Positions 1-64,000 of a stretch of DNA of 64,000 nucleotides are shown one piece after another. A model generated the notes under the pieces. That model did not search any database. It was not told where the DNA came from and worked only from the letters and a program-made list of their open reading frames with translations. Each line of letters starts with the position of its first letter. The first letter of the stretch is position 1. The DNA is from Thermoproteota archaeon (lineage in GTDB: Archaea > Thermoproteota > Nitrososphaeria > Nitrososphaerales > Nitrosopumilaceae). A program made the translations under genes and the position numbers. The stretch covers positions 472,380-536,379 of the forward strand of contig QQVN01000005.1 in assembly GCA_003352285.1 (NCBI GenBank). The letters run 5' to 3'.

Positions 1-186
1 ACTGATCAAATTACAAAGGAAGAGTTTCAAGATTTTCCAAAAACAGTCATTACTAGTGGAAAATCTGCTGGAAAATTAATGCAGTTTTACATTGCTGTTC
101 CTTCTGATTGCGCTTCAAAAATAAAAGAAGTCTTCAACAAGGCAGACATTGCTTGGAGTGACAACATACAGGTTCTGGGATTCTAG
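1..186 (+). CDS. 3' end of an unrecognised protein
   Basis: The reading frame is open from base 1 and ends with TAG at 184-186, giving the last 61 residues of a protein that begins before the window. The tail is hydrophilic with mixed alpha/beta character, one Cys near its middle and no motif I recognise. The next gene starts one base after the stop, so the two are probably cotranscribed. No function is proposed. Confidence 0.7.
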   Translation, partial: TDQITKEEFQDFPKTVITSGKSAGKLMQFYIAVPSDCASKIKEVFNKADIAWSDNIQVLGF

Positions 187-187
187 C

Positions 188-286
188 ATGAATGTAAAGT
201 GTAAAAATTGCCAGAAGGAGTTTGATCTTTTCACAAGTGAGTTTTGCTCCCAAGAGTGCGCTGCAAAGTACTATATGTCAAACTGA
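188..286 (+). CDS. 32-aa zinc-finger micro-protein
   Basis: ATG at 188 and TGA at 284-286 encode 32 residues. Cysteines at 5, 8, 20 and 24 form a C-x2-C...C-x3-C pattern, enough ligands for one structural zinc. The gene follows the previous stop by one base, which suggests translational coupling. It resembles the many short zinc-ribbon or treble-clef proteins of ammonia-oxidising archaea. Its partner (nucleic acid or protein) cannot be told. The four-Cys spacing in such a short frame is the main support for a real gene. Confidence 0.6.
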   Translation: MNVKCKNCQKEFDLFTSEFCSQECAAKYYMSN

Positions 287-369
287 CTTTGATCGAAGTA
301 AATTTTACCTTACAAGGCAGAATTAACTCACCAACTTCTTCTAATCATCGAGTGATTATTTTTGGTAAT

Positions 370-474
370 ATGGCTTGCAAAACAGGATACATACACAATT
401 ATACATTTTTCCCATTACAAGGAAAGCATCTTTGCATAAATTGCCTACAAGAGCAGAATTCGGAAGATAATTAG
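370..474 (+). CDS. Possible 34-aa cysteine-containing small protein
   Basis: ATG at 370 to TAG at 472-474 encodes 34 residues with Cys3 and a C-x2-C pair at 22 and 25, preceded by a Gly-Lys-His turn that looks like half of a zinc knuckle. The same frame is open back to 244, but that part overlaps the 32-aa zinc protein and looks non-coding. Three cysteines and the short length leave it uncertain whether this is a gene. Confidence 0.3.
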   Translation: MACKTGYIHNYTFFPLQGKHLCINCLQEQNSEDN

Positions 475-499
475 CATCTAGAATAGACATAGAAGGAAG

Positions 500-799
500 A
501 TGGAAATTCTAGGAGAAAAAGTGCAATTGTGGTTGGATAGTGCAAGGTTTGTAAAACCAAAACCAGCAGTTTATGTCCTTTATGATAAAAAATTAAACGT
601 ATTATTCATTGGAGATAGTGAGAACTTACAAAATCAATTTACAAAATATCTTGATACAAATTTTGAGAATAATGAATGCAAACAAAAAACCCATACGTAT
701 CAGAAGCTTTTCGTTGAAAATCCAGTTGAGAAAAAGGAACAGCTCTTAAACAGCTACAAAAGTGAGTATGGGAAACTTCCTGACTGTAACGAGGTTTAG
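500..799 (+). CDS. GIY-YIG-like (DUF7508-type) small protein
   Basis: A 99-residue soluble protein. Residues 23-28 (AVYVLY) and about 36-43 (FIGDSENL) resemble the two beta strands that give the GIY-YIG nuclease fold its name, and the C-terminal third (NSYKSEYGKLPDCN) resembles the end of small archaeal GIY-YIG-like proteins of the DUF7508 type. The catalytic Arg and Glu of real GIY-YIG nucleases are not clear, so nuclease activity is doubtful. It stands alone, convergent with the cupin gene 7 bases downstream. Confidence 0.55.
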   Translation: MEILGEKVQLWLDSARFVKPKPAVYVLYDKKLNVLFIGDSENLQNQFTKYLDTNFENNECKQKTHTYQKLFVENPVEKKEQLLNSYKSEYGKLPDCNEV

Positions 800-806
800 T
801 CAGGTC

Positions 807-1202
807 TTATTTTGAAGAATATTTGTCAGATAATATCACGCATACGAATATTCCTTTTCCTGATATAGCCTGGGCACTGTGCCTAAGTCCTTTTGGGATA
901 AAGATTGTCGATGGGGAAGTTACTGTGTAAGATTCATCCTCAATTTGTATTTGATATTTTAATTTTGAACTCTCAGAGAGTATGAGATTAATTTCATCAT
1001 GGTTATGCTTATGCAATTGACTATACTCTGGAAGTTTTTTTGAGGCATCAACAAAGTGTACTGCAATATGAGTATCAGATTCTGGAATTATTGATTTACT
1101 AAGCATAGACAGACGTTTTATTGGAGCTTTTTTATGAAATGGGATTTTTTCTAGTGATTCATTGATTCCTTTTTTAATTAAGTTCTGATATTTTTTCAAC
1201 AA
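807..1202 (-). CDS. Small cupin-domain protein
   Basis: 131 residues with a single conserved cupin barrel. His64, His66, His68 and Glu70 form the first metal-binding motif, and His108 in IFIPKGLRHSA supplies the second. The first 45 residues are a basic helical extension. Cupins of this size bind a metal and act as small-molecule enzymes or sensors; the substrate cannot be told from sequence or context. It is convergent with the DUF7508-type gene and divergent from the UbiA-like gene. Confidence 0.75.
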   Translation of the reverse strand: MLKKYQNLIKKGINESLEKIPFHKKAPIKRLSMLSKSIIPESDTHIAVHFVDASKKLPEYSQLHKHNHDEINLILSESSKLKYQIQIEDESYTVTSPSTIFIPKGLRHSAQAISGKGIFVCVILSDKYSSK

Positions 1203-1283
1203 AAATAATTGTTTTTTCTATTAAATAACATGACTCTTTTGAAGCATCTTATCATATAAGCAATGAATCCCTATTGATATCCA

Positions 1284-1979
1284 TTGCAAGTAGACAGAAC
1301 ATCAGAGTGGTTTGTTCCAAAATTTGGATCAAATAGATTTCGTAAAAGTATAGGAATTTTATTTTTGCCTTACACTGCAATTGTTACTTGTTTTGCAGCA
1401 CTTGGTGCAATTTCTGGACCAATGGATATAGAAAGAATTGTTGCAATATGCATAATCTATTTTTTGGCACTTGGAATAAGCGCTCATTTACTTGATGCAG
1501 TAGGAGGAAAGACAAAACCATGGGGAAACTTGCCAAAGAGAAAAGTATGGAGCATTGCTCTAGGGGCTCTAGGAATTTCATTTGCAATTGGAATCTATTA
1601 TGCATTCTTAGATTCGCCGTTACTATTTCCCATTGGAATTTTAGAAGGATTTTTCCTATTTGCATATAATCTAGAGTGGTTTGGTGGAAAATTTCACAAC
1701 AAAACTTCTACAATTATTTCATGGGGAGTATTACCGGTATTTGCAGGATCTGCTATTCAGACAAATTCAATATCCTATGAAACCATAATCATAGCGGCAA
1801 TAACAGCTCTGATTACATATGCTTTGATATCTACATCAAGGCCCTACAAATTACTAAAACTCAACGATGGTGATATCAATCTCATTAAACGAAAGGAATT
1901 AGTCTTGAAAATGCTATCTCTGGGGGTGGTTTTAGGAACGATTTCGTACTTTGTTTTAAAATTCTATTTTATTTCGTAG
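1284..1979 (+). CDS. UbiA-like membrane prenyltransferase family protein
   Basis: 231 residues starting at TTG with about seven or eight hydrophobic segments. Residues 63-80 (LGISAHLLDAVGGKTKPW) stand where UbiA enzymes carry their first Asp-rich motif, and the loop after ALISTSRPYKLLKLNDGD resembles the second. UbiA proteins transfer a prenyl chain to an acceptor in the membrane, for example in quinone, heme or archaeal lipid synthesis. The Asp motifs are weaker than in characterised enzymes and the protein is shorter than the usual 280-300 aa, so the substrate is open. It ends 11 bases inside the convergent methyltransferase gene. Confidence 0.5.
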   Translation: MQVDRTSEWFVPKFGSNRFRKSIGILFLPYTAIVTCFAALGAISGPMDIERIVAICIIYFLALGISAHLLDAVGGKTKPWGNLPKRKVWSIALGALGISFAIGIYYAFLDSPLLFPIGILEGFFLFAYNLEWFGGKFHNKTSTIISWGVLPVFAGSAIQTNSISYETIIIAAITALITYALISTSRPYKLLKLNDGDINLIKRKELVLKMLSLGVVLGTISYFVLKFYFIS

Positions 1980-2661
1980 ATTGAGGCTTTTCTGCATACA
2001 AAATAACTGATGAGTCCCATGTCAGATATTGGACTTTTACTTGAAAGTCATTTTTTTCAAGTTCTTGCTTGTAGGAAAAAACCCAATTACTTGACCTGAT
2101 AAGCTTTGGAAGCTCTGCAAAAGCATACTTCCAAGCAGGTAGGAAAATTCCAAGCAAGTTCAATAAAACAAAATACGAATTCCAAAGTTTTTTTATTAGA
2201 TTATTTTTTGGATAAGAAAAATCATGGAAGATGATTTGACCGTTAGAATTAAGATGAGCAATGCAATTTTTTACAAGCTTTTCAGGATTACAATACTTTG
2301 GAATATATGATGAACATATACAATCAAATTTTAAATCAAGATTAAGATTTTCAGCATCTTGATGTAAAAATGAAATATTTGAAAATGTTGAAGAGTTCTT
2401 TTCTGCCATTTTGAGATAATCTTGTGATATATCAATCCCAATGATTTCTGATTTTGGGAACTTTTTTGCTAATTTTCCAGTTAAGATTCCTGTTCCACAG
2501 GCTAGATCTAAAATTGATTCTGGGGATTTTATTTTGTTTATTATTTCGTTTTTCCAATAGTTATCCTTTCCAAAGGTTGTAAAAAGTACAACTTTATCAT
2601 AGGTACTAGCAGTTTGACCAAAGAAATGCGGTACTAAATCCTTTGGGGATTGATTTGTCAT
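1969..2661 (-). CDS. Class I SAM-dependent methyltransferase (UbiE-like)
   Basis: 230 residues. The N-terminus (HFFGQTASTYDKV) is the typical lead-in of UbiE/COQ5-type methyltransferases. Motif I is LDLACGTGILTGKL at about 51-64, followed by an acidic strand end (GIDIS) and a motif II region near ICSSYIPKY. Methylation of a quinone or another small hydrophobic acceptor is possible, and the neighbouring UbiA-like gene fits that idea, but the two genes are convergent rather than cotranscribed. Substrate unknown. Confidence 0.75.
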   Translation of the reverse strand: MTNQSPKDLVPHFFGQTASTYDKVVLFTTFGKDNYWKNEIINKIKSPESILDLACGTGILTGKLAKKFPKSEIIGIDISQDYLKMAEKNSSTFSNISFLHQDAENLNLDLKFDCICSSYIPKYCNPEKLVKNCIAHLNSNGQIIFHDFSYPKNNLIKKLWNSYFVLLNLLGIFLPAWKYAFAELPKLIRSSNWVFSYKQELEKNDFQVKVQYLTWDSSVILYAEKPQSTK

Positions 2662-2696
2662 TGAACATTAATCGTAAGAAATGATTTAAACAAATA

Positions 2697-2903
2697 CTAG
2701 GAAAATTCAAACATTTCAAGCATTACAGAAAATACTAGATAATATGCCAGATAAAATGCCAAAAGACATATTCCAATCCATAATGAGTTTTTTGCCTTTG
2801 TAGGATCATCTTTTCTTAAAATATAGTACGCAATGATGGCGCCAACTATACTAAAGACAAGTGGTAATGCATACCATAATGGGCTTCGCTCTTTTTGTGT
2901 CAC
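2697..2903 (-). CDS. 68-aa protein with two membrane segments
   Basis: Two hydrophobic helices (about residues 10-28 and 42-62) are joined by a short charged loop (RKDDPTKAKNS). Small two-helix proteins of this shape are common in Nitrosopumilaceae; no function is known to me. It lies 35 bases upstream of the methyltransferase gene on the same strand and could be its operon partner. Confidence 0.6.
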   Translation of the reverse strand: MTQKERSPLWYALPLVFSIVGAIIAYYILRKDDPTKAKNSLWIGICLLAFYLAYYLVFSVMLEMFEFS

Positions 2904-2986
2904 ATAATTCTTTGATCTATTTGATACTAAAATTAGACTGTCCGAAAGTTTTCATTTTTTAGCACTAGGCATAACTCTTAGCACTA

Positions 2987-2996
2987 GTTAAATATC
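2987..2996 (+). promoter_or_regulatory. TATA box of the ncRNA candidate
   Basis: GTTAAATATC is centred near 2991, about 27 bases upstream of 3018, where the structured GC-rich stretch begins. The spacing equals that seen at other genes in this window. Confidence 0.5.
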
Positions 2997-3017
2997 ATTA
3001 CGATGTATCTATAATTA

Positions 3018-3174
3018 CAAGGGCTTCAGTTGTCGCCTTCTTCAAACAGAGAAGGCCTTAAACTGCTGCTGTCACCGGCAAACTCCTATCTCGTTGCTGG
3101 TCTTAAGCAGGTCCTCTCGTCGGCTTACTGCCCGGTTGCTGACCTTAAGGACAAAGCCTTGTAACAGATTTTTT
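3018..3174 (+). ncRNA. Candidate structured non-coding RNA
   Basis: This stretch is GC-rich inside very AT-rich DNA and has no credible reading frame. Its ends pair: 3020-3026 with 3154-3160 (one G-U), continued by TGTC 3031-3034 with GACA 3150-3153. Inside are a perfect 7-bp hairpin (3035-3041 with 3050-3056) and an 8-bp stem with one G-U (3074-3081 with 3094-3101). CTTAAG at 3102-3107 can also pair with CTTAAG at 3144-3149. A TATA box lies at the expected distance upstream, and a T6 run at 3169-3174 can serve as terminator. I did not find the signature sequences of SRP RNA, RNase P RNA or 5S rRNA. The function is unknown; the strand is inferred from promoter and T-tract. Confidence 0.55.
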
Positions 3175-3200
3175 AAAAATTTTTCCTCTTGAAATGCCAA

Positions 3201-3217
3201 AAATGGGCCCACAGGGA
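3201..3217. repeat. 17-nt direct copy of the tRNA-Val 3' end
   Basis: AAATGGGCCCACAGGGA is identical to 4614-4630, which is the 3' end of tRNA-Val plus three flanking bases. A short duplicated tRNA 3' end is the usual scar of site-specific integration. The 1.4 kb between the copies holds no integrase. Confidence 0.55.
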
Positions 3218-3350
3218 CTCTACCACCATAATGGGCAATATTTTGGGCGCATTTAGGCGTGAAAAGTGTTAATTCCTAAAATGGTTCAAATCTTTTTGGT
3301 CCCAAAAATCTAAAATTTTTTCAAAAAGAAATTAATTTTCTCTACAGATT

Positions 3351-3827
3351 CTAAAATCCGCCGCCAGCAGAACCGGCAGTGACAAGGAATGGTAAATGTG
3401 CAAATCGTTCAGGTTGTGCGCCACTGCCAGACACATGAACATAATATTGCAAATCAGCTGGCAATCCAAAAGGCACATTTCCTGTCAAAGTTGTTCCATC
3501 AGCAGATACTGAAACATTGTCTGCTACAGCTCCATCGGATGGATCAGTTCCCTCAAGGAAAAATACTGCAGTATCTCCTGATTGAATACGTCCTTCAGGA
3601 TCAATTATTGTAAATGCTGTTCCAACAGGACCGCTTGTTGGATCTATAGTTACAGTTTCACAGTGCGGATTTTTCTCTTTTGCTTTACTATTCTCATTTG
3701 CATTCTCACATCCTTTTGCCTTGCCACTATTGTCATCTTTTGTAGCAAATGCATCATTTTGAATTGGCATTATCAAGAATCCGGCAATTGCAAAGACAAG
3801 AACTGAGAATGATAGTAGACTGTTCAT
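3351..3827 (-). CDS. Secreted protein with IPT/TIG-like domain
   Basis: About 158 residues from ATG at 3827; a further ATG lies 18 bases upstream, but the TATA box at 3849-3856 is centred 26 bases from 3827, which favours the shorter leaderless form. A hydrophobic signal segment covers about residues 3-22. It is followed by a charged low-complexity linker with two Cys and then an immunoglobulin-like IPT/TIG region starting at VTIDPTSGPVGTAF. The protein ends in Gly-rich residues. Probably secreted or cell-surface; partner unknown. Confidence 0.65.
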   Translation of the reverse strand: MNSLLSFSVLVFAIAGFLIMPIQNDAFATKDDNSGKAKGCENANENSKAKEKNPHCETVTIDPTSGPVGTAFTIIDPEGRIQSGDTAVFFLEGTDPSDGAVADNVSVSADGTTLTGNVPFGLPADLQYYVHVSGSGAQPERFAHLPFLVTAGSAGGGF

Positions 3828-3848
3828 TATCAAAAAACAGAACATATA

Positions 3849-3856
3849 CTATAAAA
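3849..3856 (-). promoter_or_regulatory. TATA box of the IPT/TIG gene
   Basis: On the minus strand this reads TTTTATAG, about 26 bases from the ATG at 3827. It decides the start of that gene. Confidence 0.5.
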
Positions 3857-3988
3857 GAATGATCTAAAGAAATTTTTGGAATCTAAGAATCATCTAAGAT
3901 TTTCCTTAGTTTTTGCTTAGTTTGTAAATCTATTTCAAGTTAGATGGACTCGAATGCTTTTTTTAAAAAATTAAGATAGATGAAATGA

Positions 3989-4555
3989 TTAAGCCAATCC
4001 AATCTGTTTCATGAATTCCAGGTTATCCCAAAACAAGTATTCTTCAGTCATCACGCCATTTTCCCAATAGCCAACGGTATTCATTGTAAGCTTGAAAGAT
4101 TTTCCAGTTGGAGGAATTGAGCTTCCATCTGGCAAAGGCATCGGTTCTGTAAATGTACCCTCAATAATTCCAATCACACTTGTCCATTGCCCAGATGCTA
4201 TCTTGATTGGATGTTGTTGAATCCGCGTGTCTGGAGCATAAACAAACATGGCTTTTAGATCCTCAATATGTGGTTCAATGCCCTCTGTTGTACGCCCGTC
4301 TGGCCAGTGAACAACAATATCCTGCGAGTGACTCTCATGGAGTCTCTGCCATTGTTGATTAGTAAAGACATCAAAATCTAATTCATCAAATGTTTCAAGA
4401 TGCTGATTTGCAAGTTGTTCAGCAATCTTGTATTTTTCCAATTCATTGGATGATGAGACCGTAGATAGATCTGGGGTTTGAAAAACTGCAAATCCTACTG
4501 CAAGTCCTACAAAAAATACCCCAATAGTAATTCCTACCCAAATTGATTGTTTCAC
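3989..4555 (-). CDS. Membrane-anchored SnoaL-like (NTF2-fold) protein
   Basis: About 188 residues from one of two adjacent GTG codons (4558 or 4555). The open frame continues further upstream, but that extension runs through tRNA-Val. A TATA-like ATATTAAAG at 4579-4587 is about 27 bases away and supports the GTG start. A hydrophobic anchor (IWVGITIGVFFVGLAVGFAV) lies at the N-terminus. The rest matches SnoaL/ester-cyclase-like NTF2 folds: a helical start (EQLANQHLETF), a VVHWPDGRTTEG strand pair and paired strands such as WTSVIGIIEGTFTEP. Members of this fold bind small molecules and many have no known activity. Confidence 0.65.
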   Translation of the reverse strand: MKQSIWVGITIGVFFVGLAVGFAVFQTPDLSTVSSSNELEKYKIAEQLANQHLETFDELDFDVFTNQQWQRLHESHSQDIVVHWPDGRTTEGIEPHIEDLKAMFVYAPDTRIQQHPIKIASGQWTSVIGIIEGTFTEPMPLPDGSSIPPTGKSFKLTMNTVGYWENGVMTEEYLFWDNLEFMKQIGLA

Positions 4556-4613
4556 CACGATTTTAGAAGTTATTTTCCATATTAAAGGAGTTGAACCTAA
4601 ATGGTTAAAGTCC

Positions 4614-4630
4614 AAATGGGCCCACAGGGA
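4614..4630. repeat. 17-nt repeat at the tRNA-Val 3' end
   Basis: This is the partner of the identical 17 bases at 3201-3217. Bases 4617-4630 belong to the tRNA acceptor and T arm; 4614-4616 lie just outside. Confidence 0.55.
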
Positions 4631-4691
4631 TTTGAACCCTGGATTTTCGCCGTGTAAGGGCGACGTCATAACCGATCTGGACCATGGGCCC
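4617..4691 (-). tRNA. tRNA-Val (anticodon TAC)
   Basis: On the minus strand the cloverleaf is complete. Acceptor GGGCCCA pairs with TGGGCCC, the anticodon stem is TCGCC/GGCGA around loop CTTACAC (anticodon TAC, reading GUA), and the T arm CAGGG/CCCTG closes TTCAAAT. The discriminator is A and CCA is not encoded. Its 3' end is duplicated at 3201-3217. Confidence 0.93.
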
Positions 4692-4768
4692 AGCAAACTT
4701 CCTTGTTAAAATCCATTTAAACTTTGAGAATGAAAAAGCTAGAAATGTAATTAACGTAATTTTCTGTC

Positions 4769-5779
4769 ATGACGATTTCATTTTTTTCTAGTCCCATTGG
4801 ATTAGGACATGCATCAAGAGATATTGCAATTGCAAAATATCTCAATGAATTTACAATCAAATTCACATCAGGGACTAGCGCTGCAAAATTAATCAAAAAA
4901 TATGGATTTGGTGTAAATGATGCATATGTACCACCAAACTTTGATGTCCAAAGTGGTTCATTGCAAGGCTCTGCAAAGTGGCTTTGGCAATACTACAAGT
5001 ACTACAAAGAATGCAAAAACATTTCATCAGAAATAATTCAAGATGAAAATCCAAGAGTTGTTGTTAGCGATGAAGATTTTGCATCATTAACTGTAGCTCA
5101 AGAAAGAAAGATTCCAACTGTTCTAATTACGGATATTTTAGAGACAAAATTCACAAATGGAATTGTTGGAATAATAGAAAAAAAGATGAACAAATCCATG
5201 AAAGAGATTATAAAAAAATCTGACATAGTTATACTTCCTGAAAATGGTGCAAACGAAGGAAACATCTACAGAGTAGGACCAATTGTTAGAGAAACTAACC
5301 ACTCAAGAGAAGAATTAAGAGAAAAGTTTTCTTTTTCAAAAAAAACCATTCTGTTAAGTATTGGAGGAACAGATGCAGGACTATATTTGATTAAAAAAAC
5401 TATAGAGGCAACATCCAAGCTTGGTGACTTTGAGCTGGTACTAGTTTCTGGACCATCAATTAAAGAAGAATTCAAAGAGATAAGAAATTTAGGATTTTTA
5501 GAAAATTTGCATGAGGCAATTTATGCAGCAGATGTTGTTGTGTCACTTGCAGGTAAGTCTACAATAGATGAGGCAAACGCGTATGGCACTCCAGGAATTT
5601 TTATTCCAATAAGGAATCACTTTGAGCAAGAAGACAATGCAAAGGAAGCAGGATTTTCCTATGATGACATATTCAAGCTAGATGAGCTGATTCCAAAGTA
5701 TGCAAAAAGAAACAGAACCCCAATTCAAGCAAAGGGGGCTAAAAATGCCGCAAAATTGATTGCAGAAATTACAAAGTGA
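4769..5779 (+). CDS. MurG-like (GT28-family) glycosyltransferase
   Basis: 336 residues with a GT-B fold. The N-terminal loop SSPIGLGHASRDIAIAKYL (about 6-24) matches the glycine-rich acceptor loop of MurG-type enzymes. The C-terminal half has SIGGTDAGLYLIKK and VVSLAGKSTIDEANAYGTP, the latter resembling the nucleotide-sugar-binding segment. An archaeon has no murein, so it probably transfers a sugar to a lipid or protein glycan from a UDP-sugar. It is monocistronic or paired with the aspartate kinase that follows by about 40 bases. Family call is firm; donor and acceptor unknown. Confidence 0.75.
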   Translation: MTISFFSSPIGLGHASRDIAIAKYLNEFTIKFTSGTSAAKLIKKYGFGVNDAYVPPNFDVQSGSLQGSAKWLWQYYKYYKECKNISSEIIQDENPRVVVSDEDFASLTVAQERKIPTVLITDILETKFTNGIVGIIEKKMNKSMKEIIKKSDIVILPENGANEGNIYRVGPIVRETNHSREELREKFSFSKKTILLSIGGTDAGLYLIKKTIEATSKLGDFELVLVSGPSIKEEFKEIRNLGFLENLHEAIYAADVVVSLAGKSTIDEANAYGTPGIFIPIRNHFEQEDNAKEAGFSYDDIFKLDELIPKYAKRNRTPIQAKGAKNAAKLIAEITK

Positions 5780-5821
5780 ACCAATGATTAATAGATGGAG
5801 TGCTTGCACTTTACTCTTAAA

Positions 5822-7237
5822 ATGGAAAATCTAGTTGTTGCAAAGTTCGGCGGTAGTGCAATAGGTCCTGATGGTCTATCAATACCAATTATTATTCAAA
5901 GGATTACAGAACTAAAGAAAAATTCCAAGATTATCGCTGTATTTTCAGCACCACTTACAATTGATGATGGAAAGACAAGGTCCATCACCGATGTAATACT
6001 AGAGATTGGCCAAAAGGCCGAAAACGGAGAGAGTTTTACTCTGGAGAAGGTCTCAAATGCATATTCAAAGATTCTAGACTTGGTCAGTACGGAATATCAA
6101 GAGGCTTGCAAAAAGACAATTGAAGAGTATCTGCAAAAGGCAAAAGACGCCTTGGTCCTAGCCCAAGAAAAGAAAGATTTTGCAAATGAGGATCGCTCAA
6201 ATGCACTTGCATTCTCAGGTGAGATTTTAATGTCACAGGTAATGAATTACATTCTAAAAGGAAAGGGGATAAAATCAGCAGCAGTTGATTTTGAGTCATG
6301 GCCAATCATTACAGATAGCAACATAGAGTCTACAAATTTTCTTTATTCAAAATCAGCTGAACGAATTGCTCCTATTGAATCACTGTTAAAACAAAATGAC
6401 ATAGTATCAATTGGCGGATTTATTGGAAAAACCGCTGATGGAATAACAACAACATATGAAAGAGGCGGATCAGATAGGACAGCAGCTGATCTTGGAATTT
6501 TATTTCACAAAAAATTCAACACACAGATTGACTTTGAAAAGGATAGCTCTGTAGTTTCTGCCGATCCAAAAATAGTATCAGATGGCTTAGATGAGGTGTC
6601 ACAGCTTTCATTTAATGAAGCGCGTCTGGCAGGAATGTTTGGAATGAAAATTCTTGATCCAATAGCTATCAAGGAGATCCTTGAAAACGGAGCAGACATG
6701 CCAATCATAGTCACTAACATGAAAAATCCTGCAAAGACAACTGTAATCAAAAGAACTCCTGATAAACAAAACGGTCATCCACTCAAAATTGTAACAGGAA
6801 AGAAAAATTGCGCAATATTTAGAATTGAAAGTGAGTCTGCAGTAAGGTTGCTAGAATCTCTAGAAAAGTTAAAGCGATACAGCGAGTTTATTGTATTATC
6901 TCCGTACACAAAGGATGGGATAGAATTTACCAGAATTTTATTTTTGGATGGGGATTATGTTAAAAGAAACGAAAAGTATCTGTTAGGTTTTGATTCACTT
7001 GCAACCATAACATACAACAGGGGAGTAATCACATTAATCGGCGATGAGATGTGGAGAGTACAACAGATTGCATCAAAGGCAAGTGCAAAGATTGGTGAAG
7101 CTGGATTAAACATACTAAACATGGATGCACAAGAAGAGACATCAAGAATAATTATTGTAGTTGAGGATTCCGGGGACAACATAAAAAATGCAATCCGTGC
7201 AATCCATGATGAAAAATCTAAGATAAAGTTTGTTTGA
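5822..7237 (+). CDS. lysC: Aspartate kinase
   Basis: 471 residues from ATG at 5822; an upstream in-frame ATG at 5795 would add nine residues unlike the family. It phosphorylates aspartate, the first step toward threonine, methionine and lysine. KFGGS at 8-12 is the signature near the N-terminus, YERGGSDRTAADLG (about 210) lines the substrate pocket, and the last 150 residues form two ACT domains of the kind used for feedback inhibition (TYNRGVITLIGDEMW; GLNILNMDAQEETSRIIIVV). Full family length and cytosolic. Confidence 0.92.
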   Translation: MENLVVAKFGGSAIGPDGLSIPIIIQRITELKKNSKIIAVFSAPLTIDDGKTRSITDVILEIGQKAENGESFTLEKVSNAYSKILDLVSTEYQEACKKTIEEYLQKAKDALVLAQEKKDFANEDRSNALAFSGEILMSQVMNYILKGKGIKSAAVDFESWPIITDSNIESTNFLYSKSAERIAPIESLLKQNDIVSIGGFIGKTADGITTTYERGGSDRTAADLGILFHKKFNTQIDFEKDSSVVSADPKIVSDGLDEVSQLSFNEARLAGMFGMKILDPIAIKEILENGADMPIIVTNMKNPAKTTVIKRTPDKQNGHPLKIVTGKKNCAIFRIESESAVRLLESLEKLKRYSEFIVLSPYTKDGIEFTRILFLDGDYVKRNEKYLLGFDSLATITYNRGVITLIGDEMWRVQQIASKASAKIGEAGLNILNMDAQEETSRIIIVVEDSGDNIKNAIRAIHDEKSKIKFV

Positions 7238-7480
7238 TAATTCTAAATTGGCCCTAATGGTGAAATCACCAAAAGTGCCAAGGTGGGTTTTTTCTCGGGC
7301 CTAAATCTAGAATCCGCCCTGGCGTTACCCAAAACACGCTCTATCTTGTATACACAATTCAGCTATTTAGAGCTGATCTATATAGATCATGTTTAGGTAT
7401 AATGAAATGAAAAACTCTAAACCTGTTTTTTTATTCCAATCACACTTTTCCATATTAATTCACTATTCCCAGAATTGTAA
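7238..7480. other. Intergenic region with palindromes
   Basis: No convincing long gene here. GGCCC at 7250-7254 can pair with GGGCC at 7297-7301 around a smaller hairpin (TGGTG/CACCA) and a T6 run, which could form a terminator or short leader structure for aspartate kinase. Further on are a perfect 14-bp palindrome at 7375-7388 and an inverted repeat GTTTAG...CTAAAC followed by seven T residues at about 7390-7432. Their roles are unknown. Confidence 0.4.
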
Positions 7481-7561
7481 ATGCGTGGAATCTACATCCC
7501 CACTAGACCCACAAAGAAGACACTAGAGGATTCTGAGGAAGATTCTGAAGATTCAAGATAA
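7481..7561 (+). CDS. Possible 26-aa acidic micro-protein
   Basis: ATG at 7481 to TAA at 7559-7561 encodes 26 residues: a basic start (MRGIYIPTRPTKK) and an acidic Ser/Glu/Asp tail. A TATA-like ATATTAAT at 7452-7459 is centred 26 bases upstream, the same spacing as at clear genes here, which suggests a leaderless transcript. It lies 33 bases before ilvE. No function can be read. Confidence 0.4.
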   Translation: MRGIYIPTRPTKKTLEDSEEDSEDSR

Positions 7562-7564
7562 TTC

Positions 7565-7572
7565 TTTAAATT
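7565..7572 (+). promoter_or_regulatory. TATA box of ilvE
   Basis: TTTAAATT is centred about 27 bases before the ATG at 7595. It supports a leaderless start there rather than at the TTG 18 bases upstream. Confidence 0.55.
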
Positions 7573-7594
7573 ACTATTGTTATTCCAATTTTCT

Positions 7595-8509
7595 ATGAAA
7601 GAGATCGGAAAGATTTGGATGAATGGAAAATTTGTTCCATTCAAGGATGCAAAAGTACATGTTTTGACACATGCATTACATTATTCTACATCAGTGTTTG
7701 AAGGAATAAGATGTTATGATACACCAAAGGGTTCTGCTATTTTCCGATTACCTGAGCACATTGACAGATTATTCAAATCTGCAAAGCTCTATTCAATGAA
7801 GATGAATTTTTCCAAGAAACAAATCTCTGATGCTATAATTAAAACAGTTAAGGAGAGCAAGCTAAAAGAATGCTACATTCGTCCAATTGCATATTACGGC
7901 TATGGAACAATGGGCCTAACACCAACTCAAAACAACGTTGATGTTGCAATTGCATGCTGGGAGTGGAAGATGGGTGAATCAAAGGCAGGAAAGTTTTCAG
8001 GTGCAAAGTGTAAAATTTCAAGCTGGATAAAGATAGATTCAAGAGCTCAGCCAATGAAGGCAAAGGCTGCATCAAACTATGCAAATGCCGCACTTGCAAG
8101 AATGGAAGCTTTGGATAACGGATACGATGAGGCAATCATGTTAAATTATCACGGCAAAGTCTCAGAAGGTAGTGCAGAAAACATTTTCATTGTAAAAGAT
8201 GATCAAATAATGACTCCCCCAATGTCTGCAGGAATTTTAGAGGGAATCACACGGGACAGTGTAATTCAGATAATTGAAGAAAATGGCGGTTATGTTATTG
8301 AAACAGATCTTGATAGGGAGGATCTATATGCTGCAGACGAAGTGTTCATGACAGGAACAGCTGCCGAAGTAAAATCAGTTACACAGATAGACAAGATAAA
8401 GATTGGAGATGCAAAGCCTGGAAAGATCACAAAAGCATTACAAAAAACTTTCATGGATGTTGCAATGGGAAAAGACGAGAGATTTCTTCCTTGGTTAAAA
8501 TACATTTAA
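7595..8509 (+). CDS. ilvE: Branched-chain amino acid aminotransferase
   Basis: 304 residues, class IV PLP fold. It interconverts branched-chain amino acids and their 2-oxo acids with glutamate/2-oxoglutarate. The start MKEIGKIWMNGKFVPF is typical of the family, as is HYSTSVFEGIRCYD. The PLP lysine is in MKAKAASNYANA, and EGSAENIFIVK and VFMTGTAAEV line the cofactor site. Full family length. ATG at 7595 is chosen because the TATA box fits and the family begins there. Confidence 0.93.
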   Translation: MKEIGKIWMNGKFVPFKDAKVHVLTHALHYSTSVFEGIRCYDTPKGSAIFRLPEHIDRLFKSAKLYSMKMNFSKKQISDAIIKTVKESKLKECYIRPIAYYGYGTMGLTPTQNNVDVAIACWEWKMGESKAGKFSGAKCKISSWIKIDSRAQPMKAKAASNYANAALARMEALDNGYDEAIMLNYHGKVSEGSAENIFIVKDDQIMTPPMSAGILEGITRDSVIQIIEENGGYVIETDLDREDLYAADEVFMTGTAAEVKSVTQIDKIKIGDAKPGKITKALQKTFMDVAMGKDERFLPWLKYI

Positions 8510-8536
8510 TGTTAGTATATCTTGTTAGGATAGAAA

Positions 8537-8704
8537 ATGGATAGTTGTTCCCCTGGAAATACAAGTAAAATTTGCTGGTTTTGCCAAAAGGGCAGACATG
8601 ATGACTGTATGAAGGAGATTCCTGTTGATGGTAAATCTGATGGACCCCATGATTGTACCTTTGATACAAAAATGATTCCATGTATGTGTAAGCATAATGA
8701 ATAG
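8537..8704 (+). CDS. 55-aa cysteine-rich protein
   Basis: ATG at 8537 to TAG at 8702-8704. Cysteines fall at 4, 13, 16, 24, 40, 49 and 51, with C-x2-C, C-x7-C and C-x-C spacings plus three His, so one or two metal sites are likely. The stop overlaps the start of the next methyltransferase gene by 8 bases, which implies translational coupling. No homologue is recognised; a possible role is a metal-binding partner of that methyltransferase. Confidence 0.6.
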   Translation: MDSCSPGNTSKICWFCQKGRHDDCMKEIPVDGKSDGPHDCTFDTKMIPCMCKHNE

Positions 8705-9251
8705 GGAGTTTTGGGAAAAATATGCAGAGGATGCAGATTTACATTATAACGAAGAGTTTGCCAAGTTTATCAGGGATCTAGTAGTTTCTCTGCGCTGTTC
8801 AAGCGTTATGGAGGTTGGCTGCAATGCAGGAAATGATTTGAAGCTTTTTACAGAAAATATTGATTCACATGGAATTGATTCAAATGAAAAAATCATAGAG
8901 ATTGCAAAAAAGAGAAATCCAACTGTGAATTTCAAAGTAGGAAAAGTGACAAAGCTGCCCTATGAGGATTCATCAATTGATCTTGTATTTACTCATGGTT
9001 TTTTCAATTATTTGGATGATGAGGAAATTGATGAGGGAATAAAGGAGATTTTTCGGGTATCAAAAAGATATGTAGTAAATTGTGAGATCTATGGTGCAAA
9101 TAACATCATAGATGAGCAAAATAATCGAAAAGGAAGAAACATGCTGGAAAGATGGATGAATTACAAAGTAAAGATAATCAGCAATGTAGAGATGCACGAA
9201 GAGATTGATCCTGAAAAATCAAGATTTGTTCTAGTTAGAAAGCTAGCGTGA
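8697..9251 (+). CDS. SAM-dependent methyltransferase
   Basis: 184 residues of class I fold. Motif I is VMEVGCNAGNDLKLF (about 40-54), the acidic ribose-binding end follows in SHGIDSNEK, and IDLVFTHGFFNYL matches the post-motif region. The length is only the core Rossmann domain, so the acceptor is probably bound by loops or a partner. It overlaps the upstream Cys-rich gene by 8 bases and ends 9 bases into the convergent zinc-ribbon gene. Confidence 0.8.
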   Translation: MNREFWEKYAEDADLHYNEEFAKFIRDLVVSLRCSSVMEVGCNAGNDLKLFTENIDSHGIDSNEKIIEIAKKRNPTVNFKVGKVTKLPYEDSSIDLVFTHGFFNYLDDEEIDEGIKEIFRVSKRYVVNCEIYGANNIIDEQNNRKGRNMLERWMNYKVKIISNVEMHEEIDPEKSRFVLVRKLA

Positions 9252-9611
9252 TGTTACTTTTTCAAGAAAAGAATCATGGTTTTCATGATAGAATAGTGTA
9301 ATTGGATTTGATTTTGATTTTAGGGTATAGTGTATAATGCCATCAGAATCTTGAGAAATTTTGGCAATTTTGTAAATGATGCTGGGACCTTTTCCAGAAT
9401 CAATTATCTGGACTAGTTCTCCAGGATGAAATTTGAATGAATGGTGTTCTTTTGCAAATCTATGAGAAGAGCCACAGTCTTTGCATGTGATGTGTTTTTC
9501 ATTAATTGAAATTGTTGTACTTCCACAGTCGACACATATCTTAATCTCCTTGTTTACTGCTTCGCCCCTAATTTTGTTTAGAAGCTTGTGGTGTATCTTT
9601 TTTGGTTTCAT
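9243..9611 (-). CDS. Zinc-ribbon protein with C-terminal beta domain
   Basis: About 122 residues from ATG at 9611. Another ATG is at 9623, but a TATA box (9638-9645) is centred 27-30 bases from 9611. A C-x2-C...C-x2-C zinc ribbon (ICVDCGS...TCKDCGS) at about 25-47 is followed by a strand-rich region starting at FHPGELVQIIDSGKGPS, which looks like an SH3/KOW-type small barrel. Proteins of this layout often bind RNA or transcription machinery. Function unknown. Confidence 0.7.
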   Translation of the reverse strand: MKPKKIHHKLLNKIRGEAVNKEIKICVDCGSTTISINEKHITCKDCGSSHRFAKEHHSFKFHPGELVQIIDSGKGPSIIYKIAKISQDSDGIIHYTLKSKSNPITLFYHENHDSFLEKVTSR

Positions 9612-9744
9612 CTTTGAGCTCATCCTAGGACGGGTCCATAAATACTATTTGTGTATAAAATCTAGACAAATGCTCGATGTTTTTCAAATATCTAGGCATG
9701 AATCAGGCATAATAAAAGAAATAGTAAATCTCATCTTTATATAA

Positions 9745-9888
9745 TCAGTTTTTTTGCTCGAATTTTTGAATCTTGTTTGTTTGACAGTCTTTGCAGTTTT
9801 CATCTCCAAGCTTAATTATTCTCCCACACATTGGACAGTGTTTTTCAATTGACAGTTGTTGTTTCCCCCAGTAAAACTTTGATCGATA
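9745..9888 (-). pseudogene. Zinc-ribbon frame without usable start
   Basis: The frame encodes about 47 residues with C-x2-C...C-x2-C (HCPMCGR...NCKDCQ), a clear zinc ribbon. It is open from a TGA at 9889-9891 to a TGA at 9745-9747, but it contains no ATG, GTG or TTG upstream of the first cysteine pair. Either it starts at CTG or ATT, or it is a decayed gene. It is similar in style to the zinc-ribbon genes around it. Confidence 0.35.
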
Positions 9889-9947
9889 TCATTTAACTGA
9901 AGGGCAGAAAAGATCAGTTCCATTTTGTAGCAATTGTTATATGTAAA

Positions 9948-9980
9948 GATCGATGCGGTTGGTTTTTTGACCGCAAGATC
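9948..9980. promoter_or_regulatory. Inverted repeat next to a TATA box
   Basis: GATC 9948-9951 and GCGGT 9955-9959 face ACCGC 9970-9974 and GATC 9977-9980. The repeat ends one base before TATAAACC (9981-9988), the presumed TATA box of the 24-aa frame at 10011. Its position suits an operator or activator site; it could also be a hairpin. Confidence 0.4.
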
Positions 9981-10010
9981 TATAAACCAATTCTCTCTCG
10001 TTTGATTGAA

Positions 10011-10085
10011 ATGGCAGAAAGTAAAGTATGGTGGAAAGATCTTCCAAAAGAATTTGAAAATGATATTGAGATTTCATTAGAATAA
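10011..10085 (+). CDS. Possible 24-aa micro-protein
   Basis: ATG at 10011, TAA at 10083-10085. The peptide is acidic with two adjacent Trp (residues 7-8, in MAESKVWWKDLPKEF). TATAAACC at 9981-9988 is centred 27 bases upstream of the ATG, the spacing of the leaderless genes in this window. No known family. Confidence 0.4.
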   Translation: MAESKVWWKDLPKEFENDIEISLE

Positions 10086-10140
10086 ATTTTTCTTGTCAAA
10101 TAGCTCCCCATATTTAGTTAGAAATAAAATCAAAATATAG

Positions 10141-10148
10141 TTTTAATA
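10141..10148 (+). promoter_or_regulatory. TATA box of the helicase gene
   Basis: TTTTAATA is centred 25-26 bases before CTG at 10170, which supports that codon as the leaderless start. Confidence 0.45.
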
Positions 10149-10169
10149 CCCATCAACTAAACTCAAAGC

Positions 10170-11843
10170 CTGAGTCTTTTACAACAGTTTCCAAAGGAGT
10201 TCACTCCAAGGAATATTCAAAAAGAAATACTATCTGAGATCGAGGAGAAGATAAAGTCAGGATACAAAAAGATCATCCTCTGTGCGCCTACTGGTGTGGG
10301 AAAGTCCTTGATCGGGGCCACTTTGGCTCGATATTTTGATAGCTCATTTGTGGTAACTGCATCAAAACATCTCCAGGACCAGTATACCAAGGATTTCTCA
10401 TTTTTAATGGCAGTCAAAGGAAAGCAAAATTTTCCGTGCCTGAAACTGATGGATTCTGAAAAAGTAACCATCCCAAGACGAGCTATGAGATGGGGACTTA
10501 CATGCGACAAGGGTCAGTGCGAGGAAAAGACTACAAAAAATGGAAAAGAGATTACGGAAATTTGCAAGTACAAGCCAAAGATATCAAGCATTGAGGAGAA
10601 TGAAGATTGCTCAGATGCATGTCTGTATTATTTGCAAAAGTATCAGGCTCTAGTATCAGCACATTCCCTGTGGAATTATCATTCATACTTTCAAATTATG
10701 AAGTATAATCGAAAGTTATTTGCAAAGTATCTAGAAAGAAAGGTTTCAATTTTTGATGAGGCTCATAAGATAGAGGATCAGGTAATCCAGTTTGTAGGAA
10801 TTGATGTCTTTAAAGGCCAGCTAGAAGAGTGTGGTCTAAAATTCAATGATTATGATTCCAGTGATATTGACTCTATGATTACTATGATTGATACCATGGC
10901 AGATTATTATTCTGCAAGAATCAGAGATATCAAAGAGAGTAGGGAATTTCAGAGAAATCCAGATTATGAGCAGATATCAAAGCTTGAAAGAAAGTATGAG
11001 AGAGTTGCAAATGCACGAGTAGATATTGTAACTGATAAGGAAAATTTTGTAATAAATAATCCAGAAAATGACGTTTATGGTGACTTTAGATCAATTTCAA
11101 TAAAACCAATTGATATCTCAAGTTTTGTAAAATCATTTTTTACATCAGAATATCAGATATTCATGTCAGCCACTCTAGATAAGAAAAGCTTTTGTGAGAA
11201 TACCGGAATGAGTCAAGACGAGATTGCTTTTGTTGACACACCAAAATCACCATTTCCCATTGAAAGTAGAAGAATAAATTTTCTAAATGTCAGAAGATTA
11301 AGCTACGGTGCAACACAGGAAGATGAATTAGAAGTTATAAAAAAAATTGATGAGTTGCTAACAGAGCATTCAGATGAGCGGGGCCTAGTTCTTACATCAT
11401 CAATTTCAAGATGCTATAATATTCTAAAACATCTATCGCAACAAAACAAAGAACGAATAAAAATTTGTCATAGTGTAAACGCAGATGGAAAGACACAAGA
11501 GCAGGTGTTAGCAGAACATAAAGAGAATAATTCCAGCGTATTGCTTTCATCTTCTTTATGGGAGGGAGTAGATCTAAAAGATGATTTATCGCGATTTCAA
11601 ATTATTGCAAAAGTCCCATACCCAAATTACATGGAAAAGCGCGTTAATGTGAAGATGAAAAAATTTCCTTTATGGTACACATCACAAACGCTGATGAAGT
11701 TATTACAAGGATTTGGGCGTTCTATTAGAAGCGAGGATGATTGGGCAGTGACATATGTGCTAGATACTGCAGTGAATAATGTGCTGTTCAAAGCACAAGA
11801 TATGATTCCAAAATCATACTATGATGTTTTAAATCTGAATTAG
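10170..11843 (+). CDS. XPD/DinG-like superfamily 2 DNA helicase
   Basis: About 557 residues. The first in-frame ATG/GTG/TTG is GTG at 10296, which lies inside the Walker A motif (CAPTGVGKS). The frame is open upstream to TAA at 10158, and residues typical of the family (FPKEFTPRNIQKEIL) are encoded there, so the start is probably CTG at 10170. Four Cys between Walker A and DEAH (one in NFPCLK, the others in LTCDKGQC, EICKYK and DACLYY) suggest a 4Fe-4S domain as in XPD and DinG. FDEAHKIED is motif II, and QGFGRSIRSEDDW is motif VI. Role: ATP-driven 5'-3' unwinding in repair or R-loop removal. Confidence 0.85.
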   Translation: MSLLQQFPKEFTPRNIQKEILSEIEEKIKSGYKKIILCAPTGVGKSLIGATLARYFDSSFVVTASKHLQDQYTKDFSFLMAVKGKQNFPCLKLMDSEKVTIPRRAMRWGLTCDKGQCEEKTTKNGKEITEICKYKPKISSIEENEDCSDACLYYLQKYQALVSAHSLWNYHSYFQIMKYNRKLFAKYLERKVSIFDEAHKIEDQVIQFVGIDVFKGQLEECGLKFNDYDSSDIDSMITMIDTMADYYSARIRDIKESREFQRNPDYEQISKLERKYERVANARVDIVTDKENFVINNPENDVYGDFRSISIKPIDISSFVKSFFTSEYQIFMSATLDKKSFCENTGMSQDEIAFVDTPKSPFPIESRRINFLNVRRLSYGATQEDELEVIKKIDELLTEHSDERGLVLTSSISRCYNILKHLSQQNKERIKICHSVNADGKTQEQVLAEHKENNSSVLLSSSLWEGVDLKDDLSRFQIIAKVPYPNYMEKRVNVKMKKFPLWYTSQTLMKLLQGFGRSIRSEDDWAVTYVLDTAVNNVLFKAQDMIPKSYYDVLNLN

Positions 11844-12104
11844 TTATCCCTTATCAAGCTCATCTACACTACCACCCTGTCCGTAGATTACATGCATGGT
11901 GTCACTAGCTGTAATCTGTTTGATGGAGCGAATCTTTTCAATAGTTTTTTCAATCCCGAGTAATTCCATGGATGAGATTTTTACAAAAATATCATATTTT
12001 CCCCATATCCCATTTACTTCAACTACTGTAGATATTGACTTTAGTTCACTAATGATTTCTTTTTCATAACCACTTACACATGATAACAAAACATAGGCCT
12101 GCAT
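11844..12104 (-). CDS. Lrp/AsnC ligand-binding (RAM) domain protein
   Basis: About 86 residues from ATG at 12104; an ATG nine bases upstream is also in frame, but a TATA-like element near 12125-12132 fits 12104. The chain (MQAYVLLSCVSGYEKEIISEL...GKYDIFVKI) is the alpha-beta RAM domain of Lrp/AsnC regulators without a DNA-binding part. Stand-alone RAM proteins bind amino acids or partner with full regulators. It abuts the convergent helicase gene with no gap. Confidence 0.8.
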   Translation of the reverse strand: MQAYVLLSCVSGYEKEIISELKSISTVVEVNGIWGKYDIFVKISSMELLGIEKTIEKIRSIKQITASDTMHVIYGQGGSVDELDKG

Positions 12105-12201
12105 GATTATCATTATTGTTTCAGGTATTTAGAGTTGGCAGAAAAGTAATGAAACATTTGTTTGAAAATTTGATTAAATTTTACAATTTATGGGTATACG
12201 A

Positions 12202-12384
12202 TTAATGCTTAAGATGACTCTTTATTGCAGTTACAGAGTATTGAAATTTGTCTTCTGCGCTTGGAATAGGATTTGAGCATTGTCCACACTTTGGACGAAT
12301 GATCTCTGCGTCATAGTCAACTTCACCAATATTTTTTCCACACTCTATACAACGAACAGTCTTTGTGTCGTATATGTTCATCAA
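12202..12384 (-). CDS. 60-aa zinc-ribbon protein
   Basis: Two C-x2-C pairs (RCIECGK and KCGQCSN) at about 12-15 and 33-36 make one zinc ribbon. The C-terminal helix is basic with three His. ATG at 12384 or the adjacent one at 12381 can be the start; a TATA-like CAATAAAC (12405-12412) fits either. Function unknown. Confidence 0.65.
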   Translation of the reverse strand: MMNIYDTKTVRCIECGKNIGEVDYDAEIIRPKCGQCSNPIPSAEDKFQYSVTAIKSHLKH

Positions 12385-12506
12385 ATGTACCTAGTCATCA
12401 TTGTCAATAAACCACACTTGGCAAAAAATGAAAATTTGTTATCAATAAGATACCAAATTAAACGAGTTTAAAGTATGAAGAAATTCTAGTTTTTGCCATA
12501 ACGGAG

Positions 12507-12580
12507 CGGGTCTAGAGGGATTCGAACCCTCGACAGCCGGATTAAGAGTCCGGTGCTCTACCTGGCTGAGCCATAGACCC
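12507..12580 (-). tRNA. tRNA-Lys (anticodon CTT)
   Basis: Minus-strand cloverleaf: acceptor GGGTCTA/TAGACCC, D stem GCTC/GAGC, anticodon stem CCGGA/TCCGG around CTCTTAA (anticodon CTT), and T arm GAGGG/CCCTC with TTCGAAT. The discriminator is G and CCA is not encoded. All stems pair perfectly. Confidence 0.96.
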
Positions 12581-12625
12581 ACCTACAAGTAGACAAAATG
12601 GATTTGTTATTAACGTTAAGATAAG

Positions 12626-13270
12626 TTAGTTTGAAATTTTTGCTTCGACTTCGTTGTATTTTTCTAAAATTGCAGTCAAAACAGTTGAAACTGGAACGTC
12701 GTTCATCTTTTTCTTTTCTGCCAATAGTTTTTGGTATGCATCAAGTGTGATGTATACAGGAATTGAGCCGTTTCCTTCTAAGAGTCCACGCACTTTGAAG
12801 AGTGCAGTCTCCATTCCTTTTTCAGCAGATTTTGCAAATTTTGCTTTATCCATAATGGTTCCTAATGGACCAAATGGCATCTCATAATCAACAGTCATTG
12901 TGACTCGGGTCAAGTTTTCACCAAGTGCCTTGAACTCGTTTCGAATCTCCCATCTTTTGAATGGTCCTTCGATTTGTTTTGCTGTGATCAATTCTTCTCT
13001 GATAAATTCTGTTGTCTCACAGTCCCACTCTAGTCTTTTACCTCCAAAATCACCAATGATTCTAAAGGTAGTTCCAACACCCATTCCTTCTTTGATATCC
13101 ATTGGAATAACTGTCATTCCAACACCTTTGTCAGACATTTGATCGGATACGTGTTCTGGTCTTGCAAAGTATGTAAAGACCGAATCAACAGGAACTTTGA
13201 TGTCGATTGATTTGCTTACGACTGTCAACGATTCAAGTTCTTGTAGGTCTGGATTTAAAGGTTTTGACAA
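12626..13270 (-). CDS. SRPBCC (polyketide-cyclase-like) protein with C-terminal helical tail
   Basis: About 214 residues from TTG at 13270. The frame extends to GTG at 13336, but that would overlap the divergent gene, and the only good TATA box (13294-13302) places transcription start at about 13271. Residues after VVSKSIDIKVPVDSVFTYF show the START/SRPBCC lipid-binding fold: GVGTTFRI, a WDCETTEF strand and the long C-terminal helix after TIMDKAKFAKSAEKG. The last 45 residues (IPVYITLDAYQKLLAEKKKM) resemble a ribbon-helix-helix. Probable small hydrophobic ligand binder; ligand unknown. Confidence 0.7.
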   Translation of the reverse strand: MSKPLNPDLQELESLTVVSKSIDIKVPVDSVFTYFARPEHVSDQMSDKGVGMTVIPMDIKEGMGVGTTFRIIGDFGGKRLEWDCETTEFIREELITAKQIEGPFKRWEIRNEFKALGENLTRVTMTVDYEMPFGPLGTIMDKAKFAKSAEKGMETALFKVRGLLEGNGSIPVYITLDAYQKLLAEKKKMNDVPVSTVLTAILEKYNEVEAKISN

Positions 13271-13293
13271 TTTCCCGTTGAAAAATTCCTTTA

Positions 13294-13302
13294 CAATATA
13301 TT
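13294..13302. promoter_or_regulatory. Shared TATA box of two divergent genes
   Basis: CAATATATT is nearly symmetric. Its centre is 27 bases from ATG 13325 on the plus strand and 27-28 bases from TTG 13270 on the minus strand, so one box may serve both directions. Confidence 0.45.
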
Positions 13303-13324
13303 CGCCAAACAGCGTAGATCTGTC

Positions 13325-13849
13325 ATGTCCAAGCACTTTTTGGTTTTGATTTTAGTGGTTTTCTCAATTTTTGCGATCTCAGAAATTTCTAGTGTCAATG
13401 CTCATTCTCTGTTTAATTCAGCAGAGCAGACAATTGGAAACAACAGGGTACAGATTGCCACACTGCCAGAATTTCCACAGATCGATGAAGAGTCTACTAT
13501 TTTATTTAGAATTACTGATCGCGACTATAACGAGGTAGACCGCTTTACTATGGGGGTCAGGATATTTTTCAATGATGAGCAGATTACTGCCTTTAGACCA
13601 GAAGTTCATGAAGGAAGTCATTGGGAGACAAAATTTGTCTTTGAGCATCCGGGCAATCATATCGTAAAGGTAGATCTCTATGATGTAGAAGGAGAGGATG
13701 GAGTAATCACCTATACTTTTAACATGAGTACCCAAAGTCCATTTGGTTACATTTTCATCGTAAGTATTACTATTGGAGCAGCTATTTTTGCAGTAGTAAT
13801 TGGATACATCTATCTACCAAAAATGATTCGCTCAAAGTTTAAGCCTTAG
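13325..13849 (+). CDS. Secreted protein with C-terminal membrane anchor
   Basis: 174 residues. A signal peptide (about 4-26, ending VNAHS) is followed by an Ig-like beta domain of about 110 residues and a C-terminal membrane helix (IFIVSITIGAAIFAVVIGYIY) with a basic tail inside. The layout resembles copper-handling or FixH/YtkA-like periplasmic domains, and it lies beside the terminal oxidase operon, but no metal motif is evident beyond scattered His. A role in oxidase assembly is only suggested by position. ATG 13325 is set by the TATA box 27 bases upstream. Confidence 0.65.
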   Translation: MSKHFLVLILVVFSIFAISEISSVNAHSLFNSAEQTIGNNRVQIATLPEFPQIDEESTILFRITDRDYNEVDRFTMGVRIFFNDEQITAFRPEVHEGSHWETKFVFEHPGNHIVKVDLYDVEGEDGVITYTFNMSTQSPFGYIFIVSITIGAAIFAVVIGYIYLPKMIRSKFKP

Positions 13850-14285
13850 TTTCAATTGACTTTTGCTTGCCCATTCTAAAGGCAAATAGAGTCGTGAGTA
13901 GAACCATGGCAAACAATAGCACTCCAATACCCAAATGTATTGCTACTAAAACTGCATGAAGTTTCATGTCAATTACAAGTGCACCTAGTGTAATTTGTGT
14001 AATAACAAATGCAGTTGCCAAAGCACTTGTGATTTTAATTTTAGTATAAGATTCCTTTGAGACCCATGCACCAACGGTTGTTGCAATTATCAAGGCACCA
14101 GTCGTAGCTGCAATTAGTCTATGCATCCACTCAGTAAAATATTCATCATCTGGAAGCAATCCGTTTGGGCAAAGTGGCCAGTCAGGACATGTTAATCCTA
14201 ATCCAGCTGCAGATACATAACCACCTACAAACATCAGTGAGTAAAGTACAATGAGACTAGCTAAAGAGAGATATTTTAAAATCAA
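13839..14285 (-). CDS. ctaA: Half-length CtaA/Cox15-like heme A synthase
   Basis: 148 residues with four membrane helices, half the size of bacterial CtaA. Heme-ligand His55 (EWMHRLIAATTGA) and His110/His117 (KLHAVLVAIHLG) are present, as is the external Cys pair at 33 and 39 (TCPDWPLC). Such half-size proteins are known in archaea and probably act as dimers to oxidise heme O to heme A. It lies at the end of the oxidase operon, 2 bases after the cupredoxin stop, and overlaps the convergent membrane-protein gene by 11 bases. Confidence 0.85.
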   Translation of the reverse strand: MILKYLSLASLIVLYSLMFVGGYVSAAGLGLTCPDWPLCPNGLLPDDEYFTEWMHRLIAATTGALIIATTVGAWVSKESYTKIKITSALATAFVITQITLGALVIDMKLHAVLVAIHLGIGVLLFAMVLLTTLFAFRMGKQKSIETKA

Positions 14286-14287
14286 TA

Positions 14288-15238
14288 TTATTCAACTGTG
14301 AAAGTGCCTTGCATGCCTTGTAATGCATGACCTGGAACTGTACAGATGTAATAGTATGTTCCCGGTGCTCCTGCAGTAAATGTTACTTCACCGGATTCTC
14401 CAGGCTTTAATGGGTTATTTGGAGATGCAATTTCTGAACTCCATAAAGTATTTCCAAAGTCTTCTGGATCAGACACTATACCAAATGAATGAAATGATTT
14501 TCCGTTGTTTACTGCAGTAAATGTTACTTGATCACCAGAGTTTACTGTAAATGAGGGATTGTGTCCTTCTTCTCCTGGTAACGCATTAAATGCTAATGTT
14601 AGAAAATCAGAAGATTCTACAAAGTCAACTGTAAAGTCATGACTGACTCCTGTTGGTGCTGCTGCCTCTGCTGGTCCTTCTGATGGGCCAACTACAATCT
14701 TTCCTACCATTCCTTGTTCTCTGTGTCCTGGAACAGTGCAGATATAGTAATAGGTGCCTTCAGCTGTTGGAACAAATTCAGCACTACCTGACTCTCCTGG
14801 TTTTAGTGGATTATTTGGAGATGCTACTTCACTGCCAGAGACTATGCCAGCAAATCCCTCCTCATCAGCGGTAACGCCAAATGCATGGAATGATTTACCT
14901 GCGTTAATTACCTCAAAGATGATTTTATCACCTACATTTGCTTCAATGGTTGGGTTATTTCCTTCTTCACCGGGTAATGCATTAAATGCCAAAGTACGAA
15001 AATCAGAAGATTCTACAAATTCCAAAGTAATTGGAATATCTTTTCCTGTTGCTTGTGCAGGAGCTTCTTTTTCTGTTTGACCCATTAGAGCTACTGGTGG
15101 TGGGGCAGATATCCAATAGTCCCACATACCAAAGAAGATGGCACCACCTGCAATACAGATGCCTAGCATGATGACCATCATCTTTCCAGTTCTTGCTGGT
15201 GATGTTCTGTAAATTGGATCTTGGTGTGTTTGACTCAT
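14288..15238 (-). CDS. Membrane-anchored double cupredoxin
   Basis: 316 residues: one membrane anchor (about 19-40) and two tandem type-1 copper domains of about 115 residues. Each has the ligand set His in SFHAFG or SFHSFG, and Cys, His and Met in YYYICTVPGH...QGM. Both contain TLAFNALPGEEG, so the second domain arose by duplication. Directly downstream of COX1, it is the likely electron donor to, or a subunit of, the terminal oxidase. Ammonia-oxidising archaea use copper proteins where other organisms use cytochrome c. Confidence 0.88.
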   Translation of the reverse strand: MSQTHQDPIYRTSPARTGKMMVIMLGICIAGGAIFFGMWDYWISAPPPVALMGQTEKEAPAQATGKDIPITLEFVESSDFRTLAFNALPGEEGNNPTIEANVGDKIIFEVINAGKSFHAFGVTADEEGFAGIVSGSEVASPNNPLKPGESGSAEFVPTAEGTYYYICTVPGHREQGMVGKIVVGPSEGPAEAAAPTGVSHDFTVDFVESSDFLTLAFNALPGEEGHNPSFTVNSGDQVTFTAVNNGKSFHSFGIVSDPEDFGNTLWSSEIASPNNPLKPGESGEVTFTAGAPGTYYYICTVPGHALQGMQGTFTVE

Positions 15239-15247
15239 TTTAATCTC

Positions 15248-16777
15248 CTAATCATGATGTGGGTTCTTGTTTTGGTAAGGGTAATAGTATTTGCCTCCAA
15301 GCTTCCATGGATCATCCATGTCTGCTGGCTTTCCTTTGGCTGCGCTGTAAATCATGTTACCTAAGAATATTGCCATGCTAACTCCAATCAACATTGCACC
15401 AACTGTTGCAATTTGATTCATTGCAATCCATTCGGGGATTGGTGGATAATCGTAAATTCTTCTTGGCATTCCAAACAATCCAAGTACATGTTGTGTAAAG
15501 AAGACCATTACTGCTCCGATAAATGACATGATAAAGTGAACATTTCCTAATTTTTCATTATACATTCTTCCTGTAACATATGGGAACATGTAGTAGAGAT
15601 AACCAATGGAACCAAATGCAATTGTTCCCATTACAAACAAGTGGAAGTGTCCAACGACCCAGTAAGAGTCATGAGTTGTAAAGTCCAAAGGCATTGCACT
15701 GTTAACTACACCACCAGCACCTGCTGAGAAGAATAATGCAATTCCACCTACGGCCCACATCATAGGAGTTGAAAATTTGATTCTGCCACCCCACATTGTT
15801 GCCAAAAAGTTAAAGACGTGCATTGCGGATGCGGGTACTGCAGCAAGTGTTCCTATCATGAATACTGTCTTTTCAGTAAAGGACATTCCTGTGGCATACA
15901 TGTGATGAGCCCATGATGAGAAACCAACAATTGCTAAAAGAACAAATGCAAAGATTCCAGAGCTGTGACTAAATATTGGCTTTCTAGAGAATCGCGGAAT
16001 AATTTCATACATCATACCAATTGCTGGAATTACCAATACGTAGACTTCGGGATGGAATGTAAACCAGAAGAGATGAGCATATGCAATTGGGTCACCACCC
16101 ATTGCAGGATTGAAGAATCCAGATACTCCTAATCTATCAGTTAATAGCATCAGTAAGGCTGCTGCAAATGTTGGTAGAGCGACTAGAATAATTAATGATG
16201 AGGATAGAAAAGACCAAGCCAAAAGTGGCACTTGACCAAGTGACATGTCAGGGTGTTTGCATTTCATTATAGTTACAACAAAATTAATTGCACCAAGTAT
16301 TGATGAAACACCCAAAATCTTTAGTCCAAAGATCCACATGTCGGCAGCTGGACCAGGAGCGCTGATAATAGAGTATGGTGGAGTTGCATACCAAGTAAAG
16401 TCAGCAAATCCCAACCAGATTAGAGCTCCTGCTGGTGGAATCATCCAAAATGCTATAGCATTTAGTTTTGGATATGCCATGTCTTTGTATCTAACCATGA
16501 TTGGGACAAAGTAGTTACCAACTGCAGATGCAAATGGTAAGATGAACAAAAAGATCAGTGTAGTACCATGAACAGTGAAAATTCTATTAAATGTCATAGA
16601 GTCTGCAATGAATTGAGATCCTGGCAAGAATAGTTCTAGTCTAATTGCAAGTGCAAGTGCACCACCCATAAAGAGAAATGCCAATGACGTAATAAGATAA
16701 AGTAATCCAACATCAGTGTGATGAGTGGAGAACATTATTTGCCAAATTGGTCGTGGCTTTTGTAATTCTAGAACCAT
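15248..16777 (-). CDS. coxA: Heme-copper oxidase subunit I
   Basis: 509 residues, about 12 membrane helices. His70 and His379 are positioned as low-spin heme ligands. His242 with Tyr246 (FHPEVYV) forms the CuB His-Tyr pair of A-type oxidases, His291/His292 complete CuB and His377 is the high-spin heme ligand. It reduces O2 to water and pumps protons as the end of the ammonia-oxidation electron chain. It sits in the minus-strand operon 17513-13839, 37 bases after the CuA subunit gene. Confidence 0.96.
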   Translation of the reverse strand: MVLELQKPRPIWQIMFSTHHTDVGLLYLITSLAFLFMGGALALAIRLELFLPGSQFIADSMTFNRIFTVHGTTLIFLFILPFASAVGNYFVPIMVRYKDMAYPKLNAIAFWMIPPAGALIWLGFADFTWYATPPYSIISAPGPAADMWIFGLKILGVSSILGAINFVVTIMKCKHPDMSLGQVPLLAWSFLSSSLIILVALPTFAAALLMLLTDRLGVSGFFNPAMGGDPIAYAHLFWFTFHPEVYVLVIPAIGMMYEIIPRFSRKPIFSHSSGIFAFVLLAIVGFSSWAHHMYATGMSFTEKTVFMIGTLAAVPASAMHVFNFLATMWGGRIKFSTPMMWAVGGIALFFSAGAGGVVNSAMPLDFTTHDSYWVVGHFHLFVMGTIAFGSIGYLYYMFPYVTGRMYNEKLGNVHFIMSFIGAVMVFFTQHVLGLFGMPRRIYDYPPIPEWIAMNQIATVGAMLIGVSMAIFLGNMIYSAAKGKPADMDDPWKLGGKYYYPYQNKNPHHD

Positions 16778-16814
16778 TAGAATGACCTCACATTGATTGT
16801 AATATCAGTATAAC

Positions 16815-17246
16815 TCAAGATGATGGCTCCTCGACGATTAGCTTTCCTCGCATGTTATAGTGAATTAATCCACAGAATTCTTTGCATTGAATGTCGTGTT
16901 CTCCTGCCTCCATTGGTGCAAACCAAACTGTGTTTACTCTACCGGGAACAGCGTCCATTAAAACAACATAATCATGAATGTTAAAGGAATGATTCACATC
17001 CTTTGATGTAATTTCAAACTTGTAGGCTTTGCCCTTTTCAACATGTAGTTCACCTATTTCTTTTGTTCCGTCTTCGTGTTCAAATGTCCAGAACCACTGT
17101 TGACCGGTTACTTTGATAATTTTTGCATCTTCTGGAACATGTTCAATTAATCGTTCTACATTCCATGCTTCTGCACCTACCCAACAAAGTAATGCAATAA
17201 CTACGCCAATGTAAATCCATTCAGGCCAGTTAGAGTGATGTCCCAT
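16815..17246 (-). CDS. coxB: Oxidase subunit II, CuA part
   Basis: 143 residues: one membrane helix (about 8-28) and a cupredoxin-fold CuA domain. Ligands His86, Cys121, Glu123 (main chain), Cys125, His129 and Met132 have exactly the spacing of classical COX2. GQQWFWTFEHEDG is the aromatic electron-entry loop. The first membrane helix of a normal subunit II is absent; it appears to be the 87-residue product of the gene just upstream. Confidence 0.93.
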   Translation of the reverse strand: MGHHSNWPEWIYIGVVIALLCWVGAEAWNVERLIEHVPEDAKIIKVTGQQWFWTFEHEDGTKEIGELHVEKGKAYKFEITSKDVNHSFNIHDYVVLMDAVPGRVNTVWFAPMEAGEHDIQCKEFCGLIHYNMRGKLIVEEPSS

Positions 17247-17249
17247 TTT

Positions 17250-17513
17250 CTACCATTCTCCCTTTGCTTCATATTCTGTTGGAGATGCTTTTGGATGAGA
17301 TTCTCTAAATCGCCAACAAAGCCATACTATAGTACCAGATACTATGGCGCCAATTGTAAATGCTACAGTCATCATTCTAAAGAAAAGATTCCAAATTTCT
17401 ACACGTCTATCCAGATATTCTCCAGGCTCATCTCCAGCCGCAAATGCATATTGAACTGTTGGAATTACTACTAGAATCGTCAAAACTAAGAATACTGCTG
17501 TTATACTCCTCAT
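17250..17513 (-). CDS. Oxidase subunit II, separate N-terminal membrane part
   Basis: 87 residues: a signal-like hydrophobic start (ending AFAAGDEPG), then WNLFFRMMTVAFTIGAIVSGTIVWLCWRFRE, which looks like the first membrane helix of COX2, and a short polar tail. It is the first gene of the oxidase operon and ends 3 bases before the CuA gene. Inferred to pair with that protein to rebuild a two-helix subunit II. Confidence 0.7.
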   Translation of the reverse strand: MRSITAVFLVLTILVVIPTVQYAFAAGDEPGEYLDRRVEIWNLFFRMMTVAFTIGAIVSGTIVWLCWRFRESHPKASPTEYEAKGEW

Positions 17514-17545
17514 ATCCCGGTTGATTTCACGTGGCCCAAACTTTC

Positions 17546-17554
17546 TATTTAAGG
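17546..17554 (-). promoter_or_regulatory. Probable TATA box of the oxidase operon
   Basis: On the minus strand this reads CCTTAAATA, centred about 37 bases before ATG 17513. The transcript would carry a leader of roughly ten bases. Confidence 0.4.
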
Positions 17555-17571
17555 GTTTTGAAGATTTGCAG

Positions 17572-18195
17572 TTACCAATCCTGATCGAATCTTGATGGAT
17601 TCATTACATTAATCGCTTTAAGTGATAATTTTCCATCATATTCCTTGAATACATTAATTGATGCATTTGCAACAATTAGTTCAAACATTCTTTCAGGAGA
17701 TAATCCAAGGACTGAAGAGATCATTGCCTTGATTGGATCCATATGCGTTACTAAGACAATATTTTTTCCTGAATGTTGTGAAATCACATGATCTACAATA
17801 CTTTGAACCCGAGATTTGACTTGGGCAAATGTCTCAACTCCTTGATGTGCAATTTCAACATCACCTTGATAAAATTTCAAAAAAACATTTCCATGACTAG
17901 AGAAAATGTCATCATATTTCATTCCGGTAAATTTTCCCATATCTAGCTCAATTAATCGTTCATCTACAATTGGATCAATGGAATTATGATTTCCAACTAT
18001 TTCGGCAGTGTGCTTTGCACGTTGAATTGGACTAGTATAGATGTGATCAACTTTCATCTCCTTGATGAATCCTGCAATGGATTCTGCTTGTTTAATACCA
18101 GTGTCTGTTAGAGGAACGCCTTCTGTTCTTCCTGCCAATAGACGTTCAGTATTATTTTTGGCCTGACCATGTCTGAGAAAAATGATCGAAGTCAA
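17572..18195 (-). CDS. Histidine phosphatase (phosphoglycerate-mutase-like)
   Basis: 207 residues. RHG at 8-10 holds the phospho-acceptor His; TSPIQRAKHTAE contains the second Arg, DERLIELDMGKFTG the catalytic acid and VTHMDP the second His. The family covers cofactor-dependent phosphoglycerate mutases and broad phosphatases such as alpha-ribazole phosphatase (CobC). The length and the sequence EGVPLTDTGIKQAE fit a phosphatase. Substrate not determined; divergent from the F420 reductase gene. Confidence 0.85.
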   Translation of the reverse strand: MTSIIFLRHGQAKNNTERLLAGRTEGVPLTDTGIKQAESIAGFIKEMKVDHIYTSPIQRAKHTAEIVGNHNSIDPIVDERLIELDMGKFTGMKYDDIFSSHGNVFLKFYQGDVEIAHQGVETFAQVKSRVQSIVDHVISQHSGKNIVLVTHMDPIKAMISSVLGLSPERMFELIVANASINVFKEYDGKLSLKAINVMNPSRFDQDW

Positions 18196-18248
18196 GATTT
18201 TACTCGAATGTCAAATAGAGATAATAATAACATTGCCAGAGTAGTTTT

Positions 18249-18920
18249 GTGAAGATAGGCATTATTGGTGGAACAGGGGGAATGGGAAAAGGATTTGCAC
18301 TCAGATGGTGTATTAATCATGATGTTTTAATTGGCTCAAGAGATGCAGAAAGAGCCTCTGCTTCTGCAAATGAATATTCACAGACAGCAAAAGAAGAATT
18401 CGGGAACATCAAAGGAAGTATTACAGGTAATGACAATGTTGCAATTTCAAAGGAAAGTGATGTCTTGATTTTATCAATTCCATATGAGAATATTGATTCT
18501 GTATGTTCCCAAGTATTACCCGTAGTCAAAGATACATGTACGGTTATTTCCCCTATTGTACCAATGACAAAGACTGATGTAGGCTTTGAGTTTATTCCAC
18601 TAAAAGACAACAAACCATTTTCATATCAATTAGTATCAAAACATATGAAAGACAAATCAAAACTAGTTTCTGCCTTTCATGTAATATCAGAAAAAAAACT
18701 CATCAATCCTAAACTAGCTTTAGATTATGATATTTTTGTATGTGGAGACGATAAGGGTTCTGTAGATATCGTTAATGGTTTAATTAATGAGATTAAAGGG
18801 CTTAGACCAATCTATCTTGGACCTGGCTCACTGTCATATCTTGCAGAGATTGCAACTCCATTATTGCTTAATGCAATGATCAAAAACAAACTAAAGAATC
18901 CTGGAATTAAAATCATCTAA
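18249..18920 (+). CDS. npdG: NADPH-dependent F420 reductase-like protein
   Basis: 223 residues from GTG at 18249. The start MKIGIIGGTGGMGKGFALRW is the NADP-binding loop, followed by GSRDAERA, where the Ser-Arg pair reads the 2'-phosphate. The layout matches Fno/NpdG, which moves hydride between F420 and NADP. Nitrososphaerota make F420, so the reaction is plausible. It shares an operon with a two-helix membrane protein (0-base gap) and a flavin/F420-binding split-barrel protein. Confidence 0.82.
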   Translation: MKIGIIGGTGGMGKGFALRWCINHDVLIGSRDAERASASANEYSQTAKEEFGNIKGSITGNDNVAISKESDVLILSIPYENIDSVCSQVLPVVKDTCTVISPIVPMTKTDVGFEFIPLKDNKPFSYQLVSKHMKDKSKLVSAFHVISEKKLINPKLALDYDIFVCGDDKGSVDIVNGLINEIKGLRPIYLGPGSLSYLAEIATPLLLNAMIKNKLKNPGIKII

Positions 18921-19154
18921 ATGAGTCACGAATATTATCGTCGTGGCAGAAATTGGTATACTGCTATTGGTGTTTTATTCATTATTTCAGCAGTTATAGT
19001 CTTAGTGCGGCAGTTAATTTTATGGGGACCTGAATTTGTATCTGACTTTATTATCAATGGGGAATTTACAAATGAAAAAGTATCTGTTGCAATGATTTCG
19101 TTTGGAATATTTATGGTAGGAATGGGATTTAGAAAAAATGTCCAAGCAAGATGA
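18921..19154 (+). CDS. 77-aa two-helix membrane protein
   Basis: Two membrane helices (about 14-34 and 54-71) with a polar loop between. ATG follows the npdG stop directly and its 3' end overlaps the next gene by 17 bases, so it belongs to the same operon. No known family. Confidence 0.6.
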   Translation: MSHEYYRRGRNWYTAIGVLFIISAVIVLVRQLILWGPEFVSDFIINGEFTNEKVSVAMISFGIFMVGMGFRKNVQAR

Positions 19155-19539
19155 ATTTTTAAAATCACAGAAAATTCTAAGACTAGTTACAATCTCAGAA
19201 AAGGGAATTCCCCATGTAGTTCCTGTATGGTATATTTATTCTGAAAAAAAATTTTACATCGGAACAAACACTAGAACAAAAAAAGCAAAAAATCTTCTGA
19301 GAAACAAAAAAGTTAGTTTTTGCATAGATACTGGCATAAAGTCTCCTGACATCTATGGCATTATGGGAAATGCAAATGCAAAATTAATTCAAGAAGAAAA
19401 TACTGTAAATAAAATTGCAAAAAAAATCCTATTAAGATATTTCAAGTCATTAGAGAATAAATCTGCAAAAGAATTGCTAGATGATACTGATTGTATTATT
19501 GAGATAAATCCAAGAAAAATAGTCACATGGAGTTATTGA
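19138..19539 (+). CDS. PNPOx-like split-barrel flavin/F420-binding protein
   Basis: 133 residues. The run LVTISEKGIPHVVPVWYIY is the first strand pair of the pyridoxamine-phosphate-oxidase-like split barrel, and FYIGTNTRTKKAKNLLRN is the phosphate-binding segment. Small members of this group use F420 or FMN. Sitting behind an F420-NADP reductase, it may be an F420H2-dependent reductase; the substrate is unknown. It overlaps the convergent aminotransferase gene by 7 bases. Confidence 0.75.
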   Translation: MSKQDEFLKSQKILRLVTISEKGIPHVVPVWYIYSEKKFYIGTNTRTKKAKNLLRNKKVSFCIDTGIKSPDIYGIMGNANAKLIQEENTVNKIAKKILLRYFKSLENKSAKELLDDTDCIIEINPRKIVTWSY

Positions 19540-20714
19540 GACATAAACTCTTCAATTTTATTTAATGCAGAATCCAGAGTTTCAAGATTTGGCAAATATA
19601 CTAATCTAAAATGACCGCTACCATACTGTTTTCCAAATCCTGAACCATGAACGGTAAGCACACCTTTTGATTCAAGTAGTTGCAAGACAAATTCTTCATC
19701 AGTGGAAAAGGGATTGTTTTCAATTTTAGGAAATGCGTAAAATGCCCCCTTTGGATTAGGGCAAGAGAGTCCCGGAATTGAGTTTAGTCTCTTTATTACC
19801 AAGTCTCTTCTCTTTTTTAGTTCATTTACAAATTCAGAAATGTATCCTTGTGGTCCACGTAATGATTCCAGTGCAGCATACTGTACTGGAAGACTGGTAG
19901 AAATTCTAACACGAGCTAATTTCGGCAAGTTTTCTTGAATGGATGCTAACTGTGGTGAGTTGTTAAATGCAATATATCCAATTCGCCATCCAGACATTAG
20001 ATGGACTTTGGAGAATCCATTTAGTAATATAACAGGCGAGTCTCCTGCGACTTTGCCAATACCAGTGAATTGTTCATCAAATACTATTTGATCATATATC
20101 TCATCACAAATAATGTAAAGATTATTTTCATTTGCTACATCAACTAATTCTTTTAATGACTTTTGATTAAACACGAGACCAGTAGGGTTATTTGGACTGA
20201 TAAGACAAATTGCAACTGTTTTTTTTGTAATTTTAGATCTAATATCATCAATGTTTGGTTTTGAATTTTGCATATCAACTGCAAATTCTACTGGAATACC
20301 GCCATGCAATCTAACGTAAGAGGCATAAGGTGGATAGTATGGACCTGGAAGTAAAACTTCATCACCTTCTTCAACGATTGATGATATTACCATATCAAGT
20401 CCTTCTGATACGCCATTTGTTACAAGAATATTTTCTGCACTAACATTCAATCCTTTTACTTTTTCCTTCTTTGTGATTTCCTCTCGTAATTCAGGAATTC
20501 CTTCTGATGCAGAATAGTAATTTTCGCCATCTCGAATAGCTTTGATTAAAGCTTCTTTGACATTATCAGGTGGTTGAAATCCAAACTGCACTGGATCACC
20601 AATGTTAAGATAATCTACTTGTCTTCCTTGTAATTCTAATTTTCTTGCAGCTGTAACAATATCTCTAATTGCATATTCAACACCTGAAACTTTTTTTGAA
20701 ACTTTCAAAGTCAT
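19533..20714 (-). CDS. Class I/II aminotransferase (aspartate/alanine type)
   Basis: 393 residues, fold type I PLP enzyme. DYLNIGDPVQFGFQPP is the typical start, SPNNPTGLV the substrate loop, CDEIYDQIVFD carries the Asp and Tyr at the PLP ring, LNGFSKVHLMSGWRIGY holds the Schiff-base Lys and FRLVYL the carboxylate-binding Arg. It is probably an alanine or aspartate aminotransferase; the exact donor cannot be told from sequence. Confidence 0.88.
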   Translation of the reverse strand: MTLKVSKKVSGVEYAIRDIVTAARKLELQGRQVDYLNIGDPVQFGFQPPDNVKEALIKAIRDGENYYSASEGIPELREEITKKEKVKGLNVSAENILVTNGVSEGLDMVISSIVEEGDEVLLPGPYYPPYASYVRLHGGIPVEFAVDMQNSKPNIDDIRSKITKKTVAICLISPNNPTGLVFNQKSLKELVDVANENNLYIICDEIYDQIVFDEQFTGIGKVAGDSPVILLNGFSKVHLMSGWRIGYIAFNNSPQLASIQENLPKLARVRISTSLPVQYAALESLRGPQGYISEFVNELKKRRDLVIKRLNSIPGLSCPNPKGAFYAFPKIENNPFSTDEEFVLQLLESKGVLTVHGSGFGKQYGSGHFRLVYLPNLETLDSALNKIEEFMSQ

Positions 20715-20753
20715 CTAGACAGGTATTTAGGCCTGTTAAATGCTTATTTTTTT

Positions 20754-20828
20754 GGACTCGTAGCACAGTCTGGATAGTGCGGGCGGCTTCGGACCGCCAG
20801 GTCGAGGGATCGAAGCCCTCCGAGCCCT
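20754..20828 (+). tRNA. tRNA-Arg (anticodon TCG), atypical
   Basis: The cloverleaf has D stem GCAC/GTGC, anticodon stem GGCGG/CCGCC with loop CTTCGGA (TCG), and T stem GAGGG/CCCTC. Two deviations stand out: acceptor GGACTCG faces CGAGCCC, leaving an A3-C70 mismatch, and the T loop is ATCGAAG instead of TTCGAAT. The discriminator appears to be T. The gene may be functional with editing or tolerance, or may be decaying. CCA is not encoded. Confidence 0.8.
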
Positions 20829-20883
20829 TCTTATCAAAATTTATTCATTGGAGCTAATTTATGTAGGAATTTTCTCACCTGTA

Positions 20884-21375
20884 GTGTATTTGAGGCTAAA
20901 TTTATTAAAAATTGGAGTCATTCTGACGGTTTTAGGAATAGTTTGGATTGGATTTGTGTATTCAGAAAGTACAAAAATTTCTCAGATCATGGAACTGGAA
21001 GTATTAGAAGCAAATTCCATAATGCTAGATTTTGAAGGAGAGGGAAAAGGATTCTACAAGATTGAATTACCAAAACTAGGTGATTCTGTATTTGTGCAGA
21101 TATTGGATTCAAATGGGATTATCTCAGATAAAAAAATTGAAACAAAACTTGCAATAAACTATTTTGAATTTTCTTCCAGTCAAAGATATACAATGAAGAT
21201 TACAAATCTAAGTCAAGATAAAATATTGATTAATTCAGAATTTGGAGATACAAACTCTGATGAGATGATGATTCCCGGTGTTATGGTACTGGTTGGTATG
21301 ATGCTTATTGTGTTTAAGTTTTATAGAAAATTAAATAATTATAAAATTGCACATCCAGATGAGAATATCTCATAA
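20884..21375 (+). CDS. Membrane protein with two helices and an outer beta domain
   Basis: About 163 residues from GTG at 20884, chosen because TAATTTAT (20855-20862) is centred about 26 bases upstream. One helix near the N-terminus (LLKIGVILTVLGIVWIGFVY), an external region of about 95 residues rich in strands, and a second helix (MMIPGVMVLVGMMLIVFKFY). No family recognised. It follows tRNA-Arg and overlaps the convergent membrane-protein gene by 37 bases. Confidence 0.55.
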   Translation: MYLRLNLLKIGVILTVLGIVWIGFVYSESTKISQIMELEVLEANSIMLDFEGEGKGFYKIELPKLGDSVFVQILDSNGIISDKKIETKLAINYFEFSSSQRYTMKITNLSQDKILINSEFGDTNSDEMMIPGVMVLVGMMLIVFKFYRKLNNYKIAHPDENIS

Positions 21376-21929
21376 ACAGGAATACAAAGTACTACACCGC
21401 CGACCAAGAGCGTAAGATTAAACCCTAACCAGAGAATTGATAAAAGTAAAATCACAGTTGAAATAGGCAATAATTTTCTAATGTTTGTACTAGAGTGATG
21501 TTTTATAATTAAAAATCCTCCTAGTGCGGTTAAAATCAATCCAAGTTCTAAAGGCTGATGAGATAACGAAATCAATCCATCTATTCCAAAAATGTCATGT
21601 GATATAGAATCACCATATCCTGATATAATTTGCAAGATAGAACCTACAGTAATTAGTTGAATTCCACGTCTGATAAATTTATCAAGATTATATTTTTTTA
21701 ATAGAATTAATCCCAGGATAGCTGATATTGCAATCATTGATACTCCAGCATAAACTGCAACGTGTTGTATTGACCAAAAGCTTTCTGGTTCACGTAATGC
21801 ATGAGATGCTGCATCCCATACACCACCGGACAACATTTGACCCGTTCCAAATGTAGAAAGAATACCAATAATGGATAAAATTGAGTAACGTCTTGAGAAT
21901 ATAGAATTTAAACGTGGAATTGCTTTCAT
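21339..21929 (-). CDS. Multi-helix membrane protein with paired His motifs
   Basis: 196 residues with about five membrane helices. Two similar polar motifs lie near helix ends: WDAASHALREPESFWSIQH and GDSISHDIFGIDGLISLSH, each with an Asp-x3-His and a second His after 9-12 residues, suggesting an internal repeat that may bind metal or heme. No family name is known to me. The TATA box at about 21951-21957 suits the ATG at 21929. Confidence 0.55.
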   Translation of the reverse strand: MKAIPRLNSIFSRRYSILSIIGILSTFGTGQMLSGGVWDAASHALREPESFWSIQHVAVYAGVSMIAISAILGLILLKKYNLDKFIRRGIQLITVGSILQIISGYGDSISHDIFGIDGLISLSHQPLELGLILTALGGFLIIKHHSSTNIRKLLPISTVILLLSILWLGFNLTLLVGGVVLCIPVYEIFSSGCAIL

Positions 21930-22037
21930 TTTTCTACTTTCTAATTAATGATATATAGATCTTCAATATTTTTAATTATTAAAATCATATTCATTATAAT
22001 CAAGTAACTATATTTAGATGAAAAACCATGACTAGTC

Positions 22038-22277
22038 ATGAGTCCAGGTATTGGATTAATGAAGCGTCGTCTTGAAAAAGAACAAGATGCCATATCTCTA
22101 GCAGTTTCAGGAATATCAAAAAAATACAACATTCAACCTAGTCAGATAAAGACTCTAGAAACAAAATACCATAATGATGCAGGGGATTGGTATGTTGCCT
22201 TGGGTTGGGATGAAAAAAAGGCAATTATTAGAATGGATTCGGTACAAGGAACAATAACAGAAATAAAAGAAATCTGA
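22038..22277 (+). CDS. 79-aa small soluble protein
   Basis: A helical start (LMKRRLEKEQDAISLAVSGISKKYNI) is followed by strands (DWYVALGWDEKKAIIRMD). The shape recalls a PepSY-like unit but similarity is weak. TATATTTAG is centred about 27 bases before the ATG. It stands 11 bases before the SDR gene and may be cotranscribed. Confidence 0.5.
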   Translation: MSPGIGLMKRRLEKEQDAISLAVSGISKKYNIQPSQIKTLETKYHNDAGDWYVALGWDEKKAIIRMDSVQGTITEIKEI

Positions 22278-22288
22278 TCAAGTAAATC

Positions 22289-22936
22289 ATGTCTAAAGCA
22301 ATTGTTTTTGGTGGTTCAAGAGGAATTGGAAAAGCGATTGCTAATTCGCTAAATGAATTAGGTTTTGATGTGATTGCAACATCAAAAAAACATGTTGATA
22401 CATCTGATATTTCGAGTATCAAAAATTTTATTACATCAAATAATGAAACGGATATTCTTGTTTTGAATACAGGAGGCCCTCCAGCAAAAGAATTCTACTC
22501 AATTACTCAAGAAGAATGGGAAAAATTTCACAGGCAGTTATTTCTAGGATTCTGTATAATACTACAAGATATTAAAGTGAATAATGGAGGATACATTTTT
22601 CTAATTAGTTCCAATGTGATCAAAGAGCCTAATTCAAAATTAATTATGTCGAGTGCTTATAGAACAGCATTTACTAGTGTATTTAAAATTCTAAGTAAAG
22701 AATTTGCTGCAAGAGGCATCAGTTGCATCAATATTGCCCCAGGTCCAATCAATACTGACAGAACTAGAGAGTTAATTGATGATGTAGAAAAATATTCAGA
22801 GTCACTACCAATGAAAAGACTTGGAGATCCAAAAGAGATAGGAAATTTTGTAAAATCTATTGTTGAAAAGAAAATAAAATATCTGTCAGGAACTACGATT
22901 AACTTTGATGGAGCAAATTCAAACTATATTTTCTAG
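22289..22936 (+). CDS. Short-chain dehydrogenase-like protein with altered active site
   Basis: 215 residues. GGSRGIGKAIA (about 8-18) is the cofactor loop, NTGGPP replaces the usual NNAG, ISSN carries the catalytic Ser, and the YxxxK pair reads Tyr-Arg-Thr-Ala-Phe, so the expected Lys is Phe. Such NTGGPP-type SDRs form a known atypical subgroup; some act with other residues and some may not be enzymes. It overlaps the convergent DUF59 gene by 4 bases. Confidence 0.75.
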   Translation: MSKAIVFGGSRGIGKAIANSLNELGFDVIATSKKHVDTSDISSIKNFITSNNETDILVLNTGGPPAKEFYSITQEEWEKFHRQLFLGFCIILQDIKVNNGGYIFLISSNVIKEPNSKLIMSSAYRTAFTSVFKILSKEFAARGISCINIAPGPINTDRTRELIDDVEKYSESLPMKRLGDPKEIGNFVKSIVEKKIKYLSGTTINFDGANSNYIF

Positions 22937-23574
22937 TTTTTCTTAAATTCTACATTTGGCCCATCTGATCCACTTGGAATCACCAATAGACCCCCATCAT
23001 TAAGTTGTTTTACCAGTTGCATTACTTCTTTTTCTACTTGGTTTCGTTGTAAACCGGTCTGTTGTGCAAATAGCTCAACTAGTTCAGTAATTTTGCGTTG
23101 TCCGTTACAAGATTTCCAAAAGTCAACAATTGCCTGATTAACCATGAATCCTTGTTCATGTTCATTTGCAAGAACGAGTGAACCATCATCCTGTTTTACT
23201 AGTTTTCCTACACCTTGTGGCATTGCAGTTTCATAGTTTATTGGAGCAGGGGTGGTTAATCCAGCACCCATGTTCTTTAGAATAGCTTTTGCATCATCAG
23301 ACATTTTATCCATGGACCATGGCGGGTCCCAAACAATGTCAACTTTGACATTATTTACGCCTGGGACTTTTTTTGCATATCTAGTAACATCTTGGACCAA
23401 AGTTTCATGTAGAGGACATCCTTGTGTAGTCATAGTCATTTTGATATTAACATCATTATTTTCGACAACATCGATTCCATAGATTAAACCCATATCAACA
23501 ATGTTTAATGGAACTTCAGGATCCATACATTGTTTTAAAGAATTTCTAACAGCTTCAGATGTTACAGTACTCAT
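22933..23574 (-). CDS. DUF59 (MIP18/SufT-like) protein fused to a PqqD-like domain
   Basis: 213 residues. The first 100 are a DUF59/MIP18 domain: MDPEVPLNIVDMGLIYGI, TMTTQGCPLHETLV with the conserved Cys, and DIVWDPPWS. DUF59 proteins help put Fe-S clusters into target proteins. After a linker, residues about 128-200 (LVLANEHEQGFMVNQAIVDFW...ELVELFAQQTG) look like a PqqD/winged-helix peptide-binding domain. The fusion suggests a carrier domain that presents a peptide or client. TATA-like AATAAAAAC lies about 27 bases upstream of the ATG. Confidence 0.75.
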   Translation of the reverse strand: MSTVTSEAVRNSLKQCMDPEVPLNIVDMGLIYGIDVVENNDVNIKMTMTTQGCPLHETLVQDVTRYAKKVPGVNNVKVDIVWDPPWSMDKMSDDAKAILKNMGAGLTTPAPINYETAMPQGVGKLVKQDDGSLVLANEHEQGFMVNQAIVDFWKSCNGQRKITELVELFAQQTGLQRNQVEKEVMQLVKQLNDGGLLVIPSGSDGPNVEFKKN

Positions 23575-23613
23575 ATTTTTGTAAAAGATTAGAAAAACAA
23601 TAAAAACTTTCTA

Positions 23614-24672
23614 TTAATTAGCTTCAAATAACTTTTTGATAGATTCTTCATAGGGGGGCTTTGCTACTCCTTTTTCAGTAATAATGCCAGTAATTAGCTC
23701 AGGAGGAGTCATATCAAATGCAGGATTAATAACTTTAATGCCATCTGGAGCAGTTTTCTTATCTCCAATTCCAGTAACTTCTTCAGGATTTCTTTGTTCA
23801 ATTATAACATTCTCAGGAGAATTCTCAAGATCAAATGTAGATAATGGAGCTGCCACATAAAATGGAATATTATGTTGCTTTGCGAGGGTTGCGACCTGAA
23901 ATGTACCAATTTTGTTATAAACATGTCCAGTACGTAAAATTCTATCAGCTCCCACCACAACTTTGTTTACAAGTTTGTTCGCCATTGCATATCCAACTGC
24001 AGTATCTGGAATAAGACTTACATCAATACCATCATGTTTTAATTCAAAAGCGGTAAGACGAGATCCTTGTTGAACAGGTCTCGTTTCTGTTGCAATTACT
24101 TTGATATTTTTTCCACTATCTTTTGTGGCCCGAATAACACCTAATGCGGTACCATATGCAACAGTAGCTAGTGCACCAGCATTACAATGTGTCATTATTG
24201 TGTCTTTATCATCAAACATTTCTGAACCAAATTTTCCCATAATCATATTGGTAGTAATGTCATCATCAGCAATTTTTTTTGCAGATTCAATGATTTGATG
24301 TTTGATTTCACTTACATTATTTCCTTGTCGTGCAATTTCCATAATTTTATCTAATCCCCACTTGAGATTTATCGCAGTGGGTCTTGTTGCTTGTAAAATC
24401 GAGCGGGCTTCTTCTAGATCTTTTAGAATCTCTTCTTTTGTAGAAGCTTTGCTTTGTAATGCTGCTAATCCTAAACCAAAAGCACCTGAGACACCAATAG
24501 CAGGAGCTCCTCTTACCACTAATGTTTTAATTGCATCTGCAACTTGATGAAAGTTATCATATTCGACAAAAACTAATGCTGTAGGTAATTTAGTCTGATC
24601 AATCATTATTACTTTATTGTTTTTCCACTCAACCGTTTTTAATTGGGAATCACTTTTTTTTTGATTTTCCAT
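23614..24672 (-). CDS. mtnA: Methylthioribose-1-phosphate isomerase family protein (MtnA/eIF2B-like)
   Basis: 352 residues. VVRGAPAIGVSGAFGLGLAA is the family loop, MTHCNAGALAT holds the catalytic Cys, and VVGADRILRTGHVYNKIGT contains the catalytic Asp. MtnA converts methylthioribose-1-phosphate to methylthioribulose-1-phosphate in methionine salvage; related archaeal proteins isomerise ribose-1,5-bisphosphate. The TVEWKNNKVIMIDQTKLP start favours the MtnA branch. Confidence 0.85.
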   Translation of the reverse strand: MENQKKSDSQLKTVEWKNNKVIMIDQTKLPTALVFVEYDNFHQVADAIKTLVVRGAPAIGVSGAFGLGLAALQSKASTKEEILKDLEEARSILQATRPTAINLKWGLDKIMEIARQGNNVSEIKHQIIESAKKIADDDITTNMIMGKFGSEMFDDKDTIMTHCNAGALATVAYGTALGVIRATKDSGKNIKVIATETRPVQQGSRLTAFELKHDGIDVSLIPDTAVGYAMANKLVNKVVVGADRILRTGHVYNKIGTFQVATLAKQHNIPFYVAAPLSTFDLENSPENVIIEQRNPEEVTGIGDKKTAPDGIKVINPAFDMTPPELITGIITEKGVAKPPYEESIKKLFEAN

Positions 24673-24742
24673 TTATTGCAAAAAAAATTTGCAATATTTA
24701 AAATATGATAATTTTCGTTGTAAATAATTAATTTTTGAAACG

Positions 24743-24750
24743 TTATAAAG
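24743..24750 (+). promoter_or_regulatory. TATA box of the PGI/PMI gene
   Basis: TTATAAAG is centred 26-27 bases before TTG 24773 and supports that non-ATG start as leaderless. Confidence 0.55.
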
Positions 24751-24772
24751 TGGTGACCGTAAAAGTTAGGAA

Positions 24773-25783
24773 TTGCTGGAAATTGATGATCTTAATAGAT
24801 ATGATTCTAAAGGAATGTACAAAATTTATGATCAATGGGCTAGAATCGCTGAAGAATCCTTCAACAATCAATTTGAGCAGACAGACTTTGATGAAATAGA
24901 TCATTTTGTTTTTGTAGGAATGGGGGGTTCAGGAGCTATTGGAGATATTTTTAGTTCGATCTTATCTAAAACTGATGCACATGTATCAATAGTAAAAGGC
25001 TATTTGCTACCTAAAACTGTTAGTAAAAACTCTCTTGTAATTGCAACAAGTGTTTCGGGCAATACTGTAGAAACTCTAAATGTTCTTGATTACGCTGTAA
25101 AAAATAATGTAAATGCAATTGGTTTTTCATCAGGAGGAAAGTTAGAAGATTTTTGTAAAAAAAATAACATCCATCATAGACACATAGATCAAATACATTC
25201 CCCAAGAGCTTCGTTTACTGCATTTTTATATTCTATGTTAAAAATTTTAAAACCTCAAATTCCAATTGATACTAATGATATTACAGAGTCTATTGAACAG
25301 CTAAAAAAAACCAACAAAGAAATTTCGTCATCAAATCTAAATGAAGATAATCCTTCATTAACACTTGCTGAATGGATTACTGAACTGCCACTAATCTATT
25401 ATCCTAATGGATTGCAAGCAGCAGCGATTAGATTTAAGAGCTCATTACAAGAAAATGCAAAAATTCATGTTATTGCTGAAGATGTTTTAGAGGCGTGTCA
25501 TAATGGAATTGTAGCTTGGGAAAATCAAACATTTCCTAAACCAATTTTAATACAAGGTAAAAATGATTATGTGAAAACCAAAGAAAGATGGAAGATTATA
25601 AAGGAATATTTTGAGAAAAATAACATACAGTACAGAAATGTTTTTGCTGAAGGGAATAGTATTCTTTCAAAAATTATTCATTTAGTATACCTGCTAGATT
25701 ATGCCTCAATTTATAGAGGAGTTTTATCAAAAATTGATCCTTCACCAGTAAAATCAATTGATTTTGTTAAAAAGCGACTATAA
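24773..25783 (+). CDS. Bifunctional phosphoglucose/phosphomannose isomerase
   Basis: 336 residues from TTG at 24773. Two SIS sugar-phosphate domains: VGMGGSGAIGDIFSSIL (about 48-64) and ATSVSGNTVETL carry the substrate-phosphate loops, and EACHNGIVAWE holds the Glu/His used for proton transfer. Archaeal PGI/PMI enzymes interconvert fructose-6-P with glucose-6-P and mannose-6-P, feeding both central metabolism and the sugar-nucleotide pathways of the glycan locus that begins just downstream. Confidence 0.88.
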   Translation: MLEIDDLNRYDSKGMYKIYDQWARIAEESFNNQFEQTDFDEIDHFVFVGMGGSGAIGDIFSSILSKTDAHVSIVKGYLLPKTVSKNSLVIATSVSGNTVETLNVLDYAVKNNVNAIGFSSGGKLEDFCKKNNIHHRHIDQIHSPRASFTAFLYSMLKILKPQIPIDTNDITESIEQLKKTNKEISSSNLNEDNPSLTLAEWITELPLIYYPNGLQAAAIRFKSSLQENAKIHVIAEDVLEACHNGIVAWENQTFPKPILIQGKNDYVKTKERWKIIKEYFEKNNIQYRNVFAEGNSILSKIIHLVYLLDYASIYRGVLSKIDPSPVKSIDFVKKRL

Positions 25784-25841
25784 TTGTAGTTAATTTTTTC
25801 ATCTAGTAATTTAAATAGTTAGTAAAAAAGTTGACAGTTAC

Positions 25842-26723
25842 TTGAATTTAGCAATTGGAATTCCTGCATTCAATGAGGAAAAAAACATAGCTGCAATTAT
25901 TCTAAAATTAAAAAAAATATCAAACACAATTATCGTTTGTGATGATGGCTCAAAAGATCTTACATCATTAATTTCAAAAGAGTTAGGAGCAATTGTAATT
26001 AGTCATGAAAAGAATTTAGGTTACGGTGCAGCAATTAAATCCATTTTTTTCAAGGCAAAAGAAATGAATATTGATATTTTAGTCACATTTGATGCAGATG
26101 GTCAACATAAAGTAGACGATATAAACAAAGTTACCGAGCCAATAAAAAATAATGAGGCAGACATCGTTATTGGTTCACGATTTTTGGGTAAGAATGATAA
26201 TGTTCCAAAATATAGAAAATTAGGAATTAAAGTTATTACGGGATTAACAAATGCTACTGTAGGTTCAAAAATTTCTGATGCCCAAAGTGGGTTTAGGGCT
26301 TATAGTAATAATGTATTAAAAAATTTAAATCCATCTGAACAGGGAATGGGTATTTCAACAGAGATCTTGATTAAAGCATCTAAACAGAATTTTCGAATAG
26401 CAGAGGTTCCAATAGAAATTTTGTATGGTGAGGATACGTCAACTCATCATCCAGTTTCTCATGGAGCTTCAGTAATTTTGAGTACAATGAAATTTGTTTC
26501 AATAGATAGACCATTAACATTTTATGGAATTCCAGGAGTAGTTTTATTTGGAATCGGATTATTTTTTGTTGTATGGACGTTACAGATTTTTACTGAAACG
26601 AACAAAGTTATCACAAATATTGCGTTATTAGGGGTTGGAGGAGTAGTTTTAGGCGCACTTTTGATGGTGGCTGCAATAATACTATATTCGTTAGTTAGTG
26701 TAGTACGAGAAGGAAAACATTAG
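25842..26723 (+). CDS. Family 2 glycosyltransferase with membrane tail (DPM-like)
   Basis: 293 residues from TTG at 25842; TTTAAATA at 25810-25817 is about 27 bases upstream. The GT-A domain has IGIPAFNEEKNI, CDDGSKD and the metal-binding FDADGQH (about 81-87). Two C-terminal helices (ITFYGIPGVVLFGIGLFFVV region and LGVGGVVLGALLMVAAIIL) anchor it. It resembles dolichyl-phosphate hexose synthases, which load a sugar onto polyprenyl phosphate for protein N-glycosylation. First gene of the glycan locus. Confidence 0.85.
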   Translation: MNLAIGIPAFNEEKNIAAIILKLKKISNTIIVCDDGSKDLTSLISKELGAIVISHEKNLGYGAAIKSIFFKAKEMNIDILVTFDADGQHKVDDINKVTEPIKNNEADIVIGSRFLGKNDNVPKYRKLGIKVITGLTNATVGSKISDAQSGFRAYSNNVLKNLNPSEQGMGISTEILIKASKQNFRIAEVPIEILYGEDTSTHHPVSHGASVILSTMKFVSIDRPLTFYGIPGVVLFGIGLFFVVWTLQIFTETNKVITNIALLGVGGVVLGALLMVAAIILYSLVSVVREGKH

Positions 26724-26724
26724 T

Positions 26725-27786
26725 CTATTTAACAAAGACATTTTTTTTCATTTTTAAATATTTGATAACTTCAGGACGCATATAGATCTCTGAAAGTTTA
26801 GATTTGTTCAAAATAGAATTTCTAATGATAGTTCCACTAATCTCAACATAATACTTTGAACCATGAGGACAAGTTTTAGAGGTTGTGATTTGTGAGCACT
26901 TTTTACAATAATATGGTTCATCATAAGTTAAAATTTCAAGTGAAATATCAGGAAGTTTCTTAAAGATTTTTTGTGAATCATATTTTCCGTAAAAATTTTT
27001 GACTCCTGTATGATCTCTGCCTACGATAAAATGTGTACATCCATAATTTTTTCTAATTAATGCAGTAAAAACGGCTTCTTTAGGACCAGCATATCTTGAA
27101 TAAGTTAACAATGGATTAAGAATAACGTTTGATTTCGGCAAATAATGAGTGATATATTTTTTGTAACTATGCATGATTGCTGAGCTAGAGAAGTCTCCAC
27201 TTTTTTTACTGCCAATTACAGGATGAATGAATAATCCATCTGAATTTTCTAACGAGCACTTATGTAAAAATTCATGGGCTCTATGGGGAGGATTTCGAGT
27301 ATGAAATCCAACAATTTTTTTCCAATTTCGTTTTTTAATGATTTTTTTAGAATCTGTAGGGGAATATGATTCAACATTAAGTATTGAGGACAGTTTTTTT
27401 AATTTTTTTAATTTTCCGGTAATAAATTCAGTAGATGAATTTTTTAGTTTACTGACTCCAGGATGATCTGTATTGGTTGTTCCAAAAAAGAACTTTGATA
27501 TTTTTAAAAGATCATAACTAAAAGAGTCAGTTATAGTTAATTTTGCAAATATTTGATTTTTAAATTTTAATGTTAATTCATCTCCACGATGAACTTCTTT
27601 TGCGGGTTTTGGGAAAAGAATCGGAATTGGCCAAATTTCTCCATTTTTTAATCGCATTGTTTTTAGAACACTATCAAGATTTTCATAATCCAAAAAAGAT
27701 GTTAGTGGTAAAAAACCATCAGAGGATAATTGTTCAATATCCATTGCAACATTTTCATCAATATTTATCGAATATGCACTAGTCAA
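26725..27786 (-). CDS. sat: Sulfate adenylyltransferase (ATP sulfurylase)
   Basis: 353 residues. HTRNPPHRAH at 162-171 is the ATP-binding HxxH motif and VGRDHTGVKNFYG the second active-site segment; a C-x2-C...C near the C-terminus (CKKCSQITTSKTCPHG) can bind zinc. It makes APS from ATP and sulfate, the first step toward PAPS. It is the last gene of a minus-strand trio (sulfatase-fold, pyruvate-kinase-like, Sat; gaps 33 and 14 bases). With two PAPS-dependent sulfotransferases in the locus it probably supports glycan sulfation; an APS kinase was not seen here. Confidence 0.93.
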   Translation of the reverse strand: MTSAYSINIDENVAMDIEQLSSDGFLPLTSFLDYENLDSVLKTMRLKNGEIWPIPILFPKPAKEVHRGDELTLKFKNQIFAKLTITDSFSYDLLKISKFFFGTTNTDHPGVSKLKNSSTEFITGKLKKLKKLSSILNVESYSPTDSKKIIKKRNWKKIVGFHTRNPPHRAHEFLHKCSLENSDGLFIHPVIGSKKSGDFSSSAIMHSYKKYITHYLPKSNVILNPLLTYSRYAGPKEAVFTALIRKNYGCTHFIVGRDHTGVKNFYGKYDSQKIFKKLPDISLEILTYDEPYYCKKCSQITTSKTCPHGSKYYVEISGTIIRNSILNKSKLSEIYMRPEVIKYLKMKKNVFVK

Positions 27787-27800
27787 CTAATAATCCACTT

Positions 27801-28373
27801 TCATTTAATATATTGTGAAATACGTTTTTCATCATCGCTGAAGATTACTCCAACAGTACGTAAAAGAATGATATTATTTTCATTACAAAAATCAATTAGG
27901 GTTTTGACATATTCTTTGAATTTAGATTCAGGTTCTTTTCTACGTAAAATTGCGGAGAATAGATCATCATGATCTAGCATGATAATTCGTTTTGAGTAAT
28001 TTAAAAAATCTGTTATTTCCTTTATGTTATCAACTGCAGTGGGACTTTCGATTTTTGGAATTATAGTAACGCCTTTAGGTAATAATTGGACATACTCTTC
28101 AAGGTTGGATTTTGATTCAACATTTGAAATTGCAAAATATTTGATTTGTTCAAATGATCTAATTATAGGAATTAGATCTTCCATGGAATATTTGTTATTT
28201 GGAGGTTTTAAGCGACCTACAGGAAGATCAAGAAAAATAGGAGTAGTTTTATGTTTTTTCAAGATTTCTTCTAATTCAGATAGGCTATTACACCAAGCTA
28301 AATTAATACGAAAAATTACGTCTTCTGGCATTGGAAAACCATAATTTGCGAGATTCTGAGAGATGATTTTCAT
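27801..28373 (-). CDS. Pyruvate-kinase-like barrel protein
   Basis: 190 residues, TIM-barrel part only. RINLAWCNSLSELEEIL, IFLDLPVGRLKPP, TIIPKIESPTAVDNIKEI and IIMLDHDDL follow the order of the pyruvate kinase barrel (its DLPGPKIR and KIEN motifs), and HpcH/HpaI lyases share this shape. The B and C domains of pyruvate kinase are missing, so it is not a normal glycolytic enzyme. Being between a sulfatase-fold gene and sat, it may handle a phosphoenolpyruvate- or pyruvate-like unit of the glycan. Function unknown. Confidence 0.6.
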   Translation of the reverse strand: MKIISQNLANYGFPMPEDVIFRINLAWCNSLSELEEILKKHKTTPIFLDLPVGRLKPPNNKYSMEDLIPIIRSFEQIKYFAISNVESKSNLEEYVQLLPKGVTIIPKIESPTAVDNIKEITDFLNYSKRIIMLDHDDLFSAILRRKEPESKFKEYVKTLIDFCNENNIILLRTVGVIFSDDEKRISQYIK

Positions 28374-28406
28374 ATTTAATGGCGGATAAGAGATTATATT
28401 AAATTT

Positions 28407-29558
28407 TTATTCGTTTTGGATTTGTTCTAATTTTTTTTGTAGTTCTTTTACTGTTTTTGAATTCTCGTCATAGATGTTATTATTTTCTCCAGGATCATTT
28501 TCTAAATTATAAAATTCCCATGTGTTAGGAGTAGTATTATGTATTAATTTCCATTTGTTTGTTCTGATACATTTTACATTAGGTTCATTTGGAGAAGGCC
28601 ATGGTCCATAAAGGCCTCCTGTTTCGGAAAATGCGAATCTCTCTTGGGATGATTTTTTTGAAAAAAAAGATTTTTTTATTTTCCCATCTAGTAAGGGTAA
28701 AAGTGTCATACCCTGCATTTGTTGGTAGTTTTGGTCATGTGAAATTTCTAAGATATCCAAAATTGTGGGCATAACATCTATTGTGCGAGTTAAGTCAGAA
28801 ATTTTTTTTCCTTTTGGGAAGATAGCAGGTTGTAAAAATATTGAGAAACTTTTGATAGAATAATCATATGTATATACTCCATATGCTCGTTCTCCTTTTT
28901 TTTCGCCAACTCCCATCCCATGATCAGCCATAACAATAATGATGCTGTCTTTTTCTAAATTAAGGGAACGGATTTTTTCAAAAATTGTTTCTAAATAATG
29001 CCCTGCGGTAGACAGATATGAATCATAATCATTTAGGTTTTGATTTTTTTTAGCAAAATATTCATCCGAAAAATCATCATATTTAGAAAACACAGCCTCC
29101 ACAATAGATGTGTGAATTTTTGGATAATGTAAATAAGCAAAAAATGGGTTTCCGTTTGATTTTTCTACAATTTCATCTAACATATCACAGTGCACCACCT
29201 CATAGTTGGTTGTTTTTTCATCATGTTCTGTAATTTTATCAAAGCCTCTATCGGATACCAAACTCAAACGCATTGCATCACCCTGTGTATACCACCCATT
29301 TTCAGAGAGATATTCTGCTATTGTTTTAGAACTTTCATTTAGTTTAAACATCTTGTAGTATGCATCAACCCCATTTTTTGTACCATACATTCCTGTAAAG
29401 ATCGAATTCATTGAAGCAAGTGTGTAGGGAGCATATGATATCATTTGTGAAAAAAATGTCCCTTGACTTTGAAGTTGCTCAAAAATAGGAGTCTTATGAA
29501 TACGATCTACTCTACAACCATCAACTAGTATGAAAATTACGTTGTATTTTTTCATCAA
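28407..29558 (-). CDS. Sulfatase-fold hydrolase with Thr nucleophile
   Basis: 383 residues of the alkaline phosphatase/sulfatase superfamily. Asp13 (FILVDGCRVDR) and the MADHGMGVGEKKG motif bind the metal. Counting back from FTG (54-56), the nucleophile position normally held by Cys in C-x-P-S-R is Thr46, so the formylglycine chemistry of true sulfatases is not possible. Thr nucleophiles occur in phosphodiesterases and phosphotransferases of this fold. A C-terminal sulfatase-type tail (WKLIHNTTPNTWEFYNLEND) is present. First gene of the trio with sat. Confidence 0.8.
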   Translation of the reverse strand: MMKKYNVIFILVDGCRVDRIHKTPIFEQLQSQGTFFSQMISYAPYTLASMNSIFTGMYGTKNGVDAYYKMFKLNESSKTIAEYLSENGWYTQGDAMRLSLVSDRGFDKITEHDEKTTNYEVVHCDMLDEIVEKSNGNPFFAYLHYPKIHTSIVEAVFSKYDDFSDEYFAKKNQNLNDYDSYLSTAGHYLETIFEKIRSLNLEKDSIIIVMADHGMGVGEKKGERAYGVYTYDYSIKSFSIFLQPAIFPKGKKISDLTRTIDVMPTILDILEISHDQNYQQMQGMTLLPLLDGKIKKSFFSKKSSQERFAFSETGGLYGPWPSPNEPNVKCIRTNKWKLIHNTTPNTWEFYNLENDPGENNNIYDENSKTVKELQKKLEQIQNE

Positions 29559-29712
29559 AGCGGTTAATAATAATTAGTAAAAATATCTTACTAGTTAAGA
29601 AAAAAATCAATGATTTTTTCAAAATATTAAATTTATCGTACGTTTTATTTTTAATCAGACACTCAAATATCTTAACAGTTATTTTTTAATCTCGAGGAAA
29701 TTATTAAAAAAA

Positions 29713-30750
29713 ATGCCTAAAACAATTAAAATTGGAAAAAGAAAGATTGGTCAAGATAACCCCCCATTTATAATAGCTGAAATTGGAATTAATCATGAAG
29801 GTAGTTTTACTAAAGCAAAAAAAATGATAAAAGATGCACATTTGAGCGGTGCAGAATGTGTAAAATTTCAATGTCATATAATCGAAGATGAAATGATTGA
29901 AAATGATGTTGTACCTGCTAATGCAAATGAATCAATTTGGAATATTATGAGACGATGTTCTTTTTCTGAAGAAGAAGAAATCGAATTAAAAAACTATGTA
30001 GAAGAATTAGATATGATATATCTTAATACACCTTTTTCCCGTGCTGCTGCAAATAGGTTAAAAAAAATGAAAGTTTCTGCATATAAAATTGGTTCAGGTG
30101 AGTGTAATAATTTTCCGTTAATAAAACATATTGCGTCATTTGGAAAACCAATTATTTTAAGCACTGGAATGAACGATATATCCACAATTACTAATAGTGT
30201 TAAGATTTTAAAAAAAGCAAAAATTGATTTTGCGTTAATGCATGTAACTTCAATGTATCCTACACCATATGAGGATGTTCGATTACGATTTATTTCTAAA
30301 TTAAAAACTAAATTTCCAAACACAGTTGTAGGTCTAAGTGATCATAGTTATGGAAATTATACATGTTTTGGTGCAGTGGCACTTGGAGCATCAATAATTG
30401 AAAAACATTTTACTTCAAATAAAAATTGGAAAGGACCAGATATTCCAATATCCATTAGTCCTGCAGAGTTAAGAGATCTTATTTTTGGAAGTAATGCAAT
30501 CTTTAAAGCATTAGGAAATAAAAAGAATATTCTCCCAGATGAAAAAATAACTGCAAAATTTGCCTATGCTTCAGTTGTATCAATTAAAGATATTAAAAAA
30601 GGAGAATCTTTTTCAAAAGAAAATATTTGGGTTAAGAGACCAGGAACAGGAGAGATACGAGCAAAGTATTTTGAAAAATTAACTAGTAAAAAATCTAAAC
30701 AAGATATCAAAAAGAATACACAACTTAAATGGAGTATGATTAATGACTAA
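29713..30750 (+). CDS. neuB: N-acetylneuraminate-type synthase
   Basis: 345 residues. A barrel domain begins EIGINHEGSFTKAKKMIKDA, with VKFQCH, KIGSGECNN and LSTGMND around the active site, and a SAF (antifreeze-like) domain closes the C-terminus (DIKKGESFSKENIWVKRPGTG). It condenses PEP with an N-acetylated aldohexosamine, most likely ManNAc given the next gene, to a nine-carbon sialic-type acid. It overlaps neuC by 8 bases; the gene order B-C-A is a compact pathway. Confidence 0.92.
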   Translation: MPKTIKIGKRKIGQDNPPFIIAEIGINHEGSFTKAKKMIKDAHLSGAECVKFQCHIIEDEMIENDVVPANANESIWNIMRRCSFSEEEEIELKNYVEELDMIYLNTPFSRAAANRLKKMKVSAYKIGSGECNNFPLIKHIASFGKPIILSTGMNDISTITNSVKILKKAKIDFALMHVTSMYPTPYEDVRLRFISKLKTKFPNTVVGLSDHSYGNYTCFGAVALGASIIEKHFTSNKNWKGPDIPISISPAELRDLIFGSNAIFKALGNKKNILPDEKITAKFAYASVVSIKDIKKGESFSKENIWVKRPGTGEIRAKYFEKLTSKKSKQDIKKNTQLKWSMIND

Positions 30751-31876
30751 AAAAATTGTTTTTCTTACAGGAACAAGAGCTGATTTTGGAAAGCTCAGTT
30801 CATTAATGGATGCAATTGACAGAGAGAAAGATTTTGAGTGTCATATTTTTGTTACTGGAATGCATACTTTGGAAAAATATGGAAATACATTTGAAGAAGT
30901 TCAAAAAAATGGTTATAAAAATATCACCATATTTCATAATCAATTAGATACTAACAAACAAGATATTATCTTGGCAAATACAATTGTAGGCTTTTCAAAA
31001 TATATTAATGAAATTCATCCTAACATGATAATTGTTCATGGTGATAGAATAGAAGCATTAGCGGGTGCAATTGTAGGTTCTTTTAACAATATTTTGGTTG
31101 CTCATATAGAAGGTGGAGAAATTTCAGGAACTGTGGATGAGTTAATTCGTCATGCGATAACAAAATTATCTCATGTTCATTTTGCAGCAAATGATGATGC
31201 AAAAAAAAGATTAATACAATTAGGAGAATCAAAAGATAGTATTTTTGTAATTGGATCTCCCGATATTGAAGTCATGACTAGTGTGAAATTGCCCTCAATA
31301 GAAACAGTAAAAAAACATTATAAAATTCCATTTAATAATTTCGCGGTGTTTATCTTTCATCCTGTTACCACTGAATTGAATTCGTTACATAGTCAAATTA
31401 GTGAAGTGATTTCTGCGTTAATAGACTCTAAAAAAAATTATGTAGTGATATACCCAAATAACGATACTGGGACAGAGATTATTCTAGATGAAATAAAAAG
31501 GATCGAAGGAGGAGAAAAGTTTTCCGTGTTTCCATCAATTAGATTTCTTTATTTTTTAACAATTTTAAAAAATGCTCAATTCATAATAGGTAATTCTAGT
31601 GCGGCTATAAGAGAAGCAGAAGTTTTTGGTACACCAGCAATCAATATCGGGACTAGACAGTTGAACAGAAGTAAAAATAAAGATATAGTTAATGTCAAAC
31701 CAAATAAGAAAAGTATTCTTGAAGCGATTAGACAAGTTGAGAATAAAAGACTTAAGGAAATGAGTTTTTTTGGTTATATAGAAAATACTACTGAAAAATT
31801 TGTAGACACTTTGCATAGTTCATCAGTATGGAGTATTCCAATTCAAAAACAGTTCATTGATATACATCAAAACTAA
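30743..31876 (+). CDS. neuC: Hydrolysing UDP-GlcNAc 2-epimerase
   Basis: 377 residues, GT-B fold. TGTRADFGKLSSL starts the UDP-binding side, HGDRIEALAGAIVG and HIEGGEISGTVDELIRHAITK are the conserved core segments, and GNSSAAIREAEVFGTPAINIG is the C-terminal nucleotide loop. The hydrolysing type releases UDP and gives free ManNAc (or a di-N-acetylated analogue) for NeuB. It overlaps neuB by 8 bases and precedes neuA by 8. Confidence 0.92.
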   Translation: MTKKIVFLTGTRADFGKLSSLMDAIDREKDFECHIFVTGMHTLEKYGNTFEEVQKNGYKNITIFHNQLDTNKQDIILANTIVGFSKYINEIHPNMIIVHGDRIEALAGAIVGSFNNILVAHIEGGEISGTVDELIRHAITKLSHVHFAANDDAKKRLIQLGESKDSIFVIGSPDIEVMTSVKLPSIETVKKHYKIPFNNFAVFIFHPVTTELNSLHSQISEVISALIDSKKNYVVIYPNNDTGTEIILDEIKRIEGGEKFSVFPSIRFLYFLTILKNAQFIIGNSSAAIREAEVFGTPAINIGTRQLNRSKNKDIVNVKPNKKSILEAIRQVENKRLKEMSFFGYIENTTEKFVDTLHSSSVWSIPIQKQFIDIHQN

Positions 31877-31884
31877 AAAAATAG

Positions 31885-32586
31885 ATGAAAATGACAAAAC
31901 CAATTTGCTTTATAGGAGCTAGGGGCGGTTCCAAAGGCGTACCAAAAAAAAATATTCGGATTATTAAAAAAAAACCACTGATAGCTTATACAATTGAAAA
32001 GGCAATTAATTCAAAATTTTTTAGTCATGTTATTGTATCAACTGAAGATCCAGAGATAGCGAAAATATCAAAAAAATTTGGTGCTGAAATTCCATTTATA
32101 AGACCAAAAAAATTGGCAACGAATAAAGCATCAATGGAAGATGCACTAATTGATGGAATAAAAAAACTTTATTCTATGGACTTCGATTTTGAAATTGTAG
32201 TACTTTTAGATTGCACTGTACCATTTTTACGTATTACAGATATTAAAAAAGCAGTTACTACTCTACAAAAGAAAAATGCAGATGTAGTATGCGGAGTATA
32301 TAGACAACATCTAAATCCATATTTTAATATCGCAGAGATAAATAAAAAAGGTCATTTACAATTATGTAAAAAATTAAAAAAAATTCCTGAGAATAGACAA
32401 GATGCGCCAATAGTTTATCAAATGAATGGTTTGTATGTTTTTAACGCAAAGAATTTTCTCAAAAAAGGAAAAAAAATTATGCAGAAAATGATTCCATGTG
32501 AGATTCCCTTAGAAACAGGACTGATGATCGATACTGAATTTGAATTTAATTTAGCAAAACTAATTTTAGAAAATAAAAAGAACTAA
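31885..32586 (+). CDS. neuA: CMP-sialic acid synthetase-type cytidylyltransferase
   Basis: 233 residues. GARGGSKGVPKKNIRIIKKKPL (split here as GARGGSKGVPKKN and the following helix) is the CTP loop at about 9-30; VVSTEDPEIAKISKKFGAE and LLDCTVPFLRITDI are conserved. It activates the NeuB product as its CMP form for transfer. It ends the neuB-neuC-neuA operon and is convergent, 3 bases apart, with an SDR gene. Confidence 0.9.
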   Translation: MKMTKPICFIGARGGSKGVPKKNIRIIKKKPLIAYTIEKAINSKFFSHVIVSTEDPEIAKISKKFGAEIPFIRPKKLATNKASMEDALIDGIKKLYSMDFDFEIVVLLDCTVPFLRITDIKKAVTTLQKKNADVVCGVYRQHLNPYFNIAEINKKGHLQLCKKLKKIPENRQDAPIVYQMNGLYVFNAKNFLKKGKKIMQKMIPCEIPLETGLMIDTEFEFNLAKLILENKKN

Positions 32587-32589
32587 AAA

Positions 32590-33411
32590 CTACCAAGCAG
32601 TCCATCCACCATCAATAATTAAATTTGAGCCAGTCATATATGATGATGCATCAGACATCAAAAATAATATTGCTCCCTTATAGTCTTCCTTCTTTGCCAT
32701 TCTACCTAGAATGGTTTTCTCTGAATATTTGTTGATGAATTCTTTTGTCTGATAGCTATTATCTTGAACTCCTCCTAGTGTTAACGTGTTTACACGAATG
32801 TTTTTTTTATTCCAATATGCAGCAAGATATCGAGTAAGGTTTACTATTCCTCCCTTTGATGCTGCGTAAGAAACAGGGGAGTTTAAGTTACTCTTTCCAT
32901 AAATTCTTTGGTCTGCACCAGAAATCCCATATATTGAAGAAATATTTACAATTACACCGTTTTTTTGTTTCACCATTACTTTTCCGACTTCCTGACAGCA
33001 GATAAAAACCGCAGTAAGATTAAGATCTAAGGATTTATTCCAAATTTCAATTGGGAATGATTCAAATGAATTCTTTCCATTTTGTGATTGATTTTTTGCA
33101 TGATTCAAAAAAGCGTTATTTATTAAACCGTCAATTTTCCCGTATTTACTAACTACATCAAGTACCATTTTTTGTACATCATTTTTTGATGTAATATCTA
33201 CATTCATAGCAATTGAATTGGATTTGTATTGTTTATTGATTTTATTTTTTAATTCTATATTTTTTGTAGTGTTGGTGTCAACGAGAATTAAAGTAGCGCC
33301 AGCATCACTTAAAATATTTGCATATTCGGTTCCTAAAAGACCAGCACTTCCAGTTAAAATTATCACTTTATTTTGTAAATTAAAGATCTTGTTAACAGAT
33401 TTAAAATGCAA
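32590..33411 (-). CDS. SDR oxidoreductase of the nonulosonate region
   Basis: 273 residues. TGSAGLLGTEYANIL is the cofactor loop, NNAFLNHA the NNAG equivalent, ISSIYGISG holds Ser, and YAASKGG is the intact YxxxK pair. Similar SDRs (PtmA type) accompany sialic or legionaminic acid genes in bacterial flagellin-glycosylation loci. It starts 11 bases inside the end of the upstream Gfo/Idh gene, so the pair is cotranscribed. Probable modification of the nine-carbon sugar or a precursor. Confidence 0.85.
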   Translation of the reverse strand: MHFKSVNKIFNLQNKVIILTGSAGLLGTEYANILSDAGATLILVDTNTTKNIELKNKINKQYKSNSIAMNVDITSKNDVQKMVLDVVSKYGKIDGLINNAFLNHAKNQSQNGKNSFESFPIEIWNKSLDLNLTAVFICCQEVGKVMVKQKNGVIVNISSIYGISGADQRIYGKSNLNSPVSYAASKGGIVNLTRYLAAYWNKKNIRVNTLTLGGVQDNSYQTKEFINKYSEKTILGRMAKKEDYKGAILFLMSDASSYMTGSNLIIDGGWTAW

Positions 33412-34390
33412 GACGTATTACTCTCCCATATTTTGCAGAGTTTTTCATAGCTAAAGCAATTTTCAATGTATCAATGCCCTCGCTTAAGCTATTTATCGTC
33501 TTCTTTTTTGATTTAACACATTTTAGAAAATGGTTCATCTCATCCACATACATTTGATTTCTATCGAATTTTTTTAATTTTAATACACTAATCCATTTAT
33601 TATTTTGATTACTAAATAATTTTATTTCATTTGTTTCAGAATCCCAATATATTATTCCTTTAGTACCTTTAATCTTAATGCTACGAAATTCAGGTCGTTG
33701 AAAGAAATCTAAATGAAGCTCTGCAGTAATATTTTTTTTAAATTTTATAATGCTAGCTGAATAATCTTCAACAGATATTTTCAAGTCACTAAATTTTCCT
33801 GAGGTAGAAAAAACTTGGATAGGTTTCCCAAAGAACCAATACAAATAATCTATATCATGTATCATTGTAAGGATCACACCTCCTCCTAATTCTTTTTTAG
33901 CTGCATATCCATTCCTATAATCTTCATATGGATGCCAATCTGGTAAAAAGGATCCAGTTTCACATTGTACAGAAACTATTTTCCCAATTTTTTTTTGTGT
34001 GATTAATTTCTTAATTCTCTTAATACATTTATGAAATCGTAAATTACATCCAATTTGAGTGATTAATTTTTTTTGTTTCGTAATTTTCTGTAATTTTTTT
34101 ATTCCGTCTAATGAATTTGATAATGGTTTTTCAATAAACAGATCAAGTCCATTTTTTGTCAATAAAGTAGCTAAGGAAATATGATATGCAGTTTCATTAG
34201 TAATAAAAGCAACTGTTGGTTTCTCTTGTAAACATTTTTCTAATGAATCGGAAAGAGTTATTCTCTTATTTTCTTTGAATTCGGGGTATTTCCTTTTCGT
34301 AAAAATTACAATCTTATACGTTGTATTTGTTAGAAGGTTTCTAACATGACGCAATCCGATAGAACCTAATCCAATAATAAGTACTTTCAC
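33401..34390 (-). CDS. Gfo/Idh/MocA-family oxidoreductase
   Basis: 329 residues. The NAD(P) loop is LIIGLGSIGLRHVRNLL (about 4-20), EKPLSNSLDG carries the family's conserved Glu-Lys-Pro, and HDIDYLYWFFG the His used in catalysis. These enzymes oxidise or reduce hydroxyls of sugars. Cotranscribed with the SDR that follows; both stand beside neuBCA. Confidence 0.85.
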   Translation of the reverse strand: MKVLIIGLGSIGLRHVRNLLTNTTYKIVIFTKRKYPEFKENKRITLSDSLEKCLQEKPTVAFITNETAYHISLATLLTKNGLDLFIEKPLSNSLDGIKKLQKITKQKKLITQIGCNLRFHKCIKRIKKLITQKKIGKIVSVQCETGSFLPDWHPYEDYRNGYAAKKELGGGVILTMIHDIDYLYWFFGKPIQVFSTSGKFSDLKISVEDYSASIIKFKKNITAELHLDFFQRPEFRSIKIKGTKGIIYWDSETNEIKLFSNQNNKWISVLKLKKFDRNQMYVDEMNHFLKCVKSKKKTINSLSEGIDTLKIALAMKNSAKYGRVIRLAF

Positions 34391-34674
34391 AAAAAATAAT
34401 TTTTGGAGAGAGTTTTATCCTTATCTATGTATGTCTTCGTAAAAAAATAACCAATTTAATGAGCTTTTTTAAAAAATTTTACATTATACAATATTTGAAT
34501 AATTTTTTGATAAAAAAACGAAATTTTATTTTAGTATTATCTAAGTAATATTTAAGTAAAAAACACAATTAATGACGTATAAATAATAATTTAGAAACAA
34601 TGAAAGAATTCCAATATTTTTATTATTATGATTTAGTAATTGGAATTATTAGTTGAGGTTAGGATGTACAAACG
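34391..34674. other. AT-rich intergenic region
   Basis: 284 bases between divergent genes, rich in A/T runs. No frame, tRNA or strong repeat was seen. It must hold promoters for the Gfo/Idh operon (left) and the sulfotransferase (right); GAGG at about 34653 is a possible ribosome-binding site. Confidence 0.4.
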
Positions 34675-35466
34675 ATGAAAAAACCAAATTTTTTTATTGT
34701 TGGCATGGCACGTGCTGGGACAACAACTTTAGCTAATTATCTAAACCAACATCCTGATGTATACATACCTCCACAAAAAGAAATTCACTATTTTATTAAA
34801 GAGCCACAGGATGGAATACAAGGTCCAAAAAATCTTAGTGACTATTTAGAAATTTTTAGGGACGCAGGGCCTGCTATTGCAATAGGTGATGCTTCTGTCA
34901 CATATTATTCAAGTCCATCGGCACCAAAACTAATTTATGATTTTAATTCTGAATCGAAAATCATCATCACAGTAAGGGATCCGGTTGACAGAGCTTATTC
35001 TGCATGGTTAGCTCGTTGGTCAATGGGTTATGAAAAACTTTCATTTCGTAATGCCATGAAACGAGATTATGAAAGTAATGAAATTTTTAATTATTATAAT
35101 GATGGTTTGACTTCACATATAGAAACTTGGAAAAAACAATTTTCGGAAGAAAATCTTAGAGTGGTATTTTTTAAAGATTGGATAAAAACTCCCCAAAAAA
35201 TAATTAATGAGTTATGGACATTTTTGAATATCAAGGAACATATAGAATTAAAGATTACACATGAAAATGAATTTGGGATGGCATCAAACCAAATCACAAG
35301 AACATTAATTCAGAACGATGCAAGCAGAAATGTTGTTAGAAAATTTATACCACTTTCTTTAAGACGTAAAGTTGGAAAAAAAATTCTTAATGATCATAAA
35401 AAACCAGAACTTTCCCAGGAAGATAAAGAATTTGTAAAGAAGTTATTTGAGAAAAACTTCAATTAA
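34675..35466 (+). CDS. PAPS-dependent sulfotransferase
   Basis: 263 residues. GMARAGTTTLANYLNQHPDV (about 9-28) is the 5'-phosphosulfate loop and IITVRDPVDRAYSAW the 3'-phosphate-binding motif. It probably sulfates a sugar of the surface glycan using PAPS. A homologous enzyme lies at 55566. Confidence 0.88.
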   Translation: MKKPNFFIVGMARAGTTTLANYLNQHPDVYIPPQKEIHYFIKEPQDGIQGPKNLSDYLEIFRDAGPAIAIGDASVTYYSSPSAPKLIYDFNSESKIIITVRDPVDRAYSAWLARWSMGYEKLSFRNAMKRDYESNEIFNYYNDGLTSHIETWKKQFSEENLRVVFFKDWIKTPQKIINELWTFLNIKEHIELKITHENEFGMASNQITRTLIQNDASRNVVRKFIPLSLRRKVGKKILNDHKKPELSQEDKEFVKKLFEKNFN

Positions 35467-35537
35467 CTATACTGATTATACAATTAATTTACTTATTTGA
35501 AGGAACACTTCATATATTAAAGAAACTTGCTAATATT

Positions 35538-36647
35538 ATGAAGTATTGCCAAAAATGCTTAATGCCAGATACAAGACCAGGTATTAAATTTCAAAATGGG
35601 GTTTGTACAGGATGTATTAATTTTGAAAAACAAAAAACAACAGATTGGAATTTGCGAAAAAACCAGCTTGAAAAATTATGTAACAGATATAGGAACAAAA
35701 ACAGTGATTATGATTGTGCAATAGCTATTTCTGGTGGAAAAGATTCACATTTTCAAGTATATTTTATAAAAGAGGTTATGAAGATGAATCCAGTATTATT
35801 AACTGTAGGTAATATTGATTCCACAGAAACTGGAAAATCAAACTTAGAGAACATTTCTGAAACTTTTGGATGTGATATTATTTCACACATTCCCAATAGA
35901 AATGTCTTGAAAAAAATTACAAAAATAACATTTGAGAGATATGGGTTTCCTACATGGTATGTTGATTCTTTAATCTATGCTTTCCCAATAAAAATGACCA
36001 TTAACTTAAATCTTGAATTATTAATCTATGGAGAAGATGTGAATTATACATACGGTGGTAAGTATGATGAAGAAACTCCTTCAGCGTTATTGCAACCAAA
36101 AAATGATGTGGTTAAACCAATTCATGATGAGCTTATTGATGAAGGAGTTGTCTCCAAAAAAGAATTGAATTCAAGCCGAATTCCAACTTTAGAATTTTGT
36201 AAACAACATAACTTTAATCCGATTTACTTAAGTTATTTCACACCATGGAATTCACATAGAAATTTTGAAATTGCTAAGCGCTGGGGTTTTAGACATTTAG
36301 GACATGAGTATAAAAAAGAAAACACTATTGAAGATTATAATTCAATTGATTCTATTACATACTTACTAAGTGAGTTTCTTAAATACACAAAATACGGTCA
36401 TGCGTCAGCTACACAAATGGCATCGAGATGGATTCGTTACGGAATGACAACTAGAGAAGAAATGATACCAATTGTAAAAAAACTTGATGGAGTACTTGAT
36501 CAAGGTATTGTAGATGGTTTTTGCTCTTTTGCAGATATTTCAGTTAAGAAATTTTATGAAATTTTAGATAAATGGTACAATCCAGAATTATTTGAACAAG
36601 ATCAGTATGGGTTATGGCATAAGAAATTTGAAGTAGGACAGAATTAA
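35538..36647 (+). CDS. N-acetyl sugar amidotransferase (WbpG/PseA-like)
   Basis: 369 residues. The N-terminus has C-x2-C...C-x2-C (YCQKCLMPD...CTGCINF) and then the PP-loop ISGGKDSHFQVYF (about 64-76) for ATP activation. WbpG/PseA-type enzymes turn an N-acetyl group into an acetamidino group on sugars such as pseudaminic or legionaminic acid. The ammonia-supplying HisH/HisF-like partners of WbpG are not in the window. It overlaps the convergent 624-aa gene by 4 bases. Confidence 0.88.
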   Translation: MKYCQKCLMPDTRPGIKFQNGVCTGCINFEKQKTTDWNLRKNQLEKLCNRYRNKNSDYDCAIAISGGKDSHFQVYFIKEVMKMNPVLLTVGNIDSTETGKSNLENISETFGCDIISHIPNRNVLKKITKITFERYGFPTWYVDSLIYAFPIKMTINLNLELLIYGEDVNYTYGGKYDEETPSALLQPKNDVVKPIHDELIDEGVVSKKELNSSRIPTLEFCKQHNFNPIYLSYFTPWNSHRNFEIAKRWGFRHLGHEYKKENTIEDYNSIDSITYLLSEFLKYTKYGHASATQMASRWIRYGMTTREEMIPIVKKLDGVLDQGIVDGFCSFADISVKKFYEILDKWYNPELFEQDQYGLWHKKFEVGQN

Positions 36648-38518
36648 TTAGCCAACAATTTTAAGATTTTAGCAAATTCTATTGATGACTTCCCAGGATT
36701 TGCTAAATATTCGAACACATGATTTTGTCCATTTTTAATAAGATTTTTTCTCAGTTTTTTATCAAAAAGAAAATTATGGATTTTTTCATCAACAATATCT
36801 ATATCCTTTAATGATAAAATCGCATTTTTTTTAACACAATCAAATTGATATATTTCATTTTTTATTACAATATTCATAGTTGGGATATTTAGTATTAAGG
36901 ATTCCAAGATGGATGTCGATAATCCAACTCCATGAGGTTCTATGTGAATAACTGAGTCAACGTTTTTTAAATGATCAAGGATAGAAGACATATGATAAAT
37001 TTTGATATTTTTATTAATTTGAAGGAAAATATTTTTTATAAAATTATTTGACGAATCCTGAGTTGGATGAAGCTTTACTATAACATCAATATGATATTTG
37101 TTAAGTATGGACATTAAATTTTTAATAATTTTATCATATCTTAGATAAGTATCGGTGTCTGTTAACCCACTATAATTAACGATAGGAGAGGGAATTATCA
37201 AAACTCTATTTTTAATAGATAAATTACGTTTTGTCCTAAAAAATATGTCATGCCTAGGATTTCCAGTAAGAAGAATTCTATTTTCACTAATTTTTCTACA
37301 ATCAGTAAGATAATCTTTTTCTATTTTTCCCCAGACTCCAATTTTATCCATAAATACATCATACATGTGTAAAACATCATATCTTGAAACTTCATCAACA
37401 AAATTAGCATAACCATGTTCTAATAATATATTAGAAATACGATTATTATTCAATTTTAATATTGCATTTTCAGTTTCGCCTGTAGCATATAACGATACAA
37501 TACAATTGAAATGAAATTTATTTAGTAAACCATTGGAAATTATAATTAATTTTACATATTCCTCTAATCGTTTTTGATATACTCTTTTCAAAGTTTCCTC
37601 CAGAGTTTGCCAAAAATGACAGTCATCAATTGTAAACATTTCATCAAAAAATTCTGTATTTGTCCAAAATTTCTCTAATTTCATTTTTAAATTATTAACA
37701 GTTTCATTAAATAGTTTTTTTTGTGGAAGGAAATATGACTCGTTAATTAATTTACAATCATATTTTTTAATAATTGAAATTGCTTTTGAATTCCAAATTG
37801 CAGACTTCCTTCTATTCAATAAAACAGGAGTAATATTTAATTTATTTAATTCATTTAACAGATCTTCATATTTTATTGGATCAAATTCTAAAAATAAAAT
37901 TTTTTTTTGATGCTCTTTATAATTAAACAAATTATAATTTACTGCGATGATTTTTTCATACCATGTTTTTAATTTCATTAATGTATTACGACTTAAATTG
38001 AAAGTTAGTGGTATGGGACCAATTTTATAATGTATTTGATACTTGTCAAAAAATAGTGAATTATAATTTGATTTTTGAAATAAATCTAAATGAATACTGC
38101 TAGAAAACGGAATAGAGCGTATAAATCTTCCAATAGTTTCAGATGCCAAAATTCTTGTGGGATTATTTTTTTTGATTATTTCTTTTATAGTCAACAATTT
38201 TGTTATTGTGTCAAGTAATAATTGTTGTAATTCATTAGAATCAAATATTTCAATTATGTTTAAATTTTGTAATGTTAATTCAGAAAGATGAGGATGATTC
38301 CTATACCATGTTTTTAATGAAATAGTTGTATCGAAGGCTTTTATCTTATCTTCTTTTGATAGTAATAATTCTCCAATTTCATGCTGAATGTTCATTTCAT
38401 TAAGTTTATTATGAGATTGAAAATTCAAAGTAAAAATTTTATCTGCTTTGTAAAAATGGTTTTTTGAATTTAGCTGTTCTATATCTAAAAAATCTTCAAC
38501 GATAATTAGCGTAGTCAT
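36644..38518 (-). CDS. Large GT-B-like putative glycosyltransferase
   Basis: 624 residues, no signal or membrane helix. The C-terminal half resembles CDP-glycerol/capsule-type transferases: LLTGNPRHDIFF, VIVKLHPTQ (an HP motif) and HIEPHGVGLSTSILESLILN. The N-terminal 300 residues are helical and unmatched. An HP motif is also found in bacterial sialyltransferases, and no other CMP-nonulosonate transferase is evident here, so it is a candidate, but no more than that. Confidence 0.5.
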   Translation of the reverse strand: MTTLIIVEDFLDIEQLNSKNHFYKADKIFTLNFQSHNKLNEMNIQHEIGELLLSKEDKIKAFDTTISLKTWYRNHPHLSELTLQNLNIIEIFDSNELQQLLLDTITKLLTIKEIIKKNNPTRILASETIGRFIRSIPFSSSIHLDLFQKSNYNSLFFDKYQIHYKIGPIPLTFNLSRNTLMKLKTWYEKIIAVNYNLFNYKEHQKKILFLEFDPIKYEDLLNELNKLNITPVLLNRRKSAIWNSKAISIIKKYDCKLINESYFLPQKKLFNETVNNLKMKLEKFWTNTEFFDEMFTIDDCHFWQTLEETLKRVYQKRLEEYVKLIIISNGLLNKFHFNCIVSLYATGETENAILKLNNNRISNILLEHGYANFVDEVSRYDVLHMYDVFMDKIGVWGKIEKDYLTDCRKISENRILLTGNPRHDIFFRTKRNLSIKNRVLIIPSPIVNYSGLTDTDTYLRYDKIIKNLMSILNKYHIDVIVKLHPTQDSSNNFIKNIFLQINKNIKIYHMSSILDHLKNVDSVIHIEPHGVGLSTSILESLILNIPTMNIVIKNEIYQFDCVKKNAILSLKDIDIVDEKIHNFLFDKKLRKNLIKNGQNHVFEYLANPGKSSIEFAKILKLLAN

Positions 38519-38570
38519 CTCAGTAATACAGTTAATTTTAGTTTGTTCATTTTAAATTTAAAACATTGTT

Positions 38571-39938
38571 TTAGATATATCCTAATTTTCTTAGTTCAGA
38601 TTCTATTTTTTCGGCTTCCTTTACGTTGATTGAATTATCACGTGTGAAAACATAATTTTTTGTAATATCTTGCAATATTTTTTCCAATTCAGAAACCTTT
38701 TCTAGATTAAATCGAGCAAGATTATTATTCTCATTTGGGTCGTCCCTTAAATCATAAAGATGAACTAATTTATTGGGATTAAATCGATCACGGAAATATT
38801 TGAAATCTGGCGTACGAATACCGATGACATTATTTGATTTGAGATCGAGTAACGGTTCACTTTCCATAAATGCTATCAGATCATCTGTTTTTTCACCGCT
38901 AATGAATGGAATTAAACTGCGACCATCGATTTCATCATCACGATTTGGTAGACCAAGAATATGAGAAATTGTAGGGCAAATATCGATACTTCGTACTTGT
39001 TGAGAAATAATTTTTCCTTCTTGAATACCTGGACCTACAAGTAGGAGTGGGATTCGGAATAAATCATCATAAACAAATCTATCAGTATCCCCTCGCTGAT
39101 TTAATAAATTACGTTTTTCATGAGGAGATAGATTCAGCTTTTCAATTTTCTTAATTTTCCTTTTTTTTCTAATCTTTTCCAGAATAACAAAAATTTTTGT
39201 ACGTAAGGGAATTAGGACTTTAGGTGTTCGACTTCCAAGAAACGTTGAATATTTTTGTATTCCGGAATTGGATCCAAAGTTTATCTCGTTATTATCAAAA
39301 TAAAGTTCTTTATTATAAGATCCATGATCAGCGGTAATCACGACTAATGTGTTTTTTAAATCTATACACTTTATGATCTTCCCAATCCAGAAATCAATTG
39401 CAGATATTTGTCGATCGTATTTTGTCGTTCCAAACTTTTTATTATCAAATTCTGATGGAATTGAAATAGGAAAATGTAAATCCATACAATGTATGTAAAA
39501 GAACCAAGGATTATTCATATTTCCAGATTGTAGTTTTTCAATTATCCGTTTTCCTGCACCGTCAACCAATGTAGGATGACGAGCGTATGATTTATCAGAA
39601 TTTTCAAAGTTAGGTAATAATCCAATGGCCATAGCAACTTGTGGAAAATATCCGTAAAATTTGTAATTCAGATCACCAAAAATTTGAAAGTATGTTTTTA
39701 CATCTTTACGAATTTTGTTAAATTTATGTGAACGAACTCCGCTTTTAATTGGGAACAAACCAGTAAATGTACTAGCTTCAGAAACCAAAGTAGCATCAGA
39801 TGAGGAAATAGCCTGTTTAAAATAAGTACCACTTTTTATTAAATAATCAAGATTTGGAGTTACTGATGTTTTGTTTATTCCAATAAATTTATCTGCTCTA
39901 AAGGAATCAATAACTAAAAATAAAATATTTGGGTTCAT
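38571..39938 (-). CDS. Sulfatase-fold hydrolase with Thr nucleophile (second copy)
   Basis: 455 residues. FLVIDSFRADKF holds metal-ligand Asp11, VVITADHGSYNKE the second metal site, and GRSLIPFISGEK plus FYLHCMDLH-like segments match sulfatases (HCMDLHFP). At the nucleophile position, ten residues before the Gly of FTG (60), is Thr50. Thus it shares the Cys-to-Thr change of the other copy. Possible phospho- or sulfo-ester enzyme for glycan or lipid; divergent from nothing, it lies alone 52 bases below the 624-aa gene start. Confidence 0.8.
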   Translation of the reverse strand: MNPNILFLVIDSFRADKFIGINKTSVTPNLDYLIKSGTYFKQAISSSDATLVSEASTFTGLFPIKSGVRSHKFNKIRKDVKTYFQIFGDLNYKFYGYFPQVAMAIGLLPNFENSDKSYARHPTLVDGAGKRIIEKLQSGNMNNPWFFYIHCMDLHFPISIPSEFDNKKFGTTKYDRQISAIDFWIGKIIKCIDLKNTLVVITADHGSYNKELYFDNNEINFGSNSGIQKYSTFLGSRTPKVLIPLRTKIFVILEKIRKKRKIKKIEKLNLSPHEKRNLLNQRGDTDRFVYDDLFRIPLLLVGPGIQEGKIISQQVRSIDICPTISHILGLPNRDDEIDGRSLIPFISGEKTDDLIAFMESEPLLDLKSNNVIGIRTPDFKYFRDRFNPNKLVHLYDLRDDPNENNNLARFNLEKVSELEKILQDITKNYVFTRDNSINVKEAEKIESELRKLGYI

Positions 39939-39994
39939 TGTTTATCGTATCGGATTGTAATAGAGAATTTGATTATAAATTATTTTAGATAAAG

Positions 39995-40438
39995 TTATTT
40001 CCATTTGTTAAAATCATAGTCTGTAAATTGTGTATTTATCATCTCATTATCATTTGGTCTCCATGCGACATCAGCAAGTGTTAAAACACGAGAGATATTT
40101 TTTGATAAATTTATGTGTGCAGATGCAAAGTTTTTAGGAACAAAGACCATTACAGGTTCATCCTCACTTGATTCAATTTCTAAATATGTATTATTTTTGT
40201 CTTTAATAATGAAAATTACTCTTCCGTGTATGCAAGTAAAAAAACTATTTCTTTGTGTGTGAATATGTGGGCCTTTTATTTCTCCAGGATTAACAGAACT
40301 AACATAAACCATTTTTGGATCATGTGAGATGATTTTATCCCAATCTCTCCATATTACAGTTAAAGAGCCGTTAACATGACTATCAGAAACATCTTTTGTC
40401 GAATATTTTTCTAATTTTTTTGAAAAGGGTTCAATCAT
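39995..40438 (-). CDS. RmlC-like cupin (dTDP-sugar epimerase/isomerase type)
   Basis: 147 residues. GEIKGPHIHTQRNSFFTCIHG gives a His-x-His and nearby His, and FVPKNFASAHINLS the second barrel motif. The general shape is that of dTDP-4-dehydrorhamnose 3,5-epimerase relatives and of FdtA-type keto-isomerases. It is divergent from rmlB at 40520, fitting use of dTDP-4-keto-6-deoxyglucose. Which reaction it does is open. Confidence 0.7.
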   Translation of the reverse strand: MIEPFSKKLEKYSTKDVSDSHVNGSLTVIWRDWDKIISHDPKMVYVSSVNPGEIKGPHIHTQRNSFFTCIHGRVIFIIKDKNNTYLEIESSEDEPVMVFVPKNFASAHINLSKNISRVLTLADVAWRPNDNEMINTQFTDYDFNKWK

Positions 40439-40519
40439 TGTTATGATTAGATTTATTGCATCATAAAAAGTTTGGAGTATTTCTTAAGATTGAATTCTTA
40501 AGTACAAGATTTTATTAAG

Positions 40520-41527
40520 ATGAAAAAATTTACAGGTGTATTGAAGATTTTAGTGACAGGAGGATTAGGATTTATTGGAAGTAATTTTATCAATAAAATA
40601 TTAGAAGAGTTTTCTGAACATCAAGTAGTAAATGTAGATTCCGAATTTTATGGTTCAAACCAGAAAAATGTACAAAAAGTCGCCCATTCAAAAAAATATA
40701 GTTATTTCAAAGGAAATATTTGCAATCACGATCTGATGAAAAAATTGATTAACGGTTGTGACATTATTGTTAATTTTGCAGCAGAATCATTTGTTGATAG
40801 AAGTATTGCAAATGCTAAACCATTTTTTGATTCAAATACATATGGAGTATTTAACATATTAGAGATTATAAAGAATACAGAAAAGAGATTTATTCAAATA
40901 TCAACTGATGAAGTGTTCGGTAGCTTACAAAGTGGCACAGCCAATGAGAATTCGGTGTTTAATCCATCAAGTCCGTATGCAGCAACAAAAGCATCTGCTG
41001 AATTATTGATTAAGTCATATGTCAAGACATACAATTGTGATTGCTTGATTACTAGATGTACAAATAACTATGGTCCACAACAATATCCAGAGAAACTAAT
41101 TCCAAAGGTTATTCTATTAGCAAAGCAGGAAAAAAAAATTCCAATATATGGAAATGGTAGAAACGTTAGAGACTGGATTTATGTAAATGATCATTGTAAT
41201 GCCATTATAGATGTCATGAAAAATGGAAATAGTGGTGAGACATATAATATATCTGCAAATAATGAAGTAGATAATTTAGCAATTATTAAAAATATTTTAT
41301 CAATAATGAACAAATCAGAAGATTTGATTGAATTTGTTGAAGATAGGCCAGGGCATGATTTTCGATACAGTATGAATTCAGAAAAAATTAGAAAAAATCT
41401 AGGATGGAAGGAATTTACCTCATTAGAAAAAGGTTTAGCATTAACGGTTAATTGGTATCTAACAAATGTTGAATGGTGGAAGGAATTAGGACTTAATGTA
41501 TTGACTTCTTCACCTTGGAAAACTTGA
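40520..41527 (+). CDS. rmlB: dTDP-glucose 4,6-dehydratase
   Basis: 335 residues. VTGGLGFIGSNFINKIL is the NAD loop; ISTDEVFGSL contains the catalytic Thr-Asp-Glu triad, YAATKASAE the Tyr-Lys pair and NNYGPQQYPEKLIP the sugar loop. It makes dTDP-4-keto-6-deoxyglucose. ATG at 40520 is used; a TTG 21 bases later could also serve. Operon with rmlA (22-base gap). Confidence 0.93.
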   Translation: MKKFTGVLKILVTGGLGFIGSNFINKILEEFSEHQVVNVDSEFYGSNQKNVQKVAHSKKYSYFKGNICNHDLMKKLINGCDIIVNFAAESFVDRSIANAKPFFDSNTYGVFNILEIIKNTEKRFIQISTDEVFGSLQSGTANENSVFNPSSPYAATKASAELLIKSYVKTYNCDCLITRCTNNYGPQQYPEKLIPKVILLAKQEKKIPIYGNGRNVRDWIYVNDHCNAIIDVMKNGNSGETYNISANNEVDNLAIIKNILSIMNKSEDLIEFVEDRPGHDFRYSMNSEKIRKNLGWKEFTSLEKGLALTVNWYLTNVEWWKELGLNVLTSSPWKT

Positions 41528-41549
41528 ATGGAGTTAATGACCTAGAAAT

Positions 41550-42614
41550 ATGAAAGGCATAATATTACATGGGGGACATGGAACCAGACTTAGACCATTA
41601 ACCCATACAGGACCTAAACAATTACTCCCGATTGCTAATAAGCCCATGTCTCAATATTGTTTAGAATCTCTTAGGGATGCAGGTATTATAGATGTAGCCA
41701 TAATAATTGGAGGGAATGGTTCTGAAAAAGTTAAAGAGTATTACGGTAGTGGAGAAAAATTTGGTGTAAAAATTAGTTATATTGAGCAAGATTTGCCTAG
41801 GGGAATTGCTCATGCAGTAGGATTATGTGAAAGTTTTGTTAGCAAAGATAAATTCATAGTTTTTTTGGGAGATAATTTAATCCAGAAAAAAATTAACAGG
41901 CTTGTTGATGAGTTTTCAAAATCAGATAATGATGCTTCTATTTTATTATGTGAGGTAGACAATCCTACAAGATTCGGAATTGCAGATGTAAATGATGGGA
42001 GGATTAAAAAAATAATTGAAAAACCAAAGAATCCTCCATCAAATCTTGCTGTTACGGGGATTTATTTTTTAACTGAATCAATTTTTCAAGTAATTAAAAA
42101 ATTAAAACCATCATGGAGAAATGAATTTGAGATAACAGATGCCCTGCAATTGTTGCTTGATGAGGGAAAAAAAATTTCGTACAATATTGTAACAGACTAT
42201 TGGAAGGATACTGGAACTCCAGAAGATATTATTCATGCAAATAAGACTGTATTAAATAACTTAGAACCGTATTTTTATGGAATTAAAGAGGAAGGTGTAA
42301 AGTTATCTGGAAAAATTTTTGTTGGCAAAAATACCGTCATTAAAAAAGATACTCAAATTGAAGGTCCTGTTATAGTAGGTGATGATTGTGAGATATCTAA
42401 TGCAAGGATTGGTCCAAATACAAGCATAGGTGATAAAACAAAAATTTCAAAGTGTAGTATTAGGGACACTATAGTAATGTCAAATTGCGATATAGATAGT
42501 GAATTGCAAATTAGGAATAGCATTATCGCAAAAAATTCTTCCATTAAAACAAAAACTGAGAAAGATGGAGAGAAACAGTTTCTTTTAGGAGAAGGAACAA
42601 AAATATTATTTTAA
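41550..42614 (+). CDS. rmlA: Glucose-1-phosphate thymidylyltransferase, long form
   Basis: 354 residues. GGHGTRLRPLTHTGPKQLLP (6-25) is the nucleotide loop, LGDNLI the metal site and IEKPKNPPSN the sugar pocket. The last 110 residues form hexapeptide repeats of a left-handed beta-helix, as in archaeal long-form enzymes (some also carry acetyltransferase activity). It supplies dTDP-glucose to RmlB. Confidence 0.9.
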   Translation: MKGIILHGGHGTRLRPLTHTGPKQLLPIANKPMSQYCLESLRDAGIIDVAIIIGGNGSEKVKEYYGSGEKFGVKISYIEQDLPRGIAHAVGLCESFVSKDKFIVFLGDNLIQKKINRLVDEFSKSDNDASILLCEVDNPTRFGIADVNDGRIKKIIEKPKNPPSNLAVTGIYFLTESIFQVIKKLKPSWRNEFEITDALQLLLDEGKKISYNIVTDYWKDTGTPEDIIHANKTVLNNLEPYFYGIKEEGVKLSGKIFVGKNTVIKKDTQIEGPVIVGDDCEISNARIGPNTSIGDKTKISKCSIRDTIVMSNCDIDSELQIRNSIIAKNSSIKTKTEKDGEKQFLLGEGTKILF

Positions 42615-42671
42615 TTGAACAATTTATTTTTGATCTATTAATAAATACTGATGTTAAAACTAGTAAGTTAA

Positions 42672-43715
42672 ATGAATCCAAAAATAAGTATTATTATTTT
42701 AAATTATAATGCAGGGGACTTACTACTAAATTGTGTTGAATCTGTCTTTAAAACTAACTATGAAAATTATGAGGTGATAGTTGTTGACAATCTATCGATT
42801 GATAAAAGTCACATAAGATGTAAAGAAGAATTTCCCCAGATCTGCCTAATTGAAAATAAAAAAAATTACGGATATTGTGAAGGAAATAACATAGGCATAA
42901 GAAATGCAAAAGGAGATTTCATCGTCATATTAAATCCAGATACAATTGTGGATGAAAATTGGTTAAATGAGCTTATAACCGCATATGATAAATTTGGAAG
43001 TGGATTATATCAGCCAAAAATTCTATCACTATATGAAAAAGATATTCTTCAAAGCACAGGAAATTTGCTTCATATTTTTGGATTTGGTTTTGCAAGAGAT
43101 AAAGGGATTAAGGATTTTGATAAAAGAAAGCAAGTAGAAAAAATAGGATATGCTTCAGGAACATGTCTATTTACATCTGCCAAAATTCTTGATGAATTAG
43201 ATCTATTTGATGAATTCCTTTTCTTGTATCATGATGACTTAGATTTGGGGTGGAGAGCAGCACAGTTAGGAATACCCTCATTTTATGTTCCTAAATCAAT
43301 GGTTTTTCATGCTGAAAGTTATTCATTAAAATGGAGTGCAAGAAAATTTTATTGGTTAGAAAGAAATAGAAAATATTGTCTTCTTACAAGATATTCTAAA
43401 GAAACATATAAGAAAATTAGACTGGCATTAATTTTAGTAGAAGTGTTAGTGTGGGCATATTATTGCTCTAAAGGATTTTTCATAACAAAATTGAAAGTAG
43501 AGATATTTATTTTTAAAAATAAAAAAATTATAGCAGAAAAATATTTTGAAATTGAAAAAAAGAAAATCATATCAGATAAAGAATTAATAAAAAACTTTCC
43601 CGATGAAATTTTTGTGCCTGAAAATGTTATGCCAGGATTATTAAATAAGGGATTCAATTCCATTATTTCAAAATTAAGTAGAATTGCAAAAAAATCAGTA
43701 CTTGTAGATGATTAA
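42672..43715 (+). CDS. Family 2 glycosyltransferase (rhamnosyltransferase-like)
   Basis: 347 residues. ISIIILNYNAGDLLLNCVESV and VVDNLSIDKS start the GT-A fold, LNPDTIVDENWL is the DxD-like metal site, and FLYHDDLDLGWRAAQLG is the catalytic segment typical of rhamnosyltransferases. It follows rmlA and probably uses a dTDP-deoxysugar. It overlaps the convergent acpS stop by 4 bases. Confidence 0.85.
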   Translation: MNPKISIIILNYNAGDLLLNCVESVFKTNYENYEVIVVDNLSIDKSHIRCKEEFPQICLIENKKNYGYCEGNNIGIRNAKGDFIVILNPDTIVDENWLNELITAYDKFGSGLYQPKILSLYEKDILQSTGNLLHIFGFGFARDKGIKDFDKRKQVEKIGYASGTCLFTSAKILDELDLFDEFLFLYHDDLDLGWRAAQLGIPSFYVPKSMVFHAESYSLKWSARKFYWLERNRKYCLLTRYSKETYKKIRLALILVEVLVWAYYCSKGFFITKLKVEIFIFKNKKIIAEKYFEIEKKKIISDKELIKNFPDEIFVPENVMPGLLNKGFNSIISKLSRIAKKSVLVDD

Positions 43716-44068
43716 TTTATTTTTTCAGAAATTACTATGCCTAAAGCAATCCCGCTATCATGACTAATGGAGCATAATAATCTGTATTTTTTATGATACT
43801 TGTCTGTCAATCTTATACAGGGTTTAGAATTTTTATGATATGTCTCAATTTCTAGAAAAGTTATAGGTTCCTTGATTGATTTTTTGACTGCTTCCTTTAA
43901 GGCAAACTTTCCTGCAAATCTTTGGTATGGATCTTTAAATTTTAAACAATATTTTATTTCGGAGGGCGAGAATAGCTTACGATAAAATGATGATTTTTTT
44001 TCATAAGGTTGTTTTTGGAAACGTGAAACATTAATTATATCAATTCCGATTCCAAAATTTTCAATCAT
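43712..44068 (-). CDS. acpS: Holo-acyl-carrier-protein synthase (AcpS)
   Basis: 118 residues. GIGIDIINVSRF with Asp10 and FAGKFALKEAVKK with Glu59 are the two magnesium/CoA motifs, with LFSPSEIKYCL between them. AcpS transfers 4'-phosphopantetheine from CoA to the Ser of an acyl carrier protein, here most likely the one encoded at 45237. Last gene of the five-gene FkbH operon, 2 bases after the SDR gene. Archaea normally lack ACP and AcpS, so its presence is notable. Confidence 0.9.
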   Translation of the reverse strand: MIENFGIGIDIINVSRFQKQPYEKKSSFYRKLFSPSEIKYCLKFKDPYQRFAGKFALKEAVKKSIKEPITFLEIETYHKNSKPCIRLTDKYHKKYRLLCSISHDSGIALGIVISEKIN

Positions 44069-44070
44069 GA

Positions 44071-44817
44071 TTAATGCATAGTTTGACCAGATCCTACAAT
44101 TATGTTTTCGCCAGAAATATTATCAGAAAGTTTTGAGCTCAAAAAAAGAGCTACTGGTGCAATATCATTAGAATCAGCTAATTTACCAGAAGGATTTTGA
44201 CTAGAAATAATTTTCTTTAATGCATTTGGTAAATTTTCAGTCAGAGGAGTGTCCATCATAGGAGGAGAAATCGAGTTAATTGTTATTCCAAACCGAATCA
44301 ATTCACCAGCTAGTGTTTTTGTTAATCCTAAAAGCGAATATTTTCCAACAATATAATCAGACATATTATTAGGAGGTTTACCAATAACACCAGTTGTTAG
44401 AATAGTGATTACTTTACCATATTTTTGCTCCTTCATTGAAGGTAAAATTTCTAAAAGCAAGGTAAAGAATGAACGGCATTGTAGATCAAACTGCCTTTGA
44501 AAATCATTCCAAGTTAAGTCGGTAATATTTTTCATCGATAGGGGAAGGCTCACAGAATGTATGAATCCAGATATCGGAAAATCTTTTACTAATGTAGGAA
44601 TTTTATCTTTGATTTCAGATTCATCCATTAAATCAATTTGAAGGGTATTTATTTTTGATTTTAAATTCTGATTTTTCGTTAAAAGTGTATCAATATTATT
44701 CCGATTTTTATTATAGAGTAAAACCAAATGTGCTCCATTTTGTAAAAGTAATTCAGATATAGCAATTCCAACAGAGCTGTTTCCACCAGAAATCAAAAAT
44801 CTTTTTCCATCAAACAT
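44071..44817 (-). CDS. FabG-like ketoreductase (SDR)
   Basis: 248 residues. ISGGNSSVGIAISELL is the NADP loop, ILTTG stands at the catalytic Ser/Thr strand and DYIVGKYSLLG is the YxxxK pair; GSGQTMH closes the C-terminus as in FabG-type enzymes. By context it should reduce a 3-oxoacyl-ACP or the reverse. It overlaps the MaoC gene by 8 bases and is followed by acpS. Confidence 0.85.
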   Translation of the reverse strand: MFDGKRFLISGGNSSVGIAISELLLQNGAHLVLLYNKNRNNIDTLLTKNQNLKSKINTLQIDLMDESEIKDKIPTLVKDFPISGFIHSVSLPLSMKNITDLTWNDFQRQFDLQCRSFFTLLLEILPSMKEQKYGKVITILTTGVIGKPPNNMSDYIVGKYSLLGLTKTLAGELIRFGITINSISPPMMDTPLTENLPNALKKIISSQNPSGKLADSNDIAPVALFLSSKLSDNISGENIIVGSGQTMH

Positions 44818-45259
44818 GGTTTCTCACTATTACTTTGGCATTTCCTTCTACAACTATTTCTCCCGAATCTTTTTTTATTATTGTTTTTAAAGTTAAAATT
44901 TTGCTAGCGTCACTTTTATCTAATATTTCCCCTTCTATTGTGATTTTATCATTTATGTAACAAGGATTTTTAAAATTAAGAGATTGAGAAAAATATAAAG
45001 CATGAATTCCTGGTAGATACATTCCAACCAATCTGGAAAAAAATGACGATAATAGCATTCCATGACATACTCTACCAGCAAAACCATTTTGTTTTGCATA
45101 TTCGGATTTCATATGTAGTGGATTAAAATCCCCAGATATTTCAGCAAATTGATTAATCAGGGACTCGGTAATTAAAACATCAAATTGTTCTTTTTGGCCT
45201 ATAGCTAATTCATTTAGTGTAAACTTTTTGTAAGTTTCATTCATCCAAGGAGACACCAC
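44810..45259 (-). CDS. MaoC-like (R)-hydratase
   Basis: 149 residues, single hot-dog fold. The hydratase-2 motif is FAEISGDFNPLHM with Asp44 and His49, followed by GFAGRVCHGMLLSSF. It adds water to, or removes it from, an enoyl thioester. The start may be the ATG at 45244, which would shorten the overlap with the ACP gene from 23 to 8 bases. Substrate is probably carried by the ACP encoded just upstream. Confidence 0.85.
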   Translation of the reverse strand: MVSPWMNETYKKFTLNELAIGQKEQFDVLITESLINQFAEISGDFNPLHMKSEYAKQNGFAGRVCHGMLLSSFFSRLVGMYLPGIHALYFSQSLNFKNPCYINDKITIEGEILDKSDASKILTLKTIIKKDSGEIVVEGNAKVIVRNHV

Positions 45260-45476
45260 GGTTTTTTAAATGTCGTTTTATGTCTGCTACTGAATGCGTA
45301 TCTGTCATTTCTGCAACAGTAAACTTTAGATTAAATGCACTCTCTAATTCATCAATTAAGACAAGACTGTTAAATGAATCCCATTTTTCAATTGTATCAG
45401 GACTCGATTCGTCATTAATCTCTGAAATTGGTACTGAAAATACCTGTGATAAAATTTCGAATAATTTTTTAGACAT
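45237..45476 (-). CDS. Acyl carrier protein
   Basis: 79 residues, four-helix carrier. Ser34 in KWDSFNSLVLIDELESAF is the phosphopantetheine site; it aligns without gaps to the DSL helix of bacterial ACPs, and the WDS form is typical of ACPs that serve FkbH proteins. Start and FkbH stop overlap by one base (TAATG type), so the two are coupled. Holo-ACP would carry the acyl group made by this operon. Confidence 0.92.
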   Translation of the reverse strand: MSKKLFEILSQVFSVPISEINDESSPDTIEKWDSFNSLVLIDELESAFNLKFTVAEMTDTHSVADIKRHLKNRGVSLDE

Positions 45477-47227
45477 TATTGTAAAGACATCTCCAAATGT
45501 TTTGGAATTTTTATCTCATTATCTAAAGAATAAATCCAAAAATCTTCTTCTTTAGTAAAACCATAATTTTTTAGAAAATCTTCTGCTGGTTTATTTTTTT
45601 TGGTTGGAATAAATTTACCTTTGATTTTTTTTACTCCTTGCGTTTTAGCTGTCATAAGAATATGGCTTAGTATTCCATCCTCAACACGTCGTCCCATAAC
45701 TCTACAAGACAGCAAGAATGTATCCAGTACCCATTCGTCATTATTTTCTTTATTTACAATATAAACACCCGTAATTCCATTATCACCAAATTTATCAATA
45801 ATTTGAGCACATCCTACAAGATAATTTTCTGATTTTGACATTTGCCCAATTTCTTCTTCTTGATATCGTTTTGTTGTTAGATTAAATTGATTTGTTTTCA
45901 TAGTAAGCTGTGAAATTCTTGGTATGGTAAATTCATCTGGATGTAAAAATTTGATTTTAATGTCAAGTTGTTTTAAAAAATCATCAAGATTTGTAGTGGA
46001 TTGGCGAAGTTCATTCCGAAGTCTTTGTTCAGAATACATTTTACCACGATTGAGATCATCTGACGTTATTTTAAGTAAATTGAAATCATTCATCATGGAT
46101 AAAATTTTTGAAAATTGAGCTGCATCTGGGGGTAAATCTACAGTTAACACATCTGGAATCATTGATTTCATTAGTTCACGATTTGTGGGATCATCATCAA
46201 AGAACACAATGCTGTCTAAACCAATATTTAGCTCATTAGAAATTTCTTTCATATTACTGACTTTATCATTCCAATTGATTTTCATTGATGAAAAATTATT
46301 TTCTTTGAGTACCATGTATGGATGTTCTTTTATAACTTTAATAGCATCATCAAAATTATTTTTACTGTTAATTGCTAGGATTATTCCACGTTGATGAAAT
46401 GATAATAAAATATTTTGAAATTCAACAAACATTCTACCTTTCTGATCAGGACCTAATTGTATTCCTTCAAATCCATCCTCGCCGATAATTCCTCCCCATA
46501 AGGTATTATCTAAATCTAGAACAATACATTTTTTATTCAAACCCATTACCGCTTTGATGAAGCCCATTAATTCATGTGCGAGATATGGAATGTGATCTAA
46601 TGAAATCTTAATGTCGCCTACAAAAAATTGGTGATAATCAAAAACATTTTTTTCACCATAAAAATTAAAAAATCTATTCATATCAAACAAATATAGAAAA
46701 TCATTTTCTTTTGCAAAATTTTTAAGTCTAGAATTTATATCAAAAATCATTTCTTGCAAACCATAATTCATTTTCATTTCAAAAATCCCATAGGGAGAAA
46801 ATGTTGGAATCGTGAAATTTGATAAGAATAATTTAGAGTTTGAATTATGTTTGAAATTTTCTATTAGATTACAAAGTTCATCAAATTTATGATTTATAAT
46901 TTCTTTTCTTTCATCCTCAGAAACAGTATACGGAAAATAAAAATAATTTCCTAACAAGTTTCTGACATCTAAAAGTAAAAATGTAATATTTGGAGAAAAT
47001 TTGTACAAATTACTTGTATGATCTAAAATCTCCTGCTGATATTGGCCATAAGGTCCAACATAGGTAGAACAGCCAATTTTAACCTCTGAGCACTTAACGC
47101 GTAATGTTTCATCCAATCCATTAAGTGTAAAACTACCTAAAATTGCTATTCGTAATTTTTTCTCAAAAGAATTTGGAATAATGCTTTTTGATTTATTCAT
47201 ATAATATGACAATTTTTTTTCATTCAT
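45476..47227 (-). CDS. FkbH-type HAD-IIIC protein
   Basis: 583 residues in three parts: an N-terminal SGNH-like region (about 25-225), the HAD domain beginning CIVLDLDNTLWGG with nucleophile Asp238 and Asp240, FFDDDPTNRELM as the second acid motif, and a C-terminal GNAT-like part (QLTMKTNQFNLTTKRY...FLLSCRVMGRR). FkbH proteins take 1,3-bisphosphoglycerate and load a glyceryl unit on an ACP. TATA box AAATTAAA at 47251-47258 (seen on plus) is centred 27 bases from the ATG. Confidence 0.9.
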   Translation of the reverse strand: MNEKKLSYYMNKSKSIIPNSFEKKLRIAILGSFTLNGLDETLRVKCSEVKIGCSTYVGPYGQYQQEILDHTSNLYKFSPNITFLLLDVRNLLGNYFYFPYTVSEDERKEIINHKFDELCNLIENFKHNSNSKLFLSNFTIPTFSPYGIFEMKMNYGLQEMIFDINSRLKNFAKENDFLYLFDMNRFFNFYGEKNVFDYHQFFVGDIKISLDHIPYLAHELMGFIKAVMGLNKKCIVLDLDNTLWGGIIGEDGFEGIQLGPDQKGRMFVEFQNILLSFHQRGIILAINSKNNFDDAIKVIKEHPYMVLKENNFSSMKINWNDKVSNMKEISNELNIGLDSIVFFDDDPTNRELMKSMIPDVLTVDLPPDAAQFSKILSMMNDFNLLKITSDDLNRGKMYSEQRLRNELRQSTTNLDDFLKQLDIKIKFLHPDEFTIPRISQLTMKTNQFNLTTKRYQEEEIGQMSKSENYLVGCAQIIDKFGDNGITGVYIVNKENNDEWVLDTFLLSCRVMGRRVEDGILSHILMTAKTQGVKKIKGKFIPTKKNKPAEDFLKNYGFTKEEDFWIYSLDNEIKIPKHLEMSLQ

Positions 47228-47250
47228 GTAATTTCGTCGGAGTTTTATCT

Positions 47251-47258
47251 AAATTAAA
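47251..47258 (-). promoter_or_regulatory. TATA box of the FkbH-ACP operon
   Basis: Minus-strand TTTAATTT is centred 27 bases from ATG 47227. It is the only promoter seen for the five genes down to 43712. Confidence 0.5.
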
Positions 47259-47348
47259 GATTTTTGAATAATTATTTGATGTGATTAATTTACTCAAAAA
47301 TTTTATGCAAAAAGGTTATACCGATATGAAAATTGATTGATTTGATTA

Positions 47349-47888
47349 ATGGAAAAAAAAGAATTCAATGATGCTTTATCAATGAATGAGGCAGAAATAA
47401 TGGAATATTATGGTCTAAAAGGAGGTTTTGGAAGATTTCGCCTTAAATTAAAAATCCTAAGATCGTGGATTTTACATTCATTAGCTTATTCATCCCCAGT
47501 TTCCAGTTTTGTTGAAAAAATGCAACGTATGAGAGGCGTTCAAATTGGAGAAAATTGTCATTTTTGTCCATATGTACAACTAGATTTAATCTATCCAAGT
47601 TTAATTAAAATCTGTGATAATGTAACTCTGGGTTCAAATTGTATGATATTTGCACATTCCAACCCAACGGCAAATTTATTTTTAAAAAAGAATCACTATC
47701 CAAGAAAAGTTGAAAATGTGACAATTGAATCAGGAGTCGTTCTAAATCCAGGAGTGATTGTGCTTGCAGGAGTAAAAATAGGATGTAATTCAATAATTTC
47801 ACCAGGTAGTGTAGTAACAGAAGATATTCCAGAATATTGTATTGCAGTAGGCAATCCTGCAAGAGTAATTAAAAAAATAAACCATTAA
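47349..47888 (+). CDS. Left-handed beta-helix O-acyltransferase
   Basis: 179 residues. After a helical start, hexapeptide repeats (VQIGENCHF, ITIE-type turns in VTIESGVVLNPGVIVLAGVKIGCNSIISPGSV split over coils) form a LbH domain ending AVGNPARVIKKI. FAHSNP holds the catalytic His. These enzymes move an acetyl or larger acyl group to a sugar. It is divergent from the FkbH operon and is the nearest candidate to use its ACP-bound product. Confidence 0.85.
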   Translation: MEKKEFNDALSMNEAEIMEYYGLKGGFGRFRLKLKILRSWILHSLAYSSPVSSFVEKMQRMRGVQIGENCHFCPYVQLDLIYPSLIKICDNVTLGSNCMIFAHSNPTANLFLKKNHYPRKVENVTIESGVVLNPGVIVLAGVKIGCNSIISPGSVVTEDIPEYCIAVGNPARVIKKINH

Positions 47889-47932
47889 TAAAAAAATGAT
47901 AGTGTTATTTAGTTAATTTGTAAAATGAAAAT

Positions 47933-48763
47933 ATGAATATTTTAGGAATAGATTTTGAAGATTGGTATCATCCAGAATTAATACAACCTGTGATTAATTC
48001 TAGAAAAAAAGTTCCTAAAGTAATTAATGGAATTGATAAAATTCTGGAATTATTACGAAGGTGCAATACTTTTGCAACATTTTTTGTGGTAGGAGAGTTA
48101 TTGGAGTATAAAATTGAGATTTTGGATAAAATTCTAGAAAACGGACATGAAATAGCCTTTCATACTATGCATCACACTAGAATTGATTCAGAAAATTTTA
48201 AGGAAAAATTTTATGATGAATTGAAAGTATTTTCTGATTTAACAAATAAAAAATCAAAAGGTTTTCGTGCGCCAACATTTTCTTTAAATGAAAAAAGCTC
48301 ATGGGTTATTGATGCTTTGAATGAATTTAATTATGAATATGACAGTAGTATTGTTCCTGTTAAAACAAGTATGTACGGAATACCCGATGCAGATTACAAA
48401 CCATATAAAATTTCAAGTTCGTCAATTGAAAAAAATGATCCAAATGGAAAAATAATGGAATTTCCTCTTTTAACTACCAAACTCTTAGGTAAAAAAATAC
48501 CTGCTGCAGGTGGCTTCTATTTACGAATATTACCTAAAATCATTACAAAAAATGCTATCAAAAATGCTGAGAATGAAGAAATTCCAGCTACATTTTATAT
48601 TCATTCATGGGAGCTTACACCAGAATACATGCCTAAAATTAAATTAAATATGAAGGACCATTTTGTAACATATCATAATTTAGAAAAAACTCCAAGAAGA
48701 ATGGAAGAAATTCTTAAGACATTTAGTTTTACCTCATTTGAAAGATTTATCCAGAAAATGTAG
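47933..48763 (+). CDS. Polysaccharide deacetylase (NodB homology)
   Basis: 276 residues. DFEDWYHPE at 7-15 gives the catalytic and metal Asp, FHTMHHTRID the metal His pair, FRAPTFSLNEKSSW the arginine loop and YIHSWEL the C-terminal His. A DUF3473-like tail (RMEEILKTFSF) is present. It removes N- or O-acetyl groups from glycan sugars. It overlaps the convergent epimerase gene by 17 bases. Confidence 0.88.
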   Translation: MNILGIDFEDWYHPELIQPVINSRKKVPKVINGIDKILELLRRCNTFATFFVVGELLEYKIEILDKILENGHEIAFHTMHHTRIDSENFKEKFYDELKVFSDLTNKKSKGFRAPTFSLNEKSSWVIDALNEFNYEYDSSIVPVKTSMYGIPDADYKPYKISSSSIEKNDPNGKIMEFPLLTTKLLGKKIPAAGGFYLRILPKIITKNAIKNAENEEIPATFYIHSWELTPEYMPKIKLNMKDHFVTYHNLEKTPRRMEEILKTFSFTSFERFIQKM

Positions 48764-49688
48764 TATTGTTTTTGAAGTATTCAATTGTTTTTTCTATACC
48801 ATCTTTAACAGATATTTTTGGTTTCCATCCAAGAGATTTTAATTTTGAATTATCAACAATGAAATTTCCAACATCGGTTTTTTTGGTATATGGTGGAGGA
48901 TCGATGTATTTTACATCAACATCAGTTAGTTGGTGAAGTAAATTTCCTAATTGATAAAACCAGGTTTTTGTATTTGATGAAATCCAGTATAGATTTCCAG
49001 ACCTGCCTTTTTTTAATACAGTTTTGATTCCTGAGACAACATCATCAACATAGATTAAATCGCGAAAAAATTTACCACTAAAATAAATTTGTATTTTATT
49101 ATTAAGATATGCTTGGTGAATCAAAAAATTAACTGCGTTTTTGTTAGCAGTTATCTGTTCTCTAGGTCCAAAAGAATTAGTAATTCTAAATATTTTTGTC
49201 TTTAAACCATACACATCGTGATATATTTTACAATAATGTTCACTCAAGAGTCTATTAGCACCGTAGATTGTAGTGGGTTGACAAGGAGATTCTTCATTAA
49301 TAGGTAATTTCTTTGGCTTACCAACGACTACAAAAGTACTACCTAAAATAAATTCACAATTCAAATTTAGCTTCCTCATGGTTTCAAGCATAAACAAAGT
49401 GGATTTAGAATTAATATCTACATCATAAAGTGGATTTTCAAAAGATTGTGAATGAGATGTTTGGCCAGCCAAATGAATGATTACTTCTGGGGAATTTTTT
49501 TTTATGATTTTTTCAACAGTGGAAAAATTTGTGATATCAATTTTTTCAATATTGATTTTAGAAGGAGCTAAGATGTTTTGTATTTTTGAAGTTGATTTTG
49601 TAATAATCGTTAAATCATTATTTTTTATTAATTTATCACATAGATGACTTCCAATAAATCCCAATCCCCCAGTTATCAGAATCTTCAA
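48747..49688 (-). CDS. NAD-dependent sugar epimerase/dehydratase
   Basis: 313 residues. ITGGLGFIGSHLCDKLI is the NAD loop, LGSTFVVVG the catalytic Ser/Thr strand, and IYGANRLLSEHYC stands at the YxxxK site, where Lys is replaced by Arg. GWKPKISVKDGIEKTIEYF is the typical C-terminus. Probably modifies a nucleotide sugar; the Lys-to-Arg change may lower or alter activity. Upstream of it on the same strand are a methyltransferase and a glycosyltransferase. Confidence 0.82.
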   Translation of the reverse strand: MKILITGGLGFIGSHLCDKLIKNNDLTIITKSTSKIQNILAPSKINIEKIDITNFSTVEKIIKKNSPEVIIHLAGQTSHSQSFENPLYDVDINSKSTLFMLETMRKLNLNCEFILGSTFVVVGKPKKLPINEESPCQPTTIYGANRLLSEHYCKIYHDVYGLKTKIFRITNSFGPREQITANKNAVNFLIHQAYLNNKIQIYFSGKFFRDLIYVDDVVSGIKTVLKKGRSGNLYWISSNTKTWFYQLGNLLHQLTDVDVKYIDPPPYTKKTDVGNFIVDNSKLKSLGWKPKISVKDGIEKTIEYFKNNTTFSG

Positions 49689-49713
49689 TTATCCATCACA
49701 TCTAGCATGGTTA

Positions 49714-50523
49714 TCACTTTTGAAGAATTCCTAAATAGGATTTAACAGTATTTTTTTGTTGCAAAATCTTTGGAGTTAATTTATTCTTCATGTAAAAATC
49801 ATTGAATGCATTATTACTTAGAACATCATCCGATAACAAAAATCCATTTTTCTTAATGTGGGGCCAAGCTGTATTGTATTCAAAAATCATATTCTTGAAT
49901 GTATGCAAACTATCATGAAAGAAAATATCAATTTTACCAAGTGATTTAAGTAATTTTGGAAGCTTAGATGCAGATGGTCCATAAACTAGTTCCCAATTAT
50001 TTCGTAATTCATCTGGAATGGCAATTCCAATCATATTTTTAGACTCCCAAGGTCTGAAAACATAGTCAATTGAAAATAATTTACCTTTTTTGTTATCATG
50101 TAAGGCTTTAAGAATGAAAGAAGTACTAATCCCGTAAGCAACACCAGTTTCAACAACCAGTTCTGGTTTAATCAATCTGCATAAGGTATACATCAAAATA
50201 CCTGACTGATCATCTAGTGAATAATTTAGTGGATATGGTTTGGTTTTTGATGGAAACGTTTCTGAATCCATTTTTTTAGTAAAATTTTCTAAATGAGAGT
50301 ATAATTGAGTTAATTCTTCATCAATAACATTGTGAGTAAGTTCGTGGTGTGGAAAAAAATTGGATAGTATTTCATTAAATGTAGACGGTCTTATCTCAAT
50401 TTCTTTTATTTGATGTTTTTCATCGTCTTTTGTTTGCATTACGGATTCATATAGCTGCAAACCACTTTTTGGGTGCAAGATTGAGTGTTTTATAATAGAG
50501 AAATAAAATTGAATTTTGTTCAA
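49714..50523 (-). CDS. Class I methyltransferase (MT24/cephalosporin-hydroxylase-like)
   Basis: 269 residues. VVETGVAYGISTSFILKAL is motif I, LFSIDYVF the acidic strand, and DIFFHDSLHTFKNMIFEY with Asp and His matches the metal-using O-methyltransferases of this group. GFLLSDDV completes the site. It may methylate a sugar hydroxyl. The 130-residue N-terminal region is helical and unmatched. Confidence 0.75.
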   Translation of the reverse strand: MNKIQFYFSIIKHSILHPKSGLQLYESVMQTKDDEKHQIKEIEIRPSTFNEILSNFFPHHELTHNVIDEELTQLYSHLENFTKKMDSETFPSKTKPYPLNYSLDDQSGILMYTLCRLIKPELVVETGVAYGISTSFILKALHDNKKGKLFSIDYVFRPWESKNMIGIAIPDELRNNWELVYGPSASKLPKLLKSLGKIDIFFHDSLHTFKNMIFEYNTAWPHIKKNGFLLSDDVLSNNAFNDFYMKNKLTPKILQQKNTVKSYLGILQK

Positions 50524-50584
50524 TGTGGTTATGTCAAGCTAAACAAATGATAATTTAAGTAAATTGTATTAATTACGAAGGCTT

Positions 50585-51619
50585 TCATAATTTCTGATAA
50601 ATTTCGGACATTTGAAGGGATATTTTTCCCCAATCATGGTTTTTGGCAAAAATTTGCGCATGTTTTCCATATGATTCTTTATTGGAGTAAATTTCATGAA
50701 CTTGTTTTGCAATATCTTCAGACGAATTGGAAAAAATTAATCCAGCTTGGGATTGTTCAATTATTTCTTGATGTGGCTCAATGTCAAATAGTACTAAGGG
50801 TTTTCCGCAAGCCATTGCTTCTAAAGTTGGAACTGGACAAACCTCAAAGGCACTAGCAGAAATGTAAATATCACATGATGAATAATATAATTTTAATTCA
50901 TCATTAGAAACTTTTCCTGTTAATTCGATATGATTTTCCATTTTTGTTTTACATATTAAATTATTTAGATGTGAAATTTCTTCACCATCACCAACAATCT
51001 GTAAATGTGCTTTTGGATAAATTTCTAAAATTTTTGGCATTGCAAGTATGAGTTTATCAGTATTTTTGTATTTACGAAGGGCACTTACAAAAAGAAGTTG
51101 TGGTTCACCTTTGTGATATGGTCTTGGCAAGTTTGTATTAAAAAATTTAGTATCAACTCCATTGTAAACTACATCGGCATTGATGTTGTTTACCATTTTT
51201 TTCATTTGAGAGATACCTGCTTTTGATACTGAAACTATTTTATTTATTCTATTTCTATATAATTTCATCATTAGTTGAAAGTTTTTTTCTTGAATTTTAT
51301 TAGATGCCCCATGATAATGCTGAACAATTGGTTTGGTGGGTTTAACTAAAAGAAGATAATAGTTTACTCTAGATTGATGAGAGTGAATAATGTCAAAATC
51401 CAAGTAATTTACACCATAAAAGAGAAGTTTAGATTTATTGAGCTTGATTTTTTCTATATTTGAAGGTGGATTCTTTTCAAAAGAAAATGCTCCTATTCCT
51501 GTTTTATATCCAAGTTTTTGAAGATTAATGCAAAGGTTATTGATCACTGTTGTATGACCATGAGTTGCAGGATATTTTGCTACTACCATTAATACAGAAT
51601 TATATTTCAAAGGTTTCAA
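50585..51619 (-). CDS. Family 4 glycosyltransferase
   Basis: 344 residues, GT-B. PATHGHTTVINNL is the N-terminal acceptor loop, IIHSHQSR the domain-1 core, FVSALRKYKNTDKLI the GR-x-K region equivalent, and SAFEVCPVPTLEAMACGKPLV the E-x7-E nucleotide motif. It adds a sugar in the growing glycan using a nucleotide donor. First gene of the minus-strand set 51619-48747. Confidence 0.9.
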   Translation of the reverse strand: MKPLKYNSVLMVVAKYPATHGHTTVINNLCINLQKLGYKTGIGAFSFEKNPPSNIEKIKLNKSKLLFYGVNYLDFDIIHSHQSRVNYYLLLVKPTKPIVQHYHGASNKIQEKNFQLMMKLYRNRINKIVSVSKAGISQMKKMVNNINADVVYNGVDTKFFNTNLPRPYHKGEPQLLFVSALRKYKNTDKLILAMPKILEIYPKAHLQIVGDGEEISHLNNLICKTKMENHIELTGKVSNDELKLYYSSCDIYISASAFEVCPVPTLEAMACGKPLVLFDIEPHQEIIEQSQAGLIFSNSSEDIAKQVHEIYSNKESYGKHAQIFAKNHDWGKISLQMSEIYQKL

Positions 51620-51722
51620 AAAAATAGATTACATAGTTATTAATTAATAAAATGGTTTTTTGTGGATAATTCACACTTAATTAATAATCAAACTTTTATG
51701 ATACCAAATTCGCAGTTCACAG

Positions 51723-52706
51723 ATGAAATCATCAGATTTTGGTAAGGTAGTAATCACTGGAGGTGCTGGATTTATTGGAAGTCATTTAGCAGAAAAGATT
51801 CTTCATCATGATAATGAAGTGACGGTAATTGATAATTTTGCAACAGGTTCTAAAGACAATTTAGTGAACTGCCTAAATAATTCTAAATTTAGTTATTTGA
51901 ATCAAGATTTAAAGAATATAGATAAGATTAATGAAATTATCAGTGATGCATTATCAGTATTTCATTTGGCTGCACATCCAGAAGTAAGAACCGGATTTGA
52001 GAATCCAAGTTTAGCATACAAAGAAAATATAGAAAATACTTATTTTTTACTTGAGAATATTCGAAAATCAAATGTTAAAAAATTAATTTTTGCATCCTCA
52101 TCAGTTGTATATGGAGAACCCTCAATAATACCTACAAAGGAAAATTATGGTCCCTTACTTCCAATTTCAGCTTATGGTGGTTCAAAATTGGCCTGTGAAG
52201 GTCTAATATCATCATACTGTAATAATTATGGAATTAAAGCAGCAATTATTAGATTAGCAAATGTAATTGGATCAAGAAGCAGACATGGGGTAATTTGGGA
52301 TTTCATAAATAAATTAAAAATAAACAAAGAAATACTTGACGTGTTAGGAGACGGATCCCAATCAAAATCATATGTTCATGTTTCTGATTGTGTAGATGGT
52401 TTTTTAACAGCGATTCAAAAATCAAATGAAAATGTAGGAATTTACAACATTGGAAATATAGACAAAACAGACGTAATGACTATTGCAAATATTGTATGCC
52501 AAAAAATGAATCTTGGTGATGTTAAGATCGTTCCAAATGGAGGTACAAAAGATGGAAGAGGTTGGATTGGAGATGTTAAAGAAATGCAGTTAGATGTATC
52601 AAAAATTCAAGAGTTGGGATGGAAGGCAAAATTTTCAAGTACAGAATCTGTCGAATTAGCAGTCAAGGAATTACTATCTGAGATCTGTTATACTCGTGAT
52701 GAATGA
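51723..52706 (+). CDS. UDP-glucose 4-epimerase-like SDR
   Basis: 327 residues. ITGGAGFIGSHLAEKIL, DNFATGSKDNLV (the UDP-GlcNAc/Gal type adenine loop), FASSSVVYGEP and YGGSKLACE form an intact extended-SDR active site. RSRHGVIWDF and VLGDGSQSKSYVHVSD are sugar-side loops. It probably interconverts UDP-Glc/Gal or the N-acetyl forms. Confidence 0.88.
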   Translation: MKSSDFGKVVITGGAGFIGSHLAEKILHHDNEVTVIDNFATGSKDNLVNCLNNSKFSYLNQDLKNIDKINEIISDALSVFHLAAHPEVRTGFENPSLAYKENIENTYFLLENIRKSNVKKLIFASSSVVYGEPSIIPTKENYGPLLPISAYGGSKLACEGLISSYCNNYGIKAAIIRLANVIGSRSRHGVIWDFINKLKINKEILDVLGDGSQSKSYVHVSDCVDGFLTAIQKSNENVGIYNIGNIDKTDVMTIANIVCQKMNLGDVKIVPNGGTKDGRGWIGDVKEMQLDVSKIQELGWKAKFSSTESVELAVKELLSEICYTRDE

Positions 52707-52797
52707 ATTGTTAGAAAATGATTGATTGAATATGTTTACAAGAGCGTCATTTACCTGCGATAATTTCAATTTTAGGAAATAGTATCATCGTAAAGAT

Positions 52798-53976
52798 ATG
52801 AATTTAAAAAAATTGTTGAATAGTAAGGCATTTCAGAATATTTCCTCGATAGGTTTTGCAAATATAGTTGGCAATACTATCTCAGCATTATTTTGGATAT
52901 ATCTAGCGCAGTTGATGAGTTCTGAATCTTATGGAGAACTAGGTTATCTAATTGCGATAGTTGGGATTGCCTCAAATATGAGTCTCCTTGGGGGATCGTA
53001 TGCAATAACCGTTTATACTTCAAAAGGAGTAAATATTCAACCACCCATATTTTTGATTTCATTATTTTCTTCCATTATGGGTGCAGTTGTAATTTATTTC
53101 ATGTTCAATAACATCGGAATGAGTTTTTATGTAATTGGTTTTGCTGTATACAGTCTTGTTTTTGCAGAATTAATAGGAATGAAAATGTACAAAAAATGGT
53201 CAAAGTATTTCTTATTACAAAAAACCTCGTTTGTAGTACTATCAATAATTTTATTTTATTCTATTGGCATAGATGGTGTAATTATAGGCTATGCTATATC
53301 ATACATTATATTTTTGCCTAGAATACTAAAAACGTTCAAAATTTCAAAATTTGAGTTTAGAATTTTAAAAGAAAGAGCTGGATTTCTGATTAATAGTTAC
53401 TTGTTAGATCTTTCTGTTGCGGGAAGAATACAAATTGATAAGATAATAATTGGTCCGTTTTTTGGTTTTGCATTACTTGGAAATTATTATTTAGGTTTAC
53501 AGGTTGTGGCAATCTTCACAACTGTACCTACAATTATTTTCACGTATACTTTGCCTGCAGATTCAACAGGAGAGTCAACTAAGAAGATTAAGATACTAGC
53601 TGTTATTGCGTCATTTGGATTGGCACTGTTAGGGGTTTTTGTTGCTCCTGTTATCATACCGATTGTTTTCCCGGAATATCAAGAATTAGTTGATTTAATT
53701 CCAATTCTTAGTTTATCAATAATTCCTAGAACCATAGCAACAATGTATACATCAAGATTTCTAGGAAAAGAAAAAAGCAAGCATGTTGCAATTGGTCAAA
53801 GTATAGGAATAGTACTTTTAATATCTGGAATATTTGTCTTGGGACAAATATTGGAAGTGACTGGATTGGCTATAGCATTTGTTCTATCTGCATCAGGTCA
53901 TGCAGTATATTTGATGTTGATTAATTATCGACAAAAAAGAAACGAAGTAAATAGCGTTACTGGAGAAAAGACGTGA
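52798..53976 (+). CDS. Polysaccharide flippase (Wzx/MATE-like)
   Basis: 392 residues with about 11-12 membrane helices. The start (FQNISSIGFANIVGNTISALFW) and SSESYGELGYLIA are typical of the polysaccharide transporter family. It would move lipid-linked oligosaccharide to the outside face of the membrane. Eight bases precede the GT39-like gene, so the pair probably forms the export and transfer step. Confidence 0.88.
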   Translation: MNLKKLLNSKAFQNISSIGFANIVGNTISALFWIYLAQLMSSESYGELGYLIAIVGIASNMSLLGGSYAITVYTSKGVNIQPPIFLISLFSSIMGAVVIYFMFNNIGMSFYVIGFAVYSLVFAELIGMKMYKKWSKYFLLQKTSFVVLSIILFYSIGIDGVIIGYAISYIIFLPRILKTFKISKFEFRILKERAGFLINSYLLDLSVAGRIQIDKIIIGPFFGFALLGNYYLGLQVVAIFTTVPTIIFTYTLPADSTGESTKKIKILAVIASFGLALLGVFVAPVIIPIVFPEYQELVDLIPILSLSIIPRTIATMYTSRFLGKEKSKHVAIGQSIGIVLLISGIFVLGQILEVTGLAIAFVLSASGHAVYLMLINYRQKRNEVNSVTGEKT

Positions 53977-53983
53977 TATTCCA

Positions 53984-55552
53984 ATGTTAAAGAATGGTGT
54001 AGAATCAGATTTTACAATTAAGAAATCAATTATTGGATTATCAATTATAGTAATCATAGCATTAGCAGTCAGATTGTTTTATTATAATCCCGAAATCCCT
54101 CCAACCTCTGATGCATTAGCCTATTTTTATTATGCAATAGACACTAGCATCAGTGGACATTTACCCACAGATTATTCACCTGCAAATAATGGTTGGCCAG
54201 CATTTTTAGGCATGGTTTTTTCTACAATACATTTTTCGAGCATTACATCATACATGCAGTTGCAATTTGTGTCTACAATTGTAATCTCTACATTAACTAT
54301 AATTCCAACTTTTGTGTTATGTAATAAGTTAGTAGGAAGGAGGATTGCATTGGTTGGGGCTTCAATAATTGCCTTTGAGCCAAGATTAATCCAGAATTCA
54401 TTACTTGGGATCTCAGACACACTATACATTTTTCTTGTAGCATCGATATTTGCTTTATTTCTTAACAATGATAAGCGAATCATATTTATCTCATTTGGAA
54501 TTGCAGCTCTTGCATCCATAGTAAGAGCGGAAGGAATTTTTGTTTTTTTTGCAATTTCTGTAATGTTTTTAATTAGATTTAGAAATGAAGGAAAAATTAT
54601 TGTTCCAAAATTTCTAATTGCTCTAAGTATCTTTTCTCTAGTAATACTTCCAATGGCAGCGTATAAAATCGACATACATGGAGATGATAGGATTTTTGGC
54701 AGAGCCGCAGAATCTATTTCTGCTTCTTATTATGTTGAAGAAAAGTCCCCTATACTTACTGGATTAGAAAACTTTCCAAAATTTCTAATTTGGGATATGA
54801 TTCCCGTCTTTATTTTTTTAATGCCTATTGGAGTTTACTATCTTTTCAAAAAAGTAGAATATAAAAAATTAACAATAATTTTTGGAGTAATTTTTTGTTC
54901 TATTCCGGCTTTTTATGTATATACGATTCCTATTCCTGAAACGCGATATTTCTTTTTTTTGTATCCTTTGTTTTCAGTAGTATCAGTTCTTTTTGTAGAA
55001 AATATTGTTGGTAAGGTTAAACAAAAAGATTTGATTACTTGGATGATTATTGCAGGAGTACTAACAGGTTCTATTTTATTTAATTTTTGGAACATGATAG
55101 ATTATGAATATGAATCAGAATCATTACTAGTAGCAAATACAATTGTCAGCATAGCAGGAGGAATTAATCAGTATGAACCAGAACACAAGTATGTTACTGT
55201 TGTGGATGTAATAAATAGATGGAATGAAATGGAGTCAATTATTATCGATCAAGATAGAATTGAAGGAGAAACGTTAAGAAAGTCTTTTCCTTACTCTGTT
55301 AAAATGATTTCAACGGATGGGTATAACTCATTAAATAATTTTATTTTGGAGAACCAAGATAAGGGGTTGACTCATTTGATAATAGATGAAAATCCAAATC
55401 GTCCAGATTTTCTAAAAGATGTGTTCTATAATGAAACAAAATATTCTTATCTAGAAAAAGTATATGATTCAAATGATGAATTACTAAGATATAAAGCAAA
55501 AATTTTCAAGATTAATTATGAATTAATAGATAAATCATTCCAACAAAATTGA
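53984..55552 (+). CDS. GT39/ArnT-like membrane glycosyltransferase
   Basis: 522 residues: about 11 membrane helices and a C-terminal soluble domain of about 150 residues. PPTSDALAYFYY (about 38-49) carries the external Asp that PMT/ArnT enzymes use, and FEPRLIQNSLLGISDTLYIF resembles the second loop. It transfers a sugar from a polyprenyl-phosphate donor outside the cell. Operon with the flippase and the sulfotransferase downstream (13-base gap). Confidence 0.82.
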   Translation: MLKNGVESDFTIKKSIIGLSIIVIIALAVRLFYYNPEIPPTSDALAYFYYAIDTSISGHLPTDYSPANNGWPAFLGMVFSTIHFSSITSYMQLQFVSTIVISTLTIIPTFVLCNKLVGRRIALVGASIIAFEPRLIQNSLLGISDTLYIFLVASIFALFLNNDKRIIFISFGIAALASIVRAEGIFVFFAISVMFLIRFRNEGKIIVPKFLIALSIFSLVILPMAAYKIDIHGDDRIFGRAAESISASYYVEEKSPILTGLENFPKFLIWDMIPVFIFLMPIGVYYLFKKVEYKKLTIIFGVIFCSIPAFYVYTIPIPETRYFFFLYPLFSVVSVLFVENIVGKVKQKDLITWMIIAGVLTGSILFNFWNMIDYEYESESLLVANTIVSIAGGINQYEPEHKYVTVVDVINRWNEMESIIIDQDRIEGETLRKSFPYSVKMISTDGYNSLNNFILENQDKGLTHLIIDENPNRPDFLKDVFYNETKYSYLEKVYDSNDELLRYKAKIFKINYELIDKSFQQN

Positions 55553-55565
55553 GGAGATTAATTTA

Positions 55566-56405
55566 ATGAAATTACATAGAATTTATCAAAGATTATACTA
55601 TGAATTTGGTAAGAGACATTTTTTTGCGTTAACTGGTTTTCTTAGAGTTCTGCCCGATTTTTTAATCATTGGTGCAATGAGATCTGGTACTACTTCATTG
55701 TACTACGACATATGCGAGCATCCATGTATAATACCGGCAGCATATGATGAGATTGGGTATTTTGACACTAATTACCATCTTGGATTAAACTGGTACCGAT
55801 CCATGTTTCCAACAAAATTTAAAAAAAACTCTACAATTAAACATCATGGTTATTTTTTGACTGGTGAAGATACACCATTTTATTTTTGGAGAAGAGATGC
55901 TGCGAAGAGGATACATGATTTGTTACCCAACATAAAATTAATTGTAATTTTACGAAATCCGATAGATAGGGCATATTCTGAACACAACAATGCAGTTAGA
56001 GTTGGCACAGTGAAAAAATCGTTTGAAGAAGTGATTGATACTGAGCTAAAAATATACCAAGAAAATAAAGTAGATTTTGAATTTAATTTGGAACAAGCTG
56101 CAGGAGAGTCAATTTTAGCCAAGGGAATATACGCAGATCAATTATCAATATGGTTAGAAAAATTCAAACATGAACAGATTTTTGTAATAAAAAATGAAGA
56201 TTTGACAGATGACTCTAATACAGTTTTGAATGAGACATATCATTTTTTGGGACTTCCAGAATACAATTTAACAGATCACCACAAAATGAAAAAAGGGAAA
56301 TATGAAAAAATGAATGAAAAGACAAGGGAAAAATTATTTGATTTTTTTAAACCACATAATTTAAGATTAGAAAATTTGTTGAATCGAAAATTTGAGTGGA
56401 AATAA
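55566..56405 (+). CDS. PAPS-dependent sulfotransferase (second copy)
   Basis: 279 residues. IIGAMRSGTTSLYYDICEH (about 34-52) is the phosphosulfate loop and IVILRNPIDRAYSEHNNA the 3'-phosphate motif. The C-terminus (RKFEWK) follows a helix typical of the heparan/Stf0-like group. It shares the pattern, not close sequence, with 34675. Likely sulfates a glycan sugar; it may act on a different position. Confidence 0.88.
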   Translation: MKLHRIYQRLYYEFGKRHFFALTGFLRVLPDFLIIGAMRSGTTSLYYDICEHPCIIPAAYDEIGYFDTNYHLGLNWYRSMFPTKFKKNSTIKHHGYFLTGEDTPFYFWRRDAAKRIHDLLPNIKLIVILRNPIDRAYSEHNNAVRVGTVKKSFEEVIDTELKIYQENKVDFEFNLEQAAGESILAKGIYADQLSIWLEKFKHEQIFVIKNEDLTDDSNTVLNETYHFLGLPEYNLTDHHKMKKGKYEKMNEKTREKLFDFFKPHNLRLENLLNRKFEWK

Positions 56406-56406
56406 T

Positions 56407-57195
56407 TTATTTGGAATATTTTTTATAGATTGATTTAGAATTCTTAATTTTTTTTGAATATGAGGAATTTATTTTTTTAATTAAATTGAGTGTTTGATTC
56501 TGAATTAGATCCAGATTTGGAATAACGCAATGTCCACCAATAAACCCAGGATACATTTTAGGTCGATTACCTAAATATTTGTGAATTTCATCTGAAAAGG
56601 ACCACATTTCATCATAATCAACATTATTTTCTTTTGCAATTAAATTACTTAATTGAGCATAAGTGATTAACCAGCCATAGTACGAAGTATCAACAACAAT
56701 TTTTGCCAGCTCAAGAGTCAGAGGCGTAGTCATTTGTTTTGGAGTAATACCAGCCTTTTTGAGTTTTTTTTCGTATTGTTTTGCTGCCCATGTTGAATTA
56801 GGAGCCCATTTGTATATAGAGTAAAATTTTGTATATTTTTTCATATCTTTTATCATTCGTTTATGTACACCACGAACTGCACTGTAAATAATTGGAATCT
56901 TACTTTTCTCTTGTAATATTTTTGTAGTATTTGGTTGAATAGTACTATGAATGACAATACATTCGGGCTGGAATTTTTTATTAAGTTCGTTTAAATTAAT
57001 AAAAAAATTTTTTGTAAAAGGGATACAAATGTGAAGGAATGACGTTGGCAAATTTTTAAAATCATTAAATTTTTTGCTGTTCATTAGAGTAGGATTAATA
57101 TCATAACCCAGAACGACTTCATTTTTTGACAGCAATTTTTGCAAGGGGTTACCAATTTCTCCCATGCCAACAACAATATCTTTTTTCTTTTGCAT
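56407..57195 (-). CDS. Truncated UDP-sugar dehydrogenase-like protein
   Basis: About 262 residues from ATG at 57195 (another ATG is at 57210; a TATA-like GATATAATA near 57214 favours the inner one). VVGMGEIGNPLQKLL is the NAD loop, LELAKIVVDTSYYGW carries the catalytic Lys region and FIGGHCVIPNLD the nucleophilic Cys. UDP-Glc/ManNAc dehydrogenases are 390-450 aa and have a third, UDP-binding domain, which is missing. It may use an unlinked or different substrate. Confidence 0.7.
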   Translation of the reverse strand: MQKKKDIVVGMGEIGNPLQKLLSKNEVVLGYDINPTLMNSKKFNDFKNLPTSFLHICIPFTKNFFINLNELNKKFQPECIVIHSTIQPNTTKILQEKSKIPIIYSAVRGVHKRMIKDMKKYTKFYSIYKWAPNSTWAAKQYEKKLKKAGITPKQMTTPLTLELAKIVVDTSYYGWLITYAQLSNLIAKENNVDYDEMWSFSDEIHKYLGNRPKMYPGFIGGHCVIPNLDLIQNQTLNLIKKINSSYSKKIKNSKSIYKKYSK

Positions 57196-57260
57196 AATGA
57201 ATCGATTCAAATTGATATAATAATAAGTATTTAGTTAAGCAGGGGTTTTAAGAAATTAAA

Positions 57261-58241
57261 ATGGAGAAGAAAATTAGATGTGCTTTTATTTACAATAAAA
57301 AAAACGAATTCCTAACTGGGCGTTTTTTTGATAATACTTACTATAATTTTTTTATTAAAGCATTAAGGAGAAATCAACGACTTGATGTAAAGAATTATCC
57401 TGTAGAAACAAAAATTGATGTTTCAGAATTTAATGATAAACATGATGTTATTTTATTATTTGACAATAACTACATTGGTACGCCACATGATGTTATAGGG
57501 AGAGAAAAGATCGATATTCCGGTTATTTCAAGAGTGGGAGACCCACATTGGGCAAAAAAACTCCACAGTAAAGAATTTCATGACAAATGGAAAATTGATT
57601 ATTATTTTGGTTTTCAACATCCAGACTCATTTTATCAGTTCTACCCAAATGATTACAAGTACAAGACCATAATTTTTGGATTGGAATCATCATTATACCA
57701 GAAAGTGATTCCGTTTAGGAATAGAATAAAAAGTAAGATCTTAAATTCTGGAGCAATTGGTACATCAAAAATTTTTCCACGGATACTAAGTAAAATTAAA
57801 AATCCAGAATTAGATATTAACATACACTATAAGCTTAGAACATTGTGCAATAAGCTACCTTATGTTGTTCATACGCCAACATTGTCACATGAATATGTAA
57901 ATGATAAATATCCTGAATTACTCAACAAGTATTTTGCAGCAATTGCTGCAACAACATATTTCCCCACGATAAAATATTGGGAGATTCCAGCTGCAGAATG
58001 CCTTACATTTATGGAAGTTAATGACAAAAACAAGGCAGAATATCTTGGTTTTGAAGATAATAAAAGTGCAATTTTCATCAATGAGCAAAACTATACGGAA
58101 AAATTTGAAGAATATTTACATGATACTGAGAATAAAAAATGGGAAGAGATTGCCCATAATGGTAGAACCCATGCCATGAATTACTTGAATAATGATAGAG
58201 CTACGGAATCGCTAGTAGATTTAATGGAAGAGTTAATTTAA
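57261..58241 (+). CDS. GT-B glycosyltransferase-like protein (CgeB-like)
   Basis: 326 residues. Domain 1 has IRCAFIYNKKNEFLTGRFFDN and a long middle region; the C-terminal part (TYFPTIKYWEIPAAECLTFME, then FINEQNYTEKFEEYL) matches the CgeB-type spore-coat/maturation glycosyltransferases, where a Glu in the xxxPAAE turn binds the nucleotide. It precedes the CDP-sugar genes and may use their product. Confidence 0.65.
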   Translation: MEKKIRCAFIYNKKNEFLTGRFFDNTYYNFFIKALRRNQRLDVKNYPVETKIDVSEFNDKHDVILLFDNNYIGTPHDVIGREKIDIPVISRVGDPHWAKKLHSKEFHDKWKIDYYFGFQHPDSFYQFYPNDYKYKTIIFGLESSLYQKVIPFRNRIKSKILNSGAIGTSKIFPRILSKIKNPELDINIHYKLRTLCNKLPYVVHTPTLSHEYVNDKYPELLNKYFAAIAATTYFPTIKYWEIPAAECLTFMEVNDKNKAEYLGFEDNKSAIFINEQNYTEKFEEYLHDTENKKWEEIAHNGRTHAMNYLNNDRATESLVDLMEELI

Positions 58242-58296
58242 TTAATATTTTTTACGAAAAGATTAATGTACTCACGATCTTTCAATTAAAGAAATC

Positions 58297-59067
58297 ATGA
58301 AAGCCGTCATCTTAGCTGGAGGTTTTGGGACGAGAATTAGTGAAGAAACACATCTAAAGCCAAAACCATTAATTGAAATTGGAGGGATGCCTATTCTTTG
58401 GCATATAATGAAAATATACTCTCATCATAACGTAAATGAATTTGTAATCTGTTGTGGGTATAAAGGATATATGATTAAGGAATTTTTTGCAAATTATTTT
58501 CTTCACACATCTGATGTTACGATTGATATTAAACAAAATAAAATGGATGTTCATAGGAAAAAAGGAGAACCATGGAAAATCACATTAATTGACACTGGAT
58601 TAGAGACAATGACAGGAGGAAGATTAAAAAAAGTTAAAGAGTTTGTGGAGAGTGAAACATTTTGTTTCACATATGGAGACGGTATTAGTGATATTGATAT
58701 TTCTAAATTAGTTCAGTTTCATAAAAATAAAAAAACCCAAGCAACAGTAACTGTTGTACAACCTCCAGGAAGATTTGGAATGGTTGATTTACAAAATGAA
58801 AAAATTTTATCGTTTAAAGAAAAGCCGGCAGGAGATGGAAATTGGATTAATGGAGGATATTTTGTTCTTGAACCAACTGTTTTTGATTACATAAAAGGAG
58901 ATTCAACCGTATGGGAAAAAGAACCAGTTGAAAATTTAGCAAAAGATTCAGAACTATCAGCGTATAAGCATACTGGTTTTTGGCAACCATTGGATACTTT
59001 AAGAGATAAAATCAAATTAGATGATTTATGGGTAAGAGGAATAGCTCCGTGGAAAAAATGGGATTAG
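58297..59067 (+). CDS. rfbF: Glucose-1-phosphate cytidylyltransferase
   Basis: 256 residues. LAGGFGTRISEETHLKPKPL (6-25) is the CTP loop, YGDGISDIDI the metal site and FKEKPAGDGNWINGGYFVLE the sugar pocket. It makes CDP-glucose. It overlaps rfbG by 10 bases, as in bacterial O-antigen clusters. Confidence 0.93.
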   Translation: MKAVILAGGFGTRISEETHLKPKPLIEIGGMPILWHIMKIYSHHNVNEFVICCGYKGYMIKEFFANYFLHTSDVTIDIKQNKMDVHRKKGEPWKITLIDTGLETMTGGRLKKVKEFVESETFCFTYGDGISDIDISKLVQFHKNKKTQATVTVVQPPGRFGMVDLQNEKILSFKEKPAGDGNWINGGYFVLEPTVFDYIKGDSTVWEKEPVENLAKDSELSAYKHTGFWQPLDTLRDKIKLDDLWVRGIAPWKKWD

Positions 59068-60134
59068 ATAAAAGATTTTGGAAAAATAAAAGAGTTTTGT
59101 TAACTGGTCATACGGGTTTTAAGGGAAGTTGGTTATCACTATGGCTACAAGAAATGAATGCAGACATTGTAGGTTTTTCAAATGGAATTCCAACCAAACC
59201 AAGCATGTACGAGATTGCAAAAATTAAGAATGGGATGACTTCATTAAAAGGAAATGTTTGTAATTATAATCAGGTTTTGACAGTTGTAAAGAAATACAAG
59301 CCAGAGATAATTTTCCACATGGCGGCTCAATCGTTGGTAAGAGAGTCATATACTCATCCATTAGAAACCTACGCAACAAATATGATGGGAACAGCAAATG
59401 TGCTGGAGGCAATTAGAATGTCAGATAGCATCAAAGTTGGGATAATTGTAACAAGTGATAAATGCTATAAAATTGTAGGAAAAAAAGCATTAACTGAAGA
59501 AGATCCTATTGGCGGATATGATCCTTATAGTAGTAGTAAAGGATGCGCAGAGTTAATAACATCATCATACAGAAATTCTTTTTTTAATATTAAAAAACAA
59601 AGTGAACACAATATTGGAATAGCATCTGTTAGAGCAGGAAATGTTATTGGAGGCGGAGATTGGAATAAAGATAGACTGATTCCTGACATAATTAAAGGTA
59701 TTATCAATAAGAAACCAATTAAAATTCGAAACCCAGATTCCATAAGACCATGGCAACATGTGCTAGATCCATTATATGGATATATGATGTTAGCAGAAAA
59801 ACTTTGGAAATCAGGTTCTAAATTTTCAGAAGCTTGGAATTTCGGTCCGGATGTAAATGAATCAAAAACCGTAAAATGGATTGTAAAAAAAATAATTGAG
59901 AAATGGCCAGAAAAAATATGTTGGATAAAAGAAAATAATATGAATAAACATGAAGAAGAATTTTTAAAATTAAATTGTACAAAAGCGAAAACAAAACTTG
60001 GATGGATTCCAAAATTAAATACTAATGAAAGTTTAGAATGGGTAGTAGAATGGTATAAAAATTATGAAGAAAAAAAAGATATGAGAGAAATTACAGAGCA
60101 ACAAATAAAACGATTTCAAAAAATGGTGAAATAG
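59058..60134 (+). CDS. rfbG: CDP-glucose 4,6-dehydratase
   Basis: 358 residues from ATG at 59058; the frame extends upstream into rfbF but the family starts near MGLDKRFWKNKRVLLTGHTG. LLTGHTGFKGSWLSLWL is the NAD loop, VTSDKCY the acid segment and YDPYSSSKGCAE the Tyr-Lys pair. The product CDP-4-keto-6-deoxyglucose feeds 3,6-dideoxy or branched sugars. Confidence 0.93.
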   Translation: MGLDKRFWKNKRVLLTGHTGFKGSWLSLWLQEMNADIVGFSNGIPTKPSMYEIAKIKNGMTSLKGNVCNYNQVLTVVKKYKPEIIFHMAAQSLVRESYTHPLETYATNMMGTANVLEAIRMSDSIKVGIIVTSDKCYKIVGKKALTEEDPIGGYDPYSSSKGCAELITSSYRNSFFNIKKQSEHNIGIASVRAGNVIGGGDWNKDRLIPDIIKGIINKKPIKIRNPDSIRPWQHVLDPLYGYMMLAEKLWKSGSKFSEAWNFGPDVNESKTVKWIVKKIIEKWPEKICWIKENNMNKHEEEFLKLNCTKAKTKLGWIPKLNTNESLEWVVEWYKNYEEKKDMREITEQQIKRFQKMVK

Positions 60135-60137
60135 TTT

Positions 60138-61367
60138 TTGAATTTAAATTGTAGATTTTGTAATAAAACATTAAAAGAAAAATTAATTGATTTAGGAATG
60201 TCTCCTTTATCAAATTCATTTTTAAAAAAATCTATGCTTTCAAATGATGAAAAAAAATTTCCTCTTTGTGTATATGTTTGTCATAATTGTTTTCTTACTC
60301 AAATTCCAGAATTTAAAAAAGCAGAAGAAATTTTCAAGAATTATGCTTATTTTTCCTCCTATTCAAATTCGTGGTTACAACATGCAAAAAGGTACGTAGA
60401 TATGATGAATAACAGGTTTGGCTTCAATAGAAATAATCTAATTGTAGAAATTGCTAGTAATGATGGATATTTACTTCAATATTTTAAAAAAAAAAATATT
60501 CCAGTTTTAGGTATAGAACCAGCACTAAATGTTGCTAAAGTTGCAAAAGAAAAGGGAATACCCACAACAACAGAATTCTTCAATACAAAAAATGCGGAAA
60601 AATTAAAGAAACATGGAAAATCTGCAGATCTTATTATTGGGAATAATGTTTTAGCACATGTACCAAACTTGAATGATTTTATAAAAGGATTAAAGATTTT
60701 GCTTAAACCAAATGGAATAATCACTATGGAATTTCCTCATCTTTTAAATTTAATACAGAAAAATCAATTTGATACAATTTATCATGAACACTATTCTTAT
60801 TTTTCATTATACACTGTAGAAAAAATTTTTTCTTTTCATGAATTAACAATTTTTGATGTAGAAAAAATTCCCACACATGGAGGATCATTACGAATTTATG
60901 TTAAACATTCAAATAATAATCAGATTTTAAAAAACCACAATGTACAAAATGTGATAGAAGAGGAAGAAAAGTTTGGATTAAAAAATATTTCAACATATTC
61001 TAATTTTAAAAACAATGTAAAATCTGTTAAAAAAAATCTACGTGATTTTTTTATTGAAGCAAAGAAAGCAGAAAAAAAAATTATTTGTTATGGAGCTGCT
61101 GCGAAAGGTAATACGCTATTAAATTATTGTGAAATTGGTAAAGAATATATCGAATATGTTGTAGACAATAACATACACAAGCAAGGTCTGTATCTTCCAG
61201 GTACTCATATTCCAATTAAAAATCCAGATGAAATACGAAAAACAAAACCAGATTATTTACTCATATTACCATGGAATTTACAAGAAGAAATTATTGAGCA
61301 GATGAATTACATTAAAGAGTGGGGAGGTAAATTTGTAGTACCCATACCAAAGGTAACAATAATTTGA
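60138..61367 (+). CDS. NDP-sugar C-methyltransferase
   Basis: 409 residues from TTG. An N-terminal zinc-binding set (LNCRFC...CVYVCHNCFLTQIP) is followed by the methyltransferase core with IVEIASNDGYLLQYF (motif I, about 97-111), a MEFPHLL and YHEHYSYFS region holding the catalytic His/Tyr, and a C-terminal Rossmann part ending in VPIPKVTII. Such enzymes (TylC3 type) add a methyl to C-3 of a 4-keto-deoxyhexose, giving a branched sugar. Placed between rfbG and rmlC. Confidence 0.88.
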   Translation: MNLNCRFCNKTLKEKLIDLGMSPLSNSFLKKSMLSNDEKKFPLCVYVCHNCFLTQIPEFKKAEEIFKNYAYFSSYSNSWLQHAKRYVDMMNNRFGFNRNNLIVEIASNDGYLLQYFKKKNIPVLGIEPALNVAKVAKEKGIPTTTEFFNTKNAEKLKKHGKSADLIIGNNVLAHVPNLNDFIKGLKILLKPNGIITMEFPHLLNLIQKNQFDTIYHEHYSYFSLYTVEKIFSFHELTIFDVEKIPTHGGSLRIYVKHSNNNQILKNHNVQNVIEEEEKFGLKNISTYSNFKNNVKSVKKNLRDFFIEAKKAEKKIICYGAAAKGNTLLNYCEIGKEYIEYVVDNNIHKQGLYLPGTHIPIKNPDEIRKTKPDYLLILPWNLQEEIIEQMNYIKEWGGKFVVPIPKVTII

Positions 61368-61894
61368 TTATTTCAAAAACAGAATTTATAGGAGTATATG
61401 TAATAGACACAGAAAAGATCGTAGATGAACGGGGATTTTTTTCAAGAATTTGGGATGAAAAAAAATTTAAAGATAAACAGCTAAATACGAATTGGATTCA
61501 ATCAAGTATTTCCTATAATAAAGCATCAGGCACCATAAGGGGTATGCATTTTCAGAATGAACCTTATCAAGAAATTAAAATGGTGAGATGTGTAAGTGGA
61601 AGTATTTTTGATGTAATTATTGATTTAAGAATATCTTCATCAACTTATTTACAGTCTTTTTCTATAGAACTAAATGAAGAAAATCAAAAAGCAATATACA
61701 TTCCAAAAGGTTTTGCTCATGGTTTTCAGACATTACAAAATGATACCGTTGTGTTGTATAACATATCAGAATACTATAATCCCGAATATGCCAAAGGAAT
61801 CAGATGGAACGACCCAATTATCAATGTCAAATGGCCATTAAATCCATCAGTCATTTCTGAAAAAGATAAAATGTACAAAAATTTCTTAAAATAG
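61364..61894 (+). CDS. rmlC: dTDP-4-dehydrorhamnose 3,5-epimerase family
   Basis: 176 residues from TTG at 61364 (4-base overlap with the C-methyltransferase). FFSRIWDEKKF, GTIRGMHFQNEP with the catalytic His, VRCVSGSIFDVIIDLR and YIPKGFAHGFQTL are all conserved family motifs. In this position it probably epimerises the CDP-4-keto-sugar after or before C-methylation. Confidence 0.9.
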   Translation: MIISKTEFIGVYVIDTEKIVDERGFFSRIWDEKKFKDKQLNTNWIQSSISYNKASGTIRGMHFQNEPYQEIKMVRCVSGSIFDVIIDLRISSSTYLQSFSIELNEENQKAIYIPKGFAHGFQTLQNDTVVLYNISEYYNPEYAKGIRWNDPIINVKWPLNPSVISEKDKMYKNFLK

Positions 61895-61941
61895 TAGAAT
61901 TTTTAAACTCATCATCTATCATTAAAATTGTTATTTACATC

Positions 61942-62982
61942 TTGTTAGAAACTAAACCCCACATATTGATTGCTGGAATTGGAGGAGCTTCATTAGGAAC
62001 TGAAATACAAAAATGCCTTTTACAGTCAAACAGATATGTATTATATGGATGTGATATTTCGAGGTTTGCGTTTGGTCATTATCAAAAGGGTTTCAAAGAC
62101 ACATTTGTCATAAATAGAACACAATACATTAAAGAGATTAAAGAAATTGTTGAAAAATATAAAATTCATGTAATAATACCGGGAGGAGAAGAACCATTAA
62201 AGATTCTTACTTCCGAAAGAGAAAGATTTCATAAAAATGGAACAATCATAGCGGCAAATTCAATTGATGTAGTAAAATTATGCTCCGATAAATTAAATTT
62301 ATTTAATAATTTGAATAAGTCAATTCCCATTCCAAAATCATTTTCAAGTGATATTGAACTAAATTTAGAAATAATTCCTTATCCATGTATTATTAAGCCT
62401 GCATTAGAAAGCGGTGGAAGTAAGTTTGTTTTTTTAGTTTCGAATCGTCAAGAGCTTTCTCGATATATTAAATTTTTTACAGAAAATGATCAAAAGATGC
62501 TCATTCAAGAATACATTCCTTTACACGAGGGAGAATTTACAGTAGGTGTTCTGTCATCAACAAAAGGTAGTATTATAGGTTCTATTGCAATGAAGAGGAT
62601 ATTTGATTCAAAATTATCTGTTTCCTTTAAATCGAAGCATGGATTAATTTCTAGTGGATACAGTCAGGGAATAATTGATGAATTTAAAGATGTCAGAATT
62701 CAAGCGGAAAACATAGCTAAAAAGATCAACAGTAAAGGCCCATTAAACATTCAAGGTAGAATGTTAGAAGGTATTTTTTATCCGTTTGAGATTAATCCAA
62801 GATTTTCAGCATCAACATATTTACGTTCACTAGCAGGTTTTAATGAGATAGATGTATATCTTCGTCACTTACTATTCAACGAAAATTTTACTATTAATTC
62901 ATTCAAAAAAGGATATTACTTACGCAGTTTTACAGAAGAATTTGTAAAAATTGGAGATATAAAAAATGGTGAAATGGATTAG
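61942..62982 (+). CDS. ATP-grasp ligase-like protein
   Basis: 346 residues from TTG. The N-terminal pre-ATP domain (ILIAGIGGASLGTEIQKCLLQ) is followed by YPCIIKPALESGGSKFVFLV with ATP-binding Lys and Gly loop, IQEYIPLHEGEFTVGVL, and FEINPRFSASTYLR with the metal-binding Glu-x-Asn pair. It resembles PylC/CarB-like ligases that join a carboxylate to an amine. Overlaps the next gene by 17 bases. Substrate unknown; linking an amino acid to a glycan is possible. Confidence 0.82.
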   Translation: MLETKPHILIAGIGGASLGTEIQKCLLQSNRYVLYGCDISRFAFGHYQKGFKDTFVINRTQYIKEIKEIVEKYKIHVIIPGGEEPLKILTSERERFHKNGTIIAANSIDVVKLCSDKLNLFNNLNKSIPIPKSFSSDIELNLEIIPYPCIIKPALESGGSKFVFLVSNRQELSRYIKFFTENDQKMLIQEYIPLHEGEFTVGVLSSTKGSIIGSIAMKRIFDSKLSVSFKSKHGLISSGYSQGIIDEFKDVRIQAENIAKKINSKGPLNIQGRMLEGIFYPFEINPRFSASTYLRSLAGFNEIDVYLRHLLFNENFTINSFKKGYYLRSFTEEFVKIGDIKNGEMD

Positions 62983-64000
62983 AAAAGATTTGTGTACTTC
63001 ATCTTTTTCAGAAGTCACTGAATCGAAGGACCTGCACATTATAGATGTCAGAGATCTCGTCGATAAAAGAGGAAATTCACGAAATATTATCAGGACAAAA
63101 ATAAACGATGCTCTTAATTCATTAAAAATGGGAAAAAAGGTTGCCATTTGTTGTGATTATGGAATATCACGCAGTAATTCCATTGCTGCAGGAGTATTAG
63201 CACTCTCTGAAGAAATAAGTATGAATGATGCAATAAGAACTGTTTTAAAAAAAACAGGCGAAAAATCAATTAAAATCGATGTACTATCAACGGTAATAGG
63301 AGTTATAGAGAAAAAAAAATTGAAGAAGAAAAATAATAGATTAAGAGTTGTCATAACTGGTTCAACAGGTTTTCTCGGAAAAAAAATTATGTCCGAATTT
63401 AAAAAAGAATTTGAGATTTTTACACCGAATCGTAATCAGATTGATCTTATTAACGACATAGTGGATTTAGATTTATTTGTAAAAGATAATCAGATTGATC
63501 TTATTATTCACACTGCAAATCCTAGAATATACTCAACGAATCAATCCATGGGAAATTCACTAATAATGTTAAAAAATGTCCTTGATGTTTGTGTAGAAAA
63601 TAAATTATCTTTGATATATCTTAGTGGTTGGGAAATATATTCAGGATATAAAAAAAATAAAATGATAATTAAAGAAAACACAATTCCAAATCCTGGAAGT
63701 ACTTATGGATATACAAAATTTCTTTCTGAATCATTAATTAAAATGTATCACAAAAATTTTAAATTAAAATATACAATAATTAGATCGAGTCCTATATACG
63801 GTATAGATGGAGACAAACCAAAATTTATCTGGAATTTTCTTGAGAAGGCTGTAAAAAATGAAAATATCTTGACGCATAAATATCATAATGGTTATCCAAA
63901 ATTAGATTTGTTATATGTCGATGACTTAGTCAGTGCTATTAAAGAGATTGTGAAAAAAAGAATCAATGGGTCTATCAATATAGGAAGTGGAACGAGTATC
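62966..64000 (+). CDS. Dual-specificity-phosphatase-like/NAD epimerase fusion (partial)
   Basis: ATG at 62966; open through the window end, 345 codons seen. Residues 1-115 resemble a tyrosine/dual-specificity phosphatase: HIIDVRD and then Cys63-x5-Arg69 in CDYGISRSNSIAAG. After a basic linker (about 115-126) an extended SDR begins RVVITGSTGFLGKKI, with STYGYTKFLSES as YxxxK and YVDDLVSAIKE near the edge. The two activities in one chain are unusual; a phosphatase acting on a sugar phosphate made or used by the epimerase is an inference. Confidence 0.8.
   Translation, partial: MVKWIRKDLCTSSFSEVTESKDLHIIDVRDLVDKRGNSRNIIRTKINDALNSLKMGKKVAICCDYGISRSNSIAAGVLALSEEISMNDAIRTVLKKTGEKSIKIDVLSTVIGVIEKKKLKKKNNRLRVVITGSTGFLGKKIMSEFKKEFEIFTPNRNQIDLINDIVDLDLFVKDNQIDLIIHTANPRIYSTNQSMGNSLIMLKNVLDVCVENKLSLIYLSGWEIYSGYKKNKMIIKENTIPNPGSTYGYTKFLSESLIKMYHKNFKLKYTIIRSSPIYGIDGDKPKFIWNFLEKAVKNENILTHKYHNGYPKLDLLYVDDLVSAIKEIVKKRINGSINIGSGTSI

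Follow-up and report, generated by a model that had tools for sequence, protein, structure and literature searches.

A carrier-protein operon within a sugar-gene block

The 64,000-nucleotide stretch analysed here (the window) comes from a Nitrosopumilaceae genome of 1.69 Mb that is 99.6% complete. On its minus strand, open reading frames for FkbH, a carrier protein (ACP), a MaoC-like dehydratase, an SDR-type reductase and AcpS fill 43712–47227, with overlaps or a 2-nucleotide gap between neighbours (Table 1). The first-pass annotation had described five overlapping or touching genes at 43712–47258, encoding a loader, an ACP, a dehydratase, a reductase and AcpS; the layout is confirmed, and Pfam and NCBIfam matches agree with each assignment. 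The FkbH stop and the ACP start share TAATG, and the MaoC reading frame opens within the ACP gene. Because relatives align from near residue 6 onwards, the ATG at 45244 is the probable true start of MaoC. MaoC and SDR overlap by 8 nucleotides, SDR and AcpS are 2 nucleotides apart, and the 3′ end of AcpS overlaps the convergent glycosyltransferase gene by 4 nucleotides. The region upstream of the operon, where the first-pass annotation proposed a single TATA box, is AT-rich, and no shared TATA box or motif was obvious by eye across the upstream regions of 14 orthologues.

Table 1. Coordinates of the operon, its key codons and its neighbours in the window
Feature	Position	Strand	Family matches and remarks
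FdtA-like dTDP-4-keto-6-deoxyhexose 3,4-ketoisomerase (cupin)	39995..40438	-	PF05523 5e-18; synteny
RmlB-like NDP-glucose 4,6-dehydratase	40520..41527	+	PF16363 2e-74; synteny
RmlA-like nucleotidyltransferase with C-terminal LbH	41550..42614	+	PF00483 5e-62; synteny
Family 2 glycosyltransferase, convergent conserved neighbour	42672..43715	+	PF00535 3.7e-25; synteny
AcpS holo-ACP synthase, 118 aa	43712..44068	-	PF01648 (ACPS) 1.4e-11, TIGR00556; sole match in genome
SDR / FabG-like reductase, 248 aa	44071..44817	-	PF13561 (adh_short_C2) 1.7e-37
MaoC-like single hot-dog dehydratase, ~144–149 aa	44810..45259	-	PF01575 1.3e-19; sole MaoC of genome
ACP, 79 aa	45237..45476	-	PF00550 (PP-binding) 3.7e-5; sole ACP match in genome
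ACP Ser34 codon, predicted phosphopantetheine site	45375..45377	-	WDSF; Ser in 91/92 relatives
FkbH, 583 aa	45476..47227	-	FkbH_N / HAD-IIIC phosphatase / C-terminal GNAT-like acyltransferase; TIGR01686 2e-91, PF21211
FkbH Cys508 codon	45704..45706	-	SCR motif; conserved 94/94
Hexapeptide (LbH) acyltransferase, divergent neighbour of operon	47349..47888	+	PF00132
Polysaccharide deacetylase (DUF3473, XrtA-type)	47933..48763	+	PF11959/PF01522, TIGR03006; in 25/33 archaeal loci
NAD-dependent sugar epimerase/dehydratase, conserved neighbour	48747..49688	-	PF01370/PF16363; synteny

Signature residues are intact in all five proteins, apart from a Thr that replaces the usual Ser in the SDR. FkbH scores 306.5 bits against TIGR01686, for which the curated cut-off is 146.65. 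The HAD residues Asp238 and Asp240, like Cys508, are invariant among 94 relatives, and Cys508 is a candidate for the acyl-accepting cysteine. In an AF2 model (pLDDT 86.8), the N-terminal part of the protein matches 3slr and GNAT folds are among the further matches. With its domain above the cut-off, its HAD Asp motifs, its invariant Cys and an ACP encoded alongside, the protein has the hallmarks of the FkbH family, and it is predicted to load glyceryl from 1,3-bisphosphoglycerate (1,3-BPG) onto the ACP, as characterised FkbH enzymes do (PMC7489565). A phosphoglycerate kinase (PGK) gene is present in the genome. No open-access paper was found that treats FkbH from archaea or from glycan loci.

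The WDS motif ascribed earlier to the ACP is present, as WDSF around Ser34. The catalytic Asp10, Lys58 and Glu59 of AcpS are conserved in 34 of 34 proteins and its PF01648 match lies above the cut-off, which identifies it as an AcpS-type PPTase. ACP machinery has been reported absent from most archaea (PMC3533463), in agreement with the earlier remark that archaea generally lack such chemistry. MaoC retains Asp44 and His49, and its best solved match is the R-specific enoyl-CoA hydratase 1iq6 (5e-23). The SDR has the Tyr155-x3-Lys159 pair.

ACP, MaoC, the FabG-like SDR and AcpS are all FAS-type components, and some plasmid FkbH genes adjoin FabH or PKS genes; a fatty acid or polyketide pathway with its ketosynthase elsewhere could be imagined on these grounds. 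Such a pathway is nonetheless extremely improbable. Only thiolases match the ketosynthase profiles in this genome, which bears out the earlier claim that no FAS/PKS-type ketosynthase is present and hence that the locus does not serve fatty acid synthesis. A crude motif scan of the large open reading frames of loci L035–L130 found no ketosynthase motif, and ketosynthases are not among the 25 commonest Pfam families of 130 neighbours. Type II fatty acid synthase was rejected on the genome-wide ketosynthase-profile result. Also rejected were the methoxymalonyl-ACP pathway (by Pfam of the neighbours, no two dehydrogenases and O-methyltransferase are adjacent) and a tetronate glycerate-utilisation operon (no FabH-like enzyme by Pfam of the neighbours or by the genome-wide ketosynthase-profile scan).

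A constant core with exchangeable parts

The cassette sits inside a block of dTDP-sugar, RmlA, RmlB, glycosyltransferase and acyltransferase genes that is conserved in relatives. An ACP accompanies FkbH in 32 of 33 archaeal and 57 of 61 bacterial loci, and relatives of the hexapeptide acyltransferase lie within 4.5 kb of FkbH in 29 of the 33 archaeal loci. Chance association is excluded, because many relatives share these genes and their order, although the SDR is missing from most. The first-pass annotation had proposed looking for the order in other ammonia-oxidising archaea; it recurs in many relatives, but the five genes are not themselves the conserved unit: the SDR is usually absent, and the acyltransferase, which lies beyond the operon as first delimited, belongs to it. 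The conserved unit is FkbH–ACP–AcpS with the adjacent hexapeptide acyltransferase; MaoC is usual and the SDR optional. Asgard archaea, Bathyarchaeia and many bacteria carry FkbH–ACP glycan cassettes as well, and plasmid searches found FkbH beside PKS, FabH or MBOAT genes.

The loader is one exchangeable part. In two archaeal relatives FkbH is replaced by an AMP-ligase, and AcpS, ACP and the hexapeptide acyltransferase are retained; the transferase therefore tracks the ACP and not the loader. Because loader and tailoring genes are swapped while ACP and transferase stay, it can be argued that the transferase draws on acyl-ACP, and its linkage predicts that it moves the acyl group from ACP to a sugar. 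Hexapeptide transferases frequently use acetyl-CoA as donor, which counts against this assignment. A membrane MBOAT O-acyltransferase acting on exported glycan might be the user of acyl-ACP in place of the cytosolic hexapeptide enzyme, much as DltB uses DltC. MBOAT genes lie beside FkbH–ACP in six loci and in S. meliloti, one relative has a second locus with ACP–SDR–MBOAT, and an MBOAT gene lies ∼10 kb beyond the window. However, none is adjacent to the operon described here, nearly all archaeal loci have the hexapeptide enzyme alongside, and this enzyme is retained when the loader is swapped; we regard the MBOAT route as unlikely. Glycan acylation by acyl-ACP is, on the whole, a quite probable role for the operon.

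Tailoring genes vary more widely. MaoC and SDR neighbours were labelled with separate clean-seed profiles, bacterial fusions otherwise merging the two. In bacterial glycan clusters a MaoC–SDR fusion is frequent beside FkbH–ACP; in one such protein, MaoC spans 12–114 and SDR 157–390. The two are adjacent but unfused in four further bacterial loci, and orthologues of the SDR adjoin MaoC in two genomes. Because they are fused or adjacent beside bacterial FkbH–ACP, MaoC and SDR probably work as a pair. Most Nitrosopumilaceae relatives keep MaoC and lack the SDR, with only distant SDRs (19–29% identity) elsewhere; the acyl group made by these relatives may be pyruvyl or a different one. Candidatus Nitrosotenuis chungbukensis MY2, a cultured carrier, has this MaoC-only form. 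At the MaoC position some archaeal loci, that of Nitrosarchaeum Baikal-G1 among them, encode a VOC (epimerase-like) protein instead. One of these has an FkbH that groups with the one studied here (SH-aLRT 91). Among 94 loci, MaoC occurs in 40, VOC in 22 and both in none (p = 6e-7, ignoring phylogeny); tree-based pairing gave 0 same and 3–5 opposite pairs, an underpowered and non-significant result.

A predicted route to an acylated sugar

The gene set is somewhat better read than not as a stand-alone carrier-protein route that puts a small acid derived from a glycolysis intermediate, at best reading lactyl, on a surface-glycan sugar. The steps below, including which sugar accepts the group and all stereochemistry, are inferred. 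AcpS would place phosphopantetheine on Ser34 of the ACP. FkbH would dephosphorylate D-1,3-bisphosphoglycerate, supplied via phosphoglycerate kinase, and put D-glyceryl on the ACP; that glyceryl is the first unit loaded is quite probable. MaoC could then remove water (C2-H and C3-OH) to give an enolpyruvyl group that would tautomerise to pyruvyl-ACP, and the SDR could reduce the 2-keto group to yield lactyl-ACP. The hexapeptide acyltransferase would pass the acyl group to a dTDP-6-deoxy(amino)sugar, itself the product of RmlA, RmlB and FdtA, and glycosyltransferases would incorporate the acylated sugar into the surface glycan. The earlier proposal that a short glyceryl-derived or hydroxyacyl group is built on the ACP and passed to a sugar gains support, as a proposal, from the single ACP and AcpS, the presence of thiolases only and the conserved sugar-gene block. 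We lean towards narrowing that group to lactyl-ACP, and lactyl is, by a similar leaning, the end product in this genome.

The lactyl route has points against it: the Thr at the usual Ser of the SDR, the many relatives without this enzyme, and the kinship of MaoC to R-specific enoyl-CoA hydratases, whose substrates are 3-hydroxyacyl chains. Glyceryl-ACP or pyruvyl-ACP might be the donor, with MaoC and SDR acting partly or on another substrate and the sugar bearing glyceryl or pyruvyl. AcpS–FkbH–ACP and the acyltransferase occur with neither MaoC nor SDR at several Asgard loci and at three loci of a family more distantly placed in the phylum, and the rarity of the SDR points the same way. This outcome is nevertheless rather doubtful here, where both enzymes are encoded, the pair is fused or adjacent beside bacterial FkbH–ACP, and MaoC is unique in the genome and dedicated by position.

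A 3-hydroxybutyryl-type chain would arise if MaoC hydrated crotonyl from the carbon-fixation cycle or the SDR reduced acetoacetyl, with FkbH loading something other than glyceryl. The likeness of MaoC to R-specific hydratases and of the SDR to FabG and acetoacetyl-CoA reductases fits such a chain, and hydroxybutyryl amino sugars occur in bacterial O-antigens. Yet no ketosynthase or acyltransferase was found for bringing C4 units to the ACP, VOC epimerase-like proteins stand at the MaoC position in relatives, and the constant partner is FkbH, a family whose characterised enzymes use 1,3-BPG to load glyceryl (PMC7489565); we consider this chain distinctly unlikely.

Returning to the lactyl reading, the operon may belong to a wider scheme, to which we give an even chance: archaea and bacteria would decorate glycans through a modular acyl-ACP pathway that needs no ketosynthase. 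Carrier and transferase would be constant, either FkbH or an AMP-ligase could serve as loader, and the tailoring set, where there is one, would specify the substituent: the other glyceryl enantiomer with a VOC epimerase, pyruvyl with MaoC, lactyl with MaoC and SDR. Acquiring archaea, having no other ACP chemistry, would have brought their own AcpS. The ACP machinery of this genome would serve a peripheral job only, as a self-contained set that includes the enzyme activating it.

Cryo-EM of the marine ammonia oxidiser N. maritimus shows its glycan coat without resolving the chemistry (PMC11153153), and glycoproteomics of two species found strongly different glycosylation (PMC12153357). The operon predicts exact mass shifts for such surface glycans. 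Many glycan loci of bacteria hold the cassette too, which points to a widespread and little-described origin of sugars bearing lactyl, glyceryl or pyruvyl groups.

Comparison with known carrier-protein systems

The kind of chemistry is already known; what would be new is polyketide starter chemistry applied to archaeal glycans. According to a passage in PMC4765723 that cites He 2014 (10.1002/anie.201406602), dehydratase–ketoreductase proteins of the FR901464 and lankacidin polyketides convert glyceryl-S-ACP to lactyl-S-ACP. By analogy, the present operon would follow the same order, with FkbH-type glyceryl loading on an ACP and then a dehydratase and a ketoreductase, both coupled here to FkbH–ACP. 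The likeness is at the level of predicted function: MaoC and SDR are separate proteins, there is no polyketide synthase to be fed, and the genes come with an AcpS of their own and lie, beside an acyltransferase gene, in a dTDP-sugar and glycosyltransferase locus.

Tetronate operons (for example tetromadurin mad7/mad8) and FK520 methoxymalonyl-ACP likewise combine FkbH with a stand-alone ACP to form glyceryl-ACP from 1,3-BPG, whereas this locus lacks an adjacent FabH-like tetronate enzyme, the two dehydrogenases with O-methyltransferase, and a PKS. In Dlt D-alanylation and the Vibrio cholerae O1 tetronate system (rfbKLMNO), a carrier-held small acid is delivered to a cell-surface glycan by way of an AMP-ligase-type loader; here the loader is FkbH, and the AMP-ligase type appears in the two archaeal relatives. 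Finally, FdtC, QdtC and PglD are LbH N-acyltransferases of dTDP- or UDP-amino sugars that use acetyl-CoA. The hexapeptide enzyme shares their LbH fold and a neighbourhood of FdtA/RmlA/RmlB-type enzymes, but its linkage suggests an acyl-ACP donor rather than acetyl-CoA.

Operon genes and sugar-gene surroundings

The five minus-strand genes reported by the first-pass annotation, encoding the predicted loader FkbH, an ACP, MaoC, an SDR and the arming enzyme AcpS, were all located at the claimed position. Neighbouring genes overlap or are spaced by 2 nt, as an operon would be. The ACP matches its family more weakly than the other four proteins match theirs. Relatives align to MaoC from about residue 6, which makes the ATG at 45244 its probable true start. 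The TATA box claimed ahead of the operon was not confirmed: visual comparison of the upstream regions of 14 orthologues revealed no obvious shared motif.

Genes of the operon, with positions numbered within the window
Gene	Position	Strand	Family evidence
FkbH	45476-47227	minus	FkbH domain 306 bits
ACP	45237-45476	minus	PP-binding 24 bits (cut-off 20.8); WDS motif present
MaoC	44810-45259	minus	MaoC family clear
SDR	44071-44817	minus	FabG-like SDR, family clear
AcpS	43712-44068	minus	AcpS family clear

Signature residues are intact in FkbH (Asp238, Asp240, Cys508), ACP (Ser34), MaoC (Asp44, His49) and AcpS (Asp10, Glu59); the SDR keeps Tyr155 and Lys159, with Thr replacing the usual Ser. In an AF2 model of FkbH (pLDDT 86.8), the N-terminal and HAD part matches 3slr, and there are GNAT-fold matches too.

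The host genome (1.69 Mb, 99.6% complete, phylum Nitrososphaerota; named close relatives Nitrosotenuis, Nitrosarchaeum and Nitrosopelagicus) encodes one AcpS, one ACP, one MaoC and a phosphoglycerate kinase. A ketosynthase profile gave two matches in this genome, both thiolases on sequence reading (GHPxGATG motif). The operon is surrounded by genes for an FdtA-like ketoisomerase, RmlB, RmlA, a family 2 glycosyltransferase, a hexapeptide acyltransferase, a DUF3473 polysaccharide deacetylase and an epimerase; past the window end, within ∼11 kb, lie DegT aminotransferase, methyltransferase and MBOAT genes.

The same sugar island holds an ATP sulfurylase, two sulfatase-family proteins and two sulfotransferases (26725-29558, 34675-35466, 38571-39938, 55566-56405), making a sulfated glycan possible in this archaeon. 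NeuB, UDP-GlcNAc 2-epimerase and CMP-sugar synthetase-like genes (29713-32586) constitute a nonulosonic (sialic-type) acid pathway. A C-methyltransferase (Methyltransf_13/14) adjoins a dTDP-sugar 3,5-epimerase at 60138-61894, a probable route to a branched-chain dTDP sugar. Large proteins without a Pfam match (E 0.001), at 36644-38518 and 53984-55552, have relatives in other archaeal sugar islands.

Distribution, loaders and transferases

Among 398 genomes sampled from the phylum, 16 encode a full-length FkbH, the window genome counted. Within the family of the window genome, AcpS is detectable in 15 sampled genomes, and 13 of these also carry the FkbH operon in an intact or broken state; beyond these, G068 has FkbH, with AcpS seen by tblastn only. 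The common form, FkbH-ACP-MaoC-AcpS, lacks the SDR and is usually flanked by the same glycosyltransferase and hexapeptide acyltransferase. A more distant family and Asgard and Bathyarchaeal loci have AcpS-FkbH-ACP with the acyltransferase and the deacetylase. AcpS is carried by 28 of 33 archaeal loci, but in bacteria by 4 of 61. In archaea the arming enzyme seems to travel with the cassette, whereas bacteria can presumably rely on their housekeeping enzyme instead.

In two draft assemblies, G233 and G382, FkbH is interrupted by stops. The operons there (L017/L049 and L018/L050, respectively) are broken by in-frame stops or frameshifts, reflecting either pseudogenes or draft errors.

FkbH-ACP is accompanied at other loci by MBOAT or AAC(3)-type transferases, and an MBOAT could be the true acyl transferase. 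The loader itself is exchangeable: genomes G089 and G150 have an AMP-binding ligase where FkbH would stand (L145:9376-12011 and L146:9341-11964), with the glycosyltransferase, AcpS and hexapeptide enzyme kept and an ACP present. These cassettes probably load a different acid onto the ACP. Since the hexapeptide enzyme is retained despite the change of loader, its acyl group most likely comes from the ACP. On a Sinorhizobium meliloti plasmid (L131, 815-5849), an MBOAT, a gene annotated as a TonB receptor, ACP and FkbH stand together, offering a convenient model of the FkbH-ACP-MBOAT form in a genetically tractable host.

Exchangeable tailoring enzymes

Among 94 loci, MaoC lies near FkbH in 40, VOC/Glyoxalase_4 in 22 and both in none (Fisher 6e-7, a value that ignores the relatedness of loci). 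On the tree, 17 changes are needed for MaoC and 15 for VOC, and independent pairs, at 0 same versus 3-5 opposite, are too few for significance. Within one family, VOC lies between ACP and AcpS, exactly where MaoC would stand (L041, L046, L058), and the window FkbH groups with that of the VOC-form locus L046 (SH-aLRT 91). Because VOC resembles methylmalonyl-CoA epimerase, our guess is that it may be a glyceryl-ACP epimerase.

In bacteria, MaoC and SDR are often fused beside FkbH-ACP (L112, 394 aa, and many other loci) or encoded by adjacent genes. An archaeal SDR near MaoC occurs in the window genome, G108 and, broken, G233. In G239, a second locus (L148:4010-7732) combines a further ACP, an MBOAT and an SDR 45% identical to that of the window; a 311-aa protein of no known family precedes them. 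MaoC-bearing relatives without a nearby SDR may make a pyruvyl product or use a different reductase.

Proposed chemistry and polyketide precedent

FkbH proteins load ACP with glyceryl from 1,3-bisphosphoglycerate (PMC7489565). In the window operon, the glyceryl group would be dehydrated to enolpyruvyl/pyruvyl, and the pyruvyl would be reduced to lactyl; we infer these reactions, as well as the acceptor sugar, its N- or O-linkage and the stereochemistry. In the open papers searched, which leave out most subscription journals, we found no description of an archaeal glycan pathway that lacks a ketosynthase, encodes its own AcpS and can exchange its loader and tailoring enzymes. The operon parts and core chemistry are already known from polyketide starters. 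In FR901464 and lankacidin biosynthesis, according to a review (PMC4765723, citing He et al. 2014, 10.1002/anie.201406602), dehydratase-ketoreductase bifunctional proteins turn glyceryl-S-ACP into lactyl-S-ACP. This precedent accounts for a dehydratase and a ketoreductase without any ketosynthase, the likeness to the MaoC/SDR pair lying in the predicted type of reaction.
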